Shown: positions 1 through 64,000 of the stretch, piece after piece
Layout of the letters: each line of letters begins with the position of its first letter
Numbering within the stretch: position 1 is the stretch's first letter
Assembly (NCBI GenBank): GCA_963855995.1
Contig: OY979724.1
Coordinates: 14,135,032 to 14,199,031, forward strand
Length of the DNA: 64,000 nt
Origin: Muricea muricata
Taxonomy: Eukaryota > Cnidaria > Anthozoa > Malacalcyonacea > Plexauridae
Direction: 5' to 3'
Notes under the pieces: model-generated
The model's database searches: none
What the model was told of the DNA's origin: nothing
The model's input: the letters and a program-made list of their open reading frames with translations, nothing else
Translations under genes and position numbers: made by a program

Positions 1-3000
1 GTGTCTGGGATGTTGGTAACTGGTTATAAAGTAGTTGTTGATTTAGTTGTTGGTTAGCTTGTTGTTGCTGTTGCTGTTGCAACAGTTTTTGCTGCTGTCG
101 AAATTGTTGGTGTTTTAGCTGTTGTTGGTGTAATTGTTTCGGTTCCTTCTGTTGCTCCACCTGTTGCTGTTGTTGTAATTGCTTTAATTGTTGTAGATGT
201 TGTTCCAACTGTTGTTGTTGTACTTGTATTGTTTGTTGTTGTTGTTGATTTTGAGCACCAAGTTGTGTTTGTTGCTGTTGGTTTTGTTGTGGTTGCAGTT
301 GTTGTGGGAGTGGGGAAGCTAGAGAAATGCTTGGGTGATGTAAGGGCTGTTGATTGGGCACCACTGGTATTTGGCTCGCAGTATCAGCAGATAAAGGTTT
401 GGGCTGAAGTGCCTTGCCTTGTTGACTTTTCTTCAGATCTAACTGCTGCAACTGTAACTGGACATTCAGATATTGTAATTGTTGTATCTTTTGCTGGATC
501 TCTTCAACGCTAATATTTTGCTCCATTTGCAATATCTTTTCGGCATCGTTAATAATCTTAGCAGGTTTTATTGAGTTCACCATCGCAACTCCACCTGGAG
601 CAGATGTTGACCTTGTTAATGTTGTTCTGGGTGCAACTGCAACTGGTGTTGTCTGTGTCACCATGGAAACTGCACTGGTGACAGTTGTTAAATTACCTGA
701 TTCTTGTTGTGCAGCATTGGCTAGCTTCAATCTTTCCATGAGGTTATTTTTCGACCCAGACACAGGCAACCCTCTGCTTTTTAACTCATTCCTCAAATCA
801 ATCACTCTCATCTCCTCTAGTTTCATTGGTTTTTCAGCAGGCTGACTCTCTGATTGGCTGTTTTTCTGCACAGCTGGTAGCAATGGCAAAAATGTCTGAG
901 GATAGTTCTGGCACAGAACCTGAAGTTGCAAATATAGTTGCTGCTGTTGCAACAACAGTGCATAGGGTGAATCTGCTGGGAGAGTAGTATCACTTTTTGA
1001 ACTACTTGTCTCCGTATTAGGAGGTCGGTATTCATGATACTTATACTTCTTGAATTTTGCTTTAGATGATTTCTTGCGGCTTTTAGTGTCATGTTTTAGT
1101 TTCATGTGACCTGTGACAGGAAATGATGGTTGACTGCCTTGAAACATCATCTTTGGTGGACTAACAAAAACAGGGGAAGGTGATGGTTCTGAGGGGGAAC
1201 CAATGCTAGTGCTATCTGGGGATGGTTGGGGTGAATCATCATTGAACGACTCTGGAGGGGACAATGCATTAACAATCAGGGTTGAATTCTTTGTATCTGT
1301 GTATTCCAGGTTACCTTCTTTTACAGCATGGCCAACAAACGAGTTAGGATCAAGGATATTTTTGGTAACAAGTTCTAATGGGCCTGGACGCATCAACAGT
1401 CTCTCATTAAGGTCATCTTGCAGCTTTTTTCGTTTCAAATTCATTTGTGCTGCCTGTATGGAAGGATCTGCATTTGAGTCTGAAATATAGATGGAATCTT
1501 TTCACAATCTATTACTTATCTTTTATACATGCAAGGAAATTCATTATCTATCAAAAATACACCATAGTATAAAATATCAACTCCTTTGTTGATAACAGGC
1601 AGCCAACAGTTTACATTAAAAGAATTGTGTCTTTTCTACAATGTTCAGAATACCTTGGGGTACCCTTTTATCATTATTTCTTTTTACCCAGGGAAAATTA
1701 TCGATCTTAAAGGAGCAGTGTCATATTTTACGCATATGCTTCTGCGCATAATTAACTTGAAAGCATTCGGCCGTTTTCAAGTTCGAAATCCAAGAAGCGT
1801 CCTCAATGGAGGGCGAGCATGGTCTGAAATTCAGTATTTCTGGATGATAAAAAAGCAACAAAAAGACAACGGTTGAAAGGAAATTATGCAAAAATCAACG
1901 CAAAAGAATTTATTTGGTATAAAATGTATTTAAAGTAAGGTGAATGCAAAAATCGAGGCGGGATGTAACCGATGGAATTGTAGTGATATCTGTTGTCTCT
2001 TGCATACAGAAGGTAAAAATAATGCAATTTATGTATGTTAAACAAGCTGAATCTACAAGAAATTGGTAAAACAACGAGAAAATAAAGAAATAAAATATGC
2101 ACGAAATGTGACACTGCTCCTTTAATATGATTCTATTTAACCCATAGGGTTACAGTGGGCTCTATTTGCTACTTACTTTACTAACTTCCCAATAATGCAG
2201 CAGGAGCACTACCTTAAGAGCAGTTGTGTTGCCAGCTCGATAAGGGAGGGGGTCTTATTTTTAAATCCATTTGATTAGAAATTAAGAGAAATTAATTGTG
2301 CAGAACACACATATATGAATAAGTTACCAAGCTAGCGATGACATTGGTTCTAAGCAGTAGAGTGCTAGTGTTAATTACTTTATTACCTTGAATTAATTGC
2401 TAAATTTCATGCAAATATAAACAACTACAATCAAATATTTCATACATCAACTCTTAGTTAACTTTGGACCATGAACGAATTAAACTGGCATATTTTAAGA
2501 ATGTTTTCAGTATTATATCGACTTTTGCATCCATGTTGAGTGCATTCTTAATACACCTTTAATTTCAATGTGAATACTTTTTAAAAACATATCATTATTT
2601 CCTTCCTTGTACAAGTGCTTCCTGACAAAAACTTTCATTAAAATGTTAGACACCAACATAGAGAATTCACGCCAAGAGTAAAACAAGTTATTTCAAAATG
2701 ACCCACATCGAGAGACTACATTTACTACATTTAGAAATCACTGATTCAAGTGAATTTAGTAACAATTAACAAACTGAAAAGCTCTTCCTCTGTACCAGAC
2801 AAATATACTCGAAATGTTTCCTGTTATCACAGTTACACCACAAAACATGACATTAAGAACGTGTTAAAACTGCCTAGCTTACTTCTCCAGCTGTAACAAT
2901 TGTTCATTTCTAGAATTGACCACATATTTGAAGTCATGTTAAAAAAACCCAACTGTTTAATACCCCTTGTGTAAATAATAGTAGCCACAAAACCTAACAT

Positions 3001-4011
3001 TGCATTATTGTATAAAATATGGAGAAGGTACAGTGTACATTATTCTCTACTAGTTTGGTAATTCCCAAATCATTTTAAACACACGATTGTTATTTACGCT
3101 TTTGTATAATAAATAAAACATAATTGTGAACAAAATTAAGTTGTGATTCTATTTCGATATTCATGCTCGTCAATCACAAAAGTAAACTGTCTACCTCTAA
3201 AACCACAAATAACCTGCAATCATATATAATTGTACAATATAAGACGATCACAGTATAACATCTAAATCAAGCACGTCAATCTTTTTTATGATGTACATCA
3301 AAATATGACAGTCTTTGTCATTTAAAATACCCCTACCTTCAAGGATATGCATTCGTATTAATTGACTTCTGTCTGGTCGGACGCGAATTTTCCTTTGCAA
3401 AATGTCACTTTTCTGAAGCAAGAAAGATAAAGCCACAGTTTAGTAGAAAAACACTTCATTATATATAAATGAAAGTCTGAACCGTTAAATGATGAAAGAC
3501 AGCTCTACTTAACGAGCTCGCGTTTTGTGTAATCGTTTTAAATATAAACTTTCGTTTGCTTGCTATTTCCCCTAAAATGGTTGTGATTTAGTAAACAAAG
3601 TAAATACCCGAGCTCTTTCAAGTTTTGACTTCTGTTGCAGAATAATAGGCGCTGCAGACACAGCTAAATAAAACACAACAAAGCATAAGTCTACATCATA
3701 TGTGATATGTTTGTCACTTAATACATAGTGTTGCCGTGTTGTATACAATAACTGAACTGATGGAGAAAACGTATGGCTGGCTAACCTGGCATAATTCCTT
3801 GATTGACCAGCTCTTCTCGTGGCCTACGGAGTTGAAGCCGACGTGCCAAAACTAAGGATAAAAGATGAGGTAAGCAAATCACTATAAACTGTCTTGTTCG
3901 GGGGTTAAGTGTTCTGTAAGCTGTCCTACCTTCGCGGTTATTTTGCAGTTGATCATGACTTAAACTCTGACAGAAAACCAGATTGTCTGTGGACCTAGCA
4001 TTCTGCTCCAT
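1..4011 (-). CDS. MRTF: Myocardin-related transcription factor (MRTF/MKL), 3' end beyond window
   Basis: Transcriptional coactivator of SRF; RPEL motifs bind G-actin, which holds family members in the cytoplasm until actin polymerises. Exons in transcript order: 4011-3930 (ATG at 4011), 3851-3786, 3651-3608, 3412-3337, 1479-1; phases agree at every junction and the frame stays open to base 1 (582 codons seen). Domains: RPEL1 about residues 28-49 (LRRPREELVNQGIMP), RPEL2 67-90 (RPDRSQLIRMHIL), RPEL3 113-134 (RPGPLELVTKNIL), a basic KYKYHEYRPP stretch, a SAP DNA-binding domain about 308-345 (LPVSGSKNNLMERLK), then a coiled coil about 400-430 leading into a long glutamine-rich run (minus strand of about 1-260). 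The transactivation domain would lie outside the window. Intron 4 (1480-3336) carries a MITE and nothing else I can identify. Triple RPEL plus SAP in this order is diagnostic; only the split between vertebrate MRTFA, MRTFB and MYOCD does not apply. Confidence 0.95.
1711..2121. mobile_element. MITE with TTAA target duplication inside MRTF intron 4
   Basis: The ends are inverted repeats beginning AGGAGCAGTGTCA (1711-1723 and, inverted, 2109-2121), with imperfect pairing for about 30 bp. Both sides are flanked by TTAA (1707-1710 and 2122-2125). TTAA target duplications are typical of piggyBac and some Sola elements. At 411 bp with no transposase-like frame this is non-autonomous; superfamily is inferred from the duplication only. 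Confidence 0.75.
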
Positions 4012-4180
4012 ATCTAGAAACCAGAAGATGTACGGAAGGTTTAAAATGAGCCTCAATACGGGCGACAGAAGCGAAAGATTTCCGGCCTACATTGCTCGAT
4101 ACATTTCCATTTTTTCAGCAAATGGCGAGTTGCGAATTCGTCACCAAACCTTTGTTATTCTCGTATTCGGAGTCTTATGA

Positions 4181-4188
4181 TGACGTCA
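4181..4188. promoter_or_regulatory. CRE palindrome upstream of MRTF
   Basis: A perfect TGACGTCA octamer lies 170 bp upstream of the MRTF start codon. This is the consensus CREB/ATF site. A second identical octamer occurs at a similar distance before DCUN1D3. Use in vivo is inferred. Confidence 0.45.
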
Positions 4189-4360
4189 TTTGCACAAATA
4201 GTGTCGATAAAGGTCACTGGGCAGCAAATAATTAGATGGTAATATACATATATAACAGTCTATCTTGCTTGTGTGCATAAAGTAAATGGTAAAACTTTGG
4301 GTAGTTTTGAATCTTTCGCATTCTGACTCTTTCACGTCGTGTTTAGAATGTTGATTATTT

Positions 4361-4437
4361 AACAATTATTCGCCGAGGTCGAACATCATACCGGTGAATA
4401 TTCGCCTTAATCACTGAGCCTGAGGCGAATAATTGTT
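4361..4437. repeat. Small foldback repeat (AACAATTATTCGCC ends)
   Basis: AACAATTATTCGCC at 4361-4374 is mirrored by GGCGAATAATTGTT at 4424-4437, with a partial second copy of the right end directly after it (4446-4470). This looks like a short MITE or its remnant. Confidence 0.5.
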
Positions 4438-4470
4438 TTAGAATAGAGGCGAATAATTGTTTTAGAATAA

Positions 4471-6545
4471 AAGTTCTTCAGTAAAATATGTATACGTATA
4501 AAATGCTCTTATTTTATGAATACAGTGCACTTCGGAAAATTTCAAAGTCAAGACTAAAGCAAACTAAAGCCTATTTGTAATTTTTAGATAATGAAAAAGT
4601 ATTTTATAAGTCATTTGCACACGATTAAGATAGTTTAACATCAAATTTTGTTTAATGGCAACTAGTAAATAATGCCTCACATTTACTGGTCAGGCAACCA
4701 ATCAAAATGCTTGAAAACCACTTACCATTATTTAAAATGAATTTAATTTGAAACGAAAGAAATAATTTCGGAGTGATTCGGTATATTACTCAATTTATCT
4801 GCAGCCAGGCAATATTTTAACAGTCAAACGAGAACGAGATCTGTTGCAACGTCGCTCATGCTTCACCGACAAAACTCATCGACTTTTCATCAACTTCGAT
4901 CTGGCTCAAATTATAATGAGAGTTGATGAGTTTTCTCGACAGGTCATGAGAGTCGAGATTATAAAGCGGTTATAAGAAACTCAATCAGAATTGAAGACAT
5001 GAGTAAGCTCTTAGGTAAACTCTTGCTTGTCAACCATCACCCTCGTTTTAATATCTGAATACCAGCAATACGAGAATCCAATTATGAACTACCAATGATC
5101 AATATCGCGATAGGATACGTTACAATGAATGAGCAATGTGGGACGAATTTATGGTCTTACCACTCTTATGTTGAGGTGGTCTTACACCCGTTTTGGCCTG
5201 TCGCAATCACATTTGCATAAATAGCTTGTCACAGTGGGAACGGCCTTCCTTTTTTTTATCAAAACACAGCTACAAAAACCGGCTTATTAGAATAATAAAG
5301 CGGCATGGAACTATGGTATATTTGGGGGGAAGTAAAAATCATTGAAAAAGGGAAGAAGTTCAAGCATTGAGCAATAAGGCGTATTTTTCAGAGCCGAAGA
5401 ATACAAGATTTATTCGAGTTTTTGATCTAGCAGCCCTCTTTAAGATTTCTCGTGATATTGCGTAGTGATATTGCTAGGCCTCCACCTCAAAATCAACACT
5501 GACATAATAAAATGCGTATTTTCTAAGAGATGTAATTTAACACACTTCGTGGAAACGATTAACTTATAATATTACAATGAAATCTGTCAAAGATACATGT
5601 GAAACAGCGCTCAATATATTTGAAGATCTTATCATTTTTTTAACACAATGGTTTTGTTATATTTACGACTGTATTTCACCATCCATATGGTAGAAAATAC
5701 AGCTGAGCCTGAACTGTACATCAGTTAAGATTTGTGATTGCAAGCAGACAGTGTAAGCCTCCGAAAGTCGGCAATTTTAAATCATTGTTGTGACTAATAT
5801 TCTGGTACTTCAGTTGGCGCCTGCAAAGTCTTTTTAACAAAGGCGTTCTGCAGAAACACCTCGCTACTCAAGAGGTAGCCTTTTAAGCCATTATCTAAGG
5901 ATATAGATGTTTTGATAAACAAATTCCAAGATAAATTAATATTGCAAATACGATGATTCATGAGCGATAACCTAGCATGTGGCGACATTATCACATGGGA
6001 TGGCAGAGGTGAAGCCATTCGCGAACCAATATTAAATAAAAACGACAACCCGATTATTACTGGCGTGAAGTGTGCTGAAAAATACGAGCATTTCTTCCAA
6101 CATAATTTGAACACTATATCCCTGCACGTAATGCAATGTAAAGAAGTCTTACTTACATGATCTAGAAGTTTTACAGGACGAAAAATTGAGATGGAGTATT
6201 AGTTACTGCCGTTATCAGGTACTACCATGCACTTGAAGTTGTACAATCAGACCATTGTGATTAAACCCAAGACCAAGTACAATGAGATATGCGTAGAAAG
6301 CATCCCCTCCCCCCCCCTCTCACACTCTTTCAAAATAAATTTATCTGCCGAACAGCCCGACTTCTTTGGCAGCAGATTGCGAATTGTAATAAAGCTACAA
6401 GATATAAAATTACGCAAAGCTAGAGCACGCGCAAATTATGCAAAAATTTAGTGATATTCTTATCAGACCTTTGATCAACTTAACTGAACACAGTTATGTG
6501 ATAATTTTACAAAGATTAGGCTAAATTTTCTGTAAAGCTTGTTAC
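4471..6545. other. Gene-poor spacer with two overlapping unassigned frames
   Basis: Between MRTF and the next candidate gene I see no recognisable protein. At 5794-6160 the two strands carry overlapping open frames (66 codons on plus from the ATG at 5960; 106 codons on minus). Neither resembles a family I know, and neither has convincing splice partners. A homopyrimidine run lies at about 6304-6320. The stretch 4855-4990 has weak internal inverted similarity around GATGAGTTTT. I make no gene call here. Confidence 0.3.
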
Positions 6546-7100
6546 CTTCTTGCTCGTCAGATATCTTTTGACGTTTGAAAATGTTTTCAAAATTGTTGTG
6601 AAAAATCAGGCATGTTTTCACAGTTTTTCCCATCTCTCGAATGTTCGTGTATTCCTCAGTCTGGGAATGCTCAGTTGTCGTTTCTTCAGGCAGCATCTGT
6701 GCGAAGTGTTGCCAGTGTACTAGGTTTTAAACAACGGTCTCGCGATCTTTTGATACAGTAACTATCACACACCAACGAATATTAGGACATATTCAAATTT
6801 TATCGAATTCAACTGGACAAAGCGGAATTTCAATGCAAACGATTAACTGAGTCAACTGCCAACTGGCACACATGATGGATATTAAATTACAGTGTAAACG
6901 ACGTAAATTGTCAAAGGTTAGGGAATGTTTATTCCGCCTGGTAGATTAAGACGCGCATTCTGTGCCACTGTACTAACAATACCAATTGTTCTACCACCAG
7001 TCTTATTAATATATTTTTCCAATAATTTAGTACAACAAACGTTAGAAAAATCACTAACTGGCTTGAGCCGTTCATTTTCATTACTGGTACAGTCTTGCAT
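6546..7100 (-). CDS. Unassigned small gene candidate, two phase-matched exons
   Basis: Exon 1 starts with ATG at 7100 and runs to a GTAGAA donor (exon end 6995). Exon 2 runs from 6719, after acceptor CCTAG, to 6546 before donor GTAACA. Joining them keeps one frame of about 93 codons, beginning MQDCTSNENERLKPVSDFSN and continuing through VHWQHFAQMLPEE; the residue mix looks protein-like. The last exon is not resolved: an acceptor near 6395 would give a short tail ending in a stop, but this is weak. I do not recognise the family. It lies on the same strand as all neighbours, just downstream of DCUN1D3. It could also be a chance frame. Confidence 0.35.
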
Positions 7101-7560
7101 GGTCTGATTCTGTTTGTTCCGTTCTCCCAAGTAAAATAATATTTAGTAATAATGTGAAGATTGACTAATTAAAAACACCGTAGGCTCCAGCAAGTTCCCC
7201 AACTTCAGGAAAAACCCCTAAAACAAAATCGTGATTATTTGTCTTTTCTACGCTTATGTCTAGAATTAAAACAAGGAACAATGGTGAAATTTTGGCAAAA
7301 TTTTATTATGAAAGGAAGACATTCTTGGTCAGTTATTGAAGTTTCTAGATGTTACTTACAAGCGACATCTAACGTTAGAATAAATTAGAGTGTCTGAGTC
7401 ATTTTTGGTGATACAAGATGAAAAATGCAAAAAAGAACTTATTTATCAAGTTTGTTTCTTGTTTAAGATAATATGGTAGCACCATCAGCTAAAACTGCAA
7501 TACATGCTGACAGAATTGTTCAACAATGTGCATTAACTTAAATTAATATAAAATACTGTA

Positions 7561-7566
7561 TTTATT
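7561..7566 (-). terminator. Polyadenylation signal of DCUN1D3
   Basis: AATAAA on the minus strand (tttatt on plus), about 90 bp past the DCUN1D3 stop codon and in the correct orientation. Nearby sequence is very AT-rich, so chance occurrence is possible. Confidence 0.4.
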
Positions 7567-7655
7567 ATAATCATTATTATAAACTTGGACCATTGATCAA
7601 TCTAATATATGATAATTATTATACAATAATTATCTGCAAATCTATAAATAATTAT

Positions 7656-8441
7656 TTATTCAGGCATTGACTCTGTAACTCCGTTTGATGTTTTATGTCT
7701 CTGCGCTTCAACAAAATCGTCAAATAAGCTTGGCCATGCTTCAGACTCATCATAGTTGCTAAGGTCAGGCTTTATTGATTCAACCATGTGTAGAAACATG
7801 TTCCAGGTATCTCGAGGTATAACATTAACTCCCCTTTCTTCAATATATTCATACCATTTGTCCATATAGAGTGGTGCATGTTCACCAAACACTAGTTTCC
7901 ACAAGGGTAAAGCCATGCTAACTGGTAAACTTCGTTGCCCTTCATCCACATCCAGACCAAAGCCAAATGTAAATTTATAAAGCTCACGAAAATCCTCACT
8001 TTTTTGCCTGACTTCTTTCTCCAGGTCAGCCATTTTGTGTTTGAGTGAGTTTACATTGTCAGCTTTCAATAATTTGCAACCTTCATAAAATTCTTGCCTT
8101 GTAAAACGGCACATTTTAGAAGCGTTAAATTTCCATGCTAGCACAAGCACTATGAATTCGGCAGGATTAACGCCAAGATCCTGACAGAATCGTTCCATTC
8201 CATTGACCAGAATAGCATCTTCGCTTTCGTCTTTATATTTTTCAAACATCGATTCAATTTTTTTTTCGTCATAGTCAGATTTTAAAGCGTAAGAGCGAGG
8301 TATAGTAACGTCTGTTTGAAACGTTTTTTTCCGTGTTGGTTCGTAGACATCTGTTTGAACTGAACGCTCGACAGAATCGTTTGTTGACTTGGCAGTGTTG
8401 ATATTCCCATCTGCTGAGCACATAGACAAGCATTTCCCCAT
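7656..8441 (-). CDS. DCUN1D3: DCUN1 domain protein 3, N-myristoylation type
   Basis: Scaffold-type E3 for NEDD8 transfer onto cullins; DCUN1D3 is the membrane-targeted family member. Single exon, 261 residues. The start is placed at the ATG at 8441 because it gives MGKCLSMC, a textbook N-myristoylation signal (Gly2, Ser6) with nearby cysteines suited to palmitoylation, as in vertebrate DCUN1D3 (about 304 aa); the open frame continues upstream without a better start. The DCUN1/PONY domain covers about residues 60-250, with the EF-hand-like N-lobe (residues following YDEKKIESMFEKY) and the C-lobe ending near WPSLFDDFVE. A short, Thr/Lys-rich linker separates the anchor from the domain. The TAB1 stop codon lies 295 bp upstream on the same strand, so its promoter is probably in that gap, which holds a CRE. 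Confidence 0.93.
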   Translation of the reverse strand: MGKCLSMCSADGNINTAKSTNDSVERSVQTDVYEPTRKKTFQTDVTIPRSYALKSDYDEKKIESMFEKYKDESEDAILVNGMERFCQDLGVNPAEFIVLVLAWKFNASKMCRFTRQEFYEGCKLLKADNVNSLKHKMADLEKEVRQKSEDFRELYKFTFGFGLDVDEGQRSLPVSMALPLWKLVFGEHAPLYMDKWYEYIEERGVNVIPRDTWNMFLHMVESIKPDLSNYDESEAWPSLFDDFVEAQRHKTSNGVTESMPE

Positions 8442-8634
8442 GTTAATCGCCTCAGAAATATACTCTAACGCCAGTACAAGCTTCCCAACAAACCATAGAC
8501 TAAACAAACGACGTAACAAAAAATATTCCGTGATAAAACATACGTTCTTCTTGTCAGAACAAAGCCAGGATATTAATAATTTTTCTCTTCCGGAGTTACT
8601 GAATTATATCCAGATATCCAACACAAGGAGAGTA

Positions 8635-8642
8635 TGACGTCA
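8635..8642. promoter_or_regulatory. CRE palindrome upstream of DCUN1D3
   Basis: TGACGTCA, embedded in the longer palindrome TATGACGTCATA, lies 194 bp upstream of the DCUN1D3 start codon, in the short gap after TAB1. Consensus CREB/ATF site; function inferred. Confidence 0.45.
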
Positions 8643-8735
8643 TATTAAATGCGTTTGATGAATAATTTACTCTAATTAGAATTTAAACGAACGTCCTGAA
8701 AATGTTCGTAATATTCTTGTTCAATAAATCAAAAG

Positions 8736-11700
8736 TTATAAATGAACAGAATTTTGCACGTATTCTTCCCCGTGAATTTCAATGGCTTTGTAGTATTCTG
8801 AAAAATCAACGTAACATGTAACAAAGACTCCATCAGTTTGGTTAGCATCTTTCGGTGATCCACGTTGCTCCATGGCAAAGGTTCCTTGACTACTTCCCAT
8901 CACCATAGGTGCAGTGGTAAATGACAGCGTGGGTTTGGGTGGGACCCCCAAAAGACTTTCATTGAGGGTGGGTCCGGATGGTTGATAAGCTGGGGAAACT
9001 GTGTATGTTGATTTCATGTTAGCTGGCACTAGGGATTGAAGAAAATTCAGATTATTCTGACCCACAAATATTTGCAATTTTATGTCATTTTCTTGGTACA
9101 ATTCATTAGAATTTTATCAGACCATGGTGGGAATTGAACCTATGACCCTTGGAATACTTAATGGACAGTTGGCAGAGCACAATGAACAAGTATTCTAACT
9201 GATGTAGATTCAATACCTGCCATAGTCAGGCCATATTTCAGCTTGCCTGGTGTTGGTCTCAGCTAGGGTGATGAACATCCTTTTAACCTGAGCGCTTAAC
9301 AGCAAAACAAAAAACTCTATAATAACATCATCAAAAAGTCCAAAATTGCTTTTGCTTACCTGAAAACGGTTGGAAATGAGGTGATATAGGACTAGGTATT
9401 TTGCCACCTAGCTGAGCATTAAATAACCTTAGTAGCAATGTCATGTCATCTCTCCGTTCACACAGTTTATTTTTATTCATAAAACCATCATGGTGATAAC
9501 GACATATTCGGTCTACGACGGCTTGACAGACACCATTAATTGTAGACTGTGCTTGTAGTTCAGAAGCCACAAGCCCGACAATTTCAACATTCACATCTTG
9601 ATTCAAAACTTTGGAATCTTCTAACGATTTGTACAATCCATCAGACATTAGGATGAGGAAATAAAATGATTCATCTATTGGTATACTTCCAAAGCTTTCT
9701 GGTTCTGCAATCACTGGCTCATGAATAGCAGGGCTGGAAATGTGATAGAAATATGTTAAATAAATACATAAGTGAGTAAATGAACAAAACCTGAATAATA
9801 GACTAACTGATTTATTATTACCTTAAAATATCGAACTCTTTATAGCCACCTTTGACAGTGTAATCACCAATACATCTTGTAGATTCATGATTGCCAAATT
9901 TAGGTCCTCGTCTTATATTCTCAACATCTAATCCAAGATTTGATAATCTGATGAGCTCATTCTCATTTCCAATTGTGTGATCTGTACTTAACTGCGTACA
10001 CACAAATGTTATTAATATACCATTTAAGTAAATCATATTATACCAGAACAGTTTCTAGTCCATAATTTTATCCTGAAAATGTGAAAAATAGGTAGTTATA
10101 TACCTGTTGCACATGGAGTCGCCCACTGTCATCAGTTGTACATAAGACAGCTCTGGAGTTACCAACATTAGTAACAAACAGTCTGTTGTTATAGATGAGA
10201 GCAATGACTGCAGTAGTTCCACATGCAATTTCTTGTTCAATTGTACGTAGTCTCTCAACTTTCAAGGGAAATTTTTGAGCAGCATCATATTGATTCAGAC
10301 CCTAGAGAACAACCAATTACAACATTTAAAATATACTGTGATTTTACCCATGACTTATTTAATCCAAGTTTTCAAAGAACGACTATACCGTAAAAAGGCT
10401 TTACTGTTGAACAACAGTTGAAAATGTTATACACTCACTGTAATTTCCTCTTCAATTAAAGTCTTTTCTAAAAGTTTATCACCAATGGAATCAAAAAATC
10501 CTTTCTCAACCCCCATGATTGCCTGCTTCAGAACCATCTCAATATCATCATTACTCATATCATCTAAAGCAGGAAACACATTCAAGAAAAATTAGTCCCG
10601 CTGCAGACCCCTTGATCACACTCTACCCCCCGCCCCCTTATGATCAGCTTAAATTTTGGTATATAATAATAATGAGTGGGAGGTCTGTACGGGATAGTAT
10701 TGCCTGAGGTTTTTCATACAGACCGAATGACAACGAAGCAAGGTCTGTGGGATAAAAACCAAAGGCAATACTTTCCCGTACAAACCAAGCAAACGAGGTT
10801 AATAAGGGATTTATGATATGGCTTTGTTGGATTGCAATTTGTTGCGACTTTGCAGAAAAGACCAAAAATTTATTTGGGTCATTTGTTTGTTCAGGATAGT
10901 AAAACTCGCTCGGGAGTGATTTTCGTTGTCATTTTAAAATTTTATTTGTGCAATGTTTACATGAGAGGGCAAGATGACTTTTTGAGCGGGCAAGATGACT
11001 TTTCCAGACCCCTAATCAACCAATCAGCATGCATCATTTGTCTCAGCCATATAATAATGTGAATTATTATTTATTGAAAATATTTTAGGAGTTTTGATTG
11101 GTTAAGAGCTAAAGGTGAAATCATCATATTCACATGGTAGTTGCCCAAATTTGGGGTTGAAAATAAATATACAACATTATGAGTCATTTCATCGTACATT
11201 GACTGACCTTTGTTAATCCACCTTTCGTCGTAATCTGATAATTGTTTTAAGAATTTTTTCCGTAGTCTGATTGGCTTATTAAAGTTTTCAAACAATTTCA
11301 TGCTGTTTCATTATTAGCAGCTTGTGTCTTCTTACTTACAAAGCCAGCATTTAAACTGAATTTAAAATATTTTCAAAAAATAATAAAACAATTATTGAAT
11401 CGGCTCTCACAGGATAGGAGGAATTATGAAGGCTTTGGTTTGTGTTATCTGCCTCAGCCTACGGCAGATAACACAAACCTCTGCCTTAATAATTCCGCAT
11501 ATCCTGCTCAACCTCATTCAATAATTGTTTAATATTTTCCTAACGCACCTGTGAGTTGTCCAAACAATAGCTCTGCTGGAAACTTCTGTGCAGCAAACTC
11601 AGCAGCAGTTCTGCCATTGTACCCATCAAATACACCATACAAATAACAATCTTTATCAACAAAATGAAAGTGGAAACTCTGATCTTCAAATTCATGTTCC

Positions 11701-12103
11701 TCTCGTCGACCACCATCAGGACGGTACTTCTGGTTGGGCGAAAACCCCACGCCTGATTGGCTGCATACAGGCAGGTCATCTGTCCAGTGCTCTGCAGCAG
11801 ACTCACTCTGAATAAAAAATAACTTTCTAGGGACAGCCTAGCTTGTTTGAAACAGAAACAAAAATTGCATCACACTCTACAGAACAGTGTCCAGTAAGCC
11901 AAAGGCAATTTGTGAAAACATGCCAGTAATAAAAATCACAAAGAATGTTTAGTTATGATATTGACACAAAGTTAAAAATACACACTTCCTTATTCAGAAC
12001 TAAGTGAATCAGTGAATAACTGTGCATCAACAATATTTTCAGATTTTAATTTTGAACTAAGCTAGTCACTAACCTGCTTTCTCGTATTTCCCGAGGACGC
12101 CAT
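8736..12103 (-). CDS. TAB1: TAK1-binding protein 1 (PP2C-like)
   Basis: Activator subunit of the kinase TAK1 (MAP3K7). Exons: 12103-12074, 11807-11549, 10563-10439, 10301-10104, 9991-9822, 9733-9360, 9028-8736; 1449 nt, 482 residues (human about 504), all phases consistent, ATG at 12103. Residues 18-26 (WTDDLPVCS) match the TAB1 N-terminus, followed by a PP2C fold to about 365 and a low-complexity linker. The C-terminal TAK1-binding helix is YVDFSEYY at 458-465. Several PP2C metal-ligand positions are kept: ED at 51-52, DG at 71-72, GD at 246-247, SDG at 291-293, RDDMT at 355-359. DGHGG is DGYNG and the GDSR aspartate is Asn (N186), so activity is uncertain. The long intron 2 (10564-11548) holds two foldback repeats. 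Confidence 0.95.
9110..9310 (-). repeat. Probable tRNA-derived SINE in TAB1 intron 6
   Basis: On the minus strand the segment ends with GGTTCAATTCC, a good RNA polymerase III B box, inside a T-arm-like context. A loose A-box-like stretch precedes it, then about 110 bp of unrelated body. It does not fold as a working tRNA by eye (no clear acceptor pairing). Family assignment would need a repeat library. Confidence 0.35.
10682..10796. repeat. Foldback MITE in TAB1 intron 2
   Basis: GGTCTGTACGGGATAGTATT at the left is mirrored at the right end (10763-10796) with a few mismatches, giving about 33 paired bases around a ~50-bp loop. The loop carries another inverted copy of the CAGACC/GGTCTG motif. 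Confidence 0.55.
11386..11530. repeat. Near-complete hairpin repeat in TAB1 intron 2
   Basis: AAACAATTATTGAAT (11386-11400) mirrors ATTCAATAATTGTTT (11516-11530). The stem continues through GGTTTGTGTTATCTGCC and its complement with a 9-base loop, so nearly all 145 bp form one hairpin. Typical foldback MITE. Confidence 0.65.
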
Positions 12104-12555
12104 AAACACGTCTAAAATATTTGGATAATATTCCGTGGTATTTTGAGAAGCATTTTATCAAAATACTGTGTTTTATAGTGAAAGTGAGAGTGAAAAAGCG
12201 ATACTTTATCTAAGAATCAATATAGTCACTCTTCGCCGCATTTTCAAATAAATTTTCAAGACTTACACAAACATTACGTTATTTTTAAGTACATACTTTG
12301 CCCAATCTATTAAACAACCTATTAATAAACCATAGCAATTTATCAACACTCTAAATACTCTAAATTGAGTTATAATTACGTTTCTAAATACTTTCACTGT
12401 CACAATACCAAAATTAGCATTGCAACATTACTCTAAATTGAGTTAAAAGGTTTCTAATATAGAACATCAGCACAATGATAACAAAACCAACATTGAACCA
12501 TATTAAATGTGTACCAAAAATAGTAGTTTACCAGAAATAGTAGTTACCGACGACA

Positions 12556-14592
12556 TCAAGTATATATGACAGCTGTCAGTGCCCCACCTACCCACCCAGG
12601 GGCAAGCTGGGTCAGCATAAACACTGCCACAGGATTCAATTTATCTTCCCCTGCATACACAGTAACACATGGATACATGATAGGTTGCAACCACGCATAA
12701 AACTCCTGTGAGGCTTTGAATATCCATCTTTCATCATCACCATGAGGATAACACATGCCAAATATTCTGTTGAGACAAGGTTGTTCACTGACGTCATGTT
12801 CATCCTCATCTTCATCATAATCTGAGTCATCAACATTATCTGGTCGGGTGTGGAAGTGTAGTTTATGTTGCCTTAACTCGCCTTTTTTGCCTGGGTTTTG
12901 TTCATAATATTCAAATATTGCTGGATGAAAATGGAATACTTCTTTTAACAATTGTATTGGCGTTGGAAGCTCTGTTTTCTCCCATGGAAAAATAACTGTA
13001 CCAATGTCATAACTTGATTCACTGGCTGAACATTGGTTTCCTATAAAGAAAATAAAAAATATGTTAATCTCATGAACGATTCTTAGAAGGTCCAAGACTT
13101 CTATTTGTATAGAATCCAACATGACTTACCACAAGCCATACCCAAGCGAGCAGATTCACTTCTCATGTAAGTCAGTATCTCAAGTGAACGAGAAAGACCT
13201 TGTAAACTCCTCACATCACCAGAAAGTGGGTTCAAGCCATATGGATGAACAACCCTGCAATTCCACATTGAGGGAAATGGACGCATCACATAGATATCTT
13301 TATAGGAATCATCATCATTAAAGTAACAATACCTTGCAAAATAGATGAACTCCAAGGTGAGGAAGGCACATAACAAGTGAAGGGAGAATAAAATTTGTCT
13401 TAATAAAAAATAAATACAGTAAAACCACTGTTAAAATGCCCACCAACTATCAGGATCTGACCATTCTGCCATTAGCCCTTCACAGGAGAGGTCTGTTTGT
13501 ATACCCAAATCAAAGTGTTTTTGTAAGTACATCTTCCAAAAAGACTCTTCACTCAGCAAATTCTACAATGTTATAAAAAATCAAGAAAATGATTTCCAAT
13601 AAAAGATTAATGAAGACATATTTGTACCTTCCAAACCAAACAGACTTGTACACATCGTAAAACATCCTGCACTGAAAGATGTAAAAAGATGGAATACAAA
13701 ACTTCCTGGGGTAGTAACATTGTAACTGAAAATGTTGATTCTTGAGAAGTCTAAAAAATAAGGAACAAGTTCCATTGTGTAAACATAACCATTGGCATCC
13801 TTACAATGTTTTTAACAACTAGATCTAGCAGGATTGATTCAGGCCTGCAGATTGATACCTTACTCTCAGTGACCGGTTCATTCTTCTCAACAAGTTCATA
13901 CTTTCCCTTCACTGTAGCGAATTGATGGCGTTTATTCCAAGCATTTTTTGTTTTCTCTAAAAATTTCTTTTTAAAATTTTTCTCTGCATCTGCTTGGCTT
14001 ATGGGACCTTCTAGTTTACTCTGTCCTTCCGTTCCCTAAAACGATGATTGGATAATTAACAATTTCCAAGAAAATGCAAAGTCACAGGAAATATTAATGT
14101 TCTTCCAAACAATCTGTGCATATTTCTGCAGTCACAGAAATGGTCAATAACAATCTTATGTCTTCGTAGATATCTGGCCAAGTAACATAACATCATAGTT
14201 TTATCCATGAATTTGCTCTCACCAGTTAGCACATGTGATACACAAAAACCACACCCAATATATAACACTTTACACCAGTGAAGCATTGCAATATAAACAC
14301 ATATCTCGAATGTTGGTGTGTATTATTAAAAGCCTGGTTGAACTCTTCCCATGTGGTGACTAACTCAGTGTAACAATTTATATGGTATATCTAATATGAA
14401 ATTGCAACATTCTTATACATAAAAATACACATAATTTACATTTCTCCCCCATCTTGTCCAAACATGAAACCCTCTTTTATTTTTCAACACTTGAATACAA
14501 TAGAATTTGTCCGACTTTCCGTCCACAAGGTTAAGTAAACAATTGAAGTCCTCAAATATTTCGCCTGATTGCAATTTACAATACTCATCCAT
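12556..14592 (-). CDS. WGR domain plus F-box protein with unknown C-terminal region
   Basis: Six exons: 14592-14440, 14035-13859, 13750-13628, 13562-13444, 13332-13130, 13040-12556; 1260 nt, 419 residues, ATG at 14592. Exons 1-2 encode a PARP-type WGR domain (about 14-105): RWGRNGTEGQSKLEGP, then FLEKTKNAW and GKYELVEK, as in PARP2/3, where WGR binds nucleic acid. Exons 3-4 encode an F-box (about 121-165, LPQEVLYSIFLHL then VCLVWK), the Skp1-binding part of SCF ligases. Residues 190-419 form a region I do not recognise, with HPYGLNPLSGDV, an acidic run at 329-341 (DDSDYDEDEDEHD) and the end APGWVGGALTAVIYT. No PARP catalytic domain follows. The weakest border is the exon 4 donor (GTGGGC); phase and residues still fit. 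Likely role, by inference: SCF substrate adaptor that reads nucleic acid or ADP-ribosylation contexts. Confidence 0.85.
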
Positions 14593-16349
14593 CTTTTAGA
14601 ATGTGCTCATAAAACTACAGGCTAACAATTAAGGTTACACGCCACCTGCGAACGGGCATACTATGTATATCAATAAGTGAGTGTCAGTTGACGAGCCATA
14701 ACAGCAATGTATAGCATATACTTCATGGTAAGTATATACTATAGAAATAATAGATATAGAATGCGTACTCCTATCTTTTCTCAGTAAAAATTTTGTCTCC
14801 ACAAAATGGTGGATTTATAAGGGCATTTTGGCTAGTCCCAGACTCTTACGCAGAGAATTTCGCGCGGTTGCGAGGAGTGCGATTATTTGTTTTTTTTTGT
14901 TAAGCAAAGTTTACAGAAAGATAAAAATTCGTGACTTTACATGAAAAAATGGAACTTTTAAACAAAGGAAAACGAATTTTATGAGTTTTTTACGAGAGAA
15001 GATTAGTCCTGAGCAGATAATACAAAGAAATTGGAGTTACAAAATACAAGTTTTCAAGATTGCTGCGAAAGCCGAAAAAGATAAAACTCAGAAACAGAGT
15101 CAGAGGATAAAAAACAATCTCAACAGGTGTGTTGTAGTGCTTTAAAATACATGTATATATATATATATATATATGAAAACAGTTACGATGATTGATAGTT
15201 ACAAAGAACGAAATGGTTCCCTTTGTTGGTTTTTGTCTGTGTTTCTTAATAATATATTTAAAAGGCATGTAATTTGGCAATGACAATTTCAAGTAATCGA
15301 TATTTGCTCATACAATTACATTTTACACTCAACATAATAGTTTACTATAGTTTACATAGCTGCTGTTTTTTGAAACGGAAACTTAAAGGTATATTATTAA
15401 GCTTCAACTGTCAATGAAAAAACGATTATTTGGCCACTTTGGCTTTGTTTATAGCGAAATTTTCAGTCATGCTTCGGGAATGCAAAATGTTTCAAAATTA
15501 AATCATGTTTACGCAAAACTACAACAGTTTTTTGTGTTAAATACACCACTATATGAAGAACTATAGTTTATTTCATTTTGTTTCTTCATGACTATATTCT
15601 AAACTGTAAATGTGATACTATTTAAGTGGTTTATTTATGATGAACTTTGCATAGGAACTTTGTATGTATACTCTGCGGTTCAACTCCTGGTCAAATTCAA
15701 TATGGCGGATTTAAAAGGGCACCAGATAACAACAATGTCAGCGAAGCATAGGTAAAATGCGGCAAGTATATCACAAACCCCTTTCCAAATAAGTTTAGTA
15801 GCATTATTAATATAAATAGATTTATAGATCACAAACCAAACTTTGTAAATTCAAATTTATTATATTCACATCCCAACGCAAGCAAGGTTGCAAGGAGAAT
15901 TACATCAGACTAAATGATTTAAGTGACAATATTAAAATTTAGCATAATGAGCGCAAGTACTAGTTTAATAAAATCATAACTATAAACCCCAATGCACTCA
16001 CAAGGGCATTTAATGTAATGTAACACTTGCAAAAATTATCATAGGGCTTCATTCCCCGACGAGATCGGAATGAACTCAGAGCCGGATAATAATCTTGACA
16101 TGGTGGTTTGTACGTTATTCGTCGTTATTGTTAAATTCGTTAAAACATTTTTCCTCACTGGCGACATAAGCACAAGCAAGGTAAAAAAAGAGAATTTTTC
16201 CTCAGACGGTTACCAAGATAAAGCAGATTTTTTTTCTTTCGATTTGTTTTTGTTTCGGCATAGCTTATGCTCGTAGAATAAAGTCGCTACGCTTGTGAGA
16301 AGCAGGATTAAGAGAAGATCTTTCTTGAATAATTAATGACCACTGAAGA
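14593..16349. other. Spacer between the WGR/F-box gene and FBXW10
   Basis: No coding exon recognised. It contains a short (TA)n run at about 15153-15175. Two similar motifs lie in the same orientation: ATGGTGGATTTATAAGGGCA near 14806 and ATGGCGGATTTAAAAGGGCA near 15703. The CpG-bearing stretch at about 14850-14885 is a plausible promoter region for the WGR/F-box gene. Confidence 0.4.
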
Positions 16350-19300
16350 TCATGTCAGACAAGATAGAGGCCTGTGTCCCTTATTGTTTGTTTGAGATTT
16401 ACGAGGAGAATGTGTTTGATCTTCATGCAATAATCCTTCACTGTAAGTCTTCAGATTCAAACACGATGTCGTTCTTGACACCATAATCGAATCGTGTTTT
16501 CCTGTTGCGACGTCAGGCCGTTTAATATAAGCACTTTGTGGTCGTTGTTTCACGTACTGTCTTACTTGCTCAGCAGTTGGCATCAGTTTATTATGTAGTA
16601 ACGTAACCCCCTTAGCAGACGTGCTTAAAATACGTTCTCTGCTAGGGGGGACAACAGCATGTGGTAAAGTTGGCGCAGAACGTCCACGGGAGATATTTTG
16701 CAAAGTGTGTTTAGTTGGCAAGCTATTTACACGTATTACATCATCTTTGATTACCATTTTACCCTGACAGGGCAAATCACTTGACCTGCTGGATACACCG
16801 TGATTTACGTATGTTCTCAGATGTGCTGGTGACGAGTGAGGCCGCTGTTTAGCATTCCCTTCAGATCTTGGTTGTCGTGCACGATGTAACCGCTGTACAT
16901 GTTGTTCAATACTCTGTGTAACCTGTTTCCTCACGTTCGCAGGCGCACTTGATACCCGTGACGTACGCCGCATGTTGAATGGCGTCGATCTTTCCAAGAG
17001 ACAGTTGAACGACCTTCCTTCCAGGTCAATCAGTTTGTTCACGCATGAACCACGTGCTAGTTTCTGTGCTCGAACATAAGAGCGGGACCTTGGTATAGGT
17101 GGAGAACCAGCAAAGTTATTGAGAGTACCCAATGATTCGGGACGATCTGGTGGAAGCGCGTAGTTCCATGATACGACCTCAAAATTCAGCAGCAACAGAT
17201 TGCTTAGAGTGTTGATTACAATACTGAAAAGACAGGGAAAATATCAGGGAAATTACTGAATAAATTTCATAACAACTGTGACTTTGTAAAAGACCTAACT
17301 TGACCTAATATTAATTTTACCTGTTGTTTGCGACATACAAGCTGGTAATGACATCATTCTTGCTATTTCCACGGATAATACGTAGACAATCGCCAGTGAG
17401 AAGGCTCCATATCCTCAACTAAGAATTATTAGAAAAATAAATATTTTTGGATGAAATCCTAAAGCCCTCCTTTGATTATTACTATTAATGGTTGGAATAA
17501 ACACAGTAATTTCAAACAATCACCTTGCCATCTGCAGCTCCAGTAATGACGCGACAGTGCACCAGCTTTATACAGTGAACTGCCTTGGGATGTCTGAATG
17601 CTTGTAGACACTTCGCATGCTTTCCAATTGCACTCCAGGCTAAGGCGTAGCAGTCAGTACTTGAACTGACAATGTGATATTTGTTGAATGTTAGCCCACT
17701 GACAGGACACTGATGACCTTCCAGACTCTGAAATATAAATCAAGTAATCACACAATTATCTTGAACTAACGTTTCCAGTCAGGGTAGTGCAGTTAAGGCT
17801 GCAGGAAAGGTATAGGTGCTTTCGGAAACGATGAAGTAAAAATCGACGTGTCGAGTTAAAATACCATAAGGCAATATATATACTCCATTGAGAACTAGAA
17901 GAGTTGAAGCAAGAAAATAAAAATGATGCCTCAACATCTGAACGGAAAACCTCATGAAGGTTATTTGTGTTATTTGCATGTTGTCGCTGTTTATTGCACA
18001 TTACCTCTGTAGGAAGAAGATTGGAGAACGCGAGAGCACTAGGACGCACCATGCAGAGGGGTGTGATAAGGCCCAGTTTACGACGAACAAAAAAAAAACG
18101 AGATTTGATTTGGTGATGTAAATCGAAACGGAGAGCCCCCCCCCCTCCCCCTCCGAACAGAATGGCCTAGGCACGTTCCTTTTCGGCAGAGCGTTGACTA
18201 ACTGGGTTTTTTCAGAGACATGCATGGACCTACCTTAACTAGCGTAGCAGACTCGATATCCCAAACTTTCACTTTACATCCTTCACAACCGCTAATGACA
18301 AGCTCATCAGAAACATCAACACTAAGCACAACATGATGATGACGAAATGTTCGCCGACATTTGCCCGTTTCGAAATTCCACACTGAATAAAGAAAAAAAA
18401 CTGTCCTAAAGTCAAGAGTTACGAGAGCCACCCAGTATTTTAATAAAATACAAAAGAATAGTAACTCCGAACAACATTTGATTGTTTTAATGAATCGACG
18501 TTTCGGCTAAATTGTAGTCATCATCAGGATTAGTATAAAATTACAGAAGCTGCTCTATATATATATAGAAAGTAAAGGAGACGGAGTTATTGAAATATCA
18601 TAAGCTCATTGGAAGCTTTAGCGCCGTGGTTTAGTACTGGTTTTCTTCGCCGTATGGCAAAAGATTCTTTGAATAATAGCAAAAACCAATGGTCTGACTT
18701 ATCAATTATTTTACAATTGTTAAAGATAAGTTGTGTTATGTTTGTATGTATAGGGTTCGATAAGTCAGGCGAGAGTTCCAAAGAGACTTGATGTGTTGAA
18801 ATATTCACAAGAGTTGACGTGGGCGTATATTTCAGAGTTTTGGCGTGTGCTGTGTTTCCTTATTATGCGTGTGTATAGGCACCGATCTGTTTTGCCAATG
18901 TAGGAGCTACGGCTACCCGGGCATGAGAATTCATAAACTACTGAGCTTTTATATTTATCCGGCATTTTATCCATGCATGACAAGAAACAGTTGTAATTCG
19001 TTGTTCGCCAGTTTAATATTAATATGCATGGGTCTTTCAGTAAGTGTCGGGTTTTCTTGATGAACTTCTTTTGAACTGTTAGTCAAAATGTTTCCATGTT
19101 TACCAATAAATGGTAAAAGCATCCAGATGAAGGGTAGTATTTCAGGAGGAATGTTATCTGTACGGTCGGTGTCCGTAGGCGAAAACCCTGAAATCTACGC
19201 CTACGTCAACTCTTGTGAGTATTTTCAGCACATCAAGTCTCTTTGGAACTCTCGCCTGACTTATCGAACCCTAGCGTACGTCATAGCCCCGACTCATATT

Positions 19301-22300
19301 ACTCGTAGGCTAATAGAACCCTATATATACAAATATAACACAACTTATCTTTAACAATTGTAAAATAATTGATAAGTCAGACCATTGATCTTTGCTATTA
19401 TTCAAAGAATCTCTTGCCAGTACTTGTACAGAAAACCAGTACTAAACCACGGCGCTAAAGCATCCAAAGAGCCTATCATATTTCAATAACTCCGCCTCCT
19501 TTACTTTCTATATACTTATTTCTATATAATTTTATACTAATCCTGATGATGACTACAATTTAGTCGAAACTTCGATTCATTAAAACAATCAAAATGTTAT
19601 TCGTAGTTGCTATTCTTTTGTATCCTAATGTAAAGTTACCGCTTAAAGTTACCACAAGGTGAATTAATTGCAGGACCTTTGACGCTTTTGTCTCTTGACC
19701 CAGAAGCTAAGACATCGCCAGAGAGAGCAAGACACAGGACTGTACCTCGGTGACTGAAAAGTAAAATTTCGTATCAATAAAAGTGCAAAACACGATGCAT
19801 TATTATTATTCTGCAACAATTACAAACAGTCGTGTTTAACGTTACCCGCGAAATATGCAGCGACATTTTCCATCCCGAATACCCCAGTACCTGCAAGTAC
19901 AAAAAACCTGTTTAGCTCTGAGTTTAAGACAACACAGCGGAAACATCTTTTTGAACCTTATATAAACCCGGGTGTTGTGATGTTATGTACTCACGTGAAA
20001 ATTATGTTCTTCAGAACATTGGGCTAGCATTCCAGAGGTCGTAGCAGGTTCAGCTTTTCCGGTGTGGCTACGGATTTGAAGTAACACTACAAACACCCTA
20101 ATAAACCCATTGCGCAACTTCTAAAACATCTTCTAATGTTTTAATTACCTTCGAAATTGGATCCTAGTTTTACCTTATTGAGGTGTCATAACTCCCGCTC
20201 AAGACAAAGCCACGTTTTTCATTAACAAGAAGACTTCTGACAGAACCAGCATGACCTTTTATAATCTTTTCATTTCTTCCAGTGCTGGTGTTTATCAGTT
20301 TTACTCTACGATCTGATGAACCGACTGCTACAAACATTCCACCATTATATGTAGTGCAACGATTAGGATCTTCTACGTCTTGTAAAACAAACACATTGTA
20401 CGCCCCACAAAATAGATTTCTTTCTTCCATTTCCACATGAACTGTTTCGATGCCTTCGTAGCAGTAAGCCATACTTCTGCAAAACAAATATAATCTTTAT
20501 TATAGAGAAAGAGATGAATTGTTTGACAAATGGTACACTACTGACGTAAACTTCCCAAGGTGAAACAGTTTTGATTGTTTTACGATCGTCTGACATTTTT
20601 GGTGAGCGGATTTGCCCCACAGGCTATATGGATCAATTGATAGGGGATCCGAGGTACCTACAGTTTAACGTCTTCATCGGAGAAGACGCGGAAGGCTTAC
20701 CATTTACTGATGTCAACGTCAAGTCAGCCCTTGAAGGAGAGCCTGCCAAGCTCTCAACCCTGGCCTCCAAGCTTGGAAGACAAGAGTGGAGACCGTAACT
20801 CCGTTTGATATCTCACCTGAAGCGGAGTTCATTTTCACGACTTCTTAGGAAAGATGAAGGAACAATTTCTAAATGATTAACGTGATCATTTCGGATTTCA
20901 TCTTCATATTTAGGAACACACACGTTGAGTTTTCTCGCATATTTTGGATTCAGACCCTTCGCTGTCGCGCCCTGGAATAAAGATTTAGGGCACACAGAAT
21001 TAAAACTTGAACAAGTCAGCAATTTGCGCACAATTCCAAACATGGTGGTGAAATGTTACCAATTGTTCAGGCTGTGAAAGGTAAAATCTTGTGTACTTTG
21101 CATGCTATTTCAGAGTGGTGACACTGACACAATTTTTAAGGCAGGACATGTTATTTTGTTTTGAGGTTGTTTTACACTTCAAATCATTCGAGTATGTTCT
21201 TCTTACAGAAGGATGTTCAGAGAAGTCTACGATCCAGGGCAAAAAATCAATTCAGGGACACATATAGGCATAGTTTACTAGCAGGACACAGAACTATGCA
21301 ATAAATTGCAGTATATGCAGCTTTTAATAATCAATTCATGAAAACTCTATTGTTTTTCTCTCCCTATCATCTCTGTACTTCATCGCTCTCTCCAGCATCC
21401 CCTTCCCTCCAAAAAGCTCTGGTCATACCTGCATCATCATAACTTCTTCCATCATAATCTGATGAACAAACACATCTTGCTGGACTTCTTCACATAACAT
21501 CCTCCAGTGTTTACTAATGCACAAACAGTTCACCAAACTTGCCTTATCCAGATAACTTAGAATTAACTTTGAGAGATGGACAGGAAGACAGCGTATAAAA
21601 TCCTTATGGTGTTGTAGTAAAAGACATGACGATGAAAGCTGCAAATCAGTAACACTTGATGGCTCCACTGAAACATAATCATCGTCATACAGTTCATTGT
21701 GATCTGGAACTTGATCTTCATTGCTTAAAACCTGGAATGAAACAACAAAGTTAATCTGAAGCTGGCAATACCTTAACATAATATACACATGCACATATAA
21801 TATACCAACTGCAACAGGACATACCACTTCATGCCTCCAACCCCCTTCTGTTAATATCTCAATGGATTTGAACCTTTTACAACTATGACTTTAAAGAGAA
21901 TTAATTGGGGGATGGCACCACCACAAGCTTGAGAGAACAAGCCAACTGCTCTCTACAATGTCCACACCCATTATTTAATAGTTATTTACTTTATAAGTTT
22001 TCTGCTTCGCAGAACCAGATATTGGTCGGCTTCTGCTCCCAGTGCTCCAGTCAGCTTGGCTAGCACTCAGATCTTCAGGTTTTTTGGTGCTTAGCATGAG
22101 ATTTCTCTGTCCAGATCTTGGCCGACCCATGTCAGAGGTTAAAGAGGTTGATGATGTTTGATATATTGAGCTGAATGTAACTCTTAATGACACTCCTTCA
22201 TTTTCAATACTGCTGTCATCAACATCTGTGGTAAAAAAAAAGACAAGACAGATTTATAGCAAATATAAACCATGAATGCCTTAATAAACAAGAATTTACT

Positions 22301-23388
22301 ACACTGTTACTGGTCATACTTCACAAAAAGTTGAAAGCCAAATTACAGGCAAGCATGCAACAATTGGTTCCAATCATTATGGTAATTGTGTCTAAATCTA
22401 ATCTTTTCACACATACATTGTGTTTGTATTTCATATGACAACTTTTCTTTTTCAAACAAGAAGATAAACTAATAATAGCAATTAATCAATATCTTCACTT
22501 TTCTCTCAATATACACAAATGTAGTATCAAAACCAATACCATAATACCAGTAGTATTTCAATATAAAATACCACGAATAACCACTGTAAGAATATTGGTA
22601 TACTGCCCTGGCCAAATGGGTGCAGGGAGGGGTGCTATTTTTGCATGAGAAGCAGGTAAACATTAGAAATATAGTGAAATACATATTAAACACAACTAAC
22701 AGTAATTTGAGTACTAACACATGACTAAAACTAACACATCTCAAGTACTCAGCATGTCATACGAACTCACCAAGCACCCTCCCCAATCCCAACCCACTAC
22801 GAAGAACCCACCCACCCAACTTTTTACATTACCTAACTCTTCAACATGCTTGCTCTCTGTTTCTGACAGATATTGATCATCATGCACTAAACAAAAACTA
22901 TGAGATTCATTGCCAATCATGTGCAGTAATTGAGCATTACAGGACTTCATTATCTCTAACATAAAGTTACATTTAGTCCAATACGGGCAAGATTCAAACC
23001 AAGACAAACAATCCAAAATGTCTTTTCTTAATTGCGTTTTATCCAGAGCATGATTTGAAGACGGTCCACACATGTCTTCTTTTAAACTCGGCCTATTTCT
23101 TGACCTCGCATATACATAATCTTTTCCCTCTAAAGTTGTAAGAAGAGCGCTCGTATACTCGTGAAGGTCAATTGAATTATAGCGGTGTAGAAGCGCCAAA
23201 AGAAATTGTCTTTGTGTCTGTTCAGAACATCTAAAGAACCATTCTTTTGTGCACAATAATTGCCGTCCAAGCTCGCATGCTGCACACTTGTCACATATCG
23301 TAAATTTTCCCGCATTACAACGAAGTCGTGGCGCATTGTTGATACTAAGCTCTGAAAATGCGGTCGTATTGTCAAAATAGTGTTCCAT
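16350..23388 (-). CDS. FBXW10: F-box and WD40 protein, FBXW10/CDRT1 family
   Basis: Putative SCF substrate receptor. Eleven exons: 23388-22833, 22225-21990, 21731-21429, 20971-20817, 20476-20174, 19890-19846, 19753-19677, 18382-18234, 17727-17524, 17418-17321, 17223-16350; 3000 nt, 999 residues (human about 1052), every junction in phase. The ATG at 23388 gives MEHYFDN and a Cys-rich head with CDKCAACE and LCTKEWFFR, as in FBXW10. F-box-like segment about 298-342 (DFIRCLPVHLSKLILSYLDK); WD40 repeats about 440-715 (for example GHAGSVRSLLV, SGSYDTSIRYW). The last exon encodes a basic, Ser/Arg-rich tail (716-999) with repeated RPxS/SAP-like motifs and no known domain. Intron 7 holds an inverted Penelope-like insertion, intron 4 an odd GC-richer segment. 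The neighbour on the other side is a second F-box gene. Confidence 0.93.
18490..18540 (-). ncRNA. Hammerhead-ribozyme-like motif, left Penelope copy
   Basis: Minus strand: helix I side AATC, then CTGATGA (18527-18521), a stem II, GAAAC (18504-18500), then GTC and GATT pairing back to AATC. Penelope-like elements are known to carry hammerhead motifs with very short helix III. Stem II has one mismatch here, so activity is doubtful. Confidence 0.55.
19535..19582 (+). ncRNA. Hammerhead-ribozyme-like motif, right Penelope copy
   Basis: CTGATGA at 19543-19549 and GAAAC at 19566-19570 enclose stem II (GACTA pairing with TAGTC). AATC before and GATT after make helix I. The bases at the expected cleavage site read TTC rather than GTC. 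Confidence 0.55.
20620..20798 (+). other. Unexplained GC-richer open frame in FBXW10 intron 4
   Basis: About 180 bp opposite to the host gene, visibly richer in G+C than its surroundings, open from 20571 to a stop at 20798 (ending SKLGRQEWRP). I do not recognise the protein. It has no role in the FBXW10 frame, because exons 4 and 5 join in phase without it. It may be a fragment of a mobile element or a captured exon. Confidence 0.3.
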
Positions 23389-24456
<1,068 letters not shown>

Positions 24457-24533
24457 CAAGTATCGAATACACAAGTATCAAATTTAGAATCATTGAATGA
24501 ATAGAGTGCTCAATACCGGAGTAGAGCTAATAA

Positions 24534-24875
<342 letters not shown>

Positions 24876-24960
24876 TACATAGTAATAAAGATGCCTGGTG
24901 GAATTTGTTGAGTCGTATAAATAAATTATATATATATATATATATAATGAATATCAGTAT

Positions 24961-27900
24961 TTAGTGCTTGATCGTATCATAAACAGTCGCAGGATCTTCA
25001 TGTTGGCAGATAAACAAAACTTTGCGAAATTTTTCCAACAATGTCAGAAGTTGGCTTCTTCGTAAATTTTCATAATACATTATTTCTTCCAAATGACAAT
25101 TGCCACGAAAGTAACAACATAATCTGAGAAAAATAAAACATTTCAACAATTGGTATATATGTTTGACAGTCAAATATGTGATGTTAAAGCACCTCAGAGG
25201 TCTATGGTGTTGACATGACTGTTCACAACTGCTTTATTGGCAAGTCTAGTTTTGCCGGCATAAATTCCAACATTTTGCATGAATTTTCAGCAAAATTTTA
25301 TTTTTTTAAAGATGACCAAAAATTTAATTTGCAATAAATATCCATGGTGTAATCATTACAATTAGTTCTGAAAGGTGGGACATACCTGTTAAAAAGCTTG
25401 ATATCATCTGGATCAGATACCATCTCAACATGCAGATGCAAAGTGTCACAGGACAACATTGGTATTTCATTGTCTGGGTTTGATATTTCACTGGACTTGC
25501 TCTCACTTTGTATGTAATAGATGTACATGTGAAGCTACAAAAAGACACAACAAATGCAAAATCCTGTTATTGCTTGCTTTATATTTGCATTTGTACGACA
25601 CATGATGCCTTTGTTACAGTAGTGAAATCATAAAATGCATGTGTTACAGTACTACCTGAATTAGTAGATGATGCTTCAGCATCCATATGACTCTTTGGAC
25701 TTGGTCGTTCTGCTCAAAAAAGGAGGATATTGGAAGGAAGTTTATCTACTATTCAAAGTCCTTATTACAGAGCCATAAAAGATATTACTGAAAAATAAAA
25801 ATAACCTTCTGTTGGGTAGACCACAGAGGACTGGCATGCTCTCCTAATGGTGTTGGCAATGAAAACTGAGACAAATGATCATGAAGAGATAAATTTCCTG
25901 GATATTCCAAAGCAAACTGTTGAGCTATTTGAGAGTTACTAAAATTAAATAGATCATATTATTTATATATGCTCAATATAAGTGAAAGTCAGTCATATCT
26001 CTAAAACGCATGCATACTACATGTCGTAGTTTTAAAGCAGCATAAAGATAATATCTGTGTGTCTCACACACGTACACAAACTTTGTCTTCAAATAAATTT
26101 CAGGATGTGCAGCTCCTACACTAGCTACACTGTGCTAATGAACCCCAAAAGGGCGAAACAGCTGTCTACAGTTGCTGATGTGAGCAAATATATATAAATA
26201 TAAATATATATAATAATTTGTGTTGGATTATAAAAACTAATGATAGAGTGCTCAATGGATAACCAGAGCGTAATAAAGAATGACACAAAAACTTAGCAAG
26301 GAAAAAACAGCTAGGAAACAAAATCATATTCATTAATTATGGTTTTCCTGGCACTTACAAATGTATTGAAGCTGTATTGGACACAACATACACATTACTT
26401 TCACACAGAGGGTAGATTATTCTCGCCTTTCCCCAGTAAACGAGATGTGCAGCAATTGAAAATATCTTGATGATGAAGATAAATTAGAAAGATGGTAAGT
26501 ATTTAATATGCATTTTGAAAATTTATCTCACCAAGCAATTACAGGGTTACAAACTCGATAGGCCAAGTTATTCATCCAGGCAGACACTTACAAGTGATAG
26601 AGGAATATCAGCATCTTGAGATAGCATCTGAAAACTATATAACAGAACCAATAAAAATATAAGTGTTGACAAAATGTACAAGCAACAAAGCTAGAATAGG
26701 ATAAATTTTGCAACCTTTTCAACGGTGTTGCCATTTTGACAAATCGTACGAGATCTGGAGAGCAGTCATCAGGCAACAAGGCAGACAGTGAGATTTCATC
26801 GACCAGAAGTAATATTGTATGGTACGGTCTGAAAAACAGAAAAAAACCCATTGCTTCCTATGACATGTAATCTTACCATTAATCAAACGAATATGGCTGA
26901 TTACCTCATGGCTGAAAGACAGACTTTGACAGCTTCTGGCTAAACATGAAAAAAACTTTCAATGCAGTAATGATACTATAATCCAACATAATAAGTGCTA
27001 CTCTGGTTTTGTTAAATGAATGAAATCACCGAACAAAGATTACATTCATGACCCAACATTTCGACACTCTGGTCTAGTGTCTTCATCAAGGGTGGTATGA
27101 TGTTGAAACTCACGACCTTATATGCTGTCAAGGTGACATCATCTACCAACAAGATGTAAATACTCTTGTGGTAAATGACTTCCGTCATCCCTATTTAAAG
27201 CACAAGGGCTTGCATTGATATGCCAGGCTTCCAAACAAAGCCTTTGACCATAACGATTGTTAGTGGTAATGATTTTAGAATCTTCCGACACAATGTTATG
27301 GCTTGTTTCACACACGTGTTCAGCCAAAGCTGATTTTGAACTGTTAAAATTAGAAACAGCCCTTTGATGTTCTTTCAGACGTGTGCAAAACTGGCGTTTT
27401 ATTATAGTCACAAATTTCAGTTCGATGATACTATAAGTTTGAAATCACTCTTTAGTGTACGCATTTTACAGTACAATACCTTGACGACCATCTCAGAGTT
27501 GATATTATGAACTTTATGAGGGAGGCAAAATCCGACTCTAACCCAGTTATTTATTTTCAGATTAACAGTTCCAATTTGAGAAACACTAAAAAGTAAAAAC
27601 TTTGTTCTCTCAATGTACTCTTGCATTGATTCAATTTCTAATTAGATACATTTTAAAACGTTTTCACACACAACCATTTTAAAATTACCTTTCGAAGGCC
27701 TCACAAAGCGTTTTAGCCAAGGTGCTTTTTGGTAGTATTTGATGGAACGGCGATGCTTCACTTGCTAATTAAAAATGTTTTAAATGAATTTGAAATATTT
27801 CTTTTCCTATAAGATCAAATAACAGTACCAAAAGACAGTATATATATATAAATATATATATATATAAATATATGTATAGCACCTTCTGGTAGTTCTGCTA

Positions 27901-30686
27901 CTTCATCATGCACTGCAAGCATTGTTTGTCTTTCCGTGCTAAAATAACCACATCTTAAAAATAATGGAAACTATATGCATTGATGACAAGTTTAGAAAGT
28001 TTTAACAGAGCTTTAGCAAGTTTTCACATAATACTAGTCCCAAACCTCAACTCTTCATGTTTTAATGCAGTTGAAATTTTCTGAGACAAATCATGGTAAC
28101 ATTCACAGACTGACGAGTCCATGTCTGCCTATATGATATTGAAATTAACAACATTATGATTACAATTTTAATATTCAAACCATAGTTTCATGATGTTTGG
28201 TAATTATAAACCTCTGTTTAAAAACATTTTAAAATTGCAAAGATTTTGGTGCATGTACATCATGGGCCAGTGAATTAAATCCAATAGCTCAGCAGGCAAT
28301 ACACACTACAATATTTCCCTACCTGGAGAGCAAATACAATATTAAAGAGTTTGATATTAATGCCTTCAACTTTACTTTGTCCATCCTTTCTCTAAAAAAT
28401 ATCACAACTTCTTAAAAAGAGAAAACTACCTCCCACAATGGTCCAAGATGATGCAGTTTTTAGTGTCTGAACATCTTTGCTAGTTTTGCAAAAGTTTCAA
28501 AGCATTTTCAGGAATGCTTGTGAAGCCGCAAGTTATTAAATAATAAGCTCACCTGCATTAGTGCATCTGGTGTGACAAGAGTGGGATGACCAACAAACAA
28601 GACATCATCCACTCTTAGCTCAAATTTCTTTCCACAAAGTTTTTCTCGGGGAGTCAATATGTTAGCAAGCGTTTTATCAGAGTAACTAGAAGATTTAAAA
28701 CTAATATAAGCAAATGAAAAACACTAATGCACTAATGTTCCTGATGCCAAATCAACAATATGGCATGCAGGGCTATAACTAGAAGGCTAATTTGGGTGGG
28801 ATGTATATTCATATATTGTGTTCTGTCCTATTGTTTTTTTAAATCAACTTAAAAACAACTGATATTTTAAAAGAAATTAATAGGCCAGAGCACAAATATA
28901 TGAACATCCACACTCCTCCTCTACCCTCCCCTTCCCCTCAAATAACACTCTAGTTAAGATCCCAAAGGCAATATGATACTGGCAATTAGTATTACTAATA
29001 CAAGGAATGGTGAACCAGGGAAAAGAAACACCTTGAATATAAAAAGGAATTTCTAAAACAAGGAAACTAAACAGGGGATCGTTAAAAGAAGGAATAACTA
29101 AATAATTCAGGGTAAATATAATCAGAATTCCTTGTTTTCATTAGAAATTCCCCTTCTTAGTATTCCAGGTTTTTCACTTCCTGTTTCTCACTCCCGGGGG
29201 GGGGGGGGCAGTTGTTCAGAGCTGGGTTAGCACTAACCCTGGGTTAAAATTTAACCCACTGTTTAAGTTTCTGTATTTCGACACACCTGTTTACCTTAAA
29301 ACCTCGGGACCTTAAAATACCATTGATTTAGACAACACTTTTGAAGAAATATTTCCAAACTTGTAAACAAACTTCAAGGGAAATTCAATTTTAATTTTAT
29401 GTTAACCCGATGTTTGAACAACTGGCCCCTGGTTCTCTATTATTCCTTTTATCAGTAGCCACATATGATACACTCGCCCACCAACTAACTCGGCCCACTT
29501 CTTAAGTCAACTCGGTCCAGAACGTGCGAAGAAAAATAGATGCCATAAACTTCATATATTTCTTGGTAATTTCATTGAAATGCTTTAAAAACATCACAAT
29601 CACGTACAATCACATTTGGCAATGCAGACGTTGTGAATTGAATGTTTCAATTATATTCAAATGAAATTTCGCAGATAATTTTTAAGCGAAAACAAGCTTA
29701 GCATCCCATGTGCTGTGAGGGCTGTTGTTAGTGACACTGTCACTATGATGGATTAGCTGCTTTGTATCATGCAAATCACACTAATATCTAAGATGGCGTT
29801 TGACAAAACAGAAGAAACATTTTTGTCAATGACAGATCTTCAGCGGCTAAGTAAAACAAAATGAGTTATAGTTCAATAACGTATTATCCCAATAATATCA
29901 CTTGCGATCACAGTTACCTTGTGTACATGTGTATTTTGATCAGCCATGGTAAAAATACTATGACCTAACTACATAATTTGCCATATTTTGTGATTATAAT
30001 TTTTTTATCATACAAAATAATACAAATTGTATAATACGGTTTTTATCCAATTCTCTTGTATAAATTATTTGTCGGGCCGAGTTGGTTTCAATAATGGGCC
30101 GAGTTTGTTTCCTAGTGGCCCGAGTTGGTATGGGCCCAGTTAGTGGGCCGAGTTGACCAGTTCCCCTTTATACTATAGTAATATATGCTTTCGCATTTCA
30201 AATCAATGCACTTACGTCAAACATGCCTTTCTCACAAATGGAAGACTCCTAAAATATTCAAGCCATAATTCTTACATTTTTAGCATTTTATTTATTTATA
30301 TAACTTCGCCAATATATAAACACATTACATGTTACGCACGCACACAACATACAGTTTATGACTTAATCAAGCCATCAAGACGTATTAATATGCAAAAACA
30401 ATTAAAACATACCAATTTCTTTCTTTGGTTTTATTTCCGTTATCACTGGAGTTAGTACAGCCCTCATCCCTTGTCCCTGTTAAAACACAAAATGTGAAAT
30501 ATTTCTAACTTGTCAGTTGTCATTTAATAACCCAAGTTGCTTGCTATTTGTGCATATTTGAGACATACATTGATAATACATACCGTCTACATGATTGACT
30601 AGACAAAACGGGTATCTAAATAACAGTTTCTCTCCCCTGCTACCAGCTGTTACTAAAATAACACACAATGGTTCAAGAAAAGACAT
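24961..30686 (-). CDS. NPRL3: Nitrogen permease regulator-like 3 (GATOR1 subunit)
   Basis: GATOR1 component; with NPRL2 and DEPDC5 it is the RagA/B GAP that restrains mTORC1 when amino acids are scarce. Sixteen exons: 30686-30584, 30476-30413, 28685-28553, 28391-28323, 28128-28046, 27938-27883, 27764-27689, 27585-27480, 26939-26905, 26828-26715, 26634-26592, 26465-26359, 25938-25806, 25709-25656, 25534-25386, 25123-24961; 1488 nt, 495 residues (human about 569), all phases agree. Landmarks: [13 protein letters not shown] near the N-terminus, [62 protein letters not shown], and the C-terminal winged-helix part [20 protein letters not shown]. Exon 11 uses acceptor TATATAG six bases before a nearer CAG; only this choice keeps frame and similarity. 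The shorter length comes from a reduced linker in the middle. Introns 2, 8 and 12 hold mobile elements. Confidence 0.95.
26127..26173 (+). ncRNA. Hammerhead-like ribozyme motif in NPRL3 intron 12
   Basis: In order: ACACTGTG (helix I), CTAATGA (26135-26141; consensus CTGATGA with G to A), ACCCCAAAAGGGC (a 3-4 bp stem II with a purine loop), GAAA (26155-26158), CAGCTGTC (self-complementary helix III then the GTC cleavage triplet), and TACAGT closing helix I. This layout matches hammerheads of Penelope-like elements and retrozymes. No coding sequence surrounds it. The core change may reduce activity. Confidence 0.6.
27020..27430 (-). mobile_element. 3' fragment of a second Penelope-like element
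   Basis: In NPRL3 intron 8. The minus-strand frame 27411-27139 ([29 protein letters not shown]) matches the end of Penelope-type GIY-YIG endonuclease domains. Downstream, at 27089-27058, lies a decayed hammerhead core: TTGATGA for CTGATGA, stem II GACACT/AGTGTC, GAAAT for GAAAC. The reverse transcriptase is absent. Confidence 0.75.
29205..29429. mobile_element. MITE with GGGGCCAGTTGTTCA-type ends
   Basis: The left end GGGGCAGTTGTTCA (29205-29218) mirrors the right end TGAACAACTGGCCCC (29415-29429). Next to them lie inverted GGGTTA/TAACCC motifs. The left end abuts a G-run. It lies within NPRL3 intron 2. Confidence 0.6.
29478..30155. mobile_element. Element with inverted clusters of AACTCGGCCC motifs
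   Basis: AACTCGGCCCA-type decamers cluster at 29485-29520 and, in opposite orientation (GGGCCGAGTT), at 30075-30150, where at least four copies occur. Such subterminal motif clusters are common transposase-binding arrays in non-autonomous DNA elements. No transposase is visible inside. Confidence 0.45.
29793..29850 (+). other. Exon-like segment on plus strand in NPRL3 intron 2
   Basis: ATGGCG opens a 19-codon frame ([19 protein letters not shown]) ending at a GTAAAAC donor-like site. It lies inside the element with AACTCGGCCC clusters. No following exon was found, so this may be chance. Confidence 0.15.
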
Positions 30687-30844
30687 AAAATCTTTCCCAG
30701 AAACTTTTTGTTTTTTTCTTGCTTTCTCTTTCCCGATATCCACCGATTTGACGCTTGACGGCGGCTGGCAGCCGAAAATTTTGTCTCCGATTGCTCGGCT
30801 TCAAAATAAGCGCGTACGTTAGGGGAGTGGTTCTAGAATGTTTT

Positions 30845-31283
30845 CAGCGTTGCCAAGTCCAGGATTTCATCCCGAGATCTCGGGATTTTTTAAATCAGTT
30901 GGGATGCATTGCTGTTGGGATTTTTATTTTATAGACTCAATCTCGGGATTTTTTGGGGATTTTTCAGAACTCCAAGTTCTAAATTTAGTAATCAAATTTT
31001 TGGTGAAATTAGCTAGTTAACAAACGATTTTGTTAAACTAGACAGTTCATGCACTCGTATTCAAGCCCTATTGACCTGCATATTATAAACAAAACTTCGT
31101 TTTGGAAGGCTCTCAAAAGCAAAAGCGAGAGGCCAAAAACACACAATAAGAGGCCTGAGGCCTAAATTGCGCCGAGACTGGGAACATGGGAATGAAAGTC
31201 AGAATTTCGGGATTTTCAAGGAAATCTCGGCATTTTTAGGGAGCTCACTTGGGATTTGTACAAAATTAATGCTGGCAACGCTG
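30845..31283. mobile_element. hAT-type MITE with 8-bp target duplication
   Basis: Terminal inverted repeats CAGCGTTGCCA (30845-30855) and TGGCAACGCTG (31273-31283) are flanked on both sides by AATGTTTT (30837-30844 and 31284-31291). An 8-bp target duplication and CAG...-type ends are hallmarks of hAT elements. It has no coding capacity. It sits about 160 bp upstream of the NPRL3 start codon and may lie in its promoter. Confidence 0.88.
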
Positions 31284-31291
31284 AATGTTTT

Positions 31292-31664
31292 ATAGAAACC
31301 ATTTTCATGGCAATGATTGCAAACTAGTACTCTATGCTAATATTGTAACATGTACTGATTCAGGCATATTAATTTATTATACAGTATGGATTATGGCTTG
31401 CCCATGAAAAACATCGTACCAAATCATGGATTGGGACTGAGACATGGATTAAATTCCGAAAACTTGCAAAAATGAGTTTGACTGGTTCAAAACGATTTTT
31501 TTTCATGAAAGAAAGCATACGCGCGATCATTTTTGCAAAGTTTCAAGTGATTTAAGCCATTTTGACAAGTTACCATATTTCAACCAGATGTGGCTTTACA
31601 CGGTACCGGATCCGTATGATCACGATATAAAATTGAAAATTTTCAACTACAATCACATATTCAC
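31292..31664. repeat. Left flank of the array with an inverted copy of right-flank sequence
   Basis: No coding sequence. The part at about 31440-31600, read on minus, resembles the extra segment in the NudE intron at about 56770-56940 (both contain GAAATATGGTAACTTG and CACTTGAAACTTTGCAAAAA). The two flanks of the array therefore share a dispersed repeat in opposite orientation. Confidence 0.5.
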
Positions 31665-32072
31665 ATTTGTAACATTTCAGCGACAATGTTAACCTTTTTT
31701 GTCTTCCGATCGCGTATATTTGCTCTTAAAGTCTTAAACTTAAATTTGACAACAACGTCCAATTCTGTCCCGGCGCCAAATGTCCAAAGCCATCTTTTAT
31801 AACAATACTTGGTCCATTTCACCATCGTTATCCTCTCTTATTTTACTATCCTAAGGCTAATCCCCTGGCAGAATTCCTGACTCCTTTTGAAACCCGCTAA
31901 TGTAAATTGATTACGCTAGCATGTAATCTTATATGGTACTTCTCAAAAACCCTAATAGAAGTGGTATAACGTATTTTACCCAATATTTTATTATGGCATT
32001 TTTTGTAAAAAATTGTCGACAACGCAGCTGAACGATAATTCTCTTGCTCTGAATTATTTTCGTTTTGGCTAT
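31665..32072. repeat. Degenerate solo arm at the left edge of the array
   Basis: It starts CATTTCAGCGACAATGTTAA, as does the right-edge copy at 57613. From about 31750 it is a diverged right arm of the array palindrome, ending TTTTGGCTATG at about 32067. It joins the next left arm with no NudE linker between, producing a tight hairpin (CGACAACGCAGCTGAACG mirrored within about 100 bp). Confidence 0.75.
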
Positions 32073-33488
32073 GGGCCAGAGCAAGAGAATTATCGTTCAG
32101 CTGCGTTGTCGAATGTGGTTTAAATTATTTACCCGTTTTTAATTGAACGAGGTACAAATTTTTACAAAAATTGTCATAATAAAGTATTGGAAAAAAAATG
32201 CTATACCACTTAGTTAGGGTTTTCGAGAAGTACCATGCGAGATTACATGCTAGCGTAATCAATTTACGTTAGCAGATTTCAAAAGGAGTGAGGAATTCTG
32301 CTACCTTTGAAGGATTAGCCTTAGGATGGTAAAAAAGAGAGAAAACGATGGTGAAATGGGCAGAGTATTGTAATAAAAGATGGCTTTGGACATTTGGCGC
32401 CTTGAGAGGATTGGACGTTGTTGTCGCCAACATTAACGGCCAATTGACTGCCTTCGCCTAATATCCACCATCTCTGGCTCGAATTCGAGCTATTAGGGGA
32501 GGGTAGAAGCGGCCCCCAGACCATAAGTGCTAAAACCCTGGAATTCTAGATTCGAATCCGACCATTGACAGTATAGAATCACCGTTCGTATTGATATACG
32601 TTAGGCTCCGCTGTTGCAAGGATTGTGGTTGCATTAACAGCAATCACGCGCATGCGCAGACGTTTTTCCGTGGTGTTAATGCAACCACAATCCTTGCAAC
32701 AGCGGAGCCTAACGTATATCAATACGAACGGTGATTCTATACTGTCGATGGTCGGATTCGAATCTAGAATTCCAGGGTTTTTAGCACTTATGGTCTGGGG
32801 GCCGCTTCTACCCTCCCCTAATAGTTCGAATTCGAGCCAGAGGTGGTGAACAGGCAATTGGCAGTCAATTGGATGTTAATGTTGGCGAAAACAACGTCCA
32901 ATTCTGTCCAAAGCCACCTTTCATAACAATACTTGGTCCATTTCAAATGTCCAAAGCCATCTTTTATGAAAATACTTAGTCCGTTTCGCCATCGTTACGC
33001 TCTCTTTTTTACCATCCTAAGGCTAATCCTTCGAAGCAGAATTCCTGACTCTGCTAATGTAAATTGATTACGCTAGCATGTAATCTCATATGGTACTTCT
33101 CAAAAATCCTAATATAAGTGGTATAACGTATTTTTTTCCAATATTTTATTATGGCATTTTTTGTAAAAATTTGTACCTCATTCAATTAAAAACGGGTAAA
33201 TAATTTAAACCACATTCGACAACGCAGCTGAACGATAATTCTCTGGCTCTGAATTATTTTCGTTTTGGCTATGTTTAAGAATTAATATTAGGCTAGAGAA
33301 AACCCCGCTAAGACAATTTAAACTTAGTGGCAATCACTTGAAATCACTTGAAACTTTGCAAAAGATCACTAGAACACATTGAACAACGACTGATATAGGT
33401 ATTTGCTACATGGTTTAAATTTATTTGTATGTTTCCTGTGGAGTTGATCGTGAATTTGAACTTTGACAGGTGTTTATCATTTTTTCAG

Positions 33489-33557
33489 GCAATTGAAAGA
33501 AAGACAATACTGGAAAATGAACTAGATGAAAGCGAGACGTTAGTTACTTCCCAATAG
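33489..33557 (+). pseudogene. Truncated NudE exon copy (first of 16 in the array)
   Basis: After an intact acceptor (TTTTTTCAG) the frame reads AIERKTILENELDESETLV and stops at TAG where the next palindrome starts. It matches the coiled-coil exon of NDE1/NDEL1 (AIERNAFLESELDEKE in human). Other copies start at 34986, 36483, 37904, 39348, 40769, 42243, 43664, 45138, 46612, 48086, 49560, 51034, 52508, 53982 and 55479. About 200 bp of upstream NudE intron travels with each copy. None has a donor site, so none could be spliced onward normally. Confidence 0.85.
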
Positions 33558-34768
33558 CCAAAACGAAAATAATTCAGAGCAAGAGAATTATCGTTCAGCT
33601 GCGTTGTCGAATGTGGTTTAAATTATTTACCCGTTTTTAATCGAACGAGGTACAAATTTTTACAAAAATTGTCATAATAAAGTATTGGAAAAAAAATGCT
33701 ATACCACTTAGTTAGGGTTTTCGAGAAGTACCATGCGAGATTACATGCTAGCGTAATCAATTTACGTTAGCAGATTTCAAAAGGAGTGAGGAATTCTGCT
33801 ACCTTTGAAGGATTAGCCTTAGGATGGTAAAAAAGAGAGAAAACGATGGTGAAATGGGCAGAGTATTGTAATAAAAGATGGCTTTGGACATTTGGCGCCT
33901 TGAGGGAATTGGACGTTGTTGTCGCCAACATTAACGGCCAATTGACTGCCTTCGCCTAATATCCACCATCTCTGGCTCGAATTCGAACTATTAGGGGAGG
34001 GTAGAAGCGGCCCCCAGACCATGAGTGCTAAAACCCTGGAATTCTAGATTCGAATCCGACCATCGACAGTATAGAATCACCGTTCGTATTGATATACGTT
34101 AGGCTCCGCTGTTGCAAGGATTGTGGTTGCATTAACAGCAATCACGCGCATGCGCAGACGTTTTTCCGTGGTGTTAATGCAACCACAATCCTTGCAACAG
34201 CGGAGCCTAACGTATATCAATACGAACGGTGATTCTATACTGTCGATGGTCGGATTCGAATCTAGAATTCCAGGGTTTTAGCACTCATGGTCTGGGGGCC
34301 GCTTCTACCCTCCCCTAATAGTTCGAATTCGAGCCAGAGGTGGTGAACAGGCAATTGGCAGTCAATTGGATGTTAATGTTGGCGAAAACAACGTCCAATT
34401 CTGTCCAAAGCCACCTTTTATAACAATACTTGGTCCATTTCAAATGTCCAAAGCCATCTTTTATGAAAATACTTAGTCCGTTTCGCCATCGTTACGCTCT
34501 CTTTTTTACCATCCTAAGGCTAATCTTTCGAAGCAGAATTCCTGACTCTGCTAATGTAAATTGATTACGCTAGCATGTAATCTCATATGGTACTTCTCAA
34601 AAATCCTAATATAAGTGGTATAACGTATTTTTTTCCAATATTTTATTATGGCATTTTTTGTAAAAATTTGTACCTCATTCAATTAAAAACGGGTAAATAA
34701 TTTAAACCACATTCGACAACGCAGCTGAACGATAATTCTCTGGCTCTGAATTATTTTCGTTTTGGCTA
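33555..34768. repeat. Representative array palindrome (unit 2)
   Basis: Left arm 33555-34137, spacer 34138-34171, right arm 34172-34768. Arms begin AGCCAAAACGAAAATAATTC and its complement. The inner 200 bp of the arms are almost perfectly complementary; the outer parts carry scattered mismatches and small indels. A transcript through one unit would fold into a hairpin of about 580 bp. No transposase, no clear target duplication and no conserved reading frame are seen. Confidence 0.92.
34146..34155. promoter_or_regulatory. GCGCATGCGC motif at palindrome centre
   Basis: The 34-bp spacer of every full unit contains GCGCATGCGC followed by AGACG. This matches the palindromic NRF1 binding consensus, a common CpG promoter element. 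Right flank 57755-57770 has the same motif (CATGCGCATGCGCAGACG). Promoter function is inferred only. Confidence 0.35.
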
Positions 34769-37148
34769 TGTTTAAGAATTAATATTAGGCTAGAGAAAAC
34801 CCCGCTAAGACAATTTAAACTTAGTGGCAATCACTTGAAATCACTTGAAACTTTGCAAAAGATCACTAGAACACATTGAACAACGACTGATATAGGTATT
34901 TGCTACATGGTTTAAATTTATTTGTATGTTTCCTGTGGAGTTGATCGTGAATTTGAACTTTGACAGGTGTTTATCATTTTTTCAGGCAATTGAAAGAAAG
35001 ACAATACTGGAAAATGAACTAGATGAAAGCGAGACGTTAGTTACTTCCCAATAGCCAAAACGAAAATAATTCAGAGCAAGAGAATTATCGTTCAGCTGCG
35101 TTGTCGAATGTGGTTTAAATTATTTACCCGTTTTTAATTGAACGAGGTACAAATTTTTACAAAAATTGTCATAATAAAGTATTGGAAAAAAAATGCTATA
35201 CCACTTAGTTAGGGTTTTCGAGAAGTACCATGCGAGATTACATGCTAGCGTAATCAATTTACGTTAGCAGATTTCAAAAGGAGTGAGGAATTCTGCTACC
35301 TTTGAAGGATTAGCCTTAGGATGGTAAAAAAGAGAGAAAACGATGGTGAAATGGGCAGAGTATTGTAATAAAAGATGGCTTTGGACATTTGGCGCCTTGA
35401 GAGAATTGGACGTTGTTGTCGCCAACATTAACGGCCAATTGACTGCCTTCGCCTAATATCCACCATCTCTGGCTCGAATTCGAACTATTAGGGGAGGGTA
35501 GAAGCGGCCCCCAGACCATAAGTGCTAAAACCCTGGGATTCTAGATTCGAATCCGACCATCGACAGTATAGAATCACCGTTCGTATTGATATACGTTAGG
35601 CTCCGCTGTTGCAAGGATTGTGGTTGCATTAACAGCAATCACGCGCATGCGCAGACGTTTTTCCGTGGTGTTAATGCAACCACAATCCTTGCAACAGCGG
35701 AGCCTAACGTATATCAATACGAACGGTGATTCTATACTGTCGATGGTCGGATTCGAATCTAGAATTCCAGGGTTTTAGCACTCATGGTCTGGGGGCCGCT
35801 TCTACCCTCCCCTAATAGTTCGAATTCGAGCCAGAGGTGGTGAACAGGCAATTGGCAGTCAATTGGATGTTAATGTTGGCGAAAACAACGTCCAATTCTG
35901 TCCAAAGCCACCTTTTATAACAATACTTGGTCCATTTCAAATGTCCAAAGCCATCTTTTATGAAAATACTTAGTCCGTTTCGCCATCGTTACGCTCTCTT
36001 TTTTACCATCCTAAGGCTAATCTTTCGAAGCAGAATTCCTGACTCTGCTAATGTAAATTGATTACGCTAGCATGTAATCTCATATGGTACTTCTCAAAAA
36101 TCCTAATATAAGTGGTATAACGTATTTTTTTCCAATATTTTATTATGGCATTTTTTGTAAAAATTTGTACCTCATTCAATTAAAAACGGGTAAATAATTT
36201 AAACCACATTCGACAACGCAGCTGAACGATAATTCTCTGGCTCTGAATTATTTTCGTTTTGGCTATGTTTAAGAATTAATATTAGGCTAGAGAAAACCCC
36301 GCTAAGACAATTTAAACTTAGTGGCAATCACTTGAAATCACTTGAAACTTTGCAAAAGATCACTAGAACACATCGAACAACGACTGAATTAGGTATTTGC
36401 TACATGGTTTAAATTTATTTGTATGTTTCCTGTGGAGTTGATCGTGAATTTGAACTTTGACAGGTGTTTATCATTTTTTCAGGCAATTGAAAGAAAGACA
36501 ATACTGGAAAATGAACTAGATGAAAGCGAGACGTTAGTTACTTCCCAATAGCGAAAACGAAAATAATTCAGAGCAAGAGAATTATCGTTCAGCTGCGTTG
36601 TCGAATGTGGTTTAAATTATTTACCCGTTTTTAATTGAACGAGGTACAAATTTTTACAAAAATTGTCATAATAAAGTATCGGAAAAAAAATGCTATACCA
36701 CTTAGTTAGGGTTTTCGAGAAGTACCATGCGAGATTACATGCTAGCGTAATCAATTTACGTTAGCAGATTTCAAAAGGAGTGAGGAATTCTGCTACCTTT
36801 GAAGGATTAGCCTTAGGATGGTAAAAAAGAGAGAAAACGATGGTGAAATGGGCAGAGTATTGTAATAAAAGATGGCTTTGGACATTTGGCGCCTTGAGAG
36901 AATTGGACGTTGTTGTCGCCAACATTAACGGCCAATTGACTGCCTTCGCCTAATATCCACCATCTCTGGCTCGAATTCGAACTATTAGGGGAGGGTAGAA
37001 GCGGCCCCCAGACCATGAGTGCTAAAACCCTGGAATTCTAGATTCGAATCCGACCATCGACAGTATAGAATCACCGCTCGTATTGATATACGTTAGGCTC
37101 CGCTGTTGCAAGGATTGTGGTTGCATTAACAGCAATCACGCGCATGCG

Positions 37149-37250
37149 TATATTTGCTCTTAAACTTGCCAAAAGATACACATAACCCGGGTAAAATATT
37201 CGCAAAATCGCCATTTTTAAGATGACAACATATGCTCTCCCCTATATACC
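37149..37250. repeat. Replaced centre in the four short units
   Basis: In the units whose left arms start at 36549, 37970, 39414 and 42309, the spacer and the inner part of the right arm are replaced by about 100 bp beginning TATATTTGCTCTTAAACTTG (37149, 38570, 40014, 42909). The same sequence occurs in the right flank at about 57655-57742 and its start in the left flank near 31714. These units are therefore only partly palindromic. Confidence 0.88.
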
Positions 37251-40200
37251 CTCCCCTAATAGTTCGAATTCGAGCCAGAGGTGGTGAACAGGCAATTGGC
37301 AGTCAATTGGATGTGAATGTTGGCGAAAACAACGTCCAATTCTGTCCAAAGCCACCTTTTATAACAATACTTGGTCCGTTATGAAAATACTTAGTCCGTT
37401 TCGCCATCGTTACGCTCTCTTTTTTACCATCCTAAGGCTAATCCTTCGAAGCAGAATTCCTGACTCTGCTAATGTAAATTGATTACGCTAGCATGTAATC
37501 TCATATGGTACTTCTCAAAAATCCTAATATAAGTGGTATAACGTATTTTTTTCCAATATTTTATTATGGCATTTTTTGTAAAAATTTGTACCTCATTCAA
37601 TTAAAAACGGGTAAATAATTTAAACCACATTCGACAACGCAGCTGAACGATAATTCTCTGGCTCTGAATTATTTTCGTTTTGGCTATGTTTAAGAATTAA
37701 TATTAGGCTAGAGAAAACCCCGCTAAGACAATTTAAACTTAGTGGCAATCACTTGAAATCACTTGAAACTTTGCAAAAGATCACTAGAACACATTGAACA
37801 ACGACTGATATAGGTATTTGCTACATGGTTTAAATTTATTTGTATGTTTCCTGTGGAGTTGATCGTGAATTTGAACTTTGACAGGTATTTATCATTTTTT
37901 CAGGCAATTGAAAGAAAGACAATACTGGAAAATGAACTAGATGAAAGCGAGACGTTAGTTACTTCCCAATAGCGAAAACGAAAATAATTCAGAGCAAGAG
38001 AATTATCGTTCAGCTGCGTTGTCGAATGTGGTTTAAATTATTTACCCGTTTTTAATTGAACGAGGTACAAATTTTTACAAAAATTGTCATAATAAAGTAT
38101 CGGAAAAAAAATGCTATACCACTTAGTTAGGGTTTTCGAGAAGTACCATGCGAGATTACATGCTAGCGTAATCAATTTACGTTAGCAGATTTCAAAAGGA
38201 GTGAGGAATTCTGCTACCTTTGAAGGATTAGCCTTAGGATGGTAAAAAAGAGAGAAAACGATGGTGAAATGGGCAGAGTATTGTAATAAAAGATGGCTTT
38301 GGACATTTGGCGCCTTGAGAGAATTGGACGTTGTTGTCGCCAACATTAACGGCCAATTGACTGCCTTCGCCTAATATCCACCATCTCTGGCTCGAATTCG
38401 AACTATTAGGGGAGGGTAGAAGCGGCCCCCAGACCATGAGTGCTAAAACCCTGGAATTCTAGATTCGAATCCGACCATCGACAGTATAGAATCACCGCTC
38501 GTATTGATATACGTTAGGCTCCGCTGTTGCAAGGATTGTGGTTGCATTAACAGCAATCACGCGCATGCGTATATTTGCTCTTAAACTTGCCAAAAGATAC
38601 ACATAACCCGGGTAAAATATTCGCAAAATCGCCATTTTTAAGATGACAACATATGCTCTCCCCTATATACCCTCCCCTAATAGTTCGAATTCGAGCCAGA
38701 GGTGGTGAACAGGCAATTGGCAGTCAATTGGATGTTAATGTTGGCGAAAACAACGTCCAATTCTGTCCAAAGCCACCTTTTATAACAATACTTGGTCCAT
38801 TTCAAATGTCCAAAGCCATCTTTTATGAAAATACTTAGTCCGTTTCGCCATCGTTACGCTCTCTTTTTTACCATCCTAAGGCTAATCTTTCGAAGCAGAA
38901 TTCCTGACTCTGCTAATGTAAATTGATTACGCTAGCATGTAATCTCATATGGTACTTCTCAAAAATCCTAATATAAGTGGTATAACGTATTTTTTTCCAA
39001 TATTTTATTATGGCATTTTTTGTAAAAATTTGTACCTCATTCAATTAAAAACGGGTAAATAATTTAAACCACATTCGACAACGCAGCTGAACGATAATTC
39101 TCTGGCTCTGAATTATTTTCGTTTTGGCTATGTTTAAGAATTAATATTAGGCTAGAGAAAACCCCGCTAAGACAATTTAAACTTAGTGGCAATCACTTGA
39201 AATCACTTGAAACTTTGCAAAAGATCACTAGAACACATCGAACAACGACTGAATTAGGTATTTGCTACATGGTTTAAATTTATTTGTATGTTTCCTGTGG
39301 AGTTGATCGTGAATTTGAACTTTGACAGGTGTTTATCATTTTTTCAGGCAATTGAAAGAAAGACAATACTGGAAAATGAACTAGATGAAAGCGAGACGTT
39401 AGTTACTTCCCAATAGCGAAAACGAAAATAATTCAGAGCAAGAGAATTATCGTTCAGCTGCGTTGTCGAATGTGGTTTAAATTATTTACCCGTTTTTAAT
39501 TGAACGAGGTACAAATTTTTACAAAAATTGTCATAATAAAGTATCGGAAAAAAAATGCTATACCACTTAGTTAGGGTTTTCGAGAAGTACCATGCGAGAT
39601 TACATGCTAGCGTAATCAATTTACGTTAGCAGATTTCAAAAGGAGTGAGGAATTCTGCTACCTTTGAAGGATTAGCCTTAGGATGGTAAAAAAGAGAGAA
39701 AACGATGGTGAAATGGGCAGAGTATTGTAATAAAAGATGGCTTTGGACATTTGGCGCCTTGAGAGAATTGGACGTTGTTGTCGCCAACATTAACGGCCAA
39801 TTGACTGCCTTCGCCTAATATCCACCATCTCTGGCTCGAATTCGAACTATTAGGGGAGGGTAGAAGCGGCCCCCAGACCATGAGTGCTAAAACCCTGGAA
39901 TTCTAGATTCGAATCCGACCATCGACAGTGTAGAATCACCGCTCGTATTGATATACGTTAGGCTCCGCTGTTGCAAGGATTGTGGTTGCATTAACAGCAA
40001 TCACGCGCATGCGTATATTTGCTCTTAAACTTGCCAAAAGATACACATAACCCGGGTAAAATATTCGCAAAATCGCCATTTTTAAGATGACAACATATGC
40101 TCTCCCCTATATACCCTCCCCTAATAGTTCGAATTCGAGCCAGAGGTGGTGAACAGGCAATTGGCAGTCAATTGGATGTGAATGTTGGCGAAAACAACGT

Positions 40201-43200
40201 CCAATTCTGTCCAAAGCCACCTTTTATAACAATACTTGGTCCGTTATGAAAATACTTAGTCCGTTTCGCCATCGTTACGCTCTCTTTTTTACCATCCTAA
40301 GGCTAATCCTTCGAAGCAGAATTCCTGACTCTGCTAATGTAAATTGATTACGCTAGCATGTAATCTCATATGGTACTTCTCAAAAATCCTAATATAAGTG
40401 GTATAACGTATTTTTTTCCAATATTTTATTATGGCATTTTTTGTAAAAATTTGTACCTCATTCAATTAAAAACGGGTAAATAATTTAAACCACATTCGAC
40501 AACGCAGCTGAACGATAATTCTCTGGCTCTGAATTATTTTCGTTTTGGCTATGTTTAAGAATTAATATTAGGCTAGAGAAAACCCCGCTAAGACAATTTA
40601 AACTTAGTGGCAATCACTTGAAATCACTTGAAACTTTGCAAAAGATCACTAGAACACATTGAACAACGACTGATATAGGTATTTGCTACATGGTTTAAAT
40701 TTATTTGTATGTTTCCTGTGGAGTTGATCGTGAATTTGAACTTTGACAGGTATTTATCATTTTTTCAGGCAATTGAAAGAAAGACAATACTGGAAAATGA
40801 ACTAGATGAAAGCGAGACGTTAGTTACTTCCCAATAGCGAAAACGAAAATAATTCAGAGCAAGAGAATTATCGTTCAGCTGCGTTGTCGAATGTGGTTTA
40901 AATTATTTACCCGTTTTTAATTGAACGAGGTACAAATTTTTACAAAAATTGTCATAATAAAGTATCGGAAAAAAAATGCTATACCACTTAGTTAGGGTTT
41001 TCGAGAAGTACCATGCGAGATTACATGCTAGCGTAATCAATTTACGTTAGCAGATTTCAAAAGGAGTGAGGAATTCTGCTACCTTTGAAGGATTAGCCTT
41101 AGGATGGTAAAAAAGAGAGAAAACGATGGTGAAATGGGCAGAGTATTGTAATAAAAGATGGCTTTGGACATTTGGCGCCTTGAGAGAATTGGACGTTGTT
41201 GTCGCCAACATTAACGGCCAATTGACTGCCTTCGCCTAATATCCACCATCTCTGGCTCGAATTCGAACTATTAGGGGAGGGTAGAAGCGGCCCCCAGACC
41301 ATAAGTGCTAAAACCCTGGAATTCTAGATTCGAATCCGACCATCGACAGTATAGAATCACCGTTCGTATTGATATACGTTAGGCTCCGCTGTTTCAAGGA
41401 TTGTGGTTGCATTAACAGCAATCACGCGCATGCGCAGACGTTTTTCCGTGGTGTTAATGCAACCACAATCCTTGCAACAGCGGAGCCTAACGTATATCAA
41501 TACGAACGGTGATTCTATACTGTCGATGGTCGGATTCGAATCTAGAATTCCAGGGTTTTAGCACTCATGGTCTGGGGGCCGCTTCTACCCTCCCCTAATA
41601 GTTCGAATTCGAGCCAGAGGTGGTCAACAGGCAATTGGCAGTCAATTGGATGTTAATGTTGGCGAAAACAACGTCCAATTCTGTCCAAAGCCACCTTTTA
41701 TAACAATACTTGGTCCGTTATGAAAATACTTAGTCCGTTTCGCCATCGTTACGCTCTCTTTTTTACCATCCTAAGGCTAATCCTTCGAAGCAGAATTCCT
41801 GACTCTGCTAATGTAAATTGATTACGCTAGCATGTAATCTCATATGGTACTTCTCAAAAATCCTAATATAAGTGGTATAACGTATTTTTTTCCAATATTT
41901 TATTATGGCATTTTTTGTAAAAATTTGTACCTCATTCAATTAAAAACGGGTAAATAATTTAAACCACATTCGACAACGCAGCTGAACGATAATTCTCTGG
42001 CTCTGAATTATTTTCGTTTTGGCTATGTTTAAGAATTAATATTAGGCTAGAGAAAACCCCGCTAAGACAATTTAAACTTAGTGGCAATCACTTGAAATCA
42101 CTTGAAACTTTGCAAAAGATCACTAGAACACATTGAACAACGACTGATATAGGTATTTGCTACATGGTTTAAATTTATTTGTATGTTTCCTGTGGAGTTG
42201 ATCGTGAATTTGAACTTTGACAGGTGTTTATCATTTTTTCAGGCAATTGAAAGAAAGACAATACTGGAAAATGAACTAGATGAAAGCGAGACGTTAGTTA
42301 CTTCCCAATAGCGAAAACGAAAATAATTCAGAGCAAGAGAATTATCGTTCAGCTGCGTTGTCGAATGTGGTTTAAATTATTTACCCGTTTTTAATTGAAC
42401 GAGGTACAAATTTTTACAAAAATTGTCATAATAAAGTATCGGAAAAAAAATGCTATACCACTTAGTTAGGGTTTTCGAGAAGTACCATGCGAGATTACAT
42501 GCTAGCGTAATCAATTTACGTTAGCAGATTTCAAAAGGAGTGAGGAATTCTGCTACCTTTGAAGGATTAGCCTTAGGATGGTAAAAAAGAGAGAAAACGA
42601 TGGTGAAATGGGCAGAGTATTGTAATAAAAGATGGCTTTGGACATTTGGCGCCTTGAGAGAATTGGACGTTGTTGTCGCCAACATTAACGGCCAATTGAT
42701 TGCCTTCGCCTAATATCCACCATCTCTGGCTCGAATTCGAACTATTAGGGGAGGGTAGAAGCGGCCCCCAGACCATAAGTGCTAAAACCCTGGAATTCTA
42801 GATTCGAATCCGACCATCGACAGTATAGAATCACCGCTCGTATTGATATACGTTAGGCTCCGCTGTTGCAAGGATTGTGGTTGCATTAACAGCAATCACG
42901 CGCATGCGTATATTTGCTCTTAAACTTGCCAAAAGATACACATTACCCGGGTAAAATATTCGCAAAATCGCCATTTTTAAGATGACAACATATGCTCTCC
43001 CCTATATACCCTCCCCTAATAGTTCGAATTCGAGCCAGAGGTGGTGAACAGGCAATTGGCAGTCAATTGGATGTGAATGTTGGCGAAAACAACGTCCAAT
43101 TCTGTCCAAAGCCACCTTTTATAACAATACTTGGTCCGTTATGAAAATACTTAGTCCGTTTCGCCATCGTTACGCTCTCTTTTTTACCATCCTAAGGCTA

Positions 43201-46200
43201 ATCCTTCGAAGCAGAATTCCTGACTCTGCTAATGTAAATTGATTACGCTAGCATGTAATCTCATATGGTACTTCTCAAAAATCCTAATATAAGTGGTATA
43301 ACGTATTTTTTTCCAATATTTTATTATGGCATTTTTTGTAAAAATTTGTACCTCATTCAATTAAAAACGGGTAAATAATTTAAACCACATTCGACAACGC
43401 AGCTGAACGATAATTCTCTGGCTCTGAATTATTTTCGTTTTGGCTATGTTTAAGAATTAATATTAGGCTAGAGAAAACCCCGCTAAGACAATTTAAACTT
43501 AGTGGCAATCACTTGAAATCACTTGAAACTTTGCAAAAGATCACTAGAACACATTGAACAACGACTGATATAGGTATTTGCTACATGGTTTAAATTTATT
43601 TGTATGTTTCCTGTGGAGTTGATCGTGAATTTGAACTTTGACAGGTGTTTATCATTTTTTCAGGCAATTGAAAGAAAGACAATACTGGAAAATGAACTAG
43701 ATGAAAGCGAGACGTTAGTTACTTCCCAATAGCCAAAACGAAAATAATTCAGAGCAAGAGAATTATCGTTCAGCTGCGTTGTCGAATGTGGTTTAAATTA
43801 TTTACCCGTTTTTAATTGAACGAGGTACAAATTTTTACAAAAATTGTCATAATAAAGTATCGGAAAAAAAATGCTATACCACTTAGTTAGGGTTTTCGAG
43901 AAGTACCATGCGAGATTACATGCTAGCGTAATCAATTTACGTTAGCAGATTTCAAAAGGAGTGAGGAATTCTGCTACCTTTGAAGGATTAGCCTTAGGAT
44001 GGTAAAAAAGAGAGAAAACGATGGTGAAATGGGCAGAGTATTGTAATAAAAGATGGCTTTGGACATTTGGCGCCTTGAGAGAATTGGACGTTGTTGTCGC
44101 CAACATTAACGGCCAATTGACTGCCTTCGCCTAATATCCACCATCTCTGGCTCGAATTCGAACTATTAGGGGAGGGTAGAAGCGGCCCCCAGACCATAAG
44201 TGCTAAAACCCTGGAATTCTAGATTCGAATCCGACCATCGACAGTATAGAATCACCGTTCGTATTGATATACGTTAGGCTCCGCTGTTGCAAGGATTGTG
44301 GTTGCATTAACAGCAATCACGCGCATGCGCAGACGTTTTTCCGTGGTGTTAATGCAACCACAATCCTTGCAACAGCGGAGCCTAACGTATATCAATACGA
44401 ACGGTGATTCTATACTGTCGATGGTCGGATTCGAATCTAGAATTCCAGGGTTTTAGCACTCATGGTCTGGGGGCCGCTTCTACCCTCCCCTAATAGCTCG
44501 AATTCGAGCCAGAGGTGGTGAACAGGCAATTGGCAGTCAATTGGATGTTAATGTTGGCGAAAACAACGTCCAATTCTGTCCAAAGCCACCTTTTATAACA
44601 ATACTTGGTCCGTTATGAAAATACTTAGTCCGTTTCGCCATCGTTACGCTCTCTTTTTTACCATCCTAAGGCTAATCCTTCGAAGCAGAATTCCTGACTC
44701 TGCTAATGTAAATTGATTACGCTAGCATGTAATCTCATATGGTACTTCTCAAAAATCCTAATATAAGTGGTATAACGTATTTTTTTCCAATATTTTATTA
44801 TGGCATTTTTTGTAAAAATTTGTACCTCATTCAATTAAAAACGGGTAAATAATTTAAACCACATTCGACAACGCAGCTGAACGATAATTCTCTGGCTCTG
44901 AATTATTTTCGTTTTGGCTATGTTTAAGAATTAATATTAGGCTAGAGAAAACCCCGCTAAGACAATTTAAACTTAGTGGCAATCACTTGAAATCACTTGA
45001 AACTTTGCAAAAGATCACTAGAACACATCGAACAACGACTGAATTAGGTATTTGCTACATGGTTTAAATTTATTTGTATGTTTCCTGTGGAGTTGATCGT
45101 GAATTTGAACTTTGACAGGTGTTTATCATTTTTTCAGGCAATTGAAAGAAAGACAATACTGGAAAATGAACTAGATGAAAGCGAGACGTTAGTTACTTCC
45201 CAATAGCCAAAACGAAAATAATTCAGAGCAAGAGAATTATCGTTCAGCTGCGTTGTCGAATGTGGTTTAAATTATTTACCCGTTTTTAATCGAACGAGGT
45301 ACAAATTTTTACAAAAATTGTCATAATAAAGTATTGGAAAAAAAATGCTATACCACTTAGTTAGGGTTTTCGAGAAGTACCATGCGAGATTACATGCTAG
45401 CGTAATCAATTTACGTTAGCAGATTTCAAAAGGAGTGAGGAATTCTGCTACCTTTGAAGGATTAGCCTTAGGATGGTAAAAAAGAGAGAAAACGATGGTG
45501 AAATGGGCAGAGTATTGTAATAAAAGATGGCTTTGGACATTTGGCGCCTTGAGAGAATTGGACGTTGTTGTCGCCAACATTAACGGCCAATTGACTGCCT
45601 TCGCCTAATATCCACCATCTCTGGCTCGAATTCGAACTATTAGGGGAGGGTAGAAGCGGCCCCCAGACCATAAGTGCTAAAACCCTGGAATTCTAGATTC
45701 GAATCCGACCATCGACAGTATAGAATCACCGTTCGTATTGATATACGTTAGGCTCCGCTGTTGCAAGGATTGTGGTTGCATTAACAGCAATCACGCGCAT
45801 GCGCAGACGTTTTTCCGTGGTGTTAATGCAACCACAATCCTTGCAACAGCGGAGCCTAACGTATATCAATACGAACGGTGATTCTATACTGTCGATGGTC
45901 GGATTCGAATCTAGAATTCCAGGGTTTTAGCACTCATGGTCTGGGGGCCGCTTCTACCCTCCCCTAATAGTTCGAATTCGAGCCAGAGGTGGTGAACAGG
46001 CAATTGGCAGTCAATTGGATGTTAATGTTGGCGAAAACAACGTCCAATTCTGTCCAAAGCCACCTTTTATAACAATACTTGGTCCGTTATGAAAATACTT
46101 AGTCCGTTTCGCCATCGTTACGCTCTCTTTTTTACCATCCTAAGGCTAATCCTTCGAAGCAGAATTCCTGACTCTGCTAATGTAAATTGATTACGCTAGC

Positions 46201-49200
46201 ATGTAATCTCATATGGTACTTCTCAAAAATCCTAATATAAGTGGTATAACGTATTTTTTTCCAATATTTTATTATGGCATTTTTTGTAAAAATTTGTACC
46301 TCATTCAATTAAAAACGGGTAAATAATTTAAACCACATTCGACAACGCAGCTGAACGATAATTCTCTGGCTCTGAATTATTTTCGTTTTGGCTATGTTTA
46401 AGAATTAATATTAGGCTAGAGAAAACCCCGCTAAGACAATTTAAACTTAGTGGCAATCACTTGAAATCACTTGAAACTTTGCAAAAGATCACTAGAACAC
46501 ATTGAACAACGACTGATATAGGTATTTGCTACATGGTTTAAATTTATTTGTATGTTTCCTGTGGAGTTGATCGTGAATTTGAACTTTGACAGGTGTTTAT
46601 CATTTTTTCAGGCAATTGAAAGAAAGACAATACTGGAAAATGAACTAGATGAAAGCGAGACGTTAGTTACTTCCCAATAGCGAAAACGAAAATAATTCAG
46701 AGCAAGAGAATTATCGTTCAGCTGCGTTGTCGAATGTGGTTTAAATTATTTACCCGTTTTTAATTGAACGAGGTACAAATTTTTACAAAAATTGTCATAA
46801 TAAAGTATCGGAAAAAAAATGCTATACCACTTAGTTAGGGTTTTCGAGAAGTACCATGCGAGATTACATGCTAGCGTAATCAATTTACGTTAGCAGATTT
46901 CAAAAGGAGTGAGGAATTCTGCTACCTTTGAAGGATTAGCCTTAGGATGGTAAAAAAGAGAGAAAACGATGGTGAAATGGGCAGAGTATTGTAATAAAAG
47001 ATGGCTTTGGACATTTGGCGCCTTGAGAGAATTGGACGTTGTTGTCGCCAACATTAACGGCCAATTGACTGCCTTCGCCTAATATCCACCATCTCTGGCT
47101 CGAATTCGAACTATTAGGGGAGGGTAGAAGCGGCCCCCAGACCATAAGTGCTAAAACCCTGGAATTCTAGATTCGAATCCGACCATCGACAGTATAGAAT
47201 CACCGTTCGTATTGATATACGTTAGGCTCCGCTGTTGCAAGGATTGTGGTTGCATTAACAGCAATCACGCGCATGCGCAGACGTTTTTCCGTGGTGTTAA
47301 TGCAACCACAATCCTTGCAACAGCGGAGCCTAACGTATATCAATACGAACGGTGATTCTATACTGTCGATGGTCGGATTCGAATCTAGAATTCCAGGGTT
47401 TTAGCACTCATGGTCTGGGGGCCGCTTCTACCCTCCCCTAATAGTCCGAATTCGAGCCAGAGGTGGTGAACAGGCAATTGGCAGTCAATTGGATGTTAAT
47501 GTTGGCGAAAACAACGTCCAATTCTGTCCAAAGCCACCTTTTATAACAATACTTGGTCCGTTATGAAAATACTTAGTCCGTTTCGCCATCGTTACGCTCT
47601 CTTTTTTACCATCCTAAGGCTAATCCTTCGAAGCAGAATTCCTGACTCTGCTAATGTAAATTGATTACGCTAGCATGTAATCTCATATGGTACTTCTCAA
47701 AAATCCTAATATAAGTGGTATAACGTATTTTTTTCCAATATTTTATTATGGCATTTTTTGTAAAAATTTGTACCTCATTCAATTAAAAACGGGTAAATAA
47801 TTTAAACCACATTCGACAACGCAGCTGAACGATAATTCTCTGGCTCTGAATTATTTTCGTTTTGGCTATGTTTAAGAATTAATATTAGGCTAGAGAAAAC
47901 CCCGCTAAGACAATTTAAACTTAGTGGCAATCACTTGAAATCACTTGAAACTTTGCAAAAGATCACTAGAACACATCGAACAACGACTGAATTAGGTATT
48001 TGCTACATGGTTTAAATTTATTTGTATGTTTCCTGTGGAGTTGATCGTGAATTTGAACTTTGACAGGTGTTTATCATTTTTTCAGGCAATTGAAAGAAAG
48101 ACAATACTGGAAAATGAACTAGATGAAAGCGAGACGTTAGTTACTTCCCAATAGCCAAAACGAAAATAATTCAGAGCAAGAGAATTATCGTTCAGCTGCG
48201 TTGTCGAATGTGGTTTAAATTATTTACCCGTTTTTAATCGAACGAGGTACAAATTTTTACAAAAATTGTCATAATAAAGTATTGGAAAAAAAATGCTATA
48301 CCACTTAGTTAGGGTTTTCGAGAAGTACCATGCGAGATTACATGCTAGCGTAATCAATTTACGTTAGCAGATTTCAAAAGGAGTGAGGAATTCTGCTACC
48401 TTTGAAGGATTAGCCTTAGGATGGTAAAAAAGAGAGAAAACGATGGTGAAATGGGCAGAGTATTGTAATAAAAGATGGCTTTGGACATTTGGCGCCTTGA
48501 GAGAATTGGACGTTGTTGTCGCCAACATTAACGGCCAATTGACTGCCTTCGCCTAATATCCACCATCTCTGGCTCGAATTCGAACTATTAGGGGAGGGTA
48601 GAAGCGGCCCCCAGACCATAAGTGCTAAAACCCTGGAATTCTAGATTCGAATCCGACCATCGACAGTATAGAATCACCGTTCGTATTGATATACGTTAGG
48701 CTCCGCTGTTGCAAGGATTGTGGTTGCATTAACAGCAATCACGCGCATGCGCAGACGTTTTTCCGTGGTGTTAATGCAACCACAATCCTTGCAACAGCGG
48801 AGCCTAACGTATATCAATACGAACGGTGATTCTATACTGTCGATGGTCGGATTCGAATCTAGAATTCCAGGGTTTTAGCACTCATGGTCTGGGGGCCGCT
48901 TCTACCCTCCCCTAATAGTTCGAATTCGAGCCAGAGGTGGTGAACAGGCAATTGGCAGTCAATTGGATGTTAATGTTGGCGAAAACAACGTCCAATTCTG
49001 TCCAAAGCCACCTTTTATAACAATACTTGGTCCGTTATGAAAATACTTAGTCCGTTTCGCCATCGTTACGCTCTCTTTTTTACCATCCTAAGGCTAATCC
49101 TTCGAAGCAGAATTCCTGACTCTGCTAATGTAAATTGATTACGCTAGCATGTAATCTCATATGGTACTTCTCAAAAATCCTAATATAAGTGGTATAACGT

Positions 49201-52200
49201 ATTTTTTTCCAATATTTTATTATGGCATTTTTTGTAAAAATTTGTACCTCATTCAATTAAAAACGGGTAAATAATTTAAACCACATTCGACAACGCAGCT
49301 GAACGATAATTCTCTGGCTCTGAATTATTTTCGTTTTGGCTATGTTTAAGAATTAATATTAGGCTAGAGAAAACCCCGCTAAGACAATTTAAACTTAGTG
49401 GCAATCACTTGAAATCACTTGAAACTTTGCAAAAGATCACTAGAACACATTGAACAACGACTGATATAGGTATTTGCTACATGGTTTAAATTTATTTGTA
49501 TGTTTCCTGTGGAGTTGATCGTGAATTTGAACTTTGACAGGTGTTTATCATTTTTTCAGGCAATTGAAAGAAAGACAATACTGGAAAATGAACTAGATGA
49601 AAGCGAGACGTTAGTTACTTCCCAATAGCGAAAACGAAAATAATTCAGAGCAAGAGAATTATCGTTCAGCTGCGTTGTCGAATGTGGTTTAAATTATTTA
49701 CCCGTTTTTAATTGAACGAGGTACAAATTTTTACAAAAATTGTCATAATAAAGTATCGGAAAAAAAATGCTATACCACTTAGTTAGGGTTTTCGAGAAGT
49801 ACCATGCGAGATTACATGCTAGCGTAATCAATTTACGTTAGCAGATTTCAAAAGGAGTGAGGAATTCTGCTACCTTTGAAGGATTAGCCTTAGGATGGTA
49901 AAAAAGAGAGAAAACGATGGTGAAATGGGCAGAGTATTGTAATAAAAGATGGCTTTGGACATTTGGCGCCTTGAGAGAATTGGACGTTGTTGTCGCCAAC
50001 ATTAACGGCCAATTGACTGCCTTCGCCTAATATCCACCATCTCTGGCTCGAATTCGAACTATTAGGGGAGGGTAGAAGCGGCCCCCAGACCATAAGTGCT
50101 AAAACCCTGGAATTCTAGATTCGAATCCGACCATCGACAGTATAGAATCACCGTTCGTATTGATATACGTTAGGCTCCGCTGTTGCAAGGATTGTGGTTG
50201 CATTAACAGCAATCACGCGCATGCGCAGACGTTTTTCCGTGGTGTTAATGCAACCACAATCCTTGCAACAGCGGAGCCTAACGTATATCAATACGAACGG
50301 TGATTCTATACTGTCGATGGTCGGATTCGAATCTAGAATTCCAGGGTTTTAGCACTCATGGTCTGGGGGCCGCTTCTACCCTCCCCTAATAGTCCGAATT
50401 CGAGCCAGAGGTGGTGAACAGGCAATTGGCAGTCAATTGGATGTTAATGTTGGCGAAAACAACGTCCAATTCTGTCCAAAGCCACCTTTTATAACAATAC
50501 TTGGTCCGTTATGAAAATACTTAGTCCGTTTCGCCATCGTTACGCTCTCTTTTTTACCATCCTAAGGCTAATCCTTCGAAGCAGAATTCCTGACTCTGCT
50601 AATGTAAATTGATTACGCTAGCATGTAATCTCATATGGTACTTCTCAAAAATCCTAATATAAGTGGTATAACGTATTTTTTTCCAATATTTTATTATGGC
50701 ATTTTTTGTAAAAATTTGTACCTCATTCAATTAAAAACGGGTAAATAATTTAAACCACATTCGACAACGCAGCTGAACGATAATTCTCTGGCTCTGAATT
50801 ATTTTCGTTTTGGCTATGTTTAAGAATTAATATTAGGCTAGAGAAAACCCCGCTAAGACAATTTAAACTTAGTGGCAATCACTTGAAATCACTTGAAACT
50901 TTGCAAAAGATCACTAGAACACATCGAACAACGACTGAATTAGGTATTTGCTACATGGTTTAAATTTATTTGTATGTTTCCTGTGGAGTTGATCGTGAAT
51001 TTGAACTTTGACAGGTGTTTATCATTTTTTCAGGCAATTGAAAGAAAGACAATACTGGAAAATGAACTAGATGAAAGCGAGACGTTAGTTACTTCCCAAT
51101 AGCCAAAACGAAAATAATTCAGAGCAAGAGAATTATCGTTCAGCTGCGTTGTCGAATGTGGTTTAAATTATTTACCCGTTTTTAATCGAACGAGGTACAA
51201 ATTTTTACAAAAATTGTCATAATAAAGTATTGGAAAAAAAATGCTATACCACTTAGTTAGGGTTTTCGAGAAGTACCATGCGAGATTACATGCTAGCGTA
51301 ATCAATTTACGTTAGCAGATTTCAAAAGGAGTGAGGAATTCTGCTACCTTTGAAGGATTAGCCTTAGGATGGTAAAAAAGAGAGAAAACGATGGTGAAAT
51401 GGGCAGAGTATTGTAATAAAAGATGGCTTTGGACATTTGGCGCCTTGAGAGAATTGGACGTTGTTGTCGCCAACATTAACGGCCAATTGACTGCCTTCGC
51501 CTAAAATCCACCATCTCTGGCTCGAATTCGAACTATTAGGGGAGGGTAGAAGCGGCCCCCAGACCATAAGTGCTAAGACCCTGGAATTCTAGATTCGAAT
51601 CCGACCATCGACAGTATAGAATCACCGTTCGTATTGATATACGTTAGGCTCCGCTGTTGCAAGGATTGTGGTTGCATTAACAGCAATCACGCGCATGCGC
51701 AGACGTTTTTCCGTGGTGTTAATGCAACCACAATCCTTGCAACAGCGGAGCCTAACGTATATCAATACGAACGGTGATTCTATACTGTCGATGGTCGGAT
51801 TCGAATCTAGAATTCCAGGGTTTTAGCACTCATGGTCTGGGGGCCGCTTCTACCCTCCCCTAATAGTCCGAATTCGAGCCAGAGGTGGTGAACAGGCAAT
51901 TGGCAGTCAATTGGATGTTAATGTTGGCGAAAACAACGTCCAATTCTGTCCAAAGCCACCTTTTATAACAATACTTGCTCCGTTATGAAAATACTTAGTC
52001 CGTTTCGCCATCGTTACGCTCTCTTTTTTACCATCCTAAGGCTAATCCTTCGAAGCAGAATTCCTGACTCTGCTAATGTAAATTGATTACGCTAGCATGT
52101 AATCTCATATGGTACTTCTCAAAAATCCTAATATAAGTGGTATAACGTATTTTTTTCCAATATTTTATTATGGCATTTTTTGTAAAAATTTGTACCTCAT

Positions 52201-55200
52201 TCAATTAAAAACGGGTAAATAATTTAAACCACATTCGACAACGCAGCTGAACGATAATTCTCTGGCTCTGAATTATTTTCGTTTTGGCTATGTTTAAGAA
52301 TTAATATTAGGCTAGAGAAAACCCCGCTAAGACAATTTAAACTTAGTGGCAATCACTTGAAATCACTTGAAACTTTGCAAAAGATCACTAGAACACATCG
52401 AACAACGACTGAATTAGGTATTTGCTACATGGTTTAAATTTATTTGTATGTTTCCTGTGGAGTTGATCGTGAATTTGAACTTTGACAGGTGTTTATCATT
52501 TTTTCAGGCAATTGAAAGAAAGACAATACTGGAAAATGAACTAGATGAAAGCGAGACGTTAGTTACTTCCCAATAGCCAAAACGAAAATAATTCAGAGCA
52601 AGAGAATTATCGTTCAGCTGCGTTGTCGAATGTGGTTTAAATTATTTACCCGTTTTTAATCGAACGAGGTACAAATTTTTACAAAAATTGTCATAATAAA
52701 GTATTGGAAAAAAAATGCTATACCACTTAGTTAGGGTTTTCGAGAAGTACCATGCGAGATTACATGCTAGCGTAATCAATTTACGTTAGCAGATTTCAAA
52801 AGGAGTGAGGAATTCTGCTACCTTTGAAGGATTAGCCTTAGGATGGTAAAAAAGAGAGAAAACGATGGTGAAATGGGCAGAGTATTGTAATAAAAGATGG
52901 CTTTGGACATTTGGCGCCTTGAGAGAATTGGACGTTGTTGTCGCCAACATTAACGGCCAATTGACTGCCTTCGCCTAATGTCCACCATCTCTGGCTCGAA
53001 TTCGAACTATTAGGGGAGGGTAGAAGCGGCCCCCAGACCATAAGTGCTAAAACCCTGGAATTCTAGATTCGAATCCGACCATCGACAGTATAGAATCACC
53101 GTTCGTATTGATATACGTTAGGCTCCGCTGTTGCAAGGATTGTGGTTGCATTAACAGCAATCACGCGCATGCGCAGACGTTTTTCCGTGGTGTTAATGCA
53201 ACCACAATCCTTGCAACAGCGGAGCCTAACGTATATCAATACGAACGGTGATTCTATACTGTCGATGGTCGGATTCGAATCTAGAATTCCAGGGTTTTAG
53301 CACTCATGGTCTGGGGGCCGCTTCTACCCTCCCCTAATAGTTCGAATTCGAGCCAGAGGTGGTGAACAGGCAATTGGCAGTCAATTGGATGTTAATGTTG
53401 GCGAAAACAACGTCCAATTCTGTCCAAAGCCACCTTTTATAACAATACTTGGTCCGTTATGAAAATACTTAGTCCGTTTCGGCATCGTTACGCTCTCTTT
53501 TTTACCATCCTAAGGCTAATCCTTCGAAGCAGAATTCCTGACTCTGCTAATGTAAATTGATTACGCTAGCATGTAATCTCATATGGTACTTCTCAAAAAT
53601 CCTAATATAAGTGGTATAACGTATTTTTTTCCAATATTTTATTATGGCATTTTTTGTAAAAATTTGTACCTCATTCAATTAAAAACGGGTAAATAATTTA
53701 AACCACATTCGACAACGCAGCTGAACGATAATTCTCTGGCTCTGAATTATTTTCGTTTTGGCTATGTTTAAGAATTAATATTAGGCTAGAGAAAACCCCG
53801 CTAAGACAATTTAAACTTAGTGGCAATCACTTGAAATCACTTGAAACTTTGCAAAAGATCACTAGAACACATCGAACAACGACTGAATTAGGTATTTGCT
53901 GCATGGTTTAAATTTATTTGTATGTTTCCTGTGGAGTTGATCGTGAATTTGAACTTTGACAGGTGTTTATCATTTTTTCAGGCAATTGAAAGAAAGACAA
54001 TACTGGAAAATGAACTAGATGAAAGCGAGACGTTAGTTACTTCCCAATAGCGAAAACGAAAATAATTCAGAGCAAGAGAATTATCGTTCAGCTGCGTTGT
54101 CGAATGTGGTTTAAATTATTTACCCGTTTTTAATTGAACGAGGTACAAATTTTTACAAAAATTGTCATAATAAAGTATTGGAAAAAAAATGCTATACCAC
54201 TTAGTTAGGGTTTTCGAGAAGTACCATGCGAGATTACATGCTAGCGTAATCAATTTACGTTAGCAGATTTCAAAAGGAGTGAGGAATTCTGCTACCTTTG
54301 AAGGATTAGCCTTAGGATGGTAAAAAAGAGAGAAAACGATGGTGAAATGGGCAGAGTATTGTAATAAAAGATGGCTTTGGACATTTGGCGCCTTGAGAGA
54401 ATTGGACGTTGTTGTCGCCAACATTAACGGCCAATTGACTGCCTTCGCCTAATATCCACCATCTCTGGCTCGAATTCGAACTATTAGGGGAGGGTAGAAG
54501 CGGCCCCCAGACCATAAGTGCTAAAACCCTGGGATTCTAGATTCGAATCCGACCATCGACAGTATAGAATCACCGTTCGTATTGATATACGTTAGGCTCC
54601 GCTGTTGCAAGGATTGTGGTTGCATTAACAGCAATCACGCGCATGCGCAGACGTTTTTCCGTGGTGTTAATGCAACCACAATCCTTGCAACAGCGGAGCC
54701 TAACGTATATCAATACGAACGGTGATTCTATACTGTCGATGGTCGGATTCGAATCTAGAATTCCAGGGTTTTAGCACTCATGGTCTGGGGGCCGCTTCTA
54801 CCCTCCCCTAATAGTTCGAATTCGAGCCAGAGGTGGTGAACAGGCAATTGGCAGTCAATTGGATGTTAATGTTGGCGAAAACAACGTCCAATTCTGTCCA
54901 AAGCCACCTTTTATAACAATACTTGGTCCATTTCAAATGTCCAAAGCCATCTTTTATGAAAATACTTAGTCCGTTTCGCCATCGTTACGCTCTCTTTTTT
55001 ACCATCCTAAGGCTAATCTTTCGAAGCAGAATTCCTGACTCTGCTAATGTAAATTGATTACGCTAGCATGTAATCTCATATGGTACTTCTCAAAAATCCT
55101 AATATAAGTGGTATAACGTATTTTTTTCCAATATTTTATTATGGCATTTTTTGTAAAAATTTGTACCTCATTCAATTAAAAACGGGTAAATAATTTAAAC

Positions 55201-57089
55201 CACATTCGACAACGCAGCTGAACGATAATTCTCTGGCTCTGAATTATTTTCGTTTTGGCTATGTTTAAGAATTAATATTAGGCTAGAGAAAACCCCGCTA
55301 AGACAATTTAAACTTAGTGGCAATCACTTGAAATCACTTGAAACTTTGCAAAAGATCACTAGAACACATCGAACAACGACTGAATTAGGTATTTGCTACA
55401 TGGTTTAAATTTATTTGTATGTTTCCTGTGGAGTTGATCGTGAATTTGAACTTTGACAGGTGTTTATCATTTTTTCAGGCAATTGAAAGAAAGACAATAC
55501 TGGAAAATGAACTAGATGAAAGCGAGACGTTAGTTACTTCCCAATAGCCAAAACGAAAATAATTCAGAGCAAGAGAATTATCGTTCAGCTGCGTTGTCGA
55601 ATGTGGTTTAAATTATTTACCCGTTTTTAATTGAACGAGGTACAAATTTTTACAAACTTTGTCACGATAAAGTATTGGAAAAAAAATGCTATACCACTTA
55701 GTTAGGGTTTTCGAGAAGTACCATGCGAGATTACATGCTAGCGTAATCAATTTACGTTAGCAGATTTCAAAAGGAGTGAGGAATTCTGCTACCTTTGAAG
55801 GATTAGCCTTAGGATGGTAAAAAAGAGAGAAAACGATGGTGAAATGGGCAGAGTATTGTAGTAAAAGATGGCTTTGGACATTTGGCGCCTTGAGAGAATT
55901 GGACGTTGTTGTCGCCAACATTAACGGCCAATTGACTGCCTTCGCCTAATATCCACCATCTCTGGCTCGAATTCGGACTATTAGGGGAGGGTGGAAGCGG
56001 CCCCCAGACCATAAGTGCTAAAACCCTGGAGTTCTAGATTCGAATCCGACCATCGACAGTATAGAATCACCGTTCGTATTGATATACGTTAGGCTCCGCT
56101 GTTGCAAGGATTGTGGTTGCATTAACAGCAATCACGCGCATGCGCAGACGTTTTTCCGTGGTGTTAATGCAACCACAATCCTTGCAACAGCGGAGCCTAA
56201 CGTATATCAATACGAACGGTGATTCTATATTGTCGATGGTCGGATTCGAACCTAGAATTCCAGGGTTTTAGCACTCATGGTCTGGGGGCCGCTTCTACCC
56301 TCCCCTAACAGTCCGAATTCGGGCCAGAGATGGCGGACATTAGGCGAAGGCAGTTAATTGAACGTTAATGTTGGCGAAAACAACGCCCAATTCTCCCGGC
56401 GCTTAATGCCCGAAGCCATCGTTATGCTCTCTTTTTTACCATCCTAAGGCTAATCCTTCGAAGGTAGCAGTAAATTCGTAAATTGGTTAATCTAGCATGT
56501 AATCTCATATGGTACTTCTCAAAAACCCTAATATAAGTGGTATAACGTATTTTTTTCCGATATTTTATTATGGCATTTTTTGTGAAAAATTGTACCTCAT
56601 TCAATTAAAAATGGGTAAATAATTTAAAACACATTCGACAACACAGCTGAACGATAATTCTCTTGCTCTGAATTATTTTCGTTTTGCGTATGTTTAAGAA
56701 TTAATTATAGGCTAGAGAAAACCCCGCTCACACAATTTAAACTTAGTGGCAATCACTTGAAATCACTTGAAACTTTGCAAAAACGAGGGAATATGTCTTC
56801 CTTTATGAAAAAACTCATTTCTAGCCAGTTAAACTCATTTTTGCAAGTTTTCAAAATTTCACCTATGGTCTCCTGATCCAATGGCTTATTTGGTAATTTG
56901 GTATTTGGGGGTGAAATATGGTAACTTGGCATAATGACTTGAAATCACTCGAAACTTTGCAAGAGATCACTAGAACACATTGAACAGCGACTGAATTAGG
57001 TATTTGCGACATGGTTTAAATTTATTTGTATGTTTCCTGTGGAGTTGATGGTGAATTTGAACTTTGACAGGTATTTATCACTTTTCCAG

Positions 57090-57460
57090 GGAATTGAAAG
57101 AAAGGCAATACTGCAAAATGAACTAGATGAAAAGGAGACGTTTGTTGAAACAGTCCAAAGACGGAACGATGAAGCAAGAAGTACATTGTATGAATTCTGA
57201 TATTCCTAAAGAAACAATGTTAAAGTACATTTTCTGTCGTCAGATCTGCATCAAGAACTTGCAGTAAGAATGCAGAAGAACTTAGAGCTTCAAAAAACAG
57301 CAGAAAAGACTGATATAGATGGAAAGAAAGACGAGAAAAGAAAATCTCATATTAAAGAAGACGTTAAGACTGATTCGATTGGAACATCACTTCACAAAGT
57401 TCAGAATGGCAGTACTAGAATGGCAGTAAATATAGTTGGTGATCGTTTACGGAAGTTGGG
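57090..57460 (+). pseudogene. NudE (NDE1/NDEL1) two-exon fragment
   Basis: NudE proteins bind LIS1 and dynein. Exon A (57090-57180) follows CTTTTCCAG and reads GIERKAILQNELDEKETFVE then TVQRRNDEAR; a 63-bp intron follows; exon B (57244-57460) reads NLHQELAVRMQKNLELQ, a Lys-rich linker, then MAVNIVGDRLRKLG before donor GTATGT. This spans the end of the coiled coil and the INIVGDLLRK-like motif of the family. Both exons are open and in phase. No exons for the N-terminal coiled coil exist between the NPRL3 promoter and the array, nor C-terminal exons further right. It is most likely a broken gene or partial duplicate. If earlier exons lie outside the window it could still be real, but nested genes on the other strand make this unlikely. 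Confidence 0.75.
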
Positions 57461-57601
57461 GTATGTTGTATGTTCATCTTGCTTTTGCGCAAGAATATTT
57501 CACGCTTATATTTATAAATCGCGGCCAGTCCTTATTTCACCTATCTATTAATATGCATTGTGAGCTTTTAGAATCAGCCAGACAATCAATTCATGTACAG
57601 T

Positions 57602-58120
57602 AACATTTGTCACATTTCAGCGACAATGTTAACCTTTTTTGTCTTCCGATCGCGTATATTTGCTCTTAAACTTGCCAAAAGATACACATAACCCGGGTAA
57701 AATATTCGCAAAATCGCCATTTTTAAGATGACAACATATGCTTGTCAGTCTCGAATCATGCGCATGCGCAGACGTTTTTCCGCGGCCGTGTTAATGCTCC
57801 ACGCTTTGCAAGCAGCAGAGCCTAACGTATATCTATACAAACGGTGATTCTATAGTATTGATGGGTCGGATTCGGGTCTAGAATCCCAGGGTCTTAGCAC
57901 TCATGGTCTGGGGGCCGCTTCTACCGCTCCCTTAATAGTCCGAATTCGAGCCAGGGATGGTGGATATTAGGCGAAGGCAGTCAATTGGATGTCAATGTTG
58001 GCGACATCAACGTCCAATTCTGTCCCGGCGCCAAATGTCCAAAGCCATCTTTTATAACTAATTTATAACAATACTTGGTCCATTTCACCATCGTTTTTTT
58101 TGCCATCTCTCTTTTTTACC
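57602..58120 (+). repeat. Diverged solo copy of the array half-element, right edge
   Basis: Starts CATTTCAGCGACAATGTTAA like the left-edge copy. It contains the TATATTTGCTCTTAAACTTG stretch, then GCGCATGCGC and a diverged right arm up to the minisatellite. Because it holds both alternative centre sequences in a row, it may be closest to the ancestral element from which both unit types derive. Confidence 0.75.
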
Positions 58121-58121
58121 A

Positions 58122-60360
58122 TACCAAAGTCGTAAAATCTCTGAAAACAATAATTTCAATCCTTATGATAACATTTTCCAACAGTAAAGACACAATAATT
58201 CGTGTATTAATAGGCTTGGCTAGATATTGACAAAAAATTGTACCTATTTAACCAAAGTCATAAAATCTCTGAAAACAATAATTTCAATCGTTATAATAAC
58301 ATTTTCAAACACTAAATACATAATAATTCGTGTAATAATAGGCTTGGTTAAATAATGACAAAATTTGATCATGTTTATCCAAAGTCGTAAAATCTCTGAA
58401 AACAATGCAGCAGTTAAAGACACAATACATAAAGACACAATAATTTGTGTAATAATGGGCTTGGTTAAACAATGACAAAATTTGTACCTATTGAACCAAA
58501 GTCATAAAATCTCTGAAAACAATAATTTCAATCCTTATGATAACATTTTCCAACACTAAAGACACAATAAATCGTGTAATAATAGGCTTGGTTAAATAAT
58601 GACAAAATTTGTACCTATTTAACCAAAGTCATAAAATCTCTGAAAACAATAATTTGAATCCTTATAATAACATTTTCCAACACTAAAGACACAATAATTC
58701 GTGTAATAATAGGCTTGGTTAAATAATGACAAAATTTGATCATGTTTATCCAAAGTCGTAAAATCTCTGAAAACAATGCAGCAGTTAAAGACACAATACA
58801 TAAAGACACAATAATTCGTGTAATAATGGGCTTGGTTAAACAATGACAAAATTTGTACCTATTGAACCAAAGTCATAAAATCTCTGAAAACAATAATTTC
58901 AATCCTTATGATAACATTTTCCAGCACTAAAGACACAATAAATCGTGTAATAATAGGCTTGGTTAAATAATGACAAAATTTGTACCTATTTAACCAAAGT
59001 CATAAAATCTCTGAAAACAATAATTTGAATCCTTATAATAACATTTTCCAACACTAAAGACACAATAATTCGTGTAATAATAGGCTTGGTTAAATAATGA
59101 CAAAATTTGTACCTAAATCTCTGAAAACAATAATTTCAATCCTTATGATAACATTTTCCAACACTAAAAACACAATAATTCATGTAATAATAGACTTGTC
59201 TAAATATTGACAAAATTTGTACCTATTTAACCAAATAATTCGTGCAACAATATATAGGCTTGGTTAAATGATGACAAAATTTCATCAGGTTTAACCAAAC
59301 TCATAAAACCTCTGAAAACAATCCAGCAGCTTTTACAAGAACATTTTTAAACACTAAAGACACACTAATTCGTATAATAATGGGCTTGGTTAAACAATGA
59401 CAAAATTTGTACCTATTGAACCAAAGTCATAAAATCTCTGAAAACAATAGTTTCAATCCTTATAATAACATTTTCCAACACTAAAGACACAATAATTCGT
59501 GTAATGATAGACTTGGCTAAATAGTGACAAAATTTGTTCCTATGTAACCAAAGTCATAAAATCTCTGAAAACAATACAGCAGCCCTTACAGTAATATTTT
59601 TAAACACTAAAGACACAATAATTCGTATAATAATGGGCTTGGTTAAACAATGACAAAATGTGTACCTATTGAACCAAAGTCATAAAATCTCTGAAAACAA
59701 TAATTTCAATCCTTATAATAACATTTTCCAACACTAAAGACACAATAATTCGTGTAATAATTGACTTGGCTAAATAATGACAAAATTTGTTCCTATGTAA
59801 CCAAAGTCATAAAATCTCTGAAAACAATACAGCAGCCCTTACAGTAATATTTTTAAACACTAAAGACACAATAATTCGTATAATAATAGGCTTGGCTAAA
59901 TAATGACAAAATTTGTTCCTATGTAACCAAAGTCATAAAATCTCTGAAAACAATACAGCAGCCTTTACAGTAATATTTTTAAACACTAAAGACAGAATAA
60001 TTCGTGCAATAATAGGCTTGGTTAAATGATGACAAAATTTGATCAGGTTTAACCAAACTCATAAAATCTCTGAAAACAATATAGCAGCCCTTATAATAAC
60101 ATTCTAAAACACTAAAGACACAATAATTCGTGTAATAATGGGCTTGGTTAAACAATGACAAAATTTGTACCTATTTAACCAAAGTCATAAAATCTCTGAA
60201 AACAATAATTTCAATCCTTATAATAACATTTTCAAACGCTAAATACATAATAATTCGTGTAGTAATAGGCTTTGTTAAATAATGTCACAATTTGATCACG
60301 TTTAATCAAAATCATAAAATCTCTGATCATGAAAACAATACAGCAGTCCCTATAAGAACA
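58122..60360. repeat. Minisatellite, about 127-bp unit, roughly 18 copies
   Basis: Each unit carries GTCATAAAATCTCTGAAAAC, then CACTAAAGACACAATAATTC and GGCTTGGTTAAATAATGAC. Unit starts such as 58129, 58257, 58384, 58501 and 58628 give lengths of 117-128 bp. Copies vary by substitutions and indels, with two sub-variants (ATAATTTCAATCC against ATACAGCAGCCC) that partly alternate. Minus-strand frames inside are repeat artefacts. Confidence 0.9.
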
Positions 60361-61544
60361 TTTTTAAACCCAGGTTTAGCTGCTAGAATGATGGCATTGT
60401 CACAGCCAAGGAGACAAAAACATACAGGTCCCAACATGAGTGAGACTTATGTTGGGTATTCTGTACTGAAGTTCCAAAGTATAGTGACCAAACATTACTA
60501 AAGATTTCTCATTAAATAAACATTAAATTTCTGTGGATGGCTAGATACTGTTAACTTAACCTTAATAAGACAGTTACTGAATGTTGCAAAAAGATGGCAT
60601 GGGCAGAAGGATAGTATACAGGGAGTGATAAAAAATAGTCCACTTAACTAGCTTATTTTCAAACTAGCCACAGTCTGTTGCATTATTCTCACATTTTTAA
60701 ATGTTTCAAACAACAGTCTTGTACCCACAAGAAATCAATAATGTTGATTGTTTGAAAATTTTCATGTTTATGAACCTGCAGTCCAGACGGGAAAGATTAT
60801 GTGCTGAGATTTAAAATATTTAATAGAAAATATATAGGGACTAAAATATAGGCAATTTAATAGAAGATATTTAATAGAAAATTTATTAGAAGACATCAAA
60901 ATTGCAGCCCAATACTGTATCTTGGGTGTCCAGTACAAACAATCCACTTTGATAGGCAGTCAGATACTGTAGACTGATGACCTAGACTGGAAAGCATGGC
61001 TGTTTTTAAAAAGATCTCGAGTTTCAAAAATTTCAAATGTACAGCGTGCAAACCTGTGTCAAATGCTTTTCAGTGTGCATGTTTGATACCTAGCACTGGC
61101 CGTATTCAACATATTCAGCATTAAGCCAAGTATGCAAACCTGAACACAACAAAAATTCTCGAGTGTGTAACTGCCATACTTTCCAGACCATACCGGCTGA
61201 TTACAAAATAAAGTCAAAAGAGACTTACTTGCGGGTTTTATATAGGACTATAATTGTAGGTTGAATACAATCTGGAATTTTTACCTGCCTGTTTCCCATC
61301 ACATGATCACTACATGCAATGAATTACTAAACTTCGTGACTAGACAGACTATAGTCTATCAATACTTATTATTTAAAGTACAGTGCTTCATAAAGATTTC
61401 AAGCAATGATAAAATTGATAATCTCAAATGTGAGATCATGACATGCGAAAATTATCGCTTTTCAAACAATCAACTAATAGCTTCTGGACATTTTATATTA
61501 ATAGAAAACACTGTAGTTTATATAATATATAAACAGAAAAATAC
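60361..61544. other. Spacer, one weak exon candidate
   Basis: Mostly AT-rich sequence with no gene recognised. At 60371-60427, after CCCAG, a plus-strand frame reads GLAARMMALSQPRRQKHTG before a GTCCC donor-like site. The RMxxLSQPRRQK pattern recalls THEG-type repeats of sperm microtubule proteins, but one short match is not enough for a call. Confidence 0.2.
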
Positions 61545-61720
61545 ATGGTGCTAGGAAATGTCCTCGTTCGCTGCACCTTGCAACCTTCAATGCAAGTTTG
61601 GCAGCGTCGAAGGATGCCTTGAACTGCTCGTCGAACCATCGCCGGGTCGTTCGCCAAAAGAGCAACTTCCTAACGAATGCGAGCTTGCAAGTCATTTAGG
61701 TCAATTGGAGGGCTGGTATA
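61545..61720 (-). pseudogene. Mariner-type transposase, C-terminal remnant
   Basis: Reads DLNDLQARIR, stop, EVALLANDPAMVRRAV then RRCQTCIE on the minus strand, the usual C-terminus of DDE transposases of the Tc1/mariner superfamily. An in-frame TAG and a later frameshift break it. It was contiguous with the piece at 63572-64000 before the LINE inserted. Confidence 0.8.
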
Positions 61721-61743
61721 GATAGATAGATAGATAGATAGAT
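61717..61743. repeat. (GATA)n microsatellite at the LINE 3' end
   Basis: Six to seven GATA units. On the minus strand they form the TATC tail directly after the LINE 3' sequence, as commonly found at CR1/L2 3' ends. Confidence 0.85.
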
Positions 61744-63571
61744 CGTTTTATTAGAAATACCTGTACATTGCAGCCACAATAAGCTGAATTGCGTAACTTT
61801 ACATGAAAATAGATAATACAATAGTAAGAATGTTAGTTAGAATATATACAATAGAATTCTCTAAGAATTATTTAGAAATTGGAACAGCGTTACTGTCGTT
61901 ATATGCCCTACAACCAGATACTATAAAGGAGTTAAAGAAGCGATCAGTTTTTGCTCGTGGTACATTCAGTGGTCTTTGTTTCCTTAAAATGGGTCTAGGG
62001 GTTTCATTAACTTTTGGGATAAGATGATTCAATTTATTATTATGGTTCTCTAAAATTTCTTTGAAGAGTTTCGCGGTGAGGTAACAATGTCGCTCATTGA
62101 CGGAATTGATATTTGCTTCGACCAGTGCAGCAGAGTATGGCAGGTGCGGGAAAATACAACGCATTGCTCTCTTTTGGATGCGTTCCAGGTCTGCACGCAA
62201 ATATTTTGGTAGCGCGTGATAGAACACTTGGCAAGCATAGTCTAAGGAGGATCTAATACATGTACAATAATATGCCACCATATCCGCAGTGGACACTTTG
62301 GCTCGTTTTAATTGTACGAGAACATATAGTTTCCGAGATGCCTTTGCCACTAGATTTGCAATGTGGTCATTCCACGAGAGTTTGGAATTTATTGTTACAC
62401 CCAATAACTTGGCACTGGTTACTGTTCTTATCGGGTTGCCTTCAACATGTATAGGTGGTAGATTGGCTTCCTGATGCGAATGAGTAAAAGTAATAGTGAG
62501 TTCTTTAGTTTTGTCACAGTTAAGTTGGAACTTATTCTCTTTTGACCAGTCATGAATTTGGTCGGCTGCCAATTGGACTTCACTTGGGTTGCCCTTAATA
62601 ACAGTTTCGGATACAGTCGAATCATCAACGTATTTCCAGAGGCTGAATGGGTCTGAGATTGACAAGTCATTTATCATAATCAGGAAGAGCCAAGGGCCAA
62701 GTTTAGTTCCCTGAGGCACACCCGAGGGGACTGCTCCCCATTCAGGGAAGCAATCATATCCCAGTTTAACCCTTTGAAGTCTACATGTCAAGAAGCTTAT
62801 AACCCAGTTTATTACACTATTAGGAATATCAAGCTGTTTTATCTTGTTGACGAGCAGGCGATGATCAATCAAATCGAACGCTTTGTTGTAGTCGCATAAT
62901 AATACTCGAATAGTGGATCCTGTTCCATCTGTGTCACCCAGCCACTTGTGAAACATACTAATCAGGGCCGTAACTGTAGAGGAGCCAGGTACTGTTCCAA
63001 ATTGGCGGGGATCAATTATTTTCAGGACGGCTGGTTTTATGTAGTCGTTAACAATTAATTCTTCAGCCATCTTGGAAAGACACGGTGTAAGTGAAATTGG
63101 GTGAAGCTCATTTTTTAGATTAGTAACTAGCCTCACTTTAGGAATTGGGGTAATATTGCAGTCCTCCAGGTAATTGGAACTCTCTGTTCTTTAAAAGAGG
63201 TATTAAGAATATCTGTAATGGGGTCTGCTAGTAATTCAGCATATTCTTTCAAAAGCCAGTTTGGAATATTGTCCGGGCCAGGAGACTTATACTTATTGAG
63301 GTGCCGTAATAAGTGACATACACGAACCACACAAACCTCTAAGACTTCGCCGTCATCCTCGACGTCTAGTTCCATAGTTGACTGGTCAAGTGTGTCGAAA
63401 ACTTGAAGTGGTTCCAATAGAGCAGAATTAATTGCGTTTGCAATTTCTTGGTTCGACATATCCCCAAGATCAGGGACAGATAAGTCGTCCAAAAGATTTG
63501 TACTACTTTTCTTGGAAAGACCACTCAGTTTTTTCATCGCCTTCCACCATTGCTTAGGATTTGCTTAGGAT
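61721..63571 (-). mobile_element. 5'-truncated non-LTR retrotransposon (CR1/L2-like LINE)
   Basis: 1851 bp, ending in (TATC)n and flanked by TATACC direct repeats (ggtata on plus at 61715-61720 and 63572-63577), which are target-site duplications inside the transposase gene. The endonuclease region is missing through 5' truncation. The clade is inferred from the layout of the reverse transcriptase and C-terminal part. Confidence 0.88.
61868..63537 (-). pseudogene. LINE reverse transcriptase, one frameshift
   Basis: The upstream part (63537-about 63160) includes KSPGPDNIPNWLLKEYAELL, the first reverse transcriptase block. The downstream part (to 61868) has the remaining blocks: FGTVPGSST, DYNKAFDLIDH, VPQGTKLGPWLF, the catalytic KYVDDSTV, and LLGVTINSKLSW. 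It ends with a conserved tail (YACQVFYHALPKYL, RIQKRAMRCIFP). The frame changes by one base near 63160, so no continuous product is made. Apart from this it is well preserved, so the insertion is fairly young. Confidence 0.9.
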
Positions 63572-64000
63572 GGTATAAACTTTGTCTTTCAAATACCCCC
63601 AAAGGAAGAAGTCACAATGTGTTAGGTCAGGCTATCGAGGTGGCCACTCCACTGCATGATGCAACTTAATGACTCGATTCCCAAACAACTCCCTTAGGCG
63701 AGCAGTAACAGCACGAAGACGATGTGCTGGGGCCCCGTCTTCAACCCACCAAAGATGCCTGAATGCGCCCCCCACTTGCAGCTCAAAATGCTGCAAAAGC
63801 TGCGGGAGCACATCATTGTTGATCATTTGCAAATAATTAATGCCGTTTACACTTCTTTCGAAGAAAAACGTGCCAATTACTTGTCCACTTCCACACAAAC
63901 CAAGCCAAACTGTCCATTTCTGCCGGCTGCAACTCACATCGTAGTTGAAAGCTGGAGGGTTTCCAGCTGGAGCATATGCTCGGACGTTTCTCGAGTTAAC
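63572..64000 (-). pseudogene. Mariner-type transposase, central part, continues past window end
   Basis: Open from the window edge (VNSRNVRAYAPAGNPP) through WTVWLGLCGSGQVIG and FRHLWWVEDGAPAHRLRAV, which contains a catalytic Asp, to VEWPPR. Then comes an in-frame stop, followed by PDLTHCDFFLWGYLKDKVYT, where the LINE interrupts. The WGYLKDKVY block is typical of this DDE_3-type family. Confidence 0.85.

Follow-up and report, generated by a model that had tools for sequence, protein, structure and literature searches.

A tandem array of long palindromes joined to a NudE gene piece, a probable chromosome-end satellite of the octocoral Muricea muricata

Structure of the array

The stretch of DNA analysed here, referred to as the window, comprises 64 kb of the genome of the octocoral Muricea muricata, positions 14135032–14199031 of contig C9 (OY979724.1; 14,285,854 bp, or 14.29 Mb, in total), and contains no N. 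The assembly (GCA_963855995.1; 453,007,491 bp in 74 contigs) was searched genome-wide. The right edge of the window is located 87 kb from the end of C9, and the array described below lies 94–119 kb from the same end. The contigs are uneven in size, C1 exceeding 123 Mb and C16 measuring 11.6 Mb. Contig C74 carries COX1 together with a MutS-domain gene, whose open frame spans 525 aa; mtMutS is known only from octocorals, and its presence argues against a scleractinian (Acropora) origin. COX1 runs there in the opposite direction to frames identified by eye as COX2, ATP8, and ATP6, an orientation that fits the octocoral mitochondrial gene order.

As assembled, the window contains 17 palindromes, 16 of which belong to units of 1.42–1.50 kb that also carry a NudE-bearing linker (B-type units). 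The last B-type unit is followed by one longer, A-type unit and then by a 127-bp satellite, the two together occupying 56692–60369. The features, in window positions and with the strand where one applies, are the following:

31417..32072, left flank, a degenerate stretch belonging to the same repeat family, in three pieces
31417–31585, minus strand, left flank: pieces of the pre-NudE segment of the A unit
31663–31730, left flank: piece from the downstream intron of the A unit
31748–32072, left flank: one decayed arm
32073..33272, palindrome 1, without a preceding NudE linker
33273..56691, plus strand, sixteen B-type units (linker plus palindrome), 1421–1497 bp each
33362..33544, plus strand, segment of a representative unit that comes from NudE, made up of the exon X end, a mini-intron retaining GT and AG, and 56 bp from the start of exon A
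33545..33553, plus strand, filler at the NudE/inverted-arm breakpoint
33554..34137, minus strand, inverted (left) arm of the representative palindrome
34138..34172, palindrome centre, 35 nt, containing GCGCATGCGC
34173..34769, plus strand, direct (right) arm of the representative palindrome
55263..56691, plus strand, array edge unit, which clusters with the units of C16 left and C8 internal and not with its own array
56692..57753, plus strand, NudE-bearing segment of the A-type unit, of which 56964–57568 matches the gene
57090..57179, plus strand, copy of NudE exon A, with 77 of 90 aligned bases as in the gene
57243..57461, plus strand, copy of NudE exon B, with 198 of 217 aligned bases as in the gene and deletions relative to it
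57754..58122, plus strand, single, non-palindromic arm half of the A-type unit, after the NudE segment
58123..60369, satellite of about 127 bp, directly adjacent to the A-type unit; longer periods of ~371 and ~253 bp also occur

In the representative palindrome (33554–34769), the 35-nt centre is flanked by arms of 584 and 597 bp, which are 93.4% identical over 608 ungapped columns in 17 aligned blocks. Searches of the window with anchors, allowing up to three mismatches, found the left-arm end 17 times, the right-arm end 18 times, and the NudE piece 17 times. An earlier reading of the sequence alone had described seventeen palindromes in units of 1.42–1.50 kb, and the anchors, the unit periods, and the arm alignment all bear this out. 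Its further description, an inverted repeat of about 1.2 kb with a NudE linker from unit 2 on, holds for 16 units, the 17th NudE piece (56692 onward) being the longer segment of the A-type unit. The same reading had assigned about 280 bp of each unit to NudE, which proved too much: the linker of the first unit measures 282 bp, of which 183 bp match NudE, namely ~36 bp of one exon, the mini-intron, and 56 bp of the exon that follows it. For the initial 89 bp of the linker, no alignment was obtained to the NudE gene over the 1.5 kb of it that was read. The splice acceptor and the 50-odd initial exon bases noted earlier are indeed present, as the AG is kept in all 17 window copies and exon A extends for 56 bp.

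The window units fall into a main type (n = 11, 99.1–100% alike), a variant type (n = 4, 99.4–99.9%), and a single edge unit, with pairwise identities across the whole array ranging from 90.6 to 100%. The four variant units, out of 16, are about 95% like the remaining ones, so homogenisation is incomplete. Units 10 and 12 are 100% identical, as are units 11 and 13, a hint of duplication at the scale of a dimer. The longest frame of the array has 98 codons from stop to stop, or 67 from ATG. No tRNA was found by ARAGORN in the window or in seven further loci.

The NudE piece and its likely parent gene

The identification of the gene piece as NudE is confirmed by the right-edge (A-type) copy, whose joined exons A and B match NDEL1 (PDB 2v71, E = 4.1e-8) and the Pfam family PF04880 (E = 4.4e-10, 40.8 bits, cut-off 30.9). 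A full NudE elsewhere in the genome had been named as something to look for, and a NudE gene with open exons is located on the minus strand at C9:355300–356800, the 1.5 kb read for comparison; it is the best of 22 PF04880 matches (E = 1.2e-12), the second-best candidate (C4:267 kb, E = 2e-8) containing four stops. The gene is found near the contig end, 84 kb from one of the arrays. It is likely the parent of the NudE piece in the repeat, a likelihood and not a proof since it was the only PF04880 candidate covered by the parent comparison.

The right-edge copy matches the gene over 605 bp (56964–57568) and retains the first two introns in addition to the greater part of intron 3, from which it follows that the copying took place at the DNA level. 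The exons are identical to the gene at 307 of 343 positions and the introns at 221 of 247, 89.5% in both cases with gaps uncounted, in a comparison that covered the window copies only. This equal divergence of exons and introns means that no coding constraint is visible on the right-edge copy. Most other exon-B copies in the genome carry stops. The mini-intron has retained its GT and AG in 17 of 17 window copies, which recent amplification may equally have produced. Two simpler origins can be dismissed. A processed pseudogene (retrocopy) is ruled out by the introns that the window's A-type copy contains. A local NudE gene split by the array is ruled out because the right NudE segment begins in the repeat and recurs at other sites, and also because a gene copy with open exons exists at C9:355 kb.

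The A-type unit and its neighbours

The A-type unit is composed, in this order, of the NudE segment with two exons, the downstream intron, and a single arm half, beyond which lies the 127-bp satellite. The arm is thus an ordinary component of this unit. The junction between arm half and 127-bp satellite is identical in 7 of 20 exon-B loci: the window, C8 internal, C8 left, C9 left, C15 right, C16 left, and C8 right. On C15, two exon-B copies are 1639 bp apart and the NudE segments, of which the second is truncated, start at a distance of 1661 bp from each other, within a larger period of 3599 bp. This period contains an arrangement in which an arm is flanked by NudE on the minus strand and NudE on the plus strand (locus L051, 1048–1329 minus and 2074–2905 plus). 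At the left contig end of C16, an arm-only tandem repeat is found, with no NudE in 3 kb and 84.7–86.3% identity to the arm half of the window, which suggests that the arm repeat preceded the uptake of NudE.

Genome-wide distribution

The 25-mer spanning the breakpoint between NudE and the inverted arm is present at 156 sites in the genome (71 forward and 85 reverse, with at most two mismatches), and its reversed control at none, which excludes chance. The 100 places listed out of these 156, possibly sorted by mismatches, have zero mismatches. The B junctions among them are located at C6:241–278 kb (26), C9:224–272 kb (33), the window (16), C8:320–323 kb (3), C8:6.456–6.460 Mb (4), C8:14.318–14.342 Mb (11), and C9:14.261–14.270 Mb (7), where the array continues into the right contig end of C9. 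The junctions in the C6 and left C9 arrays are spaced by ~1.5 kb, a tandem head-to-tail disposition. B units are additionally found on C14 and C16, and related arrangements on C15. The junction between arm and linker, common to the A and B types, occurs at 195 sites (control 0), and the 100 listed of these include C2, C3, C12, C13, and C14. The sequence-only reading had seen the array as a local oddity. The oddity is real, but it belongs to a family that occurs across the genome and is clustered close to contig ends. Dispersal of the unit without its NudE linker, which that reading had named as speaking against it, is not seen in the listed places, where the breakpoint and the arm/linker junction recur. 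An arm-only repeat does, however, occur at C16 left.

A search with the exon-B fragment gave 45 matches, which were reduced to 37 places, the candidate parent gene included, after neighbours were merged and C11:13.31 Mb (E = 4.97) was left out as noise; for four of the 37, the length of the contig is unknown. The distance to a contig end is below 1 Mb in 31 of the 33 that can be placed. The fragment reads toward that end in 26 of these 31 (p = 2e-4), or in 16 of 21 when counted by clusters (p = 0.027), and away from it in the other 5. At the right end of C9, the second B array is opposite in direction to that of the window. Interstitial copies are found at C8:6.45–6.46 Mb, and single arm/linker junctions at C2:7.61 Mb and C2:12.64 Mb. 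Telomere repeats were present in one of five contig-end samples, that of C5 left, where they follow 2500 N, so that "subtelomeric" stands for "near the contig end" on most contigs. The C8 left sample consists entirely of N, and that of C9 left of a degenerate 9-bp repeat with no match to the palindrome/NudE family.

Comparison of units between places

The comparison, and the tree drawn from it without support values, comprised 45 distinct units from nine places, units identical within a place having been dropped; units were defined as linker-to-linker periods, a definition blind to solo palindromes. Average unit identity is 99.3% within C9 left and 99.8% within C8 right. Between places, the units of C6, C8 left, C8 right, C9 left, C9 right end, and C14 are 98.3–99.5% alike, and the window units are 94.1–99.5% identical to this group. 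The units of C16 left and C8 internal are 99.0% identical to each other and ~95–96% to the C6/C8/C9/C14 group. In the tree, the window's last B unit falls together with those of C16 left and C8 internal, and the remaining window units form the main group and the variant group of four. The C8 right units form one group, and those of C9 left are found on adjoining branches. Distinct edges and homogenised interiors are what unequal crossing-over is expected to produce. The two arms of a unit are 90–94% identical in the 45 units, against more than 99% between units of the same type; the inversion is thus older than the present amplification, and the arms have not been kept identical.

Origin and nature of the repeat

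The best explanation of these data, and in our judgement a probable one, is that the family is passive chromosome-end (subtelomeric) satellite DNA, spread by recombination. In the most likely order of events, an arm-type repeat would already have been present near chromosome ends when a genomic NudE piece of ~0.6 kb joined it, giving rise to an A-type unit of ~1.65 kb. This piece would have consisted of the end of one exon, an intron, exon A, an intron, exon B, and most of the next intron, and its source would be the likely parent gene near the contig end, beside such repeats. A single inversion-with-deletion may then have truncated the NudE piece after 56 bp of exon A, leaving an inverted arm joined, via the short filler, to the exon A stub and placed beside a direct arm, that is, the palindromic B unit. 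Unequal crossing-over would have amplified the B units and homogenised them locally, and exchange between chromosome ends would have carried the block of B array, A unit, and 127-bp satellite to several ends. Recombination is the most likely mechanism of this spread, and the repeat itself most likely has no function.

The palindromes could instead derive from a foldback DNA transposon, with long terminal inverted repeats, that inserted in or near a NudE copy, the composite being amplified later. The long inverted arms with their sharp ends (584/597 bp, 93.4%) would be expected of such an element, and interstitial copies do exist. However, the arm half forms an ordinary part of the A-type unit, leading from the NudE intron to the next NudE segment or to the 127-bp satellite, and a single breakpoint recurs 156 times in place of the many different insertion sites of a mobile element. 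We therefore regard a transposon origin as unlikely.

The sequence-only reading had proposed two outcomes, a source of long hairpin RNA or a structural satellite, and the second is the better supported. That the family functions as a source of long hairpin RNA and of endogenous siRNA or piRNA, with NudE as a possible target, appears very unlikely to us. The arms would suffice for a 580-bp stem, and Rfam returned 17 miRNA-precursor matches in 31700–36300, the best of them to MIR807 (E = 2.5e-11; 63.5 bits, where the gathering score is 113). All 17, however, fall below their gathering scores and are read as a generic signal of long hairpins. The window stems do not contain NudE, the piece being located in the linker, so that a folded transcript of the window array would yield no NudE dsRNA and any role would concern the arms only. 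Moreover, the NudE parts are only ~85–90% identical to the gene, and perfect pairing has apparently not been maintained in arms that have drifted to 90–94% while units of one type remain more than 99% alike. The C15 arrangement, in which NudE itself lies within an inverted repeat (3599-bp period), differs in this respect: were it transcribed, the inverted pair could give NudE dsRNA acting in trans on the NudE gene. We consider this a long shot; if true, a satellite would regulate the gene from which it derives, both residing in the same chromosome-end environment.

Least probable of all is a low-copy palindrome falsely expanded by the assembler, for although near-identical palindrome arrays are difficult for an assembler, the C9 contig stops within such an array, and units 10 and 12 as well as 11 and 13 coincide fully, there are several separate arrays with array-specific variants and a distinct edge unit, the same block junction is found at other sites, and the window has no N, though the assembled copy number is provisional.

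Read as a chromosome-end satellite, the family makes the history of a satellite's birth legible within one genome, through a likely parent, an intermediate unit, a breakpoint, a palindromic unit, and their spread. Its 1.2-kb palindromic monomer also offers a natural test case for the survival of long inverted repeats in replication.

Comparison with known systems

A literature search on cnidarian chromosome ends and satellites found no paper, and such material may be scarce; a search on this palindrome/NudE repeat likewise found nothing, a result of partial coverage that does not imply unpublished status. Subtelomeric satellites and duplicated blocks include the Y' elements of yeast, human D4Z4, and human subtelomeric duplications. 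The coral family resembles Y' and D4Z4 in its tandem near-end arrays, in the blocks common to different contig ends, in the mostly constant polarity, in array-wise homogenisation, and in the presence of gene pieces in the unit. Its monomer differs, being an imperfect palindrome of 1.2 kb with a short exon-intron-exon piece, and the likely parent of that piece sits near one contig end. Y' and DUX4 contain long open frames, whereas the longest frame of the coral array is the one of 98 codons.

With foldback or long-TIR transposons and MITEs, the family shares long inverted arms around a short centre, but it has spread as a composite with one common breakpoint, and its arm is single in the A-type unit. 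The capture of gene fragments by Pack-TIR elements and Helitrons is similar in that a piece of a host gene, copied at the DNA level with its introns, is multiplied as a repeat; the coral family differs in its tandem amplification and contig-end bias, and no capturing element was identified. Finally, hpRNA loci that produce endo-siRNA also have inverted arms of hundreds of base pairs, but in the window array the gene piece is located outside the stem.

Sequences flanking the palindrome array

The array of 17 palindromes ends on its right in an A-type unit (a longer NudE segment of two exons with a single arm half), which passes directly into a satellite with longer periods of 371 and 253 bp besides its basic one; the same junction is present at six other sites. 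The arms of the representative palindrome (33554-34769) and its equivalents contain GATTCGAATCC, a putative motif that we take to be near the tRNA B-box consensus. A search with ARAGORN found no tRNA in the 64-kb window.

Features on either side of the array (window positions)
2-1501 (-): SAP/RPEL protein (Pfam)
7659-8603 (-): Cullin_binding protein (Pfam)
9334-9822 (-): PP2C-like (Pfam)
18448-19623: inverted repeat, ~320 bp, 89% identity, arms ~545 bp apart
21426-21890 (-): F-box (Pfam)
24352-24881: two long AT dinucleotide runs, of 52.5 and 133 copies
58123-60369: satellite, ~127 bp period, adjoining the A-type NudE unit
61871-63190 (-): open frame, 440 codons, reverse transcriptase domain RVT_1 (E=1.1e-20)
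63136-63564: second open frame, possibly of the same element as the RVT_1 frame
63635-64000 (-): open frame, likeness to a Tc1/mariner-type transposase, by eye

The RVT_1 frame at the right end of the window probably represents a non-LTR retrotransposon, of which the second open frame may be a part. The last frame may be a transposase, judging by its appearance, and a Pfam search assigned it to no family. On the left, a gene-rich stretch (2-21890, minus strand), which also holds the inverted repeat, lies ~10 kb away from the array.

Related arrangements and contig ends

On contig C15 (locus L051, C15:12.263-12.265 Mb), the NudE piece flanks arm sequence as an inverted pair (L051 1048-1329 and 2074-2905), and this arrangement recurs with a 3599-bp period.

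The right end of the window's own contig (L053, C9:14281855-14285854) falls inside another palindrome array, oriented opposite to the one in the window, and the chromosome end is therefore incomplete in the assembly. Its left end (L057, C9:1-3000) opens with ~138 copies of a degenerate 9-bp repeat (consensus CTATAGGTA), which is neither telomere-like nor a member of the NudE-palindrome family. At the left end of contig C5 (L056, C5:1-3000), 84 copies of the CCCTAA telomere repeat immediately follow a 2500-base N run. Elsewhere in the nuclear genome, a copy of mitochondrial COX1 with one internal TAA was observed (L089, C1:38414782-38416095).
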